Assembly: GCF_040183065.1 (NCBI RefSeq)
Contig: NW_027185501.1
Coordinates: 2,929,501 to 2,993,500, forward strand
Direction: 5' to 3'
Source of the DNA: Periplaneta americana
Lineage: Eukaryota > Arthropoda > Insecta > Blattodea > Blattidae
Length of the DNA: 64,000 bases
The translations under genes were made by a program, and so were the position numbers. The notes under the pieces were generated by a model. That model saw only the letters and a program-made list of their open reading frames with translations. It had not been told where the DNA came from and made no database searches. Below, one piece after another: positions 1 to 64,000 of this stretch (positions within the stretch are counted from its first letter, which is position 1; every line of letters begins with the position of its first letter).

Positions 1-18
1 ACATTTTCGTACTTTAAG

Positions 19-652
19 ATTAATTTTTTGGTCCTACAGAATGTATCTGTTATGGTAACAATTGATATTAGAGGAGAAAAATTCGTTCCAGCGCTGGGGA
101 TTGAACCCGGGTCCTTAGTTTTACGTGCCAAGCGCTCTAACCATTGAGCTACGCAGAAGTTCAATCCACAGCACCGGATTCAATCCCTCTCCTCCAGTGT
201 TTTTCCCTTTGTGGCCTGTTCGACATGTATGTTGACATTTGTATTAAGTCAACTGTCATTATACAAGGAGCGCACTCAACTGAGTGACTTGGTGGCCGGG
301 ATTCCACAGTAATATGCACTGTTGGGCGAAGAATCTACGTAAAGATTAATTTTTCGGTCCTACAGAATGTAGGCCTATCTGTTACGGTAGCAATTGATAT
401 TAGAGGAGAAAAATTCTCTCCAGCGCTGGGCTCGAATCCGGGTCCTTGGTTTTACATACCAAGCGCTGTAACCATTGAGCTATGCCGAAGTTCAATCCAC
501 AGCACCGGACTGAATTCCTCTCCTCCAGTGGTCTTCACTTTGTGCCTGTTCGACATGTATGTTGACATTTATATTAAGTCAACTGTCATTATACAAGGAG
601 CGCACTCAATTGAGTGACTTGGTGGCCGAGATTTCACAGTAATATGCATTGT
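19..652 (-). repeat. Two direct copies of a ~325-bp repeat with a tRNA-like core
   Basis: Two head-to-tail copies begin at 19 and 347 with nearly the same text (attaatttttcggtcctaca). Each holds, on the minus strand, a tRNA-like block with an A-box-like TAGCTCAATGG and a B-box-like GGTTCAATCC or GATTCGAGCC, at roughly 90-165 and 420-495. The anticodon arm keeps a stem in copy 2 (CTTGG/CCAAG), but the loop is nine rather than seven bases, so these are not functional tRNA genes. The second copy carries a short ggccta insertion. Best read as a tRNA-derived SINE or SINE-plus-spacer amplified in tandem. Confidence 0.75.
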
Positions 653-868
653 TGTATAATGACAGTTGACTTAATATAAATGTCAACATACATGTCGAAC
701 TTGGAGTCAGGCCACAAAGGGAAGAATACTGGAGGAGAGGGATTCAATCCGGTGCTGTGGATTGAACTTCGGCGTAGCTCAATGGTTAGAGCGCTTGGTA
801 CATAAACCGGGTTCGATCACCAGCGCTGGAGCGAATTTTTCTCCTCTAATATCAATTGTTACATTTTT
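653..868 (+). repeat. Inverted partial copy of the same tRNA-like repeat
   Basis: This segment is the reverse complement of the middle of the two preceding copies and abuts copy 2 with almost no spacer, making a large palindrome. The tRNA-like block is on the plus strand around 765-835 (GCGTAGCTCAATGGTTAGAG, then GGTTCGATCACC). The copy ends at the same ggagcgaatttttctcctct side as the others. Confidence 0.75.
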
Positions 869-869
869 G

Positions 870-1680
870 TAGTCTTACTAGTGGTTTGTGGTGTATCAGA
901 ATTCTACCCAAATTGTTGGGTCTCGCCTGATATATCAAAGTTACGCCGTTGATTTTCAAGTTCATTGCAAACAGCTGTTTCGTGATCCCATAACTGTCGC
1001 AGTTTTGTTGAAGATTCGGAATGCCTGCTATATTCGCTTTATTGATTTTCAACGTTTGTTTATTAATATTATTTTTTGTAATAAATTATTTATAAACATG
1101 TTTCTTTTCACTTAGTATTTACAGGATTTCAAGTTCTCTGAGTCTACGCTAATTGAAACATAGCCTACTTAATAGATAATGATTTGTTTTGTTACGTATT
1201 ATGTTGAAGGTATGTTTCTGTATTTTTCCATAGATCTTTATACTTGGCCTAACTGTATTTACATCCTCATGCTTTATTACAATATGTCAATAGTTTCCTC
1301 TGTTTATATTTGTATTTTATTTGCATAATTTACACTTTAGCTTGTTTCCTGTAGTTATATTTATTTAAAATTACCGGCTTCCTAGGCATCTGAAATGTTT
1401 ATAGAAAAGCACGACAGATAATCGCACGAGATTAAAACGTACATTATATCCTAGACATTTCACGTCGGAGGTGAAATAACATGAAGCGGCAAAACATTGT
1501 AAATTTACTATCTAGATACATAATCGTTAATTGATTGGAATAGGGTATTGCGAAAGTACGTCATTATTTTATTTATTTTAGGTACAAGTAACATTTCTTT
1601 AAGTATTTATTTATTTATTTTCCCTTGTACCATCAATAAAAAACACGTATGCTTTTAATTTGTTTAAGTTATAAGTTAGG
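870..1680. other. AT-rich stretch with no recognisable gene
   Basis: AT-rich sequence with runs of TTTA. The short open frames show no domain or codon pattern I recognise. Nothing is supported here. Confidence 0.6.
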
Positions 1681-1854
1681 GTTGCCATATTTTGACAAGT
1701 AAAAAAGAGGACACTTTGTCGACACCTACTGCCGAACAGATCGCTATCATATAGAATGCTGATATACTGTATGTATAGTATGTAGACTATTGAAACTGAA
1801 AAATACTGCTAGTAGTAATTTTCTTAGCCTTAAATAACAAAATAATAATACAAA

Positions 1855-2201
1855 GACCACTGTAGGGGTCAGCATGCTGGTCTCTTACGCAGAGGGCCCG
1901 GGTTCGATTCCCGGTCGGGTTGAATTTCCTGGTTGAGGTTTTTCAGGGTTTTTCCTCAACCGTAAGGAAAATGCCAGGAAATTCGGGCCACAACATCCCT
2001 GAAAATCACCGGCCTCATTCATCACCGAAATCATATTCATAACTAATCAGACTTACATATACAGTCGCCATCTAGTTCACAACAATAGAACCAGTCTCAA
2101 CAATAGTACACAGGCCTTCGGATTTCAACCAAAGATTAACTCGCGATATGACCAAAGATGTTAAAGCGAGTAGAAATAACAGCGAGCAACAACAAAAAAA
2201 A
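1855..2201 (+). mobile_element. tRNA-derived SINE with short target duplication
   Basis: The head resembles a tRNA gene, with the B box GGTTCGATTCCCGG near 1911-1924 and A-box-like text before it. A ~280-base unrelated body follows, ending in an A-rich tail (aacaacaaaaaaaaa). The 11-bp sequence aataatacaaa flanks the copy at 1844-1854 and 2202-2212. This repeat is AT-rich, so the duplication is suggestive rather than decisive. Confidence 0.65.
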
Positions 2202-2318
2202 AATAATACAAACAAGTGAATTGGTTACAATTTAATCTTTATAATAGTCAGTCTATTTTTCCAGCAGGCCATCGCGTTGCAACTACTGCGTGGAAAGCGA
2301 AAGTTCCTTCTGCTGCGG

Positions 2319-2576
2319 TTACTGCATCTTCCTATTGCTGCCAGGTTTTACAAAGTAGTCGGTTAATTTTGTAGGAGAACTTTCTCCTCGAAGTGCTCTT
2401 TTGTGTTTTTCGCAATCCAGATGTGCTTGCAAATCAAGTCCTCCTTTATTCGAAACTGACACAAATGCACCGGCTTTACATACCATGCATTCACCCTCGA
2501 AATCATCTCTACCTCTTCGAAAACAAGGATACTTGTTCTGTAACTTGGCAGAAAATTTACACTTTCTTTTTGGCAT
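2319..2576 (-). pseudogene. hAT transposase N-terminal zinc-finger fragment
   Basis: An 85-residue frame begins MPKRKCKFSAKLQNKYPCF. It contains ECMVCKAG and, later, LQAHLDCEKHKRALRGE, a C2-H-H arrangement like the BED-type finger at the N-terminus of many insect hAT transposases. TKLTDYFV after the finger is also typical of such proteins. The catalytic and dimerisation regions are missing. It sits inside the hAT-like element at 1681-3212 and is probably its own gene remnant. Family assignment is by recognition, not alignment. Confidence 0.6.
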
Positions 2577-2752
2577 TTCTTCTCCTACAAACTACAAGCA
2601 TGCACATCACAAGAAAAGACAGTTATAAAAGTCGGCAGGCAGCAAGCAATAGTAACCGGAAGACGATACAGACAAGACGACATATAGCATTGCCACCTGG
2701 TGGCAACAGTTTTAAACACAAGACGCAAGCATCCAAACATTACAAAAATAAA

Positions 2753-2912
2753 GGGAAGAGTTGAGACGGTGTCGGGTAGAGTTCCCGGGTAGCTCAGTTG
2801 GCAGAGCGCTGGTACGTTCAACCCGGGATCGATACCCGGCCCCGGAACAATTTTTTCCTTGACATTATTCAAATCTGCTTTACAGGAAGTCTTACCTGAA
2901 AGATTAGATTTG
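2753..2912 (+). mobile_element. Single SINE copy, founder type of the 285-bp satellites
   Basis: A 160-bp element flanked by a perfect 15-bp target duplication, cattacaaaaataaa, at 2738-2752 and 2913-2927. It starts gggaagagttgagacgg and carries a tRNA-like block (GGTAGCTCAGTTGGCAGAG, then GGGATCGATACCC). It continues past a run of six T and ends at gattagatttg. The same segment, without the duplication and with ~125 bp of spacer, forms the repeat unit of the arrays at 10.7-11.6 kb and 52.8-55.5 kb. This copy therefore fixes the borders of the mobile unit. Confidence 0.85.
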
Positions 2913-3984
2913 CATTACAAAAATAAAACATCGATAATATTGCGGTCAAAGAGTACAGAAAGAGAAGTTCACGAGAGCATTTAAAGAGGGTTGTACTAAA
3001 GCGTTAATTAACTGTAACGGTTAGAAGGTTCCAAGTTACAACTAAGTAACTGTTACAAATATTTAAGACATTTTCCTTCACTAGTAACGTCATATTTTAA
3101 ACTTAACCTAAAAACCCGGACAATTAGCCAAAATCTAAAAACCCGCCCGGACGAAAAATTTAACCCTGAAAGAGGACATGTCCGGGAAAACCCGGACGTA
3201 TGGCAATCCTATATAACTGGCTGTATCCAAGTACGTACGCGGTATTCTGAAACCTAAATAAAATATCATTTCGGATTCCGTAATAAATTACGTACATCAA
3301 TACACTGAATCTTGAGCATATCCACTTAGCCTACTTTTGTTTGAATTAATGTCGAAAATGTACACGTGACAAGGAAACCAAAGCACTAAAACGACAAACG
3401 TCATGCCTTATTTCGCCTCCACTCAGCGTTGCCAAACCTACTCATGCTCCGGCTTGTAACTGAACATTGCTCCGGTTAGGCGCTAGACACAAGTTACTAA
3501 TTGTTCCTACTGATTATTCTTTATACTGTGACACTCCTGCCATCTAGCTAAATATTTATAATGATTAGATGGTACAATAACATATTTTCAAGACATTTTA
3601 GTATTTTCGTAAATCAATTAATATTATTGTATTATAGTGCTTTATTTCTTCTAATCTTTATGCACTTTCTTCTCATCGTGTAATAGTCAATTAAATCCCA
3701 CTCGAATTTTGATGTTCTCTAAATAAATCAAAACCTCTAGTGTGTTGATACTGTTGATAAAACTCAAGTAACAGAAATGCAATACATAACTGTCATAACT
3801 GCATCATAAAAATATGTACGTTATATCAATTTCTTCAGAAAACTTAAAAATACGTTTTAAATATAACATATTAAAATTACAACATTTCAATTTCCTACAT
3901 TTAAAATCAGGTCGAAAGTTCTCAAACCAAGTACGTACTATCAATTTTCTTATCTACAGCATCTACTAGCTTCTACTCACTGAC

Positions 3985-4404
3985 ACTATAGTCGCGACGC
4001 TGTTATTTCCGGCGTCACTCCTCCTCCTTGCTTACGTCTTAGGAAGTGAAGGCTCTATAAAGTCTAGGTAGGTAGTATCGTTCGCCATTTTTGTTCTTTC
4101 GTTCCCGAGCTACCATACGAGGAATCTATTTGCCACACCGTTAAACATTATCATGTCGTAGCTCCTATGATAATAAATCAAACGCACTGTAATTCAGCAA
4201 ATTATTGAGCGGCAAATAACGTCTCCGTGTGCTTTCTGCGAACGCCAACGAAAGAGCCAAAATGGCGGGCGATTATATTAAGTATTTATCGAGCCTTAAC
4301 AACTGAATAACGTCTTCATAAGCGAATCACAAGATGCACACGTTCAAATGTAGCCGACCTGCAACGCGATTGGCTGCCGGAAATTAGAGCGACGGGACTA
4401 TAGT
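3985..4404. mobile_element. MITE-like element with ~28-bp inverted ends
   Basis: The left end ACTATAGTCGCGACGCT...ATTTCCGG is mirrored at the right end, where the reverse complement reads ACTATAGTCCCGTCGCT...ATTTCCGG. The 420-bp interior is GC-richer than its surroundings and has no coding potential. I could not settle a target duplication, so the superfamily is unknown. Confidence 0.55.
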
Positions 4405-5014
4405 TCCATTTTTTCATTCTCTATGGAATTCGCTTTCATCGCTCATTGCGTAACAATACCGTCTTCAACAATGCAAATGACATATTGGACCGCCATTATG
4501 ATATTTGTTTTCAATTAAAGCAAGCAAAGATAGAGCTTTATGAAGAGTACGTGTATTGAGGAGCTCGGTTCGATTCCCATGGGACAACCACTGAGGTAAG
4601 CTTTCTAAGTTTATTACGATTCCAGCTTGAAAACTGCAACAATAAGTGGGGAGTAAAAACATTTATGTTTCGTAGCGCCAATAGCGATTCTAGAAATAAA
4701 TGTGTGTATTGGGGGCTGATAATTAAGCCTCGACTGGACAGGTACATTTAAAAACACTACCGAACGAGTGACGCAATTTAAAAGTTACTAAGGACAATGA
4801 GGTTTTATGGTTATAATACATTACATTGTTTTAAGACCATCCTTCCGTATCATTAAATCCAAACAAAATAAATCGTATAATACAGCGCTTCTGAAAGTGT
4901 GGAATTCTGTGAATCGTAAATTGTATTTACATTTGAAGAATAAATACCGTACTAGTCACCGTACCCCCTTATCTCCTGGCCCAGTTATTATAGCGATGTG
5001 CCGAACTACATAAT
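4405..5014. other. Unassigned AT-rich spacer
   Basis: No gene recognised. A lone B-box-like GGTTCGATTCCCATGGG at about 4567-4583 may be a SINE scrap, but no A box or body accompanies it. Confidence 0.45.
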
Positions 5015-6240
5015 ATATGTTGTTGTTGTTTTCTAATGCCAGGCGTTTGACAATAAAGTCATTTGACCTCTTACACTCCAATATTTTTCAAAGATATTAT
5101 CATGACCAGCCACTGACGCACAGATTTTGAGGTGTTCCGAATCCGTTTCTTGGTTTGAGTTGCACAATGGACAGTTAGGACACTGATATATTCCAATTCT
5201 ATGCAGGTGTTTGGCCAAACAATCATGGCCTGTTGCCAATCTAAATGCAGCTACAGACGATTTTCGTGGTAAATCGGGAATTAACTGTGGATTTTGATGC
5301 AGAGAGTTCCATTTTTTCCCTTGGGATTGAGTTATCAATTTTGTTTGTTGAAGTCTAAGTATGTAGATTTAATAAATCTCTTCACAGAGTAACACGTAGA
5401 TTTAGTAACAGGTCTGTAAGTAGCAGTGCTGCCCTTCTTTGCTAAAGTATCCGCATTCTCGTTTCCCAAAATTCCACAATGGGATGGGTTCCATTGGAAT
5501 ACAATTCTTTTATTGAGTGATATTAATTGAGAGAGCATTTTAGTTATTTCTGCTGTTTGAGATGAAGGTGTGTGTTTAGAGGCGATTGATAGAATAGCTG
5601 CTTTGGAGTCTGACAATAAACTGCATTTTTAAATTTATTGATGTGGCATAGAAGATTCCTGAGACTTTCACTTATTGCAATGATTTCTCCATCAAAACTT
5701 GTTGTTCCATATCCAAGAGATCTATAAAGTGAGAAGAGACAGCACGTAACACCTGCACTGGCACCTTGTTCTCTGGAGATCAAGGATCCGTCAGTGTATA
5801 AATGAAGCCAGTTTTGTGGAGAGTACCTAATATTAATTGTCTCTAAAGACAATTGTTTTAGTATTTCAGTGTTTACTTCTGATTTTAGTATTTCTTCTGT
5901 TAAATTTAGATTATATTCTATATTTAATAGAGTTAAAGGGTTTGGTTTAATTTGTAGGTTTTCTTTCAAATTCGGGATATTGATTTTCTGTTTTAATTCT
6001 TGAACAATGGATATGAAACTTTTTTGAGTTAACATGGAGCAACCATTTGAAATACATTAATGAAAAAGCTCGTAAAAGATTCTCCCTTCTAAAAAGACTA
6101 GCAGGAAAGAAATGGGGATGCTCTAGGAAGACTTTGAACACTACATACAAAATGTTTATACAGCCAGTGCTGACATACTGCGGAGAAATTTTAATTACTT
6201 CACCTTTCATAAACAACATAGAATATGTCCAAAACCAAGA
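5015..6240 (-). mobile_element. RNase H-bearing LINE, 5'-truncated with inverted 5' part
   Basis: The 3' end is on the minus strand and finishes GGCATTAGAAAACAACAACAAC at about 5015-5040, the same end as the copy at 52139-52628. Going 5', the minus strand encodes a zinc-knuckle-like tail and an RNase H domain up to about 6035. Directly beyond it, the plus strand (6030-6240) encodes the region that normally lies upstream of RNase H, the end of the reverse transcriptase. This head-to-head arrangement is what twin priming during LINE insertion produces. No target duplication was found. Confidence 0.75.
5033..6035 (-). pseudogene. LINE RNase H domain and C-terminal tail
   Basis: RNase H-like motifs appear in order: LYTDGSL (first D), FDGEIIAIS (E), MSDSKAAI (D) and NADTLAKKG (last D), then WNPSHCGILGNENAD. 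The tail has CPNCPLCNS plus a later H and C, a common C-terminal knuckle in insect LINEs. It is broken by a frame change near 5616 and another near 5338. At the second site the copy at 52.3 kb has one extra T (aaaatttgatagc) and reads through. Both copies are dead, but together they show the family protein. Clade is uncertain (I, R1 or Jockey-like groups carry RNase H). Confidence 0.75.
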
Positions 6241-6295
6241 AGAGAGAGAATTTTTCTCGGCTCCACTGATCCTTCATCCTGGCCTAGTTGCCTGA
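6030..6295 (+). pseudogene. Inverted fragment of LINE reverse transcriptase C-terminal part
   Basis: The frame reads KYINEKARKRFSLLKRLAGK, then TYKMFIQPVLTYCGEI and YVQNQEE. This matches the stretch after the reverse transcriptase active site in many insect LINEs. It should precede the RNase H domain on the same strand but lies inverted against it. Its original 5' side faces the RNase H fragment, as expected for a twin-primed 5' inversion. About 40-60 residues between the two parts seem lost. Confidence 0.65.
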
Positions 6296-6299
6296 TAAG

Positions 6300-6928
6300 T
6301 GGTGCCTTGTTGGTGTCAATAAAAACATGAAACATCACCAATAATAACTACTATAATACAATTGTAATATTACAAAATAAATATAAATAATTATTATATT
6401 TTATTATTCTTAATATCATTAATACTCTTAAAATCTAACAAGAAATGTAATATTACTTTCATATCTGGATTCTCTGCGTACTTATCCATGAAAACAAATT
6501 ACCGAAATAGACTAAATGCAGAAGCAGAAATGGGCCTACTGCTTTCCATCCTAAAACCAAATAATTATACAAAACATTTGTAACCTTTAAAAAGGAACAT
6601 ATTTATCCCACCCTCCAGAAGAATCAAGTACTAGATTTTATATAATTACGTGTGCCATAAATTGAAATAATATAATTGATAATTTTAATGTAAATTTAGG
6701 GACTAAAATTACTAAATGCTATTAAAATATATTAACATTTGCATCGCAAGAATTATTACATATTTTTTTATTCTTTTGAAGATATTATAGAAGTTCATAG
6801 TAGGTCCATTGGTTACAGCGAATGTGCACTTTACACTAACTTAAATTGAAAATGCAAGTTTCTGACAATGTAGTATGTGTATTATTAACATAGTTTCAAT
6901 TCTACAGTACACCCACTTCAATAAGTAT

Positions 6929-6929
<1 letters not shown>
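6300..6929. other. AT-rich spacer
   Basis: Very AT-rich, no supported gene, many short A/T runs. Confidence 0.5.

Positions 6930-6991
<62 letters not shown>
6930..6991. repeat. (TAA)n microsatellite
   Basis: About twenty uninterrupted taa units, followed by a short aaaat run. Confidence 0.95.
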
Positions 6992-6995
<4 letters not shown>

Positions 6996-7485
6996 TAAAA
7001 ATGGACTACAAGAATTACAAATTTGTACAATATGTTAAAAGTGATTCACAGTGGAAAAATGTTTCAGAAACACTGGCATAATGTATTACAATAATATTAT
7101 GTTTACAGTTATTATTACATTTATTTTAAATTCAAGAAACTGTTACGAACATCTTCATCTATCTCTAATTTAACAGAAATAATTATACGAATGAACAACT
7201 GTTTCGAAATGTTTGTGATTTTTCATCCACGTTAAGAACTCACAATATCAGAGGTCTTACAGCGTTCCCGGACGTATTTCCGAATCCTGTTTTCCGAACG
7301 GTGTTATTTCCGAAATCAGATTATTCGGAATGGTCTTTATTCCGAATGCGTTGTTTCCGATATAGCAGTTTTTCCGAAAACAAATACGTATTATTCACCA
7401 TTCCGAAAACAAAGATTTCGAAGGACTTATTTTTTCCGAAATTGTTATAATAATACATTTTATTATACATATTCTAATAAGTAAT

Positions 7486-7910
7486 TTACAGATTAAACTG
7501 AGCTCGCAGATATTCCAAGAGGCGACTTTCTTCCTTGTAAGTGGGATATTGTAGAACAGCCGTGGCGAAAATGTGACTCACGAGCACATTGTGGCTCGCA
7601 ATGATAGCCGTGCATTCCTCTTGTTTTCTACCTCCCACAACCCCCACCCTCTCTCTCACTGGAGTCAAACTCTGTTCCATTTGTATTTGTCTCTGTACTG
7701 CGAGTGGCGTATCGTCGCAAGTCTCTCTCGAATACATGTACAGGCCTACATCTACAAAAACGAAATTCTCAAGTAGGATGGGAGGACGCATTTTTTTGCT
7801 GCCAATATGATGAGAATATTAAATGTATGATTTGTTCACAAGTATTACAAGGAAAACGGTTGTATAACATAAAACTACATGTTACTGATGAAACATTAAA
7901 AGGTTAAGTG

Positions 7911-7996
<86 letters not shown>

Positions 7997-9240
7997 TTTT
8001 TTGTACGTCGATCCTTTTTCAGCAGATGTACGAATAATGCGGTTAGATCTTCAATTTAAACTCACAGATTTACAATGTGATGTTAAATGAAAGCTAGATG
8101 TAAGGACTTGACAAATGTTGAACTTTTCAAATCTTTGCCAAAAAATAAATATCCGAATCTTCGTTCTTTCGCTTTCTCTTTTGAAGCCATGTTCGCTATA
8201 ACTTACGTTTGTGACACATTATTTTCAACAATGAAAATAGTAAAAACCAAATTAAGATCATGACTGACAGAAAAATACCTTCGTGATCAACTACGACTGG
8301 CAGTAAGTGACATCATTCCTGATTTTGAAACTCTGTCGCAGAGACATTCTGAAGACAGTTAATTTTAGGTTGTGATAATGTGTCCTATGTTTCATTCTTC
8401 ATTTCTTTCTTCGTTACACGTACTAAACATTAGTTTGTAGCCTTGTACTGTATAAAATTGTATTTAAGTGCTTGAAGTAAGGAAAATGGAAATCCGTTAA
8501 TAAGTCAGACAGTTGCTTCATTTCCTCTTCGTGTGTTCGCCTCCCTCCATAGCAACTATGCACGTTGCAGGTTACACAGTGGCTCGGCGCACGATGACAT
8601 TTTCGCCACGGCTGTTGTAGAACGACGTTCCGAATGGATTTATGTAGGCGAAGCCACTTCTTCTTCGGTTGTGTCCGCACAGTCCGCCCCATTTGGAACT
8701 CATTAACCATGTCTCCTTGCTCCTTCTGCAGTTCTTGTATGGTGTATTAGAAAGTCTGGTGTTCTTTTCCAACAACCACTTGGAATCGGTTATGGAAGCC
8801 CTAACAAAAGTTGTTGGTTCGATGTTGGTTATGTATTGTGGCATTGTGCTGGTGCCACAATAATTGTATGGGGTAGAGTGGGGGAACTGCACGCCTTCTA
8901 CCTTGCGTCCTTCTGCCGGAAACGTAATTTACATCAAAGTAATCCACTACTGGCATCATTATGTCGGACACGTCATCCCGAAATTCCCTGAAGCACTGAG
9001 CAACATCTTGTGGGGGCATAAAGATAGTGCCAGCAGCATGTGTGTCTCTATTTTCACTTGGCGGCCATTACCATTGTTGTAGGCCCTTTGGAGCCCATCT
9101 GCCTGTACTCGACGATAGACCGACTGTCCCAAGTGAAAGAAACACGTGGGTATCGGGAAGAACAGTTGTTACACTATTTATGATGGCTTGTTCAAAGTCG
9201 GTCACTACACGGTTTGATAGTGTTACTGGACTGTGAGATT
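7486..9240 (-). pseudogene. MULE transposase, C-terminal half, split by a hAT
   Basis: Read from 9240 downward: VVTDFEQAIINSV carries the second catalytic aspartate of MULE transposases. MPPQDVAQCFREFRDDV and VDYFDVNYVSGRR follow, then HNRFQVVVGKEHQT and VNEFQMGRTVRTQPKKKW. The frame is interrupted exactly at 8615 by the hAT at 7557-8614 and resumes at about 7548 with YKEESRLLEYLRAQFNL and a stop. Several frame changes and stops occur around 8890-9100, so the gene is dead. The order and content match the FLYWCH/MULE proteins repeated in arthropod genomes. Confidence 0.75.
7557..8614 (+). mobile_element. Internally deleted hAT (GTF2IRD2-like transposase remnant)
   Basis: Inverted ends CAGCCGTGGCGAAAATGT (7557) and ACATTTTCGCCACGGCTG (to 8614). 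Perfect 8-bp duplication ttgtagaa at 7549-7556 and 8615-8622. Inside, plus-strand pieces read YDENIKCMICSQVLQGKRLY (a BED-like finger) at about 7808-7870 and, after a (TTA)n run at 7911-7996, PFSADVRIMRLDLQFKLTDL and SMFA-type text of the C-terminal dimerisation region, ending at about 8350. The catalytic middle is deleted. It interrupts the MULE transposase frame. A related copy lies inverted at 32.96-33.55 kb. Confidence 0.85.
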
Positions 9241-9244
9241 GTTT

Positions 9245-10690
9245 CAAGGCCCTTGTATACTGCCTCTCTTCCTTGCTAAAGTGACTTTATGAATACAGTG
9301 TGGCCATTGAACGTATCATTTCTGATTGGATGTTGCGGTCACGTGGTGCAATGCCGCCATTAAGATTCCAAACAAATACAATCCGTGTTACTGGTCTTCA
9401 GAACATGGAAAAATAAAGGATTATATCCGATTATCAGCTCATTTTATGGATATACGTTCAAGATAAGAAAATTAAATTCGTTTAACAAATATAGATATAA
9501 GTATTCTTACCGTATTCCACGTAATATTTATGCTATAGTGCAAAAGATGAAAACATACATCAGTTGATGACATGATATCTTTTGATTTTGTTATTTCATT
9601 TAAATAATTAAATATTTTGGCAGTCGTCCTGATAAAGTCAGAAATTATATTAGGCTGACATATAGGCTACTCTATTATAACAGTGTTTATTTCCATTTTC
9701 AATCATATTTAAGAAGTTATGAAACAGAAGATCTTAAAAGAAATCTAGGTTAGGCTTACTATTCAGTACATTTAAGCTTTATTAACTACATAAGACATTT
9801 TTAAAAGTTTTAAGCATAACAAACTTTATACATTTACAATGAAAACTCTTTATTGCTATTAAATTACAAGCACATGTCACAATTTAATCTGTATAAATAT
9901 TTACCGGTATTTAAAATGTTCTTCAGTAAAGCACAGTAGGCAAACAATATTTAACTATGCAAATAGTATTTTAGCTTAGGCTATATTTGAATGTATTTTC
10001 TGTCTGTTGTGGAACCACGGTATTCTACACTTGCTCCAAAATTTGTATAAAAATATATTGATTATTTCACATGCGGTTTTTTATTACAGATATTATGGTT
10101 GGATGTGCGCCTATGAATGCATAAATCGACTCGAGAAGGGCTTTGTAATGACAAAGTTCACTAAGAATCCTGGATATAGGAAGGCCTGGACTTTTAAAGC
10201 CAGACGTGAGAAAACGATTCCTACAGAGAGCTCTGTCCTTTGTGAGGTAGCTACATTTTGAAGAATCTATGCGGGGAAAATCCGAGAGGATGGAGGATAT
10301 TGACATCACATTCCACACAAGATTGAAAAATGTCTTTAGTTGTGCCGGTAGTGAGATAAAAACAAGTTACTGCTAATGTGTTTCCAGTTTAAGACTAATA
10401 TGTGCTTCAGAGAGAATTGCTTGTTTTTCTTAATAATTTAAGTCAAATTTTTCTGTAAATCAGAGCATACTTCTAGTAAATATCGAGCTATTGTGAAATA
10501 TCACTTGAAAACATTTTTTCTACTTGAAGTTCAGAATGTTAAAGCAACTCATATTCCCCTCGTCATAATATAAGACAACAAATTGTCCCTAGGTTTTCAG
10601 TTTTTAGGCTTAAAATAGCTGGTATGTGTAGGCCTAAGCTGAAAAGAGAGAGTAAGTTGTTGCTATGCACAGCATTTGCAATATTATTAT
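9245..10690. other. MULE interior without recognisable gene
   Basis: AT-rich, with no further transposase segment identified. It may be a decayed intron or a diverged guest. The open frame at 10007-10261 resembles nothing I know. Confidence 0.45.
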
Positions 10691-10699
10691 TCAATTCCT

Positions 10700-11601
10700 G
10701 CAGATCAACTTTACGGGGAGTTATACCTGAAATCTTGATTTGCATAATACACGTCACTGTTCGTTAACAGAAACCCACAATTTAAGTCACACGGAGTTAG
10801 TGTGCACTCGAAGTTGGTTGCTTGACGGTTGTCAGCCCACTTTGAGGTCTGTGGATATAGAGGGAAAAATTGTATCGGTGTCGGTTAGAGTTCCCGGGTA
10901 GCTCAGTGGTAGAGCGTTGGTATGTTAAACCAAAGGTCCCGGCTTCGATACCCGGCGCCGGAACAATTTTTCCCTCGAAATTATTCAAATCAACTTTACG
11001 GGGAGTTATACCTGAAATCTTGTTTTGCATAATACACGTCACTGTTCGTTAACAGAAAACCACAATTATTTAAGTCACACGGAGTTAGTGTGCACTCGAA
11101 GTTGGTTGCTTGACGGTTGTCAGCCCACTTTGAGGTCTGTGGATATAGAGGGAAAAATTGGATCGGTGTCGGTTAGAGTTCCCGGGTAGCTCAGTGGTAG
11201 AGCGTTGGTATGTTAAACCAAAGATCCCGGGTTCGATACCCGGCTCCGGAACAATTTTTCCCTCGAAATTATTCAAATCAACTTTACAGGGAGTTATACC
11301 TGAAATCTTGATTTGCATAATACACGTCACTGTTCGTTAACAGAAACCCACAATTTAAGTCACACGGAGTTAGTGTGCACTCGAAGTTGGTTGCTTGACG
11401 GTTGTCAGCCCACTTTGAGGTCTGTGGATATAGAGGGAAAAATTGTATCGGTGTCGGTTAGAGTTCCCGGGTAGCTCAGTGGTAGAGCGTTGGTATGTTA
11501 AACCAAAGGTCCCGGGTTCGATACCCGGCTCCGGAACAATTTTTCCCTCGAAATTATTCAAATCAACTTTACGGGGAGTTATACCTGAAATCTTGATTTG
11601 C
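10700..11601 (+). repeat. SINE-derived satellite, array 1 (three full tRNA-like units)
   Basis: Direct repeats with a period of 285-288 bp. Each unit joins the ~160-bp SINE seen at 2753-2912 to a ~125-bp spacer (acacgtcactgttcgttaac onward). The tRNA-like blocks are 10892-10963, 11180-11251 and 11465-11536. Copies 2 and 3 fold as a cloverleaf: a D arm, a TTGGT/ACCAA anticodon stem with loop ATGTTAA (anticodon GTT, Asn), and a CCGGG/CCCGG T stem. The acceptor stem has one C-C mismatch. The array starts within a SINE tail and ends precisely at a SINE 3' end. Confidence 0.9.
10860..10976 (+). promoter_or_regulatory. Pol III-type boxes and terminator inside a 13-bp inverted repeat
   Basis: Within the first unit, the tRNA-like block has the A box TAGCTCAGTGG and a B box (CTTCGATACCC here, GGTTCGATACCC in the sister units). 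It is bracketed by a perfect inverted repeat, GAGGGAAAAATTG at 10860-10872 and CAATTTTTCCCTC at 10964-10976. The right arm supplies a run of five T directly after the discriminator region, a plausible RNA polymerase III stop. The same layout recurs in every unit of both arrays. Confidence 0.6.
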
Positions 11602-12404
11602 TTATGTCTTAGTTGTTTAGGTCTACATAACCATTCTCATGACCTTGTTGTTCATTTGTGTGTAAGAGACTAGTGATTTATTGCTTCAGAAATTTTGGCT
11701 ATTGTGAAGGACGTGTCACCCAAATACTTGCGGCTTTTGGTAGGCTATGCCTTGCATGTACAAATATGCGACAGGTTAAACTTTCGGTATGACTTGGCAG
11801 AGCTGCAGCACTCCTTGCTTTGACAGGAAATTAAAAATAATATTTATTTTAATTTGTAGAAGAACTGTTACAGCTTTTATTGGTAAATTGCTTTATATTT
11901 CATCTGGCCGGTAATATGTACTATTATCTGATGCATTATGATTTTTCGCGTCGACTGTACTGGAATTGACACTGCATTCAAAGTCGTCCTGAGATCTGCA
12001 GGGTGGGAAGCTCGTAAGAGAGTGTGTCTTGAAGGTCAGGGGGTAGAGTGGTGAAGGGAAGCAGAGGGAAACTGCCGCTGTTTAAGACCCATATTTCGCT
12101 GCAATGGCTTGCAGAGCCAGGTGACAAGGAAATATCTTTCCTCCCCTCCCACATCGCTATTGTAATGCTACGTCAAATGGATTCTCTATTCCCTTGAAAC
12201 TAAATGACAACATTTTTATTTTCTTTTCACATACTTATTGTTGTAGAATTTTATCGGTTAATATAACGAAATTAATATTCTCCTTTGCCTTATTATTACG
12301 TATACTGTATAGCCAGTCTCCAGCAGAATCTAATATTTGCCTTACCTCAAAATAATTGCACGAGTAGAATCCTTTTGATATAGCACATAAAATACGAAAG
12401 AGAA
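11602..12404. other. Unassigned MULE interior or guest flank
   Basis: No gene recognised. Mixed base composition, with a GC-richer patch near 11990-12180 that encodes nothing clear. Confidence 0.4.
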
Positions 12405-13818
12405 GGTGCCCCACTCCGACCGATAGTGAGTGCCATCAATTCACCTACTCAGGCCCTAGCTCGTTTTCTGGCTACGAAGCTCCAACCCCTCACTGAAGAG
12501 ATCAAATCCAACATCAAGGATTCATCGAGATTATAGACAAAATTAAGCTACAGGACGGAGATCTACTAGTCAGTTTTGACATAACTTCACTGTTCACCAA
12601 TGTTTCTGTCAACGAAGCCACCTACATCATACACCAGAAACTCATAGCTCAAGATCTGCCGACAGAATGGGCAACACTAGCGGAGTTCTGTCTACAATCA
12701 ACCTTCTCCAGTTCCAAAACAACTTCTATGCTCAGAATGAAGGTCTGGCGATGGGCTCCCCATTATCACCTATAGCAGCCAACATTTTCATGGAAGCCTT
12801 CGAAATTGAAGCTTTAGCCAACATACAACCATCACTTTCACATTGGTTCAGATACATTGACGATACATGTGATATGGCCACACGGTGAAGCAATCTTGCA
12901 CACGTTCCTGACCAACCTCAACGCACAGCATCCCAGCATACAATTCACCATGGAATTAGAACACGAAGATCAACTCCTGTTCCTGGACGTACTGGTTAAG
13001 AAGAGAAGTGATGGCTCTCTCGGCCACTCGGTTTTCAGGAAGTCTACCCACACCAGTAGATACTTACACGCCTCGTCACACCACCACCCAGGAGTCAAGA
13101 GATCGGTCATCAAAACTCTCACCGAGCGCGCTCATAGAATTTGTGACTCTGACAACCTACGAGCAGAACTTCAATTCCTACACAAAACCTTAAAAAACAA
13201 CGGATATGACAACAACATTATAAGGCAGTCCACATACAAGAACTCAAGACCAGAAGCACATGAACAAGATCCTGAACTTATGAACATGAAACAGAAGGCC
13301 TTTCTCCCATACATAGAAGGAACCACAGACAGAATTGGGAAGTTACTGAGGAAATTCAATATCAAGACGGTATACAACGCCCCACACAAGATTTCCCACT
13401 CATTAGTCAGAGTAAAGATAAACTTCCATACCTCCAATCAGCCGGAATATACATGATCTCTTGCTCCTGCGGTTTAAAATGCATAGGCCAAACTGGACGT
13501 ACAGTGGAAGATAGAAGGAAGGAACACATCCGACTCTGCAAATACGGACCATACGAAAAATCAGCTATAGCCTTACACTCAGCAGATTCAGGCCACGCCA
13601 TCGAATTCGACAATATCAAGATAATAGATAAAGAAGACAACTTATACAGAAGACTGGTTAAAGAAGCCTTCCACATCAAACAACATCCCAACAACATCAA
13701 CAAGGACGAGGGGTTACAACTCAGCAACTCATGGGGAAGTCTATTCCAAGATCATAATTAGGAACGAGAAGCCAGGTCTCCACATGTACGCGGCGCCCCC
13801 TTCATCCGGACATCGGAC

Positions 13819-14330
13819 ACGGTATGAAGGTCACTCTTTTGGACCTTATGAGGGCCAGTATTTAATATGAATACTCTCCTTCACACAGACTCCGACCGGA
13901 TTGGTATCAAGGTCACTCTTTCGGACCTTATGAGGACCAGTATTTAATATGAATACTCCCCTTCACATAGACTCCAACCGGATTGGTATCAAGGTCACTC
14001 TTTCGGACCTTATGAGGGCCGGTATTTAATATGAATACTCCCCTTCACACAGACTCCAACCGGATTGGACCACGTAGGACCAAGCAGATGCCAGAAGGAG
14101 AACCTAAGACCTATACTTATAAACGAGAAACCAGGTTTCCACATGTACGCGGCGCCCCCCCCTTCATCCGGACATCGGGCACGGTATCAAGGTCACTCTT
14201 TCGGACCTAATGAGGGCCAGTATTTAATAAGAATACTCCCCTTCATAAAGACCTCAACCGGATTGGTCAACGTAGGACCAATCAGATGCCAGAAGGAGAA
14301 CCTACGACCTATCACAGCAAGTACTCCCCC
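13819..14330 (+). repeat. ~83-bp tandem repeats in the Penelope 3' region
   Basis: A unit beginning ggtatcaaggtcactctttc and containing ccagtatttaatatgaatac recurs at about 13820, 13903, 13985 and 14187. A larger duplication (gagaaaccaggtttccacat) repeats the stretch after the nuclease frame near 13766 and 14128. The repeats belong to the element's non-coding tail. Confidence 0.75.
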
Positions 14331-14339
14331 CATCGAGGC

Positions 14340-14340
<1 letters not shown>

Positions 14341-14391
<51 letters not shown>
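14341..14391. repeat. (TA)n microsatellite
   Basis: About 25 uninterrupted ta units next to the Penelope tail. Confidence 0.95.
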
Positions 14392-14392
<1 letters not shown>

Positions 14393-14422
14393 AGCTGGCA
14401 GACTATTTCCTTATCCAACAAC

Positions 14423-14934
14423 TAGTGATGGGCGAAGTTGTTCTTTTCCCGGAACAGTTCCGACGGTTCCGGTTCCGAAAAAATACTATGTTCCAAATAA
14501 CAGTTCCGAAATAACAGTCACCAGTGGTGATGAGTCGGAGTCGTTGAGTCGTTCAAACGAACGGTACAGTACCCTCCCTCTTCACCATAGGCAAATAACA
14601 CCATGCAGCTCACACTGGAGCACTCATAGGCATGACATAGTACACATTCTTATCTATAGATGGCACTGCAATGCACATTCGAATCGATTTTGGAAAATTG
14701 CTGTGCATGCGGACAGAACTCAAAAGCTTAATGTTAGTAATTACACAGCTGTTGACTACAAGGACAGAATACAACACTTTGTTTTCGTACATAAAGTTAT
14801 AAAGACATGGTAGCCAACTAAAAAAAAATAACATAACATCTAAAACATATGGTATGTAATTTCTGTTCTCTCTATTACATAATAAAAAAAAAACAAATCA
14901 TTAATTTTTATTTTTACTTTTCTTAATACACAGT

Positions 14935-14998
<64 letters not shown>

Positions 14999-15956
14999 TT
15001 AATAATAATAAATATTACAATTTCATAAATAAAAAAAGATATATATTGGCAATACTGAAACCTGGAAACCCCGCAGTGGGTTAGTAAAATGTTGGAATCG
15101 CATCTTTACCAAAGTGTAATTTAAACTTCGCATTAAACCTCGCTCTCCAAATCAGTACTTATATGGGTAGTTTCCAACAAATAATGCTACAACATTTTTG
15201 TCGTTCTTTGATAACAGAGAAGATAGCACAAAAACTTGTGCTTGTCAGACTTAACCTCAACAAACGACATACAGACATTGTAACTAAACCACTCATTACC
15301 ATTTACGACTTTAACCTTTGTATAGAATCAGCTGATCAATGAATTAATAATAGTATGCGTACTTTATGACTTTGTAGAATGTTTATAAAACAGAATTAGT
15401 CAACTAATGGTGAAATGAACCATAAAGCGGGAATCAATATTACAGATTATTGAATACATACTATAACATTACAGATGATTGGCCAGTCTTACAAATGTTG
15501 ATATTAAAGTTCGCGCCACCGCAAGGATTTCAATGTCCATGCGCCCCCCTCCAACCACGTGAGAGTTTCAAGTACAGTGTAACTGCAGCTGTCGTTGGTT
15601 CATCGGAACAAGCTCCGACGTTCCGACTGTTATCTCGGAGTCGGAACATACCTTGTGCAACGAGGTACTGCAAGCCCGCAACAGCTGGGCAAGTGAGCAG
15701 CTCGGAGTCGGAACACTGTTATTTCGGAACAGGAGGTTCCGACCTACTGTTAATTTTTGCAACAGTTCCGAGGGAGTCGGAACATACCTTGTGCCACGCG
15801 GTACTGCGAGCCCGCAACAGTTGGGAAGTGAGCAGCTCGGAGTCGGAACACTGTTATTTCGGAACAGGAGGTTCCGACCTACTGTTCATTTTTGCAACAG
15901 TTCCGAGACCGGAACAGTTCCAAAATAACTGTTGTGTTATTTTTTACCCATCTCTA
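14423..15956. mobile_element. Non-autonomous hAT with TAGTGATGGG ends
   Basis: A perfect 8-bp duplication ccaacaac at 14415-14422 and 15957-15964 flanks inverted ends TAGTGATGGG and CCCATCTCTA. There is no transposase. Subterminal regions are full of ggaacagttccg-type words. A ~133-bp direct duplication (15642-15775 and 15776-15905) repeats cggagtcggaacactg and surrounding text. A (TAA)n run lies at 14938-15000. Inserted into the Penelope-like element after that element had landed. Confidence 0.85.
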
Positions 15957-15968
15957 CCAACAACTGCT

Positions 15969-16003
15969 CTGAAGATGACCACAACACAGCGGTCGAAACG
16001 TCA
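15969..16003 (+). ncRNA. Hammerhead-ribozyme-like motif of the Penelope-like element
   Basis: CTGAAGA at 15969-15975 is followed by a GACC/GGTC stem (15977-15980 with 15991-15994), then GAAA at 15995-15998 and CGTC. This matches the conserved core CUGANGA, stem II, GAAA of hammerhead ribozymes, which are known in Penelope-like elements. Stem III would be minimal and stem I was not traced, so activity is not claimed. Confidence 0.45.
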
Positions 16004-16239
16004 GCCAATAACACCAAGACAACGCGGTAGAAGCTCTGAAGCTTATCCACACACCACGAAAGAGACTTCTTTTCCAGTTTTAGAAAATTGTTGACATCAG
16101 TATATCTGAGTGTTGCTTTGGTGTGACGTCTTAGTACCGTAACTTAACCAGTGCAAATTTGCAAGCATGAGTGTGTGTGAATTACAGAATATTAATTTTA
16201 TTTTTCTCAACTTTCCTTTGCGGAGAATATTGATGTAAT

Positions 16240-16900
16240 GAAGTGAAATTAAAGGGTCGTCCGTTACCCGACTTAAATCTTACTCAAGCTTCATCCAGCC
16301 GAAATAGTGCATATACAGTATGTACTGTAAGGAAGTATAACAATGAAATTTACGCTAAGCATTTGTGGTTACGTGGATGTGAACAAAAAAAAAAATATGT
16401 ATTTTGTCTTCCTTGCCTCCTCTTCGGTGGTGATGCTGCATGGACAAGGAGTGGTGTGACAGAGTTAGGACATTTGCCCATAAAAAGCAAAATGCACGAA
16501 TCTTCGCAGTCTCACCTGAAAAATGTTGTTTCATTGGCTATGTTAGGCAAAACTAATATTGCTGTGCAATTAAGTGAAACGAACAGAACAAACATTCTCA
16601 AACATAATCAAGAAGTGAGAAAAAAATCGTGAAATTATTTTTTAAAAATATTGATTGTATCAAATTTTGTGGCCAATATGAACTTCCCCTTAGGGGACGT
16701 GATTAAAAAACGATTTGAAGAACCCTGGTGTATTTCGTGGGTTGCTACAGTTCGTGAATAATCTAAATGAGCCTCTCAAAAATCATTTGGAACATGCCAC
16801 TGTTTAAAGGTAATTCTAAGACAATTCAGAATGCACTGGTAGATTGCAAGTTGTGTGTCTGCCGATCTGAAATTCAGACTGAAATCGATGGTATTAGTTT
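16240..16900 (+). pseudogene. ZMYM/TTF-type hAT transposase N-terminal remnant
   Basis: The frame reads GRPLPDLNLTQ, then LRGCEQKKKYVFCLPCLLFG and WTRSGVTELGH with KMHESSQSHLKN, the TTF-type zinc finger found ahead of DUF4371 hAT transposases. After a stop near 16630 the similarity continues (FVANMNFPLRGRD, NEPLKNHLEHAT-like text) to about 16890 in shifted frames. The catalytic core is missing. The element borders are not clear. It lies inside the MULE. Confidence 0.65.
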
Positions 16901-17690
16901 TTTTTTTTAGCGATTAGCAAATGATACCACAGATTTCTCCCAACTAAGTCAGGAAGTTTTGATTTTTCGATATGTAGTGCATTTATTTTTGTCCTATACT
17001 TATTAGTAATGGTATCAAGAAGTGAAATTTGTATGTACCAAAATCTACTGCAGCTCTCCCAATCCACAAGTTCACGAGCCGCCACTGTGACTTGGATATA
17101 CTAAGTGAAGTGAAATGTGCATTTTGCGTTCACTTGGAAGTGTTGTGCCTCTTCATTTCACAGAAAACTTACTTGTTTCACGGGTTTTTAGGTTATCTGC
17201 ATCACCAGGTTTCATGCAATACTTGAACATTTTCCGGTAATTTATCAATGTAGGTAATTTTATTATTTTTACAATTCTCGTTCTTCAAACTTCCAGTCAT
17301 GAAAAATCAGCACTTTTTGACAATTCCTTCTCTCTCAAAATCGCTAGTTACACGTCCTTCACAATTCCCAAAATTGTTTGTGTATATGTATGATTTTTTC
17401 ACTGTAATTACAGTACGGTATATGGTATTATCATTTAATAATTTTCTTAACTGGGAATATGTGTGTTTATTGTATATCCTCTCACATGTAGTTTCAATAC
17501 TATAAAAAATAATGAACTATTTGATATTCCCATGCCAGTTAACATAACTTAATTTTACAGTTCGGGCATATATTATTTCACATAAACGCACAGGAAGCAC
17601 GTAAGATAGATAATATATTTATTTGTATATACTTTAGATCTTATTTAAAGAAGTTGCGTGTCAATAGTTGTGAATACATTAATATCAGGT
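16900..17690. other. Unassigned MULE interior
   Basis: AT-rich, short frames only, no domain seen. Confidence 0.4.
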
Positions 17691-17699
17691 TACAATTTC

Positions 17700-18130
17700 G
17701 TGTTAGCACCATAACAGTCTTCAGTGCGTTTGGAATCTTAAAGGCGTGCGCAACTCCACACTGCATTCCTTGCTATAAACAAGAGGCAAAGCAAGTTGAT
17801 CCAGCTCTGCTTGTCTGAGAGACGGCCTCGTTACTGTGTCCACGATGGTGAATAAGGATGGACCCACTTTGAATGTTCCGTCAAGAGACCATGTTGTACT
17901 TTGCATCAGCAGCTTGAGGTTCTCTCTTGATCAGAATATTAATATTCAATCCTGTTGATTCCCAAACTCAACGTATGTACCCCGTTCAGTGTCTTTGTGT
18001 AGAGTTCTGTGATCTCTGCAAGGTTGTTCAATGCAGTAGGGTTAGGTAGGAGGTGGCGTTTCCTTCTCTTCTCATCGCTTTGTTTAAATTACTTCTTTCT
18101 GGCAGCAATGCCACCACTCTCGATGGAACA
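17700..18130 (-). pseudogene. MULE transposase, N-terminal/catalytic start
   Basis: Read downward from 18130: NLNKAMRREKKRHLLPNPTA, then YTKTLNGVHTLSLG-like text. Next comes LMQSTTWSLDGTFKVGPSLF at about 17910-17850, where DGTF holds the first catalytic aspartate of MULE transposases. ALPLVYSKE follows before similarity stops at about 17740. The next piece of the same protein is at 9240, so guests separate the first and second catalytic residues. Frame changes occur between 17930 and 18050. Further N-terminal sequence toward 18530 is not recognisable. Confidence 0.7.
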
Positions 18131-18632
18131 TGCCGCAGTACTTGAGCTGGATGTTCTGCTTCAGTCCTTCTTTCACAATTTCACCTTCCGCCTCTTCTCT
18201 ATTAGGAGACTGCGTGTGCTCGGAAGGGCAATACTTCCACCAGCGGCAGTAGTGACTACTTTTACGCGGACACCCCCCCCCCTCCCTACATTCTCAATAC
18301 TCCTTCCACGCTGATCCGCTTTTGTTTTTATAATATACATATCCTTCCAACAACAGCATCTTTCCCCCTTTGGCTCCTGGGGTCATTTTTGGTATCGCCT
18401 GCATTATAAGTCCTGAACTACTAGGTACTTAAAAGTTTGGAAGAATAATGTCGAATTTTGAAGAATTTTTTACTAAGTAACGAAGAGCAATGGATTCAGT
18501 AAACATTTTTTATACGATTGTAGGTGTTTCCATTCTGGAATCGAGAATATTTGGTTTCAGAAACAACGCATTCGGAATGAAGACCATTCGGAACTAAGAT
18601 TGTTCGGAAATACGTCCGTGAACCGTCTTACA

Positions 18633-19490
18633 AGTGACCACGAACTGATCATAGGTCCCTCGAATAACATCTAAATTGACATGAACTCATCTTTCTTCGT
18701 TGGTGCACCTACTACCGAAGCGGTCTCAACATTGATAGAAATTGAAATACATTGCCTCCCATAACTGCTTGTAGCCCACTTCGTCCGATCACTTGCATGG
18801 GTCACATAATCCCGTAGCTCATCATGGATTCATTTTGCTTTAATATCACCTCCATTTCACCAATTCAGCCGACGCTGAGTGACCTCTTTAAATAACAGAC
18901 TACAAGTTGCCGGAAAGAAAAAGAACGTGCATACATTTTATCTTTCCATGTTAGAATGTGTACTGCATTTTCGGCACTGCCTCCGAGAGCGTAGAAAGAA
19001 AGAAATATATGCATATATACTCGTATAGACTAATCAGTCAGACGAAGTGTAATCAAACTCACATCCCTAGCAGACGAGTCCCTTTCCCTACTCCATCTAC
19101 ACCGGTTCTCACTAGCTGTGTTAAATTAAATTCCAAGCGTTCCGAAAATTTTAGGCGGCTGTACAAGTCTCTCAGAACTTTCGAAACAATTCCAGAAATC
19201 TACATGTAATTCACTGATTCGATCATTGAAGTTTCTTGCAGTATTGTAGGTCTGCAGAGACATCTACCTGCGACAGAGAAAATTTTCAGAGGAAGTGAAC
19301 TCTTTAATGTTTCATAGAATCCATTTATTCAGGAATAAGGGTAATTTACTGCGTCAACCTAGATCATGGGACATCCTACATTACATTTGTTCTGAAGTGT
19401 GCCAAATTACAGCATTTATAACCCTTAAAACGTCACCCTCGTCGAAGAAAAGTTAACCATTTATTATTGCACATTTCCGAAATATTGTAG
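18633..19490. other. Spacer outside the MULE
   Basis: No gene recognised; moderately AT-rich unique-looking sequence. Confidence 0.4.
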
Positions 19491-19603
19491 GAACAACAGG
19501 AGCCCATGCAGTGGAAGGCATTGGCATGCAGCCCATGTAGTGGGACCCTGCAATTATCCCAGTCGAAGATCTGGCTACGGAATTAATGATGGTGGACTAC
19601 AAG
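19491..19603 (+). CDS. Possible host-gene exon (low confidence)
   Basis: The 113-base segment follows aaatattgtag and ends CTACAAG before gtaagacc, a good donor. In one frame it is open throughout and reads NNRSPCSGRHWHAAHVVGP and later SGYGINDGGLQ. It would begin by completing a codon with one base and end with one base over (phase 1), which joins in frame to the phase-1 exon at 29676. The protein is not recognised. A chance open frame cannot be excluded, and the pyrimidine tract is weak. Confidence 0.25.
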
Positions 19604-20370
19604 GTAAGACCTAGCGGCTTTCATCTTCTGTATTACGTGAAGTAATTGAATTAGCATGAACTATTACTCCAGCAGTATTCCAGGTCTGCATTGCAATAGC
19701 AGCAAACTGAGGGTTTAAGATTATTTATCTCTAGAAATATAGGGCTTTTACTTTGAGAAATATTCATGTTAATTTATTACATTTTCATAACATCTTGAGC
19801 GGGTAATTCTCCTTAATTCTTGAAATTAGTGTGTAGAGATTTTTTGATAGCTTGGATGATCGAATATGTGGAAATATGTAGATTTTAATGATGATAAAAC
19901 AGTAGGCTATGTTCTTCCGTATCGGGTTTTATGTCTTTTGGGACTTAGGCAACATCAGCTGTTACAAACTGCATACAAAAGTATCAACCACGTATGTACG
20001 AGTATGTACAGATACGGAACAAAAATTGGAGATCCCTTATTGTAGGCCTATAAGTTTCGCAATGTGTTGGCCACTTAGTGTCAATCCAAAGATAAGTGCA
20101 CAGTACATAAAATAATTTTCACGCGCAATTCTCGCCCACGTCAAATGTGAGCTCTGCAAGACAGAATTTCAATCAGGGACACCAATAATCGTGGGGCTTT
20201 CGTAGTACAATCAAAATTACCCCATGTCTACATGTGTGCCCCCCCACTCCACACGAATATAAAAATTGAAGTTACAACTTTTATTTTCAGAATTCTATTA
20301 ATCCTATAATTATTACTCAAATAGGCCTAAATTATATTTAGCTCAAAACTTTTACGTAACATTTGTTTTA
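19604..20370. other. Spacer; candidate intron
   Basis: No feature supported apart from a tRNA-like scrap just beyond it at about 20371-20422 on the minus strand (GGCTGGGTAGCGTAGTCGGT), likely a SINE fragment lacking a B box. Confidence 0.4.
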
Positions 20371-21289
20371 CAACTTCGAGCACAGAAGGCCAGCGCTATA
20401 CCGACTACGCTACCCAGCCGACGGATTTTAGTTCATCTTTTCACATTGATGATTTTTATAATGCTTTAGACCAGCGGTTCCCAAACTTTTTCAGCAAAAT
20501 TTTCCCGTGGAGCCCCAAGAAATGTTTAGCTTTTAGTTATGTTTATGTTTTATGGGGCATATTATATACGATACGTATACGAAAGTATGAATAAATAGAT
20601 ACATTAACAAAGGAAACAATAGTAAAAAAAGTACTGGAAGTAATGTTATTTAAATCTATAAAATGATATAACATCCAGTTAAGATATTTACAAAATGTTA
20701 CAAAGTTCATGTACAGCTGTCAAAAGAAAAAGTGGCCGCTCTCCTGAAACAAAGTTCCCTTCGGGTATCTTCGCTACAATTCGGAGACAGGCGATGTTAC
20801 ATGTTGTTGGACCACGTTGCCTGATATCTATAGTTATAATTGAAGTATTCTGTATGTTATTCGATAGCGTAATGGTAGCGTTCCGGTTTCTTATTCGTGA
20901 GGTCCTGCGTTCGAATACAACCTCGTGCTTTTTATGTTCTTTTTTCTTCTGTTTTTGAGAGAGACAAACTATACATAATGGCTCCTTTCTCTTTTACGAT
21001 TATTTCAGTAATTAACATCAGGTTCATTAATATATTATGTCATGACTTTATCATTATGATACTGTGGCTGCAAATGGAAAGATAAAAGATTTTATTCTCA
21101 ATAAAATATCTTTCGTGGCATAAACAAAACAGATTTACTGGCGTCGGCCTTAAAACATTCAAACAATTAAGCGTTCAAAAATCAAAACAAAAAGCCACAA
21201 TTCAATATTTAGTCTATTTTCCTCTTTTCTCGATCATCTTGCAGTCGAGTGGGCATGAAATTGACTAGTCTTTGCAAATAGCGACTGTT

Positions 21290-21790
21290 CTTAGACACGA
21301 TATTCCAGGCATTCTGAACATACATACATAAGTGTTCTGTCCATGGGCAGGTCTTTCATTGCAAACCCAGCAATCTCCAATCTTTCCTATTTTCTGCCTT
21401 CCTCTTAGTCTCCGCATATGATCCACATATCCTAATGTCTTCTATTATTCTTTTCAACCAGAGACCCAACCAATTCCTTTTTCTCTTTCTAATCAGTTTC
21501 AGCATCATCCTTTCTTCACTCACTTTTTCAAACACAATTTAATTTCTTATTCTGTCTGTCCACTTCACACGCACCGTTCTTCTCCACATCCACATTTCAA
21601 ATGCTTCAATTCGTTTCTCTTCATTTCGTCGTAATGCCATGTTCCTTCCCCATACAATGCCACACTCCACACAAAGCACTTCACTAGTCTCTTCCTTAGT
21701 TCTTTTTCGAGAGGTCCGCAGAAGATCCTTCTTCTTCTATTAAAAGCTTCCTTTGTTCATGTTTGCAGTTTTTCTTGGGAAGGATAGGCC
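21290..21790 (-). pseudogene. C-terminal fragment of a LINE reverse transcriptase ORF
   Basis: Minus-strand translation gives EAFEMWMWRRTVRVKWTDRI, then VSEERMMLKLIRKRKRNWL, a well-known C-terminal stretch of an insect LINE family. It is preceded by text resembling GPLEKELRKRLVKCFVWS. Stops and frame changes make it a dead 3' fragment. Clade not assigned. Confidence 0.7.
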
Positions 21791-22079
21791 TAAATGCGGT
21801 AACATCCCGTTGCTTTCCGCACACCACTATCTCTTTCGCATCTTATTAAATTCCAGGGGGCCCAAGCGTGGAGATGAGGAGAGTGGCTTTGACTAATTGG
21901 GCCTCCGCATCCTGGACTAGCTTCTACGAATCATCAGAAAATCTTAGAGTGTGACTGGGCCAATTTTTCCGAAAATGTTTCCACACTTTTGCCCTCGTAG
22001 CTCAGCGGACGAACGTCGGAATTTAGATGTCAACGTCTCAGGTTCAATTCCTCGTAACTCCTTTTCATTTTATTGTGGT

Positions 22080-23260
22080 TCAAGATAGTATAATGTAATA
22101 ATACAAAAAGAAAAACTAATACCAGTATTATGCAACTGGATTTTTCCAAACCTAACATTAAATTTATGTTATTTATATCGCTAAAGAACGATTACAATAT
22201 AAATAACTTGAATATTATTTATACAGTATCACTAAAGAAGGATAATAGAATATAAATGATAAATATCGATTTGTTTAATTAATATAATATATTACATAAT
22301 ACGTATTTAATTATCTAAATAAAATAACCTATTTTACAAAGAAAGATGGTTATTAGTGTTATAATAATTACTTACATAAAATACAGATTATTTATATTGC
22401 GAAAGAACAATAACAATATAAATAACTTGAATGTTGTTTTATAATGCTAATGAAGGAAAACAGAATATAAATGATAACTTGAATATTATTTATATCGCTA
22501 AAGAACGATAACAATATAAAAAACCTGGATATTATTCATATCAGAATTTCACAGATTTATTACAGATGTATTTAAGAAATTGTAGAAGAATAGTAATTAG
22601 TAACAGTGTCCTATTTATTCTTCTCGGAGCCAAATTTGTAACTTTTAAAAGTGTGGTTACTATGTTGAAGTGTATGTGTTGTAACGGATGCTTGATTTGT
22701 TATGTATGTGAGTCAGTTATGGGATGCTTGATGTCGTCGCAATGTCGTAATTATAGTTTGATTGTGTTTGTGTGACTATTGTATATTAATTTATTATGTA
22801 TGGTACGGAAAGGTGCATATTTGTGTTATAGAAGTGTTACGTATGTGTGTTGTTAATGTTTTTGTATGTTTCAAATTGATAACTGATATTTGTTTTGTAA
22901 TTGCAATGCCTAATTTACGGATTGTTTATGTTTTGTTTACATCGCGTAAGCTAATTTAATTTTCTTTTCCATTTCTCTTTATGCTTATGTTTTTTGTGTA
23001 TAAAACTATAGCCCTAACATACATATGTAAAATAGGGCTAACCCCCATTGGAGATACAATAATAATAATTATTATTCATATCGTTATAAAACGATGACAG
23101 AATACAAATGATGACTTGAATTTTATTCATATTTGTAAAGAACGATAAGAAAATATAAATAACGTGATATCCATAAAGAACAATAACTGGATATAAATGA
23201 TAATTTGAATATCATTGACATCGCTAAAGAACGATTAAAAAATTAAATGAAATCTTGAAG
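22080..23260. repeat. Degenerate ~50-bp repeat cluster with tRNA-like blocks at both ends
   Basis: A motif close to atcgctaaagaacgataaca, followed by atataaataacttgaatatt, recurs about ten times at 22170-22560 and 23060-23250. An unrelated ~480-bp AT-rich segment separates the two groups. tRNA-like blocks sit on opposite strands just outside: plus at about 21995-22065 (CGTAGCTCAGCGG, AGGTTCAATTCC) and minus at about 23262-23326 (CGTAGACCAGCGG, GTGGGTTCGGGAC). Confidence 0.55.
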
Positions 23261-23329
23261 AAGTCCCGAACCCACAACCTTTGAATCATTAAACAAGCAT
23301 TCTACCGCTGGTCTACGAGGCGCAGATAT

Positions 23330-25397
23330 GGAACACTTTCATAGTTCCGGAACTACAAGCACATGCATCGTGTAACATCGCCGCGACCCGAAGTGGACTT
23401 TGAAAATATTCGCTGTTCACGAGTGCGGCCACTTTTTTTTTGACAACTGTACACTCGAAGTTAATGTAAAGAATGTGCCTGTTTCTTGCGGCAGAGTTTG
23501 TCACTTTCCGTTGTCACAGAAGTGAGTTTGAATACGTATATCATCTTCTGCGTCCAAACAAGCTCGATATTTTGTTTTTGTAGCCGTGTACCTCGAAAAG
23601 GCCGATTCATAGAGTTACGTAGTACCAAAAGGCAGTAAGAGAAATTTAGCTTTTGAATTTAATATCAAAAGATCCTCCCCTAACTGAACCCAAAACTCCG
23701 GAAGTGGTTTGCTTTTAAATGATGCCTGACAGTGGCTGTCTGAAACCATGTTTATAAGGACCTCATATTTTGCCGCAGTGAGAGCTGGTTTGACTTCACT
23801 AGAAATGGATCTACAATCCACTCATACTTCTTTGGAATCGATTCCTGTGTGTCCCTTGGCGAGTATGAATTCATATTTTGAAGCAAATTGTCAAGGTGTT
23901 CCTTTATTATTGCTATGAATGAGTCATTCATTGTTTGATATTTTCTTCTATAGTCTTTGAAATAAATAATTATCCTCGACCCTTTTTTATGTAGAACGCT
24001 GTCTTTTTCTTCAGCGCGGCAATTTTGTCATTAGTAAAGCTGAAACATGAAGGTCTGCAGGACAATATCACGCTAACTGTATTGCGATGTTTGTCGAAGG
24101 TAAATAGTATGAAGGGGTGGAGGAGTAGTTGCGTACAGGCATGCGACTCAGGCAACAGAACACATTTACGTTGTGTAGTGGACAGACCTCCAGAGTTGTA
24201 TTATCTGTCTTACGTAACGTATAATATTTATAATGGCAGAATCATCAAGTATATGAATAGTAAACAGGTTGATGAATGAATTATACACATAACATTTCGG
24301 AGTAAGTGGGGTAAATATCCTATGAATTTTATGTAGCACAGAAATTAAAGGTAAAAGACGTAAATTCGTACACAACATTGTAACACGAAAAATATAAAGC
24401 ACTGATGACAGTTTCAACTGAGGAAGAAGGACATGAATCGCATTTAAATTTGCATTAAACGTGTACCACACAGAAAGACTTTTTTCACGATTTATGTATG
24501 TTTCAACATACCAATAAATAACGTTGGAAATACACACTTTAGAAGCTTTATGCGGAAATACGTGAAAAGGAAACTCCCTAGTCAATCAACTTAACAGACA
24601 TACTATACACCGAAATGCTATTATAATGTCATAGCCTATCTCGCATACGACTAAGTATAGGAGATAGGAAAATATGTATTTCGTTAATGAAAGCACAGAC
24701 GCCGCTGGACAATTTGTTCCAAACGTCGTTACGGACATTCTTCCACCACACAAATCCAATGATACTTTTTATTAACCTCTGAAATTCTTGAGAATGCGGA
24801 TCATTTAAATATAATAAAAGTTTTGAAACGCCTATTACCTCTTATGGCCAGACCAAATAAAAAATGATAATGTATAGTTATTTTCATCACGGTTGCTAGC
24901 CTATATGTTAACATTTGGTAAGGAACTTCAATTACTTTAGCCGAAAGTTATCCGACCCCATGGACGACATCAAAGTTCGCTCCTGCTACAGTGATGTGAA
25001 CAGTTTCATACGCAATGTCAAAGAAATATGTTAAGGCACCTCTACCGCCGCAACCCGTTGTAATTAGATGGTGGACATGGCTGGATGCTGCAGTCTATTT
25101 TGCTACACATTATAAAAGGGTTAAAGACGTAATCAAAACGTAAGGTAGTGTTTACTGCAACAGGCTCGAAAATCCAGTAATGGTGACATGACCTGAGCTC
25201 CAGTTTATTTGTCATGTGAGTATACACCTTATTCTCTGTTGTTTACTCTATAGGACAGCGTACAAAGTCTGTACACTGACCTCCCCCGCTCTCTCTACTT
25301 GCTGTGCTATACTTTGGGTGCACCTAACTTAATGACAAGGCTTTGCAGCTTTGGACACCCCCCAGTAATGTTCCTAATCTCCCGGCTTTGTTACTAT

Positions 25398-25400
<3 letters not shown>
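23330..25400. other. hAT interior without recognisable gene
   Basis: No domain or element end identified. The open frame at 24166-24585 (minus) resembles no family I know and is probably chance. Confidence 0.4.

Positions 25401-25431
<31 letters not shown>
25401..25431. repeat. (TA)n microsatellite
   Basis: About fifteen uninterrupted at units. Confidence 0.9.
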
Positions 25432-25434
<3 letters not shown>

Positions 25435-26289
25435 CAATTTTCATTCATGACTATCTGCAGCTGGCGTCTTGTTTTGTACGTCTGCAGGAGCCTTCGAGCC
25501 TCTTGGTTTGCAGAGATGTTGAAAACCTATGGAAGGTAGTTTATAGAGATGTTCGGCTAATGCGGGGACAGGGGGTTAGAGGCGTGGTCTACTGCTTTCT
25601 CATTGAGAACGGTTTGTCGCACTCCCTGGCATGGGACACCAACGTCAGTGCAGAAGAATCTAAATTCACTGGGAAAGTATCTGTTTCAACTAGACATTTG
25701 TCCGAAGACGAACAGTCGCATATTTCGCACATTACTTTCTCAATCTGCATGCACACAAACGGCACAATACATAAAGCAGCTTGTATTTTGCTTTAAAGTT
25801 GTAAGAGTTGTCGTTCTGACAATAAGTGCTGCTATCTCCCGACGGCCTACGAAAGCTGCATTTGAATTTTATGAACGAAAACGTTGGACTTGGTACTTGG
25901 TAGCATTCTGATGACGATTTTGTGCTCAAATGTTTTTCATTAGGTTAAATCGTAATATAGAGAGCTCCATCCACGACCCCGTCCACTTCTGGACTTTCTG
26001 TATAAATAGGTAGCCTATGCTTGTATTTAATCATTTTACTTATTAATTGCATATAAATAAGCTTTATATGTATACGCCCTCAGGTATACACGGTTTTAAA
26101 CTTTAAAGTAAAGTATGTTTAACACCTCTCCGATATCCATTGTGCACTACCATATTTTCAAACCACCAGCCGCCACTGATGACAAACGTCCTAGATGTCT
26201 CAGCTTTAGTCATTAGCACCGAATATAGTCTTCCGTTTACCTTTATGGATGTGATGAATTAGTTAATTTTGAAAAAAATGTCTACCAAG

Positions 26290-27576
26290 CAACTTAATTT
26301 GTAGAACTATTTCTGATCATTCAAAAAATCTGCTAGCAAATTTTTTTTGGTCATTCAAAAGTGAAGAAACTTCCGTTCGAATTTCAAGTAAACGGGACAA
26401 CGCTTTAACATGCGACAACCATCGCACTTCTATGTGTAATAACAATGACTTGTGTAGCCCTATACTCCCCACATCTTCGCACAGAATGCTGAGTAGCAAA
26501 GGTCGTGCCTTAACAAAGTTGATTATTTTGACTACGTTGTGTAGTACTTGCTTTAATAACGCTGGAATTTTTTTCGTTGCGTGAGCGTGTTGGTATAGTG
26601 CACAATGATTAAAATGTGCAGCTTTTTTTTTTTTTTAGCTTCCTTGATCATTGTAACAGCGCCAGAAACAGGACTACCATGACATTTGCGCCATCTGTGC
26701 ACACCTGAATGCAATTGTCTCAAGGTTTTCAATGAAATTTCAGTACCGCTTGTAGAGGATGGCACTGGCTTGCAGAATAAAATATCTTCATGAAAGGACC
26801 TGAAAATTCCTACCGCCCAAACGTCATTAATACAGATAACCCGGCAACGTCCGTGGATTCGTCAAGTTGCATCGAAAATTTAATTTGACTGATAAGGAAA
26901 ATTATGATATTTTTAACATCGTTTGATAGATTCTGTATTCGATTACGCACAGTGTTATTTCGTAAGGGCACACTGAGGATCAAGCTTGCAGTTCTTTCGT
27001 CCACCATGCACTTCACTTCACTACCTTCACTAATAGTGGTTTCATAAGAGTTTAAGCAAGAGTGAGGTTTACCAGCAAGAGCCAGTCATCACTTAACAAG
27101 TACGACGCTTCCAGTGCTTTCTCGTTATTTGTATTTTACACGAGATAAAAATATTGTCCGAACTGCATGGAGTCATCAGTTTTTCTTTTAAAGTACCTAG
27201 TGTGCAGTTTCATTTGTGAAGTCAGGATGAGTTTCGAAATACCGTCTCTAAGCTTGGCAGGGAACATAGAACTATTGGGCAAAACTTTGTTACATATCTC
27301 ACACTCTGGACGTCCATCAGCAAACTCAGGGAATTCCATGTCAAAATATGAATCACAATATTTTCGTTTTTTAATTCCTTTCAGTACCTCTGCACTAGCC
27401 ATCACAGATTCTGAAGCAGGATCATGTTCAACATATTCCGAACTCAATCTCAAGGAATTCGCATTATCTTCCTTTAAAGTAAGGTTACACCTGTTGTTAT
27501 CCCCCTTTAACTGAGCACTGGTTGATAGCTGATGACTCTGGGGTATTACGGAGCCCGTCTTAAGCCACAGTTCCAT
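26290..27576 (-). pseudogene. ZBED5/SCAND3-like hAT transposase
   Basis: From 27576 downward: a leader, then KKRKYCDSYFDMEFPEF and PECEICNKVLPNSSMFPAKL, the finger region of ZBED5-type proteins. LRNNTVRNRIQNLSNDVK and KFSMQLDESTDVAGLS (first catalytic D region) follow at about 26990-26820. VRWLSHVKALSRLLEIRTEV is at about 26440-26370. Stops and frame changes separate these blocks, and the C-terminal dimerisation part beyond 26290 is not found. The gene starts about 400 bp inside the right end of the element, as expected. Confidence 0.75.
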
Positions 27577-28079
27577 TTCAGCTGCAATCTAATTAACGTT
27601 CAGTATACATATTTTCTGAGGCAACATAACAGTCGATAGATTGTAGATTCCACGTATCACGATTAACAAACGCTGCCTGCTTGGTATATAAAACATAAAA
27701 TAAATTTCGAAAATCATCGAGTACTTGGCAAGCAAGAAAAATCGAGATAGTTCCAATAACGAGTAGATCTATTATTGGTGCTTCCATCTACAAAGAAAAC
27801 GTAAACTATTTTCTGAGAAAGTATTTTCACTTGATGGAAGTAGTTTGCGTTTTTCTCGCTAGAGACTAGATGGAAGCAGAAATTTTTGTCATCTTCATAA
27901 CTACCGCGGACGAAATCCCTGAGAACCATTCGCGGAGCCCTGGGTTCCGCGGAGCACACTTTGGAAACCGCTGCCTTAGACTCAGTAAGGGGGGCAAAGG
28001 CTAATTGGGATTTCCCGGTCTTTGATCGGGTCAAAAATCCTGATGGAACTGATATTTAACACTTGCGGTGAATTTCGGT

Positions 28080-28215
28080 GAAGTCCGGAGGGCCTAATTA
28101 GTCAAATCCACTCTCCTCACCTCCACGCTGGGGCCCCCTGGGATCTTTTAAGATGCGAAAGAGAGAGTGGTGTGCGGAAAGCAATGGGAAGCTACCGCAT
28201 TTATATATCCCAAGA
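28080..28215 (-). repeat. Dispersed repeat, inverted relative to 21790-21925
   Basis: Text such as tccacgctggggccccctgg and gcgaaagagagagtggtgtg here is the reverse complement of a segment at about 21790-21925 (ccagggggcccaagcgtgga). The two are separated by 6.2 kb and straddle the hAT border, so they are independent copies of one unnamed repeat. Confidence 0.6.
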
Positions 28216-28351
28216 GAATTTATGATAAAAATGCCATGATGAGTCTTTCCCTGGTAAAAAATTCCGGACGTAAACTATCCCCCCAATCGGATGTCCGGGT
28301 GGGGGATACTGTGGAAGGACATGTCATGACGAAACGCAACGGAGAGAAGAA

Positions 28352-28425
28352 AAGAAGATGGACAAGATGGACAAGAATATGGAGAAGATGGACAAGAATA
28401 TGGAGAAGATGGACAAGAAGATCGA
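28352..28425. repeat. 21-bp minisatellite
   Basis: Three to four copies of agatggacaagaatatggaga. Confidence 0.8.
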
Positions 28426-28959
28426 CTGGAGCGCCGCATATGAACCCTCCACTTCTATCAGGTAATTTGGAAAACTTGAAGGAAGCAATGAGAGGAATCA
28501 GAATGGATGTGATGGGAAAATCATGAGGGGGAAAATAGTGGTGGGTTGATGAGTGACGAATAGTGCTCGGAAGTTGATGAAATATCATATTTTTTTTTTC
28601 TTAGTCATCACAGACAATGCAGAATACAATATAAACTCGTTTCACTTCATGACGAACCAATACAGCCTACTTTTACTTTGTGTTTATTTGCATTTTTTGG
28701 TCTTTTATTCTTTACTGGTCACTTTTTTTAGGAAATGTTCTACTTTATGTTGCATTATTGCCCTTCTATTCTTTTGAACGGACTTTTTTTTACGATGTAG
28801 TCGTAGTCTACATTCCAGAATCTACTGCGGATTGCGTCATGCAGAAAGCTTGGCCCCATTCAACGCAACAGTTGAGGAATACGATTATCTAATATATCTT
28901 TGTTTCCTTAAATATTCATTTATTTCGGGGGTATTCTTGCACATTTGCTTCAGTCTCTA

Positions 28960-29675
28960 GAAATATGTACTAGGTACAAATCGTTTACTCCAAAGTGTTT
29001 AATGCTTTGTTGGCGTGAAGACATTTCGTGGTAGACGAGAAGATTCTAGCCACATAATTTATTCTTTTCAGTTGGAAATTTGAAAACTGTAAGATAATAC
29101 TCTCACTTATAGCACTCTGGCAATTGCTGGTACATACAGGCACACAACATTTAGAAGCCATTTGTAAATAAAAAATATGGATAAATTAATTTCATGTTTA
29201 ATAAAAGTCTAAACTTCTTTTATTTCAGTTCCCTGAATTTATTTTTGTTTGAGGTTGTACCTATATTAGAAGTAACCGTAGCTATGTGCTTAATCTTTTG
29301 ATTCCTTTTCAGACTTTACTTTTATGATTCACTTAATGGTAATAGTTTGGTGACGTACATGCTGTAATGCTACTGTCCGTCCGAGTGGTTATGTCACACG
29401 GTCGTCAAAATGAGGGAAATCACATGACACTTACTTAACAGGGCCCTTTTCTTCTAATTATTTTAAACAGTACTACATTAACTTCCAATTCCGTACAGCA
29501 AATAATTGCAGAGAAGAGCCTAACACCTCAGTTACTAGCCCTTACAGAGAGGACAGGAGAAACTAGTGGGGCAAACAGGGATGCGACATAACCATTCGCC
29601 TGGACAGTACTTATTTATCCCCTTCACAGTTAGCAATCAGTTTATTACAACTCAGAATATTACACTACCTTTCAG
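28960..29675 (+). repeat. Long intron unit (copy U1) upstream of a cassette exon
   Basis: This intronic stretch recurs, diverged, at 51770-52805 (same words: gtttactccaaagtgttta, tagcactctgg, gtccgagtggtta). Its parts also recur in front of each smaller cassette exon (taaattaatttcat..., ttatttat..., then the acceptor). It ends in a polypyrimidine-like cctttcag. The shared introns show that exons and flanks were duplicated together. Confidence 0.7.
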
Positions 29676-29843
29676 CTGGACTTGATACAACTGGCACCCA
29701 GTCTTCGAGCGACCACTTGTTTGAAAACAGCAGCCAGTACGCCGAGTGGGAGGAGAGCGTCAGGGAGCAGGGGCGGAGGCATTTGGTGAAGCTAGAGGCT
29801 CATCTTTTTCACTTCCTACACGAGGCAGACGGGGACTACGAAG
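29676..29843 (+). CDS. Host-gene exon, cassette family member 1 (56 codons)
   Basis: The acceptor ctttcag precedes it and the donor gtacagtaa follows GAAG. It is phase 1 at both ends, 168 bases, open, and reads AGLDTTGTQSSSDHLFENSS, then QYAEWEESVREQGRRHLVKL and EAHLFHFLHEADGDYE. The helical, charged second half looks like genuine protein, but I do not recognise the family. The sequence after the donor (gtacagtaactgttcaaatt) and the last ~70 bases before the acceptor are homologous to the flanks of the four smaller exons, so it belongs to the same duplicated set. It probably represents the older, longer form. Confidence 0.65.
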
Positions 29844-30170
29844 GTACAGTAACTGTTCAAATTCTAAGCTATAGTGGCGCACAAGCAGAGTCCGTGGACA
29901 CGCAGCAGGGCGTAGCGTGCATGGATGCAGGTGATGTGTCGCAGCCCCTGAATTTTTCTGAACAAAAAATATATATTTATCGTTATTTACCGGTACTTTT
30001 TTGTGTGTATCGTGTTATACTTGTTACACGTAATAATGATAATTACTGTGTTATTTGAAGGTTACTTTCAAATTTTAAATGTCGCTGCTACAGCAATGGA
30101 AATATGTTACACGAAGTGACAAAGGCGCGCGCCCGTGCGAATTTATTCACGGCGAGTTCTCACTCCCAAG

Positions 30171-31367
30171 CAGTGGCGTATGCTGAACCTGGAGTTTGGG
30201 TGTTCTGTTAAAAATATATAGTTGGTCTATCTCGCACAATTATGATAGGCCTAAGTGAAATATCGGGTCAACATTAACTGCCATTTTTAATATATAATTT
30301 AGTATTATTTATAAATAAAAACTATGGGACGGATGTTGATGACCTAAAAATCTACTAAAAATGATCATTAAAATGCCCTTAAGCTAATGGAAAAATGACA
30401 TAAAATTAAAAGAAAATGACATTTAAATATTATTCAAAGTACTCGCACCACAACTTCTTATAAATTAACCACCTTGTTTCAATGACTGCCCTGCAAATGC
30501 CGGAGAAAGGAGGCAACTACAAATAATGTTATTCAAAAGGGCATTATTTATGATCAAACAATAACCATGACCAGCAAAATAACCTGTTTGAAGCTCCACA
30601 ACCCGCTAACTATTCTACAATTTCATATTGTGAAATAGAAAAATGTCTAGTGTATTGTTCACTTTTTGTTTTATATTGTTGCACTAAATTCGGAAGTGGC
30701 GGGGTAGGTCTACCCTGATTCACTATATGTAATTTCTCTCCTAGTGGGCGAGAAGAGAATGGCTTTTGCAAAAGATATTTTACAGTGTACATTTGCAAGT
30801 GCTATTATCATTAAATAAGTACCGTAATTCAAATTTTTCACCTGCGCTGGCACACAACTATGAACCCTAGTAAAACCTAAACACAGTAAATTCACTCACA
30901 CAAACAGTAAACACACACGTCAAACACAATATTTTGTAACGCTATTGACAAGTTGAGCTGCCTGTATACAGGACGACCTGCGAGCTTGAGAGAAGCGAGT
31001 ATCCCCACCACTCCACCGTGCGCACGCAGAGAATTATAGCAGTAACTCTCAGCAGGGGATGTTCTTTTGTACGGTCAGGACAACCAGACCAGATCTCATC
31101 CCACTTCGTCAGGCAGAGCGTAAGTTTTAAAACGAAAGCCGTTCTGGGGATGGTGTGCACATTCAACCAGCAGGCATTTAAAATATTTAAATGGTAATAA
31201 ATTAAAATTAGTCTTGAACTATATACGTCAACTTCCAATGAGATTACCACGCATTTAAATTGTAATACATTAAAATTATTGTTGCATTGTATAAAACAAC
31301 TTAAAATAAAAATTGAGATTACCGAATTTACAGTGCACACCTTGAACACCCGCAATATACGCCCCTG
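30171..31367. mobile_element. Non-autonomous hAT in the intron
   Basis: A perfect 8-bp duplication ctcccaag at 30163-30170 and 31368-31375 flanks inverted ends CAGTGGCGTATGCTGAAC and, reversed, CAGGGGCGTATATTGC, both followed by GGGTGTTC nearby. No transposase. 1,197 bp. Confidence 0.85.
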
Positions 31368-31375
31368 CTCCCAAG

Positions 31376-32037
31376 AAATGTGACCGTGTATGTCGCATCG
31401 GTAGGAGCATGTCAGAGCGAGGCAACGTCCAACTGCTGAGTGAAAGAACGTAACTTATACCTGAGTGCAGACTGCAGAGAATACAATAGGTTCGTTCCAA
31501 CAAGCGGTTCATGAATCAATTCATGTACGGTTCCTGTACCATCTTATGCACATGCGCTAGTTGAGCATCTGCTGTGGGATTGAAACTGGACTGGACGCTG
31601 TTGGAACGCTTTCGCGGATCGTTATGTACTAAATCCAGAGATGCTATAACTGTGATCATCTTTGCTAAGAATGGGATGCTTAATTATTATCGTTTCGCAG
31701 CTAATTCTAATTGCAGAAAATAGAATTTCGATCATTTTCTATAAAAAAAGACAAAAAAATATGGAAGGCAAGAATTCCGCTAATTCAATGTCGTGTACTG
31801 GGGGACTCTCATCTAAAAATAGTTATTTTTTAATTATTAATGTATGTACGTTATTTATTAATCAAAGCTGCATGTTGAAATCGTAATTAACTATTTCAAT
31901 ACCCAAATAATTTCCATTCCCTTTCTTTTTGGCGAAAATTTAAATTAAATCTCTAGTTTTATTATTCGTCTGTACTGTCACTTTTCATCTTTAACCTCAC
32001 TGATGTGAACAGTGGATCATGTCCTTCTTCCAACGAG
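31376..32037. other. Unassigned intronic sequence
   Basis: Contains ttccaacaagcggtt at about 31495, mirrored by gcttgttggaa at about 32815. This could mark an older element around the MITE at 32040, but no target duplication supports it. Confidence 0.35.
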
Positions 32038-32039
32038 TA

Positions 32040-32657
32040 AGGGTACGTACAAGTTGGAGCGACGATAAACGATAAAAGAAATGACCTAGCGACGTTTTGG
32101 TATTATCAAAGAATCAAGTGTTCATATCGGAGCAACGAGGACGCGAGAAGAAAACATTTCGATTTATCAGTAGAAGATATTCTATGCATCCACTTAATGA
32201 AAGAAGATATATAGAAAGTATCAGCTGCCAAGTTCAAGGTTAATATAACTTAAATACGTACAAAATTAAACCCGTTTCTCATCCCAAAGATACTATAAAT
32301 TCGTTGTGTTGTGATTGGTTCTTGTGATCACATAACACAGGACGAATAAATACACAACTAATCAATTTGTCAATATCTACAATAATTAAATAAGCTGAAA
32401 TAATAATAAATAGATTAATATTCGGATATATTGATAACCACCGGTAATTATACAAATTAATATTATCTTAATCAGAGATCATATGAACGACAAGAGCGAA
32501 GAAAATGGAACTTTTCTTTTTCGTCGCTTTTATCGTGTATCTTCGCTTTTATCGTTACTCCAATATGCACACCTCGATGACAATGCATGCTTCAATTCTC
32601 CCTCATATAGCATCGCTGCTTTTATCGTTTATCATCGCTCCAACGTGTACGTACCCT
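32040..32657. mobile_element. MITE with ~35-bp inverted ends and TA duplication
   Basis: The left end AGGGTACGTACAAGTTGGAG and the reversed right end AGGGTACGTACACGTTGGAG share a further CGATAAACGATAAAAG-type stretch. TA lies on both sides (32038-32039 and 32658-32659). No coding sequence. Consistent with a Tc1/mariner-class MITE; a PIF-type TAA/TTA reading is possible. Confidence 0.7.
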
Positions 32658-32959
32658 TAGAAAGAGAGAGATTTTCTAACTCGTTGCTTTCTTCAGTATC
32701 AAGGAGACGTTGGTGAGCTTATGCGCATGCGCATCTCTCGTACTCTTCCGTACATGCCTCAATCCGCGGACTATTTCTGACAGTTCGGAACGCGTTCCGA
32801 ACCCGTGTCAAAAGCTTGTTGGAATGCCCGACTTCAGTACATGTTTCCGGTTCAGGACTGGTTCGGATTGTGTTGGAAGGCTTTTTCTGTACTGCGCATG
32901 AAGTTGTAGCGAACATGGCTTCAACAGAGGAAGCGAAAGAACGAAGCTTGGGATATTTA

Positions 32960-33545
32960 TTTTTTGGTCAAGATTTGAAAAGGTCAACCTTTGTCAAGTC
33001 CTTACATCTAGCTTTCATTTAACATCACATTGTAAATCTGGGAGATTAAATTGGAGATCTAACCGCATTATTCGTACATCCGCTGGAAAAGGATAGAGGT
33101 ACAGAGATAAAAATAATAACAATAATAATAACAAAATAATAATAATAATAATAATACTTCACCTTTTAATTTTTCATGAGTGACATGTAGTATAATGCCC
33201 TTTTATGTTATACAACCGTTTCCTCGTAATACTTGTGAACAAATCATACATGTAATATTCTCATCATATCGGCAGCAAAAAATGCGTCCTCCCATCCTCC
33301 TTGAAACTTTCGTTTTTGTAGAGGTACATGGTTTCGAGAGAGACATTGGACGATATGCCACTCGCAGGTCAGAGACAAATAAACCAATGGAACGGAGTTT
33401 GATTCCAGTGAGTGAGAGGGTGGGGGTTGGGGAAGGGAGGAAGTAAGAGAAATGCACAGCTATCATTGCGAGTCATAATGTGCTCGTGAGTCATATTTTC
33501 ACCACGGATGCCTTAGACCACAACGCCACGGCTGTAGTTGTTTTA
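32960..33545 (-). mobile_element. Truncated relative of the hAT at 7557-8614, inverted
   Basis: The reverse complement matches the 7.5-8.1 kb element: YDENITCMICSQVLRGNGC at about 33290-33220, the cctcccatcctcc flank, and the end words ttttcaccacgg and cgccacggctgt near 33495-33535. The C-terminal piece is at about 32975-33110. It too lacks the catalytic middle, and a short (AAT)n run sits at the deletion site as (TTA)n does in the other copy, so both derive from one deleted master. Confidence 0.7.
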
Positions 33546-33945
33546 GTTGTCCTGTAATAGCTCAAGTACTGTAGATTTGTGTAGTTTAACTATACAGAAT
33601 ACCGGTAACAATCTTAATATTTTTTCAAACAGTTTTTTTATCCGTCCCGGTAATAGATTCGCTTACTGAAAACTAGCAGGTCTATTTCAAAGTTTCTCAA
33701 ATTGTTATTTATTTGGTTCTGACCTATCCCGTGATTAGAAAGTTCGCTCACTCTTATATGATCAGAAAATTGTATACCAGATACCTTTGAATGCCAGTGT
33801 GCACACCAGACACTCTACATTTAGAAGCCATCTGTAAATAAAAGAATAAGGATAAATTAATTCCATTTCTTAAATAAAATTCGAAATTACTTTTGTTTCA
33901 GTTTATTGAATTTATTTTTCTTTAAGGCTATACGTGCGTTAGAAC

Positions 33946-35733
33946 TGCAATAGTGGCTCGCTGTTATAAAGGTTGGCAGATCTGCATGAAAAATAGTGTA
34001 TTTAACAAACGCATGCTGTTTATTGCATCTAAATCGGATAATGCGTGTAATTACCCCCTTCTCGAAGTTGACTGTACACCCGAAATTGTACTCCAACTAT
34101 CCGCGCGCCCTATCCACTACGTGCGCTACACCTATCCCACCTGGCACTAGTTACGTAGTGGAGATGTGCCCCATACATTGATACCTGAATGAACAACCAT
34201 GAGGAACTTTCTATCGTTCGAACGCTTTTAACTCCTATCGAATTTCTTTACGTCAACTTTTCTAGCCTATACCCGTACCGGCAGACGGAATTATAAAACA
34301 GAGAGCTGGAAGTTCCCACAGACTTGCAATAAAGTATCGTAACTTGACCCGTTTCTGAACATGTTTGTTGCATTATTAAATTTAATTCCTTGACAAGAAA
34401 TGAGCTGTGGGACACATAAAAAATTCTCCGTGTTTCCCATTCATTACGTTAGCCCCGCCATTAACCAGCAAAATTAATTCATGTTGTTCAATTATGACTG
34501 AATTTCCGTTAAACCTATATTCCATTAAGATAGTTTGCATCAAACTTTTTGCGTCATGTTTTGGTGGCAATGAAGAGAAATTTCCAATAATTTTATTGCT
34601 ATCCAGCAATTAATTTTGAATTGTTTCCATAGTTCCTTTCAATTGTGACGAGCCTTTGGAAGTTTAGGCCTAATCTAATTGTGGAGCAAAATCAGTCAAA
34701 CCCAGAAATATATCGCGGTTTGTTGAATCTCCTGATTCAGCAAGTCCTCGCATCGCTAATTCAAATGCGGCACAGAATTTCACACAGTTAATTATTTTAG
34801 GTAGACCATATCTCTCTTTAGAAACATTTCCTTCTTGTTTCTGAATGTTAATCCAATACGCAGAATCAAGCTGTGTTAGAATATTTTAATATCGTTAACA
34901 GTGACAAATCTGTTTGACTTGAAATGAGTTTTCGAATTTTCATGCTCTTATAGTTTTTTAAGTCAAATTAACTAAATCCTTCACTCCGGTCTTTGTCCAT
35001 GTATTTTCTCCTCTAAACAGAATACATGGGTGGGGGAGAAAGCGTTTTCATGAGCGCAGCAAAAAAACCAATCGTTTCCATTACACATTTCGGTATTAAA
35101 ATGACTAGTAGGCTACATGATTTCCTCGACTTTTTCCAGAAATTTCCAAATTTAAATTTGGTGTAGGACGTCCTAATTTCTTAAGTTAACGTGCAATTTC
35201 TCTTTTAATTTCGAAAAGGATTGGTCGATTAGGATTTCATTTCATTCATTTTTAATATAAAATATTTCCTTAGACACACTGACTATTCACATCACATCAG
35301 CCACAGTACTATAACACACTGGAACTGTAATGATATACAGTAAGTTCAGAAGCCTATGTGTTCTAACGCAGGTCATAAAGAGATGAGGGTGTTGGCGGTT
35401 CTTTTGTATATTCGAACAGATCTGCTTCGGTTGCAGCTCCAATGCAGTCTTATGGGGCGGTGAAGAAAACCAGTTTTCTGCTGCCGACTACGCTGCGTTG
35501 AGCTCCAGGAACTGCCGATCACAGATCAGAATAGTACACTATAGCTAAAATTCTCCAGCAGTTCAAGGCTCCTACAGACAATAAAATCTCGAATCGAAGG
35601 AGAATGAATTGGAAAATAAATGAAACAATGAACTAGATTACATAAAAGCACGTTTTACATTTTTAATTTTTTTTCAGGTCCATTTAAATGGCGGTTCTGC
35701 AGCTCTACAGTTCTTATTGTAGAGCCGCCCCTG
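33946..35733 (-). mobile_element. ZMYM/DUF4371-type hAT inside a cassette unit
   Basis: The target is the gttagaag word of the cassette intron: gttagaac at 33938-33945 and gttagaag at 35734-35741. The right end reversed reads CAGGGGCGGCTCTAC. The left end is degraded and keeps only GGCTC. Minus-strand transposase pieces lie inside. The intron unit before exon 35872 is thus split into 33780-33945 and 35734-35871. Confidence 0.65.
34380..34910 (-). pseudogene. DUF4371-type hAT transposase fragment
   Basis: Read downward from 34910: YGLPKIINCVKFCAAFELAM, RGLAESGDSTNRDIFLG and LTDFAPQLD, then KGTMETIQN. After a gap come VNGGANVMNGKHGEF and PTAHFLSRN, corresponding to the DGAxNMSGxxxG and AHxLNL region. 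Several stops. No downstream dimerisation region. Same broad group as the fragment at 16.24 kb but not the same copy. Confidence 0.65.
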
Positions 35734-35871
35734 GTTAGAAGTAACTTTACTACGCGCTTTAACTTTTGATTCACGTACATAACTGTCTCGTACCTATTTA
35801 TCCTGTTCATTACATTCGCTAACAATCATTTTATTACGAAGATTAAGGCACAGAATTATATTGCATTTTAG

Positions 35872-35961
35872 ATGGACACTGCAGTGACCCAATGTACCTC
35901 AGCGAGAAAAGCTCAACATCCAGCTTGACTAGCCAGAGCAGCGCAGCCAGTCTGTCAGAAG
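35872..35961 (+). CDS. Cassette exon A (30 codons)
   Basis: Acceptor ttgcattttag, donor GAAG|gtacct. Phase 1 at both ends, 90 bases, open. It reads DGHCSDPMYLSEKSSTSSL, then TSQSSAASLSE. Serine-rich and polar, with no recognised domain. The equivalent exons at 42898, 43291 and 43687 share DG at the start and SSL near the middle. Its upstream intron is the unit split by the hAT at 33946-35733. The downstream intron is the next unit, split by a LINE. Confidence 0.65.
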
Positions 35962-35989
35962 GTACCTACAGCAATTGTTTACATTCTGA

Positions 35990-36166
35990 GGTGGTGGCGC
36001 TTTCAGCTACGAACAAGTTCGAATTTTACTGTGAATAAAAGTATAGGGATAAATTAATTTCATTTCTTAAATAAAATTCGAAATTAGTATTGAATTTATT
36101 TTTCTTTAAAGCTATACGTGCGTTAGAAATAACTTTTCTTCGCTCTTCAACTTTTGATTCACGTAC
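35990..36166 (+). repeat. Left direct repeat flanking the 4.8-kb LINE
   Basis: Runs from ggtggtggcgctttcagcta to gattcacgtac, immediately before the LINE. The right partner, 41002-41191, is nearly identical except for 13 bases missing here. The repeat borders coincide with both LINE ends, as a target duplication would. Confidence 0.7.
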
Positions 36167-36266
36167 AGTTTGCCGGCGACAGCAGAGCAGGAAACATCGT
36201 GTGTCGTACGTAGTCCGTGCGTGAGTGTTACATTGTGCGTTTGTTTTGATAACCTTGTAGTGAAAC

Positions 36267-37490
36267 ATGAATAGTGCAGTTAAAAGGGAAAATACTTTAA
36301 AAGCAATATTTAATAAAGAGGAAACGCGTCCTACAGCATTTGACATACATAGATGGATAGAAGAAGGGTTACGTATAAAAGACACGGAAATACAAGTGAT
36401 TCAGTTAGTAGGGAAACAAAATGCACTGTATATTAAACTTACAAATAAAATTAGTTATGAACATTACCTACAACAACATACTGGATCATCATCCGTTAAA
36501 CTTATGAATGGAGATAATGTAACAGTCAACATAACCCCTGCAGACGAAGAAGTCGTGATGGTACGAGTGCTCAACATACCACCGGAAGTGTCCAATGAAA
36601 GAATACGACAGAACTATGGGAAAGTGCAACATATAGAAAATGAAAAGTGGTCATCCAAATTTCGATATAATGTCTATACCGGTATACGCATTACACACAT
36701 GGTATTAAACAAGGTCATACCTTCGTCGATTGTCATAGCCGGTCACGAAGCCTATGTAACTTACCCTGGGCAGGAACTTACGTGTTTTTCTTGTGGAAGT
36801 ACAGCTCAAATACGGCAAGCGTGTCCTAATAGGAATGTAAAAGCCCCTGTGACGGTACAATCTCGAACACGTCTTACACTGAGTGACTTGATCCCTTCTT
36901 CTAGTGTTTCCACAGCAGCGACAACTCCTACTATGACTAGTGTTTCATCTGAAAATGGGACTGATAGTTTATCCGAAAAACAAGCATCTATTGGTACTTC
37001 GGATACAAAATTAATGCACGAGAGTACTTTATTGCAAAAGAAATCAATAACGCAAAAGAGTAGTGTACTGACTGATAAGACGGTGACTATGACGATAGAA
37101 CAGGGTGACTCGGAAACAGATTCAGCAGATGAAGTATCAGAGATTCTTCACGAGTAACCAGTGAAAAAGTATAAAGCAATGGAATCTTCTGACACTGGTG
37201 AGTGTTCTGCCAATGGGCAGAAGAATCCTGTCGACGTTGTTGTTCCGGCTACTACAGGTGATTCAAAGGATCCTGAAGAAATTCGGGGAGCAACAGCAGC
37301 AGTTCCAGAGGATTGGAATGAAGCAATGCAACAAGAAGAGCAAGATCCTGGATCGACAAACAAGTCCTCGTCACAGGAGATTGGTGTTAAGAAATTGGCT
37401 AAAAGCAGTAATTCTCCTAAACATCTTTCTCACCCTTACAAAGGAGAAGGTAGTAAACTAGGATTTCCATTATTACGTCCAGTTGACTAG
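36267..37490 (+). pseudogene. LINE ORF1 with one in-frame stop
   Basis: Begins MNSAVKRENTLKAIFNKEE. A central region (VVMVRVLNIPPEVSNERIRQ) looks like an RNA-binding fold. One zinc-knuckle-like motif follows, CFSCGSTAQIRQAC, in which the usual histidine is glutamine (CX2CX4HX4C has Q at the H position). The C-terminal third is Ser/Thr-rich. A TAA at 37155-37157 interrupts the frame, which continues in phase (KKYKAMESSDTGECSANG) to 37490. The product would bind the LINE RNA in a ribonucleoprotein. Confidence 0.75.
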
Positions 37491-37519
37491 ATCTTTGACC
37501 GACGATTACTGGTTGTGCA

Positions 37520-40500
37520 TTGTGCAACATGTTGTTGAAGTTTGTTCTGCTATTGGCTGAAGTGATGACCATCACTATACGTATTGCCACTGTGAATTTC
37601 AATAATAATTCCTCGCCCACAAAACTTTATGCATTGAAACGTTTTTTAGTGGAGCACGTTGTTGATATTCTTTTCCTTCAAGAGGTATCCACTGCAGATT
37701 TTTCGTCCTTATATAATTATACATCATATGTGATTCTAGGTACTTCTCGGTTGGGTACAGCTCTCATTACCAGAGCTGGAATTAATCTCCAGTCAGTTGT
37801 ACAACTTCCCTCTGGTAGAGGTATTTGTGGACGTTTCAATGGTTATGGTTTTGTCAATATTTATGCTCCTTCAGGTAGCAATAAACGGCAAGAGAGGAAT
37901 GAATTTTTTCAAACGGATGTTCCTTATCTCATGCGTTCCCTGAATGATGCTTATGTGTTTGGAGGAGATTTTAACTGTGTACTCCGTCCGCAAGATTGTA
38001 TGGGAGAGTATCGATCTAGCAATACACTGCAGCGTTTGGTGACAGGACTACAAATGAGTGATGCCTGGTTAATGAAGCATAATGATGTTGGTTATATATG
38101 TGGCTAGTAATTCTGCTGCTAGATTAGATCGTTTTTACGTCCATCGGTCAATAGCTCCAAACATTCGATGAATTGAGATCATTCCTGTAGCCTTTTCTGA
38201 TCACTCAGCGGTCATAATGCATATTGAAATGAATATGTCGTTTTTGATATTTGGACGTCCCTACTGGAAAATGAACATAAGGTGTCTTCAAATCCCACAA
38301 GTAATGAAGAGCTACATCAGTTGTGGACTGAATGGTCGAAGAAGAAGAAATCCGAATATCATGATGTAGTGAATTGGTGGGGATATTATATTAAATCTCA
38401 ATTAAAGAAATATTTCCAAAGACAAACTTATCTTCAATATCATGCCAATGAACATAATCTTAATTTCTATCATCAATGCCTGCTCGACTTGCATCATAGT
38501 TCCATATCACACTCAGAACGACGCACTCAACTCAACAAATATAAAGCTAAAATTTTGGGAATTCTTAGACAGCGAATGGAGAGCTTAAAAGTTCGAAGCG
38601 GACTAATCCCTCCCATAACAGACGAAAGAATCAACCTCTTCCATCTTATACAGACGCATAATAGAAAACGCGCTACCATGATCAGAAAAATTCAAGACAA
38701 CACAGGCCAGCACTATACTACACAACATGATACATAAGTAACGCATTTCTGTTGCATTTTAGCAATATTTTTCAAGAAAAATCCCACAATTCACCTTCTC
38801 TACGATATTTTGATTCAGTCAAGATCGCTACCGTATCAGAAGAAGAAAACCTATTGCTTGAACAGCCGGTCACTAAAGAAGAAGTTTACACGGCGCTTTG
38901 TCAAGGTAAGCGCTCAAGAACACCCGGAATTGATGGAATTCCACTAGAATTTTATTTAACCTGCTGGGAAATAATTAAGGACGACTTAACAACAGTGATA
39001 AATGCAATTCTACATCGGAAGAAGCTCTGTGCATCGCAACAGAAAGGTATTATTGTTCTTATTAAGAAAAAAGTCGATGCGGTCACCGTGCACGATTACA
39101 GGCCTATTACATTGCTCACATATGACTATAAAATTATAGCTAGAATATTAGCCAACCGCATAACACCGCTTCTAAGTAAGCTCCTACCTCTAGCACAGTA
39201 CTGTGGCTCGTCTGAGCGTACTATCTTTAATGTGGTGTGCTCCCTGAGAGATTGTGTTGCTACTTCGCTTGAAGATAAAATCAAGAGATTATTGTGTTCC
39301 ATCGATTTTGAACGTGCCTTCGACAACGTGAATCATAATTTCATGTTCCAGTGTCTAGCATGGTACGGTTTCAGTGACACTTTTATCTCCTATATCAAAT
39401 GTCTTTATAGTGGAATTAATAGTCAGATTCAAATAAATGGTTTTCGTTCACCAACGATCAATATCACTAAATCGATTAGACAAGGTTGTCCTCTTTTTAT
39501 GTTATTGTTTACTTTAGTACTTAATCCACTTATATGTAAATTGCATAATTCTATTACTGGTATTTCCCTCAAGGAGCAGAAGTTAGCGGTAGTTGCGTAT
39601 GCGGATGACGTCAGTGTTTTGCTTTCAAATGAAAAGGATGTTGAACAAGTTAAAACTATTTTGAATGAATTCAGTAACATTTCAGGGCTACGTATCAACG
39701 AGCAAAAATCCAAGATTCTTCCGATAGGACAGTGGCAAGTACTTCCGCAGATACCTCCACTGCAAACAGTGAAGACCATCAAAATTCTTGGGATTGTGTT
39801 TTCGGCTTCTATAGGAGAGATGATACATCTCAATTGGAAGAGAATTGTTCAAAAGATTAAAGTAACAGCGCAAGACTTATATTTTCGTGATTTGTGTTTG
39901 TATCAACGAAGTTGGGCTGTACAGACGTATATACTGTCCAAGTGTTGGTATTTAGCCCAAGTGTTACCATTAACAAATTCTTACGCACGACAAATTAATT
40001 GTGCAATATCGTGGTATATTTGGAGAGGTTGTGTGTTTCGGGTGCCTATGTCAGCATTAACCTGCAGTCCATCACAAGGTGGTATTGGATTAATACATGT
40101 CATAGACAAATGTCTTGCGTTATTCCTAAGCAGAGGGAGAAGGATTCAACTTTCTAATGCTTGTTACTCAGCGGCATGGCTCCAACATTGGTCACTTAAA
40201 TCGGACCTTCGAAATCCACCTGATCTTCATGTAATCCCAAGGTCGTTACTATATCTTCAAGTTTATTTGCTGGAATGGTGTTACATGGACTCACTAGGTG
40301 CAGATCCGAATACGAGACTTGTTCAGGTAGTGTACCAGAATCTTAGAGGAAGGTCTCCTCCACAACAAATGCGTATACAACGAATCGCCCCTACCAATGT
40401 GAATTATGATCAACTCTGGCGTAACATCAGCTACCCTGCTTTGTCTTTTGATGTCCGCTCCACCTGGTTTAAGGCGGTACATGACGTGGTGGCCACACGC

Positions 40501-40917
40501 ACTCCCCTTTTCTCCATCAGGTTGAGTCTAACGGAAGTTTGCCCCTCGTGTCAACAACAGGACACTATCCTGCACCGCATCTCAACATGTTCTTCTGTTA
40601 GTGACAATTTTGAAGCTGCCACGAGTTATGTACGGAACCTAGGTTTAATCAACTGTTCACCCGAGAAGTTCCTTCGTCCCGATTTTCAAATTTCACCCCG
40701 TCCTAGACTAAATGCCATCTTGTGGGTTTTAGGTAATACAATTTCTTATGTGTTGCAAAATCATGGAGCTTTAGACAAGGCTGTATATTTGGATTTTCTC
40801 AAACGGACACGGTGGAAGACGCGACAGCACAGTCAACACAAGATTATGTTTGGCAGTTTCATTGACATTGTAGAAAGGTTCAAAGATCACAGGGAAAGTG
40901 TTAAACTTATACATTAA
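37520..40917 (+). pseudogene. LINE ORF2: endonuclease and reverse transcriptase
   Basis: APE-type endonuclease motifs are IRIATVNFNNNSS, ILFLQEVS, NIYAPSG, VFGGDFNCVL and SDHSAV. The frame changes near 38100, contains a TGA near 38169, and changes again near 38740. From 38752 the reverse transcriptase is open for 721 codons: RSRTPGIDGIPLEFY, DYRPITLLTYDYKI, SIDFERAFDNVNH, IRQGCPLFMLLF and AYADDVSVLL (active site YADD). CPSCQQQDTILH with a later C forms the C-terminal knuckle. Its role is to nick the target and copy the LINE RNA there. Confidence 0.85.
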
Positions 40918-41001
40918 TTTACTTTTATTGTTGTATTCATTCGTATTTTATGTATAGTATGAGAACGGTATAATAAAAAAGTGGCTTAAAAAAAAATAAA
41001 A

Positions 41002-41191
41002 GGTGGTGGCGCTTTCAGCTACGAACAAGTTCGAATTTTACTGTGAATAAAAGTATAGGGATAAATTAATTTCATTTCTTAAATAAAATTCGAAATTAGT
41101 TTTGTTTCAGTGCATTGAATTTATTTTTCTTTAAAGCTATACGTGCGTTAGAAATAACTTTTCTTCGCTCTTCAACTTTTGATTCACATAC
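41002..41191 (+). repeat. Right direct repeat flanking the 4.8-kb LINE
   Basis: Near-identical partner of 35990-36166, including private variants (gaaattag, gttagaaataact) not seen in the cassette introns at 43.1 and 43.5 kb. Starts directly after the LINE's A-rich tail. Confidence 0.7.
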
Positions 41192-42802
41192 ACTTAGCGG
41201 CAAAAAGAATGGGCCGACTCTTGGTCGATAGAAATGCTAAGTTCTATCGCGCGGTTCACTCTTGTAAACGTAACGCACTGCAAGGCATTGCTGTGGTGTC
41301 TCTTCATTGAAAGTCGTCCGTCTATAATGTAATAACCCTTACGAGCAGTGTGTGGCCCAGTGATAAGAAGGTTGACATCCGTATCAGGAGTTATGAGTTC
41401 GCCTCCCGGTGCAGTAAAATTATTTCTTTTATTTTCACTTTTACTTAATTTATTAGTTTAAATGTGAAATGGCATTTGTTAACAAACTTCGTTATGCCTG
41501 CTTTGTAAAAATATTATTGTCCATCACCTGTGGGCTATTAATAGGTGAGACCTGGCCTGTATAAACAAAAATACTTGTTTCACATCCTAAAAAAACGGAT
41601 GCATATCAAACAAAAATAAATAATTAAATTAACAAAAACAAACAATTTGTTAGGATATTAACAAAACAAGGCTGTGGTGGGGACTAGTATCTCGTCCACA
41701 AACCACCTGCGTCAACAACTGCCCTCATTCTGCGCGGCATGGAATCCACAAGATTATGGAACAGGTCTAAATTCTTGCCATCTCCTCCCACGCATCTAGA
41801 ACTCTGTCCCACAATTCCTCAGGTGTCCGAACTGGTGGTTGTTCTGCCCAATTAGAGCGTAGGATCCTTTTGACTGCAGCCCACAAATTTTGAATCGGAT
41901 TCATATCTGGTGAATTTGGAGGCCAGTCGACTGGGTCGACATCACGCCTCCTCGTAAACTACCTTTGAATCCGGTTGGCGGTGTGTATCGGATGATTATC
42001 CTGCTGGAAGAAAAGTGTTCCTTCTGGATATCGTTTTCGGGCGGAAGGGATCATTACATTTGTCAAAATGTGTTCGTAGACTTCTGCCGTAAACCGTCCG
42101 TGGCTGCGTTCGTTGCTATTGGAGACAATTACCTCGTCGGAGAAAATGATATTTCTCCAATCGAAGTCCTGTTGGAGAGTAGCATACGCAGAATAACCTA
42201 TGCGAACCAGGGCAATGATTTATTGTTTCTGTGCCATCTTCAAGCGTAATGACGAGAGAGAACGTTGTATTAACAGATAGCAGTATTGCTTGAAAGAGAG
42301 AGGGAGGTTTATTATTTATTAGAGTTTGGCCATATTCTAAGAGATATCGCCACTTAATTAAAGCTTTGCGAGACACATATGATGGCAAATTTGTAATAAA
42401 AAAAAAAGAAGATTGAGAGAGATTCGAACCTTGAGCTACTACTACTACTACTACTACTACTAGCTTGTTCAATAGACCAGTGCCGTAACGACTTACGCTA
42501 CTGTGACTGTTAATATCAGTTCGGCATAATCCGTGATTTTCCTGTTCATATTCGCTCCGGTTGATTTTGTATTTATCAATTTTATTATTATTTCACTCTT
42601 CAAGGGTTCTGATGTATCTAGAATCAACCCGCCATTCGATTTTATTACATATTTTAGAATCTTAAACAAAATACAGCAAATTTAAATGGTTTAATTATGT
42701 GTTACCTGGTAAACTATGGCTTTGACGAGACGAGCATGCGCAATGTTATGTCTCTTGAACTTAAAAAATTGTCGGCTGGCCCATTCTTTTTGCCGCTAAG
42801 TG
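41191..42802 (-). mobile_element. Tc1-like transposon in the cassette intron
   Basis: Perfect 25-bp inverted ends (CACTTAGCGGCAAAAAGAAT then GGGCC) and TA on both sides (41189-41190 and 42803-42804). Inserted in the intron just before exon 42898. Length 1,612 bp, the usual size for Tc1. An (ACT)n run is at about 42436-42461. Confidence 0.9.
41700..42110 (-). pseudogene. Tc1-like transposase C-terminal part
   Basis: Minus-strand translation gives RFTAEVYEHILTNVMIPSA, LFFQQDNHPIHTANRIQ (second catalytic D), a stop, then VDWPPNSPDMNPIQNLWAAV. The third catalytic position, normally E in PIENLW, is Q. Further stops follow. The N-terminal DNA-binding half is not readable. Dead copy. Confidence 0.8.
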
Positions 42803-42897
42803 TACATACTGTGTACTACCTATTTATCCTGTTCATTACATTCGCTAGCAATCATTTTATTACGAAGATTAAAACACAGAATTATATTGCATTTTAG

Positions 42898-42984
42898 ATG
42901 GACTCTGCAGCGACGCGACGTACCACAGCGGTAGCTCAACATCCAGCTTGACTACACAGAGTAATGCAGCCAGTCTGTTAGAAG
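42898..42984 (+). CDS. Cassette exon B (29 codons)
   Basis: Acceptor ttgcattttag, donor GAAG|gtacag. Phase 1 at both ends, 87 bases, open: DGLCSDATYHSGSSTSSL, then TTQSNAASLLE. One codon shorter than A and C, so the length change keeps the frame. The next unit starts 393 bp downstream. Confidence 0.65.
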
Positions 42985-43290
42985 GTACAGCAATTGTTTA
43001 CATTCTGAGGTGGTGGCGCTTTCAGCTACGAACAAGTTCGAATTTTACTGTGAATAAAAGTATAGGGATAAATTAATTTCATTTCTTAAATAAAATTCGA
43101 AATTACTTTTGTCTCAGTGTATTGAATTTATTTTTCTTCAAAGCTATACATGCGATATAAATAACTTTTCTTCGTTCTTCAACTTTTGATTCACTTACAT
43201 ACTGTCTCGTACCTATTTATCCTGTTCATTACATTCGTTAACAATCATTTTATTACGAAGATTAAAGCACAGAATTATATTGCGTTTCAG

Positions 43291-43380
43291 ATGGACTCTG
43301 CAGCGACCCGACGTGCCACAGCGAGGAAAGCTCAACATCCAGCTTGACTACACTGTGCAGCACAGTCCATATGTTAAAAG
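43291..43380 (+). CDS. Cassette exon C (30 codons)
   Basis: Acceptor ttgcgtttcag, donor AAAG|gtacag. Phase 1 at both ends, 90 bases, open: DGLCSDPTCHSEESSTSSL, then TTLCSTVHMLK. The second half departs from A and B but no stop arises. Its flanks match those of B and D at 393-396 bp spacing. Confidence 0.6.
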
Positions 43381-43686
43381 GTACAGCAATTGTTTACATT
43401 CTGAGGCGGTGGCGCTTTCAGCCACGAACAAGTTCGAATTTTACAGTAAATAAAAGTATAGCAATAAATTAATTTCATTCCTTAAATAAAATTCGAAATT
43501 ACTTTTGTTTCAGTTTATTGAATTTATTTTTCTTTAAGGCTATACGTGCGTTAGAAGTAACTTTACTTCGCGCTTCAATTTTGGATTCGCGTACATAGCG
43601 TGTACTACCTATTTATCATGTTCATTACATTCACTAAAAATTATTTTATTACGACGATTGAAACACAGAATTATATTGCATTTTAG

Positions 43687-43788
43687 ATGGACAGCACAGC
43701 GAGCCCGACCTGAGGTACTTCTGCTACTACTACGCCAGCAGAGAATCCAGCTTGACTGCACAGAGCAGCGAAGCCAGTCTTTTAGAAG
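43687..43788 (+). CDS. Cassette exon D (34 codons)
   Basis: Acceptor ttgcattttag, donor GAAG|gtacaa. Phase 1 at both ends, 102 bases, open: DGQHSEPDLRYFCYYYAS, then RESSLTAQSSEASLLE. Twelve bases longer than A, adding an aromatic run, again in multiples of three. The following intron is cut by the LINE at 43917. Confidence 0.65.
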
Positions 43789-43916
43789 GTACAATAATTG
43801 TTTACATTCTGAAGTGGTGGCGCTTTCAGCTATGAACAAGTTCGAATTTTACTGTAGGCTAAATAAAAGAATAGGGATAAATTAATTTCATTTTTTTAAA
43901 GTAAGATGAAAGAATT

Positions 43917-45060
43917 CATCAGTTTATTGAATTTATTGAAAGAATTATATCAGGCAAGGGTAAACATAATCAAAGATGAGAATGGTGACTTGCTTGCAGA
44001 CGCTCATTCAATCCTGAACAGATGGAAAAACTATTTCGGACAACTACTAAATATACATAGGCCGAAATTCAAATACAAACTGCTGAGCCATTTACAGCCG
44101 AACCCACACTTTCTGAAGTCGAAATTGCGATAGAAATCTGAAAAATTATAAGTCTCCAGGTATCGATCAAATTCCAGCAGAATTAATACAAAAGGATGGA
44201 AGCACATTATCTAACGAAATTTATAAGCTTGTACCTGCTATTTGGGAGAAGGAAATTGTACCAGAACAATGGAAGGAGTCCATAATCGTACCTATCTTTA
44301 AGAAAGGGGACAAGACTGTAGTAACTTTCGAGGAATTCACTTTTGTTGACGTCGTACAAAATTTTGTCCAATATTCTTTTGAGAAGATTAACTCCATATG
44401 TAGATGAAATTATTGGGGATCATCAGTGTGGTTTTAGGCGTAATAGATCGACTATTGACCAGATATTTTGTATTCGACAGATAATGGAGAAAAAATGGGA
44501 GGATAAGGGTACAGTGCATCAGTTATTCATAGATTTCAAAAAGACATATGACTCGGTTAAGAGAGAAGTTTTATATGATATTTTTATTGAATTTGGTATT
44601 CCCAAGAAATTAGTTCGGTTAATTAAAATAAGTCTCAGTGAAAAGTACAGCAGAGTCCGTAGGTCTATAGGTCAGTTTCTGTCAGATGCGTTTCCAATTC
44701 ACTGCAGGCTAAAACAAGGAGATGCACTATCACTTTTACTTTTTAACTTTGCTCTAGAGTATGCCATTAGGAAAGTTCAGAATAACAGAGAGGGTTTGGA
44801 ATTGAATGAGTTACATCAGCTGCTTGTCTATGTGGATGACGTGAATATGTTAGGAGAAAATCCACAAACGATTATGGGAAACACGGGAATTTTACTGGAA
44901 GCAAGTAAAGAGGTTTGGAAGTAAATCCCGAAAAGACAAAGTATATGATTATGTCTCGTGACGAGAATATTGGAAAAAAAATTGGAAATTTATCTTTTGA
45001 AGAGGTGGAGAAGTTCAAATATCTTGGAGCAACAGTAACAAATGAGGCTATCAAGTGCAA
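43917..45060 (+). pseudogene. LINE reverse transcriptase fragment
   Basis: Pieces in order: VNIIKDENGDLLADAHSIL, PAELIQKDGSTLSNEIYKL-like text, [40 protein letters not shown] and [15 protein letters not shown] (active site YVDD instead of the usual YADD). Then [18 protein letters not shown] and KFKYLGATVTN, where the foreign sequence begins. Frames change near 44140, 44340 and 44915. No endonuclease domain because of 5' truncation. Confidence 0.8.
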
Positions 45061-47000
45061 AACTCGTCTTATCCAAAATAAACAAAAAAAAATGAGTTAC
45101 ATATGGGATGTTGTACTACTTGCAGCCCTCTATGTACTGATATAGTCGGTTTGTGCAAATCTTGTCTAATTCCTTTTCCATAGAGCTCAGAAAACTACTA
45201 TCAAATGCAAAACTGTCCATATCCATAACAGTGGTTCGTGCAGAACCAAGTCTGATCCATCTAACAATTTAGAGCAAAACTCTTCTTATCCAATATTTGC
45301 TGTGCTACCATTAAGAAATATGAAGAGCAAAACTAGTCTTATCCAACGTTAAGAAAAACACACATTTCTATGCTCGTTAATATTATTTTGGCAACCCTGC
45401 ACCGAAAGAGCTTAGAGGCGGAGACAGAGTGTCACAAAAGAACAACAGTAAGAGAGAATTATCGGTCAGATCTGTGTGTGGGCAAGACAATTTTAAAACG
45501 CGGAAAAAACTTAGAAATGCTTTCTGCAAGGAATCTGAATATAGGTATTGCAAGAAATGAAGAAAAATTGAAAGATGTAGTTAATTTATTAAAGAAACAT
45601 TTTGGTAAGAACTGAGAGGAGAATGAAAATCTTGTCTATTACAAAAATGTAATTTCTCAGAATACTACAGCAGATCGCAATGAAGAGGAGGATGTGTTTT
45701 GCAATAGTTTCATGGACGTTGAAGGAGAACAACTCAGAATTTAAAATGAAATATTGAAAAAAAACTACATATGTGAATATAGAGAGTTTTCATTTATCTT
45801 TTTTTATTGTGAAAGTGTTAACATACAGAGTGTCCCATTTATCTTGTACACGTAACATAATTTTTTTGTTTGGATAGGTATTGGGATTTTTGTTTTTGAA
45901 CGTTATGTTATGACGAGGGGCTAACATGAGTGTGAAGATTTGGTGTATGTAACTACATTATGGTATAAGATACAGTGAAATAAATTTTTCAAAAAGCACT
46001 ACATTACTTTAATCATTTTACATTGATTACACACATTAAGACGAGTTCAAAAATGTATCACAATGTCACCTTCCCAATCAATAACAACAAAATGAAACAA
46101 AAACGTACTTCCAATGTGATAATGTTATGCTTTGAGACTCACAGAAAATGTTCCAAATGGTGACCATTCTCATTAATGCACATTCGAAGGCATTCCCCGA
46201 AAGACGGTAGGACTGCCCAGCATGTTGCTAGCTCAATGGACACACAAGCCTGTCGAATGCGTTGCTGCATGTCTGGTGTTGTCAGAATGTCCTGGTACAC
46301 ACTGTCCTTTACAGTTCCTCACAGGAAGAAGTGAAGTGGCGATAGGTCCGGAGAACGTGCAGGCCATTGTACGTGGATTGTGAAGTCGACAGTTGTTGTG
46401 GTTTGTTTACATGTTAAGACAGCAAACACACAACACACGACGTGTACAGACGTCAGTCGTCTTTCGTTTTGTGTAAATCAATGCACAAGATGAATGGGGT
46501 ACCACAACAAACGACACATTCTGATGGCATTCATTTTGCATTTTGTTGTTGTTAATGATTGGGAAGGTGACATTGTGATACATTTTTGAATTCGTCTTAA
46601 TATGTGTAATCAATGTAACATGATTAAAGTATGTAGTTCTAGTTGAAAAATTCATGACGTCACGTGTATCTTGTACTATAATGTTACATGCACCAAATCT
46701 CTACACTCATATTAGGCCTTCGTTTTAACGTAACTTTCAAAAACAAAAATTTCAATACCTATCCAAACAAAAAAGTTACAATAGGCGCACAAGATAAATG
46801 GGACATTATGTATAAAGAATAGTATGTGTATTTGCACTAAATTATAAAAAGTTATTCATTTATGTTATGAAGCAAAGATAGTGAATAGTAAATGAGAAAA
46901 TTGGAGCTATTTTTTATAAAAGCATATGTTGTAACAACCAAAACTTGTCTTATCCACAACAGTACAGTGCAAAACTCGCCCTATCCAAAATTACATTGTG
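45044..47000. repeat. Segment with six or seven copies of a ~20-bp motif
   Basis: The word GCAAAACTnGTCTTATCCAA recurs, with changes, at about 45056, 45207, 45239 (weaker), 45273, 45327, 46938 and 46969. It is all on one strand and clustered at the two sides of the segment. A mariner-type element (45826-46810) lies between the groups. The short plus-strand frame 45370-45615 (RTTVRENYRSDLCVGKTILK) and its continuation to about 45740 look protein-like but unrecognised. Possibly a DNA transposon with subterminal repeats inserted in the LINE at 45044. Confidence 0.5.
45826..46810 (-). mobile_element. Mariner-class element with ~300-bp inverted arms
   Basis: TA flanks at 45824-45825 and 46811-46812. 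Left and right arms mirror each other for about 300 bp (tgtcccatttatcttgt, tttgtttggataggtattg, attacacacattaagacg and more). Between them, minus-strand text at about 46380-46140 reads VQWPARSPDLSPLDFFLWG, then TTPDMQQRIRQAC, the C-terminal part of a mariner-type transposase. Only this remnant of the gene is left. Confidence 0.8.
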
Positions 47001-47096
47001 TTTCACTGTCGTAATATTGGTGTCTGATTTTTCACATGATGCATGTTAGATTTAGGGCCTTGTAAGAAAATGATAGTATTAAAATGCTAAGGTGTA

Positions 47097-48690
47097 GTGC
47101 CCAATATTCGTCCCCTTGCCTAAATTCGTCCCCCATATTATTTCACCCATAACGTGTCGCACCCTGGTGATGTGTCAGTAGAGATTATCTTTCTTTATGC
47201 AGTAAGAAGCGTGCTGTCAGTTGGAGTGAGTGTTATTGTTTGTTCATTGTTATTTAAGTTTTAAATATCTGGAAGGTGGAAAACTATTCTTCTTATATAT
47301 TCTCAGCAGTATATTACAGCCTAAGGTGCGTATTTTCATAACATTTTTTGCTCCCATATATAGAGCAAAGTGTCTAGTGTAAGAATATATTAACTGGACC
47401 GGACATTGCAGCGTGCTTAGAACAAGATGCCGCCATACTTTTGTGGTGCACACGCCTAAATTTCGTCCCCCAGGACGTGTCTAAATTTCGTCCCCGGAAC
47501 GGATTTCGGAATGTTATTTCCATATCATGTAATTTCAGTAAGGCTGTTGCCATTTATATTTCTGGTTGTCTTCAGTTGGGAAAACGGAAACTATGGAGCA
47601 AGGAGGAAATGATAGAAGCCGTAAAACCTGTTAGGGAGAAAAATATAGGCTACAAGTTGGTATCTAATCAACATCAACTTACCCAAGTGACAGAATATCA
47701 GAAAACTGAACCTGAAACTTCAAATTCTGTGATCAGTCCAGAAGATATTCGAAAAGTTCCAGTGATAGATCCTTTGTCTTCCAATAGGCGTGGTATAGTA
47801 CTTCTAGTAACAAGTGCACCCCATAAGAACAATGTTCAGAAAGCAGCAGGAAAGAAAAGAAAAGTTAATGAGTCTGAAAACCAAAAACGAAAGCAGACGA
47901 AAAGAAATCTGAATGTCGACTTCACAAACTGCAACCTCAGTTTCAACCAAAAAAAGTGTACCGAAACAAACAAAAAATAAAATTGTTTGCGAGTCTTCTA
48001 GCGATAGTGAAAGTGATGATGAAGACAATGATGATGAAGATGCAGTATTTCCGTTATTTGGGAAAAATTTTCATAACATAAGCAAGGACAGAAATGGATC
48101 AAATGCACGCGATGCTGCCATTGATGCCACCAAATGTGTTCCTCATCTTGTGAACACAAAATATTTATTTGTGACATGTGTCTGAATGAGTGAAACATAA
48201 AATTGAAAGGTTTTAGTTCTATTGGACACAATGAACGATTTAATGTTAGGTTAAAATGTTCAACTATGTAATTTTATTTTGAAAGTTCTAAGAAACGTAA
48301 GAAAATATCACATGGAGTCTTTTGTTTTACAAAATGTAATTTAAACAATTTTCTGAATGCTCTCTTACATACTTTCTATAATTATTAGTTATTAATAAAC
48401 ATTCTTGATATTCTATGTTTTTATTTCATTGTACTACTGAAATTATTGACATTCAATATATTAAAAAGTATCGGGGACGAAATTTAGACCGCTTCATTGA
48501 AATGTAAAAAATTGCATAATTTTATTCTTCATGTTTTATATTCAGGTTGATTCCCAAATTTATGAATTTCGAATTCTGTGTCTTGTAGTTAAATGTTGAA
48601 CGTTCTTAACTAGATTAGTTTCAAGACTTCAACTTTAATGGTATATGAATGGTGAGACAAAACTAAATGGGGGACTATAAATGGGTACCC
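47097..48690 (+). mobile_element. Pogo-like element, internally deleted
   Basis: TA flanks at 47095-47096 and 48691-48692. Ends read GTGCCCAATATTCGTCCCC and, reversed, GGGTACCCATTTATAGTCCC: related but imperfect. The word taaatttcgtcccc recurs at about 47100, 47120, 47455 and 47480, and inverted at about 48474. A gene-like body at 47560-48184 keeps pogo-type parts. It is inserted in or next to the motif-rich segment inside the LINE. Confidence 0.6.
47441..48184 (+). pseudogene. Pogo-like transposase lacking the catalytic core
   Basis: GKRKLWSKEEMIEAVKPVRE resembles the pipsqueak-type helix-turn-helix at the start of pogo/jerky proteins. The next recognisable part is far C-terminal: VISPEDIRKVPVIDP, RGIVLLVTSAPHKNN and KRKQTKRNLNVDF. 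After a frame change comes a Ser/Asp-rich acidic run (SSSDSESDDEDNDDED) and FPLFGKNFHN, where a C-terminal zinc motif would be. The whole DDE domain is absent, so it could only ever have bound DNA. Whether a deletion or splicing removed the core cannot be seen. Confidence 0.6.
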
Positions 48691-48934
48691 TACCTTATAG
48701 AGTGTTAGACGGGAGGACGGAGGGAAAAAGACTTTTAGGCAGGCCGAGACGTAGATGGGAAGATAATATTAAAATGGATGTGAGGGAGGTGTGATATGAT
48801 GATAGAGAATGGATTAATCTTGCTCAGGATAGGGACCAATGGCGGGCTTATGTGAGGGCGGCAATGAACCTCCGGGTTCCTTAAAAGCCAATAAGTAAGT
48901 AAGTAAGATGAAAGAATTACTTCTATTTCGGTTC

Positions 48935-49440
48935 ACTTGCGCTTATTTTGGCTGCCGTTTACCATATATGGTCCATATTGGCGTATACAATTGTGTTGTC
49001 CCAAGACACAGAAATGCTAAGTGTGTTTCCATGTTAAATTGTCTATGTTCTAAACTCTTCATAGTAAAATGGTTATCACAACATGACCCTCGTGTTCGGA
49101 ATCCATTTTGTTCTTCAGTGGTTTTGTCTTCATAAAGATGTGACAATTTATTTTTGATTATGGTTGTACAGATTTTATAACCTGATTTGAGAAGCCTTAT
49201 GCCTATAATTTTCACATTGCTTTTTGTTTCCTTTCTTATAGATGGGTATTATAATAACCTTTTGCCAACTTACTTTCTGGGGGTTTTGATCCTGCCCAAA
49301 TATTGTTTAAGAAGCATAAAATCTATAAGTAAATTCTTCTCCAACGCATTTAAAAAGCTCTGTATTTAAACCATCTCCACCTGGAGCTTTTCCGTTTTTT
49401 TTTAGCGTTTATATAGGTCTACTTCAATGAGTTCGTCTTA
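48935..49440 (-). pseudogene. LINE reverse transcriptase fragment
   Basis: Minus strand, from 49440 downward: KAPGGDGLNTELFKNALEKN-like text, then RLLKSGYKICTTIIKNKLS, TTEEQNGFRTRGSCCDNHFT and HRQFNMETHLAFL. This is the finger/palm start of a LINE reverse transcriptase, cut at both sides. It is a different family from the LINE at 43917. Confidence 0.7.
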
Positions 49441-50249
49441 AATAGGGGGCGGATGTTGATGAAAAGTCATCTTCGTATTTCTCACATTAAGACGATGCCT
49501 ATTAATATAGACGTCTTTTCTATGTTAATATCAATGTAAAAAATTAATTTCTTATATTGAATTTTGCATTTTTTTACGTTTTTGAACTAATAGGTCAGTT
49601 TTACATTTCTTTTCGGCTTTTTCGGTCATTTTTAATATTTTGAACAACTCTTAGATCATTTTGAATACATTTTACTTCCTTCTTTACATATAGGCCTGTT
49701 AAATATTTTCTAAGCAAGCAGTTCAGTAGTAGGCCCTACTATTAATTACCTACTGAATAAGTGAATAACAGTGAAGTTTGGTTTCGTAGTTTGAAACAAA
49801 CTCTAAAGTCCATTGTTTCTCTTATACCATGGCGATGTTATTCTAATAGGGGATACAACTAAATAAAGATCCGTCTCTAACACTGTTCTAAAAAAAAAAT
49901 CATTTTCTGGTATAACATTCTTGATTAATATGGAAATTTACCTCCTGAATTCAAATCTGTAATTAGTTTCTCTGTGTCACGCATAGTTTTCAAGTTATAT
50001 GCAATTTCATTTTTTAAATAATTTTCGTTTCCACGGTATGTATTTATGTAGGAAAAATATGTAACTATTAATATTTTAGTCACTTACAAAATTATTTACA
50101 AACATTTTATGCACTATAAAACAAAAAATAAATACAAGCCTTAATATAATAATTATATTATATGGAGAAACTTATTTAAGGTTAGAAAATATGAATAAAA
50201 TTCACTTTTCCCTAAGAATTTAAAAATCTTATCTTTTTCTCCTGTGTTC
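49441..50249. other. AT-rich spacer
   Basis: No gene recognised. Near 49445-49460 the words gggcggatgttgatg echo gggacggatgttgatgac at 30325, a possible small shared repeat. Confidence 0.4.
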
Positions 50250-51130
50250 AATTTTGCAGTCTCTAATAATGTTCCAGCAGTAGTCAGCAAGCATCGCAGG
50301 CATCTATTTCCCTTCATACCGCTTTTCCATGGATATTATATCTTTATAGAACCTTTCACCATGTTCGTCGGAGACATCACTGCAGCTCTCAGGAAAATGA
50401 TGTAGATGGGAATCTTGAAAATACACTTTTAAAGACATGTGACATCCTAGATCTCTATTATGCATTTATCATTTGTTGAACCAATTGTTCGAAGTCGTTA
50501 ACTCTTTTTCTTCCCAGAAAATTTTGCGTTACATTCTTGAAACAAAACCACGCTCTTCTTTCTTTTGGTGCAAGGCATTGTTCAAAATCTAAATCCTTGT
50601 GAAGGTCTCTAATTTGGGGACCCACAAAGAGTCTTCTTTTATTTTTGCTGCAGAAAAACGAGGAAACTTTTTTGAAAGGTATATAAATCCTCTTCCAGAT
50701 GTATCCATGGCCTTAAGAAATTGTTTAATAAGGCCTAGCATGATGTGAAGAGGGGGCAGCAGAACATCTTCACTGGCTACCAATTTGTCATTCAGTATAT
50801 TTTTTCTCGAACTTTCCACTTAAGTTCAGACCAAATCCCTCTTTTATAATGGAAATTCCTATCGCGACTATCCCACTCACATAGAAAACATCCATATTTG
50901 GTGTAGCCTTGTCGCATACCTAATATCATGGCAACTATTTTCAAATTACCACATATTTTCCACTTATGCTCATTATATTTTATTAATCTCAGCATACTCA
51001 TATTTTTCAAAATATCATATGACTCTTTAGTCATACATAGGCAACTGGGACAGAACGCATTATGTTCCTGTTGTGGAGGAGAACTCTCTTTAGACTGTAT
51101 TTTGATGCATCTATAAAAAGTCTCCACTCC
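50250..51130 (-). pseudogene. Pseudogene of a repeated arthropod protein family, function unknown
   Basis: Read downward from 51127: KYNEHKWKICGNLKIVAMIL, then GYTKYGCFLCEWDSRDRNFH, LLPPLHIMLGLIKQFLKAMD, YLSKKFPRFSAAKIKEDSLW and, near 50400-50300, VSDEHGERFYKDIISMEKRY with ADYCWN. I recognise this set as a protein repeated in many insect and other animal genomes without a settled function. It carries paired Cys (CFLCEWD) and conserved His/Asp. Several frame changes and stops show it is dead. Its repetitiveness suggests a mobile origin. Confidence 0.65.
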
Positions 51131-51285
51131 TGTGACCCTTATTTGAAGTTCAAAGTATTCATTAGGTCACAAACATCATTGCAGAATGTCATCATGAGTT
51201 GAATTGTGCATATGCAGAAACAATATTTCATGTAAACAAACAATACTCACTTCCTCTAACAAGAATTTCAGGTTAAACTCAAGAT

Positions 51286-51309
51286 TTCTCTCTCTCTCTC
51301 TCTCTCTCT
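51286..51309. repeat. (TC)n microsatellite
   Basis: Twelve tc units. Confidence 0.9.
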
Positions 51310-51769
51310 GTTAGAATCTATATATTTTATTTCTATGATTTAGGAGGTTTCTGTAAAAGAGAAATATGTAAAGTATTACATATTTTATATACCACATATG
51401 TCGGAATATTATGGTTGAAAATGAATATTTACTCACATGATAAGAAATGTCTCCAAATAATGCCAGATTAACTCAATTTTAAATCCTGTGACAGCGACTT
51501 GCTTATTAACATAAAATTTTACTAGCAACAGGAATGCCACAATTTGAAAATTAAAACCAATGAAGAACAAAATTAACTGTAGGCAACTGTTGTTAAGCAA
51601 AGTTTACCATCTTTATCACAAATTTAAAATGTCAGTTAAATGAGATGTATATTGTCGTATACTAAAAAACTATGCCTGATAGCGAATTTCTGTTTTCAGA
51701 TTTGAATTTGCCATATAATAAATCCTTTGGAATCACATATTTTCATATAAGAAAAATGACTCTTGTAGA

Positions 51770-52809
51770 ACAGTGTAATTCGTTTACTCCAAAGTGTTTA
51801 AGTGAATGCTTTGTTGACGTGAAGGCATTTCGTGGTATACGAGTAGCTTCTAGCCACGTAACTTATCCTTTTCAGTTGGACATTTGAGAACTGTAACATA
51901 ACACTCTCATTTATAGCACTCTGGTAATTGCTGGTACACACAGGCATACAACATTCAGGAGCCATCTGTAAATATAAGAATATGGGTAAATTAATTCCAT
52001 TTTTAATGAAAGTACAGTATAACTTTCTTTATTTCAAATCCCTGAATTTATTTTTCTTTGAGATTATACCTATATTAGGATTAAACATTACTACGTCCTT
52101 CGTCTTTTTAATTCCTGTCAGACTTTACTTTTATAATTGGAATTGTATTCCAATGGATACCATCCCATTGTGGAATTCTGGGAAACGAGAATGCGGATGC
52201 TTTAGCAAAGAAGGGCAGCACTGCTACTTACAGACCTGTTACTAAATCTACGTATTAATCTGTGAGGAGGTTTATTAAATCTACATATTTAGACTTCAAC
52301 AAACAAAATTTGATAGCTCAATCCCAAGGGAAAAAATGGAACACTCTGCATCAAAATCCACAGTTAATTCCCGATTTACCACGAAAATCGTATGTAGCTG
52401 CATTTAGATTGGCAACAGGCCATGATTGTTTGGCCAAACACCTGCATAGAATTGGAATATACCAGTCCCCTAACTGCCCATTGTGCAACTCAAACCAAGA
52501 AATGGATTCGGAACACCTCAAAATCTGTGCTTGAGTGGCTGGTCATGATAATATCTTTGAAAAATATTGGAGTGCGAGAGGTCAAATGACTTTATTGTCA
52601 AACGCCTGGCATTAGAAAACAACAACAACTTTTATAATTCACTTATTGTTAGCAGTCTGGTGACGTGCATTTTGTCATGCTACTGCCCGTCCGAGTGGTT
52701 AGGTCACATGGTCGTCAAAACAGGGGAAATCACATGATAATCACTTACTTAGACTAAGAGAGCCTTTTTCTTTAAATTATTTTAAACAGTTGTATAATAC
52801 TACGTAAAC
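51770..52809 (+). repeat. Truncated cassette intron unit (copy U3) with a LINE inside
   Basis: Matches 28960-29485 in order (gtttactccaaagtgtttaa, tagcactctggtaattgctg, ctttacttttataatt, gcccgtccgagtggtta, attattttaaacagt). It stops where the SINE-derived array begins at 52810, so the exon that should follow is absent. A LINE copy at 52139-52628 interrupts it. Confidence 0.75.
52139..52628 (+). mobile_element. 5'-truncated RNase H LINE copy with target duplication
   Basis: The duplication acttttataatt is at 52127-52138 and 52629-52640. It encodes the end of RNase H (WIPSHCGILGNENADALAKK-like), SVRRFIKSTYLDFNKQN, QSQGKKWNTLHQNPQLIP and the knuckle CPLCNSNQEMDSEHLKIC, then a TGA. The 3' end is GGCATTAGAAAACAACAACAAC, the same as the inverted copy at 5015. 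A stop (TAA) after SVR-coding text and the truncation make it dead. The U1 copy at 29.3 kb shows the empty site. Confidence 0.85.
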
Positions 52810-55460
52810 TGCAAATCAAGATTTCAGGTATAACTCCCTGTAAAGTTGATTTGAATAATTTCGAGGGAAAAATTGTTCCGGAGCCGGGTATCGAACCCGG
52901 GGCCTTTGGTTTAACGTACCAACGCTCTACCACTGAGCTACTCGGGAACTCTAACCGACACCGATCCAATTTTTCCCTCTATATCCACAGACCTCAAAGT
53001 GGGCTGACAACCGTCAAGCAACCAACTTCGAGTGCACACTAACTCCGTGTGACTTAAATTGTGGTCTTCTGTTAACGAATAGTGACGTGTATTATGCAAA
53101 TCAACATTTCAGGTGTAACTCCCTGTAAAGTTGATTTGAATAATTTCGAGGGTAAAATTGTTCCGGAGCCGGGTATCGAACCCGGGGCCTTTGGTTTAAC
53201 GTACCAACGCTCTACCACTGAGCTACTCGGGAACTCTAACCGACACCGATCCAATTTTTCCCTCTATATCCACAGACCTCAAAGTGGGCTGACAACCGTC
53301 AAGCAACCAACTTCGAGTGCACACTAACTCCGTGTGACTTAAATTGTGGTTTTCTGTTAACGAACAGTGACGTGTATTATGCAAATCAAGATTTCAGGTA
53401 TAACTCCCTGTAAAGTTGATTTGAATAATTTCGAGGGTAAAATTGTTCCGGAGCCGGGTATCGAACCCGGGGCCTTTGGTTTAACGTACCAACGCTCTAC
53501 CACTGAGCTACTCGGGAACTCTAACCGACACCGATCCAATTTTTCCCTCTATATCCACAGACCTCAAAGTGGGCTGACAACCGTCAAGCAACCAACTTCG
53601 AGTGCACACTAACTCCGTGTGACTTAAATTGTGGTTTTCTGTTAACGAACAGTGACGTGTATTATGCAAATCAAGATTTCAGGTATACTTCCCTGTAAAG
53701 TTGATTTGAATAATTTCGAGGGAAAAATTGTTCCTGAGCCGGGTATCGAACACGGGGCCTTTGGTTTAACGTACCAACGCTCTACCACTGAGCTACTCGG
53801 GAACTCTAACCGACACCGATCCAATTTTTCCCTCTATATCCACAGACCTCAAAGTGGGCTGACAACCGTCAAGCAACCAACTTCGAGTGCACACTAACTC
53901 CGTGTGACTTAAATTATGGTTTTCTGTTAACGAACAGTGACGTGTATTATGCAAATCAAGATTTCAGGTATAACTCCCTGTAAAGTTGATTTGAATAATT
54001 TCGAGGGAAAAATTGTTCCTGAGCCGGGTATCGAACCCGGGGCCTTTGGTTTAACGTACCAACGCTCTACCACTGAGCTACTCGGGAACTCTAACCGACA
54101 CCGATCCAATTTTTCCCTCTATATCCACAGACCTCAAAGTGGGCTGACAACCGTCAAGCAACCAACTTCGAGTGCACACTAACTCCGTGTGACTTAAATT
54201 GTGGTTTTCTGTTAACGAACAGTGACGTGTATTATGCAAATCAAGATTTCAGGTATAACTCCCTGTAAGGTTGATTTGAATAATTTCGAGGGAAAAATTG
54301 TTCCGGAGCCGGGTGTCGAACCCGGGGCCTTTGGTTTAACGTACCAACGCTCTACCACTGAGCTACTCGGGAACTCTAACCGACACCGATCCAATTTTTC
54401 CCTCTATATCCACAGACCTCAAAGTGGGCTGACAACCGTCAAGCAACCAACTTCGAGTGCACACTAACTCCGTGTGACTTAAATTATGGTTTTCTGTTAA
54501 CGAACAGTGACGTGTATTATGCAAATCAAGATTTCAGGTATAACTCCCTGTAAAGTTGATTTGAATAATTTCGAAGAAAAAATTGTTCCGGAGCCGGGTA
54601 CCGAACCCGGGGCCTTTGGTTTAACGTACCAACGCTCTACCACTGAGCTACTCGGGAACTCTAACCGACACCGATCCAATTTTTCCCTCTATATCCACAG
54701 ACCTCAAAGTGGGCTGACAACCGTCAAGCAACCAACTTCGAGTGCACACTAACTCCGTGTGACTTAAATTGTGGTCTTCTGTTAACGAATAGTGACGTGT
54801 ATTATGCAAATCAACATTTCAGGTGTAACTCCCTGTAAAGTTGATTTGAATAATTTCGAGGGTAAAATTGTTCCGGAGCCGGGTATCGAACCCGGGGCCT
54901 TTGGTTTAACGTACCAACGCTCTACCACTGAGCTACTCGGGAACTCTAACCGACACCGATCCAATTTTTCCCTCTATATCCACAGACCTCAAAGTGGGCT
55001 GACAACCGTCAAGCAACCAACTTCGAGTGCACACTAACTCCGTGTGACTCAAATTGTGGTTTTCTGTTAACGAACAGTGACGTGTATTATGCAAATCAAG
55101 ATTTCAGGTATAACTCCCTGTAAGGTAGATTTGAATAATTTCGAGGGAAAAATTGTTCCGGAGCCGGGTATCGAACCCGGGGCCTTTGGTTTAACGTACC
55201 AACGCTCTACCACTGAGCTACTCGGGAACTCTAACCGACACCGATCCAATTTTTCCCTCTCTATCCACAGACCTCAAAGTGGGCTGACAACCGTCAAGCA
55301 ACCAACTTCGAGTGCACACTATCTCCGTGTGACTTAAATTGTGGTTTTCTGTTAACGCACAGTGACGTGTATTATGCAAATCAAGATTTCAGGTATAACT
55401 CCCTGTAAAGTTGATTTGAATAATTTCGAGGGAAAAATGTTTCCGGAGCCGGGTATCGAA
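52810..55460 (-). repeat. SINE-derived satellite, array 2 (nine full units plus a partial)
   Basis: Strict 285-bp period. tRNA-like blocks on the minus strand start at 52876, 53161, 53446, 53731, 54016, 54301, 54586, 54871 and 55156 (72 bases each), and a partial one ends at 55460. Units are almost identical. Relative to array 1 the anticodon loop is ACGTTAA, losing the otherwise universal T at position 33. The array ends at the SINE 3' end (52810) and breaks off inside a tRNA-like block at 55460. Variant units at about 53058-53340 and 54768-55050 share the same private changes, six units apart. Confidence 0.92.
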
Positions 55461-56419
55461 TATGTTACCACTGCCACTGGGTGTTTACCCATTCGCAGTG
55501 TGGATAAATGGATGCATGCAAATCAAATTTGGCAACAACGCTGAGTAACCTGCTTCAAAACGGGGCAAACAATCTCCTTGGCGATTAAATCAGCGTGTTG
55601 ATAAGGCTATCGAAGTTGAGTATCATCTTTAAGTCAGGATAACTAACCTTCGTGAAGACGTCTGGAAGCGACTTTTGACTTCTATTAGAGTATGAAGCTC
55701 CAGGGTGTAATCAAATACGGAAAAGAGATGGTAATATGATCAAAGAAAATGTTGACCGGAATCCTCGAGAAACAAGTTACAAGAAGAACAAGATCTAGAA
55801 CCACCTGTTCAGCAACGTTCAGCAGGCAGTAATCTACACAGACGTAAGTACGAGGGAGCTGAGTTCAATTTCCCTCTCCATAGCTATACTGCAGAGCGGA
55901 TGGCAGTTCAGTACAGGTTATTCGATAAACAACTTACAATGTCATTCACAGTTTAGGAATATGATATATTAGGCCTATTAATTTATGGAGGAAGTCGTCG
56001 TAATTCAAGTGAGGCAAGAAGCATGCAACGTCAAAGTTTTCCTCAAAGAAGGTTGCCTAATGAGCAGGCTTCGAGATTTTGGACCCGATACAATAAGTTT
56101 ACTGTGCAGATACTATAGGTTGTTGACTCGCTGCAGGTAGCGAAAGGTAGAGATGTGTTGAGGTAATAACGTTGCTGTTTAGAATAGAATACGGTGGTAT
56201 GGGGAAATATACATTACACAAGGACAATGTCAAAATAATGTGAAACGCATTTATTTTCCTGTCTTTTATAAGTATTTCTTTTCAATTATACACAGTGTTA
56301 ACGGTAGAAATAAACATTTTTTATTTTTTATTTATTTAGTAGGTTATTTTACGACGCTTTATCAACAGCTTAGGAAAATAAACATGTAGCAATTTTAATT
56401 TCTTCATTTATCCTATTGG
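55461..56419. other. Unassigned sequence after the satellite
   Basis: No gene recognised. At about 56320-56390 the text tttatttagtaggttatttt, then acgacgctttatcaaca, looks like a scrap of a dispersed repeat. Confidence 0.4.
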
Positions 56420-56920
56420 TTGTCTTTAGGAAGTGCAGTTACAATACCGAATTGAAATACAGTATATTACAAGACACATTTTCATTGTCTCAAACGTAAA
56501 TCTTTTTCGGTTATCTGCCAAACACAGTTTGTACTGTGAAAAACTGCGCTCTACGTCACATGACGAAAAAATCTAACATCATTACAGTCTCTGAGAGACA
56601 GTCCTTTATTCTGGGGTGACTCTGTATCAATTAATTTGCTGTTTATATTACACAGTGATCCATGTCCGTTATTTTTACATAAAATTGATTTCCACTTCTA
56701 TTTTACACGTTCAGTAACCGGTGTACTTGATGTCTCATTAAATCTCTGCATCATTTTCTAAATTAATTTGAGGGATTCTGGCATCTCTTGCTCTGACTTT
56801 TCTAACCGTGTAATAGTTTCAGACACAGTTTGAAAATATATTTGTAAGAAAACCAAATTATTCGTCAGAACCTTCAAATCCAGAGCGTTTTCCTTTGCGT
56901 ATTTTTTGGCATTCATTCTA
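56420..56920 (-). pseudogene. hAT transposase C-terminal (dimerisation) fragment
   Basis: Minus strand: KKYAKENALDLKVLTNNLVF, then QIYFQTVSETITRLEKSEQE, a stop, and later SCDVERSFSQYKLCLADNRK with RFTFETMKMCLVIYC. ERSFS...N-R...F is the signature of the hAT C-terminal dimerisation region. The upstream catalytic part is missing. This is a different hAT group from the ZBED5-like and DUF4371-type copies, nearer CGGBP1-like transposases. Confidence 0.65.
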
Positions 56921-57970
56921 CAGTACCCCCACCCACTGTACGCTTTACCACTATACTCAGAACGCCGTTATGCGGATTTCCCACTGAACTCGAAGCCTGC
57001 TAATGGGCGAACTTTTGTAGCAGTTTCTCAACGATTATTAGAAACTAGAGGTCTCTTACGCCGTTTCGACAATAACACAACCAGAAATTTGTTTAAAAAT
57101 GATACTGCTTTACGGAAGCGGGAGAGATTAAAATGTTGCATTACAAAAAAGCTCGTGTGATTTTGTGCAGAAAACCATTATTGTTCATTCTTCAGATGTA
57201 CAATTAAAAAATGGAGCAATATTGTTACACAAAAAGTAAATTTACTACAATGTTCTATTAATGAGATTGAAAGTTTGTATTTGCTGCTCGTTTTATGTAA
57301 ACAACGATATTGACATAGTCGCTCCTGCATTAGAACAGATCATAGGAGCTATATTCCATCTCAAATCGACCAAAATATATAGAAAATTGACTTTGCAATT
57401 TTAAATACAATGAAACTTTTTCTGTCTGTAGACAACTGTGCTACAATGCTTTGTGCAAAGTTTGAGGCATCAAAACTTCAGTGTTTAAATTAAAAATATT
57501 TAACTTTATCGTATTTTCATAAAATTAGCAAATTTACACTGTCGTAGCTCCGAAACCCTTTCACCCAATGACTAAAATAATGTTTTATTTTGATACTGAG
57601 AAATTAAAGTTTATATTCACACATAAACAATTTTTCTTACATTTTATGGAAATGGAGAAATTTAGATTTTTCTTCATTAAGACGCCTTTGCCCAGAAAAA
57701 AATATTTTAGTAGTATATGGTTAGATTTCTCATTGAAAGTACAAATAAACACATTTTTTTACTGGTGGGGCGTTAATAAGAAAGTACTGAAAATATCAAA
57801 TAAAGAAAATAAATAGTATGCGCGTGAACTAACCAGCTGACTGTGAGGCGGGAGCTAGCTCAGGCAAGCAAGGCCAGGAGATATAAACACGAGAAGTGTC
57901 GTCTAGCAGGGCATGGCTGTCTAGCTTTATCACAGGAATAAAATGACAAAAGATGGAAGACTGCATCAAA
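56921..57970. other. Unassigned AT-rich sequence
   Basis: No domain seen. The frames at 56906-57160 and 57568-57816 are unconvincing. Confidence 0.4.
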
Positions 57971-57975
57971 AACCT

Positions 57976-59085
57976 TTACTCACCAAATGTACCTATTTTT
58001 TTACAGAGGACTTTCACATCTCTTTTCACAGAAGAGTATGTTTTTGTCACAAGTTTTGACATCGAGACAGGAATGCAGGCATGTGTCGGCGAAGTCCCTT
58101 GTACTGTGCATGGGCGTTCGAATCTAGGCACCAGCTCTTTAGTCTCCCTTGCATAATCCTCTTTGCTGACGTAGCAGAATGTTACTGTGGTCAAATTCGC
58201 TGCTGACCACTGAAATAATTCAAACGGAGTGGTGATTTGGTTATGAATTGGACGTTGAATACTGGCTCTGCCTGCCTGTCGTTTTATTGTTCCTCCAACT
58301 CCGTCACACGTCCCTTTCCATGAGAAGTAGCAAAGAAGTGCCATTCTGCCTTTATGCCAAACTCTTATTCATGGTAATACAGATTGATAAAGTTCTTTCT
58401 GTTTTTATATTGAGAAGGAGCACCATCACTGAAATAGAATATTTTCTCCACTTTGTCATAAGCTTACTTCTGTTTCAAAAAATTAATTGCTTTCGAAAGA
58501 GGTGGACTGCAACAGTATCATGTTTCAGGCAATCGCATATAACTACAAAAGAGTCACATTTCTCAGTGTCATAGTTCATATGATAAACAACAAAAGAATG
58601 TACCGTTGCCTTATTGTTGTTCCAATGGAAACCAGGTACTTAATTTTGAATAATGAAAGCATAATTTTCAGAGAAGTCTAGTGTAACTAGAAAATCCCAA
58701 TGCTTTACATTAATTTTTGTTTCTTTATAAAACATTCTTTGTTGTCTCGCAATAAATTAATGTTCTTTGAATGCCTCTGCCTTTCTAACTTTCCAATTAA
58801 CACATTTATAAATTCATCTCTAGATGTTTCCAGGCTTTCTAATGTTGTTTTGTCTGTAGCTGCCCACTGTTTACATGAAATTGAGTCTATCAAAGCTTCA
58901 TCAAAAATAGACAGTGATTGTGTTTCTAAATCTAATGTTCCGGGACACTCAGCACACTTATCAAAATAACATGACGGTTGTGGTGGACTGCAAATGATTC
59001 TTGCAATACAGTCTTGGTAGGATTTTATAGGTAGGCCTAATTCTCCACTTTTGGTTAGCTCTGGGAATTTTACACCATCTATCAT
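57976..59085 (-). pseudogene. Pseudogene of a repeated family with transposase-like motifs
   Basis: Read downward from 59085: DGVKFPELTKSGELG, CSPPQPSCYFDKCAECPG (paired Cys), KQWAATDKTTLESLE, DFSENYAFI, GFHWNNNKATVHSFVVY, VVICDCLKHDTVAVHLF, KIFYFSDGAPSQYKNRKNFI, AEWHFFATSHGKG, CDGVGGTIKRQAGRASIQRP and ITTPFELFQW. The order is complete over ~370 residues, but stops and frame changes lie at about 58650, 58440 and 58360. I recognise the text as an uncharacterised protein repeated in insect genomes. Three spaced acidic motifs (DFSEN, CDC, FSDGA) suggest an RNase H-like fold. That function is inference. Confidence 0.65.
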
Positions 59086-59550
59086 TCTGCTTCTCAGTCC
59101 ACTTTTTCCTTCCCCTCACTCCCAAGGAGGTTTCACGAGATACCGAATGACCTATAAATACAGCCCTGTTAGTTGTGTTGCCTGAAGTACGGTAGGCCTA
59201 ATACCAAATTGCTAATACTGTAGGCGCTTCGAGAAAGCAGATTTACAGTCTAAACCCCTGATGAGTCGGCAACTTCTCTGCTTTCTGTGTGCAGCGGAAG
59301 GATGTAGTCTAAAGACGAATGCTTCGAATCACGGCATATGGAAAAACGTAGGCTAATGGTATTTCATTATTGTGATTCCGCCGAATTAGCTGTGTGTTAA
59401 CGCACTTGCCTCCAGACTAGCCGGCGGATTCCATTTCCACGGATCAGAAATTTTTCTCTAAAATTTGTACCTCGGACTAGGGGATTTGATGATGTAGGCC
59501 TACAACTTTTTTATCACTAGACCAGTCGTCGGCAAAACGTTAATGTAGGT

Positions 59551-60671
59551 CAGTGATGTCAAAGCAAGAGCATTTTTCTGACCTTGACGTCATGCGCGGG
59601 CATTAAGCGCTAGGTATGCTAGGAGGAATAAGCAGCCTGTTGGATTAAGAAAACAGTGGTGCACAAACTTCACACGGAACGTGAAATTTTATGTCGTCAT
59701 TTTTATATGGCTTCATTCTGTTTGTTATTTTCTATATTGTCTGTAAAACAAAAGTACTAACATCTATTTCTTAATCTAATATTGCAGTTGTTTTTTAAAC
59801 ATTAATAATATACTAAAGAGAAAAGAAGGAATATTCACACAAATTCCATAATAACTACAACTATACTATACTAAGTGAATTAAACACATCATTCATAAGG
59901 AAAGAGTTATCCCAAAGAAAGACATTGAATATGACATGATAAGTTGAAATTGATATTGATGGTATCTTTAGTCTTATAAAAGTAATCAAAACAATATTAT
60001 AGTACAAAGCAAAGTTGTCTAGGTTTGTGTTTTAACTGTAACTGATGTTACATAATAAAACTTTTATCGCATTATGCTTTTAGGTGATATTGGTGCGCAA
60101 CTCTCTGTTATCAAAATATTAAATTATATCGAAACCTGCTGAAGCTATAGAGCTGACGTTTTACCAAAACAAAGGCACGTATCTTTTGTTTGTGATGAAC
60201 AGTATTTGCTTTAATTCATTTCCTTACACACATTTTCCATGCGAATATTTTCAAAATTTTCAATACACTATCTTCAATAATATGTATTTACGAAAATATT
60301 GTTTTAGTACCTGTAAGGCTACTAAACAAACATATCTGAAAATGTCGCTTTTCTGTAAAAAAAAAGTTGACAATATATTCATTTTGAATAAAAAAGAAAA
60401 TATGTGAAAAATGAACATTAGAATTAAAACTTACATTCTTATAATGCACTTATACTTCTCAGACAAATTTAAAAATTAACATAGATACAGTTTTAATAAG
60501 TTCTCTTCCCTTTATCCATTGAATCAATGCTGGCCATCCCTGTATATAGCTCGACCAAGCGGCATATTTAACCTCTTTCGTCTATCTCTTTCCTTTCCGC
60601 TGTAAAGCGCTCAGGCTTTCCTGGGCTCTAAAGCGCGCCCGTACTCCTATGGGTATCAGTTGACATCACTG
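59551..60671. mobile_element. Non-autonomous hAT with CAGTGATGTCAA ends
   Basis: Left end CAGTGATGTCAAAGC and reversed right end CAGTGATGTCAACTG. The 8-bp flanks are atgtaggt (59543-59550) and acgtaggt (60672-60679), one mismatch. AT-rich interior without transposase. Confidence 0.75.
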
Positions 60672-60679
60672 ACGTAGGT

Positions 60680-62350
60680 GATGTCATCTAAAACGCAGCC
60701 CGTCTTGCAAGACCAGGGGTGGTAGAAAGCAGTAGGCTGGGGTTAGGAGAGGACTGAACCTCGGCCGTATAGTCAGGAAATAATTAACCGAACTACGGTG
60801 AAATCTGGTTCTCCATCATAAGTTACAATTTGTAATTTCTCAAATAAATGTGGAACCGTCAATCGGAAGCGCGCTTTAGATTTAACGAGTTTCATTTAAA
60901 ATATATATATATATCTCGAGCCGAACATTGAAATAAACCTAGTACAAAATGATCTAAGGAGTATATATTTCGAATTGTAGTGAATTTTCGGGAAATTTTT
61001 TAATCTGAGCAATTTTCCCTTCATTTGGGCTTCTTTGCAAAGTTTCAAAATTTTATAATAACAAAACATTATATTCGGAAACGTTTTTTCTTAATCAGTA
61101 TTAATATTGTGGAAAAGTACAATTGATAATGGAGTTTTGTATAATACCTCTTTATGGTGCTAATATAAACCCCTTTAAGCAGTTTAAAACAAAAACGTAT
61201 TAAATTTTCTTTCTGTGCACAACAAAATAATTTCTCCTCCTATTCGTCTACAATTATTGGTTTTGATGCACTCTTTACGTTTAATGGTTTTAAAACAGAC
61301 ATGCTGATCGCCAGTTACAACTACTTGTCTATCCTGCAAAAGTCTGACATAAACTGCCCTTGCCGACCGCTGCACTAGACTGTGCACCAATAAGCCTAGC
61401 TTAAATCCCAAATCTCTCAGCAGCGCATACGACGAGAAGGCTACTGTTGATAGTAATTCGTCCGTCGCACGGGGACGTTAAGTCTGGCGGCCTTGATGCT
61501 ATTCGACAGGAGTAGGCTACGTGCCGGTACCAGTTTTCCCTTCTTTTTTCCTCTTCTCCATCACCATCATCACTCATTCCCTACACTGCTCTAACATGAA
61601 CACTTACATTATACCCTAGTACACAACAAAATTGTCCACAGTTACACATCATACATAGCGCGGCCGGCCGAAGTGGTGTATAATTTGAAAATTGATCACA
61701 GTCCTGCCATCTATGCGCAATATGTGGAACCTGAATCACACAAGTGAAGTGGATAGGCATTGGATACATCATTGTCAATCACTTTTATTTCAAATAATTA
61801 TCACCTGATAATTTGCAAACTGTAAAATGTACTACACTCTGAATAAAATATTAAGTCATCGTTAAACAATTGTTTTGTCCAGATATACGTTAAGATTGTG
61901 TGTGTGTGTTATTGTGTCCGTGTGTGTATGCAATGCCTACCCGCTTCACGTACGTGATTCGGGTACCTCATATTGGGGATAAATGGTAGAACTGTGAGCC
62001 AGTTTTTGTGAAAAAAGACACATTTGTCTAACTCACTGTTTTATATCTATCATATCATTTTACCATTCGAAATTTTAAACCAATATTTCAATTCTTTAGT
62101 AATGGCTTCGTATAACACTGAGAAGGAATCCCACGGTTTATCCCTATTTCAATAATATATTACAGTCAAATCTATCATCAAAAGCCTTGTTATACTCTAT
62201 AAAAGCGAAATAAATTTATAAATTTAATCGTCGTCTTTTCAGTGTGATAGTGAACATATAATCTAAGCAGTGGCGGTTTTCGAAGGGGGGGCTGCGGAGC
62301 TGCAGCACTCCCAGACATTTGTTTCTCTTGTCTCGTTTTATGTTGTGAAA
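60680..62350. other. Unassigned sequence with SINE scraps
   Basis: Short (TA)n near 60900-60914. At 62270 cagtggcggttttcgaaggg looks like a hAT end, but no partner is visible before the window ends. No gene supported. Confidence 0.4.
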
Positions 62351-62352
62351 TA

Positions 62353-63716
62353 CGTGGTACAGTCATTAAGTTCTAAGACTTGACGCCTGGAGGGTAGGCT
62401 CCCACAAGAATCTGGACGTATCACAAGGTGCCGCATAACACGGCGTACATTTAAACAGAACACATCCTCCCTCAAAATAGTCTCCGTTGGCCGTTATGCA
62501 CGTTTTCCAACGTTGGTACAGCTGCTGGAAGCACCGTTGAAAGATGTTGGCAGGAAGGTCCCGTATGGCTTCTCTTGTGGCAGTCATGACCTCTTCGGAA
62601 GAATGAAATCTACGCCCACGTAGGGTTGCTTTCATGCGAGGAAAGAGAAGAAAATCGCATGGTACGAGATCAGGTGAGTACGGAGGGTGTGGAAGAACTG
62701 TTACCTGTTGTCTTGCAAGTTCCTCTCGGACAAGGACAGAGCGATATGCAGGGGCGTTGTCATGTTGCAACAGCCAATTCTTTGTACGCCATAGCTCAGG
62801 TCGCTTACGGCGAATTGAATCTCGTAAGCGGCCAAGGATCTCTTTGTAGCGGGTTTTGTTCACAGTTGCACCTTCTGGGATGAATTGCATGTGAACAATT
62901 CCATTTGAATAAAAAAAAAAAACAGTTCAAGCATCACCTTGCCTTTTGACCTGTCTTGTCGCGGTTTTTTCTATCTTGGTGATAACGGCGTTTTCCAGGT
63001 GGCGAATTGTCGTTTCAGTTGCGGATCGTAAAGGAAACACCAAGTTTCGTCTCCAGTTATTATCCGGTTGAGAAACGTCGAATCCTCGCCAGCACTACTG
63101 ATGAGGTCACCACAAATCGTCATGCCATCATCACGTTGGTCTTGCGACAGGATTCGTGGCACACTGTGCTGGGTAACACGAGACATGTTCAGATCATCAG
63201 ACAGAATTTTGTAGCAAGTACCATGGCTGACCCCTACTGTTGCTGCGATATCGTCTACCGATTGGGAGCGGTTAGCACGCACCAATGTTGCAACTTCTTG
63301 GATCTTGCGTTCAGTTCGAATTGTTTGTGGCCGACCAGTACACACATCATCTTCCAAACTGTCTCTTCCTTGCAAAAAACGTCGGTGCCACCTAAACACA
63401 ACACTGCGACTCACTACGTCCTCACCGAAAACTTGGCTGCATCATTTGAAATGTTTCGGCAGCAGTTTTGCCTAATTTCTGGCAGAACTTGATGTTTGCT
63501 CGTTGCTCAAACTGTGACATCTCGGGTTCCGACGTGCGCATTCAAATCACCGTCACAACAAAGACCGTAGTTCTGCTTACAGTGCATGCACTCAACTGTC
63601 TCTTGTTGGGTCGAGAGACTAACTGACAAGGTATCATACCATGGCGCCACCTATGCGCTATAGTGCACCACAACGCCACTAGGCGCTCAGTATTAGTACT
63701 TAATGACTGTACCACG
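62353..63716 (-). mobile_element. Mariner transposon, nearly complete
   Basis: TA flanks at 62351-62352 and 63717-63718. Inverted ends CGTGGTACAGTCATTAAGT agree for 19 bp, then continue with one mismatch. The 1,364-bp length and the single minus-strand transposase gene are normal for mariner. Fewer lesions than most elements here, so relatively recent. Confidence 0.92.
62366..63520 (-). pseudogene. Mariner transposase with three lesions
   Basis: Starts MSQFEQRANIKFCQKLGKTA at 63520. The helix-turn-helix part includes VATLVRANRSQSVDDIA and VGVSHGTCYKILSDDL. The DD34D residues are all present: ITGDETWC, LLQHDNAPAY and YSPDLVPCDF. The frame shifts after ETFQMM near 63430, a TAG follows TPLSPR near 62968, and an expanded A/T run (12 in a row on the plus strand near 62912-62923) shifts it again before MQFIPEGATVN. 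The C-terminus reads to 62366. The enzyme would cut and paste the element at TA sites. Confidence 0.88.
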
Positions 63717-63718
63717 TA

Positions 63719-64000
63719 CATTATTATACAGTCTCTATTTAGCGGCTCGAATTTAAAAAATTCGCTCTCATTGACATGAAGCCACTTCCTCCCCTGGAGC
63801 TGCCAGTGTCGTCTCGGATGCTTTGCGCGTTAGTTTTACCTCTCCTCATGATGCCCCTGGCCGTGAATCCAGAGTTTCCAGGCGATTCAAAATTTGCAGC
63901 AGTTTGTCAGTAGCGCGCAGTTTTAAATACATTTTCTTTAACGTTGTGAGTATAACAAGTGCAACATTGTTTAATTCTATTCAATATTAACAGTCTATTC
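63719..64000. other. Unassigned end of window
   Basis: No feature recognised. Confidence 0.5.

Follow-up and report, generated by a model that had tools for sequence, protein, structure and literature searches.

Introduction

A link between fast exon evolution and segmental duplication is familiar mainly from primates. The units of the NBPF (Olduvai) genes bear exons, are arranged in tandem within duplicated genes, vary in copy number and measure ~1.6 kb. The NPIP (morpheus) family of the primate core duplicon LCR16a is described as lying in interspersed segmental duplications, with an exon structure that shifts while the frame stays open and with positive selection (PMC7419210), and a second account reports internal coding tandem repeats whose number varies among NPIP paralogs (PMC2812944). 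Primate segmental duplications are also enriched in exons that outpace their flanking introns (PMC3906575). Among insects, Dscam-type clusters are described as tandem arrays of homologous exons within a gene.

We analyzed a 64,000-nucleotide stretch of the Periplaneta americana genome (hereafter, the window; C20:2929501-2993500), with a genome of 3,231,669,367 bases in 91 contigs available for searching. Five segments in the window are probably coding exons belonging to one copy of a multicopy P. americana family that lies in segmental duplications, and the cassettes among them would be included additively. Like NPIP, the cockroach family is many-copy in segmental duplications, keeps its frame and has a variable repeat number; unlike NPIP, in which a single exon holds the variable repeats, its unit is a whole exon plus intron, no sequence relation between the two is known, and positive selection is not established in the cockroach family. 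Tandem units within duplicated genes are shared with NBPF, although no relation between the proteins is known and the cockroach unit is only ~0.4 kb with one exon. As in the primate accelerated exons, the cockroach cassettes change faster than their flanks, but the primate comparison was human versus macaque, whereas ours is among paralogs and the cassettes of one gene. As in Dscam, homologous exons stand in tandem; in contrast to Dscam, no docking/selector pairing was found (one paralog), and the copies of the cockroach gene differ in the length and number of their cassettes. By analogy, the cockroach family would work like the primate NPIP and accelerated-exon systems; kinship is not claimed.

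Results

Five phase-1 segments in the window

The first-pass annotation of the window had proposed five exon segments, here termed exon A and cassettes B-E (Table 1). Their coordinates, AG/GT borders and lengths were reproduced exactly, the phase-1 frame contained no stop, and the starts of C, D, and E were spaced at 393 and 396 bp as described. The statement that the flanking introns are homologous held around B-E, over most of the 396-bp unit, but around A only small pieces (29164-29304, 29607-29648, and 29841-29868) matched that unit in a self-comparison of the window. The first of these pieces, upstream of exon A, is an older relative of the cassette unit, and a weak remnant of the unit lies at 51968-52101. 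A changed second half had been reported for both C and D; it was recovered in D and not in C.

The splice flanks of the window cassettes are nearly identical and all GT-AG, with tandem introns of ~306 nt. On hand-made scores, the donors of the five segments fell at the 90th-96th percentile, and the acceptors, ranked against all AG sites in the window, at the 69th (B, C, and E), 85th (D), and 92nd (A). Two plus-strand exon scans, also with hand-made scores, both placed a segment containing A on top, i.e., 29630-29930 (20.1 vs 17.5) and 29676-29930 (43.8 vs 25.2), with a donor at 29930 that is later than the one first annotated. Cassettes B-E are short and ranked only among many candidates in both scans. 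The array also holds transposon insertions and cassette-intron remnants, including a LINE-type element with a reverse-transcriptase-like ORF at 38731-40917.

Table 1 Predicted exons, remnants and insertions in the window (positions counted from its first nucleotide).
Feature	Position	Strand	Details
Exon 1	27975..28461	+	start codon 28236; donor after 28461 (TATCAG/GTAATT); phase 1
Exon A	29676..29843	+	168 nt, phase 1-1
Orphan cassette-intron piece	33832..33944	+	separated from B by the 1.79-kb insertion
1.79-kb insertion	33945-35733		GTTAGAA at both edges
Cassette B	35872..35961	+	90 nt, phase 1-1
LINE-type retrotransposon in array	36168..40999 (about)	+	class by eye; borders inferred from flanking cassette-intron copies
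Cassette-intron remnant	41001..41189	+	donor side recognized in part; no acceptor, no exon
Inserted element, Tc1-like by eye	about 41190..42803		27-nt inverted repeats at ends
Cassette C	42898..42984	+	87 nt, phase 1-1
Cassette D	43291..43380	+	90 nt, phase 1-1
Cassette E	43687..43788	+	102 nt, phase 1-1
Counterpart of sequence upstream of the c12/c8r terminal exon	51777..52816	+	paralogous to 28978-29471; a LINE fragment splits it
285-bp tandem array, tRNA-Asn-like units	52810..55460	-	sits where other copies have the terminal exon

A multicopy family in segmental duplications

The genome contains at least 85 matches to the C-E array (40 of 483 candidates scored), three of them at other places with 99% identity, five with 93-96% and the remainder lower. 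For the exon A peptide, at least 150 matches were found (150 of 773 candidates scored), of which 144 of the 150 listed lack a stop, and identity reaches 96-100% at seven other places. All of these genome copy counts are lower bounds. The C-E matches on C15 form ladders with steps of ~40 kb, and the three closest twins of the window copy match a 1.8-kb probe (window 56600-58400) at 99-100%, 26.5-29.5 kb from their own exon A. Four further members, on C2, C19, C26, and C12, share at least 5.7 kb with 99.3-99.5% identity. Like a core duplicon, the family occurs in segmental duplications on several chromosomes and in many copies. Neither these many copies nor the apparent lack of a terminal exon in the window copy (see below) had been in view in the first-pass annotation.

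The copy number could also be accounted for if the exons were part of a mobile element with a multi-exon gene, which we regard as unlikely. The near identity of the four members on C2, C19, C26, and C12 fits such an element, an exon-1 query returned 1524 first-look candidates in the genome, and those same four copies carry an 11-nt inverted repeat, ~3.95 kb apart around exons 1 and A. However, the window, c12, c8r, c15, L046, and L047 do not have this inverted repeat, no direct repeat adjoins it in L040, and the identity runs past it to the limits of the fetched stretches. A transposase-like frame, recognized by eye at 26317-27588, falls within sequence that the window shares with c12 and c8r, and c15 and L040 have nothing equivalent. 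Moreover, copies of the window type match at the three probed places across 26.5-29.5 kb and others form the ~40-kb ladders, as segmental duplications do.

Gene model and terminal exon

The gene model was built by comparing diverged copies. A gene copy would consist, in order, of exon 1 encoding a basic N-terminus, exon A, two to eight serine-rich cassettes and a terminal exon, with all introns in phase 1. The homology block in c15 and L040 begins at 27974-27976, and the 5' UTR of exon 1 probably starts at about 27975. The exon 1 product is basic and repetitive, with an RWTR-type stretch, and exon A encodes an SSQYAEWEE-type stretch. In some other members, exon A is enlarged by an in-frame 111-bp tandem repeat, of which L022 carries 13 copies and L021 carries 17, and growth of this repeat would be a second route to a longer protein. 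A candidate exon at 19491-19603 had a good donor and a negative coding score and was left out of the model.

The terminal exon was seen in c12, c8r, and c15, where its predicted product contains acidic sequence and ends in an Arg/Phe-rich tail; its borders, including the acceptor, were set by eye, and it is in phase 1 in the model. A genome search listed matches to it at C12, C13, two C15 places and C8, whereas the vicinity of the window copy and of its three closest twins had none among the matches listed (best 150 of 269 candidates). A member at C12:8.18-8.20 Mb is among those with a terminal exon. A search of the window with a terminal-exon-like peptide from L019 likewise found no terminal exon. 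A terminal exon thus appears to be missing from the window copy and from those three twins; the window copy, its normal 3' end apparently lost, may be a truncated gene or a pseudogene.

Such a truncation would be compatible with the five segments being debris of segmental duplication, i.e., an older gene passively copied, with frames that are open as the copies are young. Transposons inserted in the array and an omega near 1 (see below) agree with passive copying. We consider it improbable, however, since the phase of exon 1 stays constant through changes in length: from start codon to donor it measures 226, 226, 238, 166, 208, and 187 nt, which is 1 mod 3 in 6/6 copies. The cassettes of diverged paralogs also speak against debris, as follows.

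Cassette number and frame across paralogs

Splice flanks were sought with a profile in paralogous stretches, and an exon record required both flanks to be paired. This gave 60 paired records, or 54 after removal of L006 (six records from the same place as c12), comprising 2 A-type records and 52 cassettes with 33 distinct cassette sequences. AG and GT are partly given by the pairing, whereas cassette length and openness are independent of it. All 60 records have a length divisible by three and are stop-free in phase 1, in line with the first-pass claims that length changes are multiples of three and that the segments are symmetric, frame-preserving tandem exon duplicates whose sequence changes without loss of frame. 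The number of cassettes per copy is four in the window, seven in C12, eight in C8, two in each of two C15 genes, three in L039 and at least two in L038, i.e., a variable number of internal coding repeats with the frame kept, as in core duplicons. Unequal exchange between near-identical 396-bp units would lengthen or shorten the protein in this way without disturbing the frame.

Among the flanks left unpaired, a strong acceptor in L038 lacks a donor, and the donor side at window 41001 lacks an acceptor. A donor at the L008 edge and the c12 exon A donor, whose acceptor fell below the cut of 12, also found no partner, nor did the acceptors that precede the terminal exon in c12, c8r, and c15 or some weak hits.

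Because many copies are near-identical, the openness of the cassettes partly reflects recent duplication. The diverged cassettes of L038, L039, and the C15 genes have nevertheless kept an open frame, a length in triplets and AG/GT borders (apart from the one unpaired L038 acceptor), which argues against passive debris. Under neutral simulation, 33 stop-free cassettes were obtained in only 20, 30, 5, and 13 of 2000 runs in four settings, an outcome that is rare if the older gene is merely being copied.

Splicing of the family and use of the cassettes

In L019 (C14), exon 1 is joined to an A-type exon without an intron, exactly at the donor and acceptor of L046. The two sequences match at 94% as far as the donor (L046 983) and at 84% from a point slightly within the A-type exon (L046 2573) onward, and the 1.6-kb intron of L046 is absent from L019, which carries no cassettes. 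L019 resembles a processed copy derived from a spliced transcript, and its junction at the predicted exon 1-A splice sites indicates that the family has been spliced. No match across two cassettes was present among those listed (one query order, best 150 of 269 candidates), and thus no retrocopy showing cassettes in an mRNA was obtained. The C5/C11 family was considered as a second processed copy and rejected, as no GT donor of L023 lies at the L021 joint, and a genomic fusion is the more likely origin.

Duplication of exons in tandem has been named as an origin of mutually exclusive exons (PMC6071210), and tandem phase 1-1 exons permit any choice with the frame kept. The cassettes are tandem homologous exons of equal phase, as in mutually exclusive clusters, and mutually exclusive or combinatorial splicing would place one or some of them in each transcript. 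We hold this to be unlikely. Competing docking/selector base pairing was not found in the parts of two introns compared in one paralog: complementarity between the C12 array intron and ~2.1 and ~2.5 kb of flanking intron sequence was not above that of shuffled sequences (14.5 vs control mean 13.0, maximum 15.0; 15.0 vs mean 14.4, maximum 18.0; 12 shuffles per flanking intron), a result with which other mechanisms of choice are compatible. The ~306-nt tandem introns, their GT-AG borders and the different cassette number among paralogs also count against choice.

The first-pass annotation had suggested that the gene can choose or add Ser-rich segments. Duplicated exons in a spliced family were indeed found, whereas choice among them gained no support from docking complementarity, which stayed within the controls in the one paralog compared. 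As the near-identical flanks and introns offer nothing on which a choice could visibly rest, complementarity in that paralog does not exceed the controls and the number of cassettes varies between copies, additive inclusion of the cassettes seems likelier than mutually exclusive choice. All cassettes would then be included, and the protein would grow and vary by exon gain.

Evolutionary rates

The cassette exons change faster than their flanks, with relative rates of 1.66 versus 0.82 (2 delta lnL 33.3) for the 33 distinct cassettes over 17 gap-free codons, and of 1.30 versus 0.87 (2 delta lnL 5.5) for 19 B/C/D-type sequences over 28 codons, a set that leaves out the E-type, L038, L039, and c15 sequences. 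Codon positions 1, 2, and 3 had rates of 1.76, 1.88, and 1.35 in the larger set and of 1.02, 1.69, and 1.21 in the smaller one. The corresponding rates were 0.95 and 0.94 for the upstream flank, and 0.69 and 0.80 for the downstream flank.

The comparison of synonymous with non-synonymous change among cassettes, proposed earlier as a check, gave an omega of 1.263 that is not significantly above 1 (lnL -985.12 vs -985.75 at omega 1; 2 delta lnL 1.26), and in the window pair B-C dS exceeded dN. For exon A, omega was 0.635 and not significantly different from 1 (2 delta lnL 2.88, 14 distinct sequences). As omega does not differ from 1, relaxed constraint fits equally well as diversifying selection, and the residues of the cassettes would be under either weak constraint or diversifying selection. 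Third positions outpace the flanks in both sets, and selection on residues alone is thus not a full explanation. In our reading of these sequences, the frame of the cassettes is kept and their residues are not, and, with third positions also fast, mutation may contribute as well.

Identity searches

Pfam gave no match with E up to 10 to exon A, to cassettes B and C, to A or B joined to a candidate exon, or to the terminal exon. The one Pfam match to exon 1, with a Rho RNA-binding model, was sub-threshold (E 0.1). From what we take to be a characteristic motif, exon 1 might be the 5' end of an RTE-type LINE; Pfam gave no support for this, and the longest open frame among the exon-1 matches was 191 aa (150 listed of 736 candidates). 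A PDB sequence search with exon A, alone or joined to the candidate exon 19491-19603, returned chance-level matches only. One query each to viral and bacterial collections yielded no relative of exon A, and the viral collection had no match to the array-intron pattern. Literature searching, including cockroach-directed searching, with subscription journals mostly outside its coverage, found no description of the cassette family.

Discussion

Taken further, the family could parallel the primate core duplicons in an insect: carried to many chromosomes by segmental duplication, it would adjust protein length from copy to copy through duplication of a 0.4-kb unit of exon and intron, with diversifying selection making the exons change faster than the introns. 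We put this reading forward tentatively. If the comparison is right, rapid exon evolution tied to segmental duplication would have arisen also in a large-genome insect. The copies with two to eight cassettes would then be a natural series for the study of exon-array growth, and this series would bear on whether tandem exon duplication must give mutually exclusive splicing.

Repeats in the window and distribution of the gene family

The hAT/zinc-finger-type transposase-like frames lie within a stretch shared by the window and the paralogous copies c12 and c8r, and absent from the paralogue c15 and from L040, another family stretch. Exon 1 together with the sequence that follows it (27975-28847) may, to judge by a motif, be similar to the 5' part of a LINE endonuclease reading frame, and a genome search with a query drawn from this segment returned 1524 first-look candidates. 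In two other family members, L022 and L021, exon A is enlarged by an in-frame tandem repeat.

Table. Features of the window and of related family stretches.
Feature	Position	Strand or orientation	Remark
Transposase-like frames, hAT/zinc-finger type	window 26317-27588	minus	class by eye
Penelope-like frames, with reverse-transcriptase-like and GIY-YIG-like stretches	window 12497-13761		class by eye
285-bp tandem array, tRNA-Asn-like units	window 10704-11601	opposite to 52810-55460 array
285-bp tandem array, tRNA-Asn-like units	window 52810-55460	opposite to 10704-11601 array
Exon A 111-bp repeat expansion	L022:2141-3583		13 copies
Exon A 111-bp repeat expansion	L021:2961-4849		17 copies
Intronless relatives	L019:4016-8644 (C14:54.96 Mb)		units ~9.1 kb

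Among the listed matches of the exon A peptide genome search, the intronless relatives have open frames of 399-1542 aa; that of L019, the stretch on C14, is mostly composed of a minisatellite with a 12-bp-type period. Many family members were found at ~134-186 Mb of C15, in the first 11 Mb of C12, and likewise on small unplaced contigs, among the matches listed in the genome searches.
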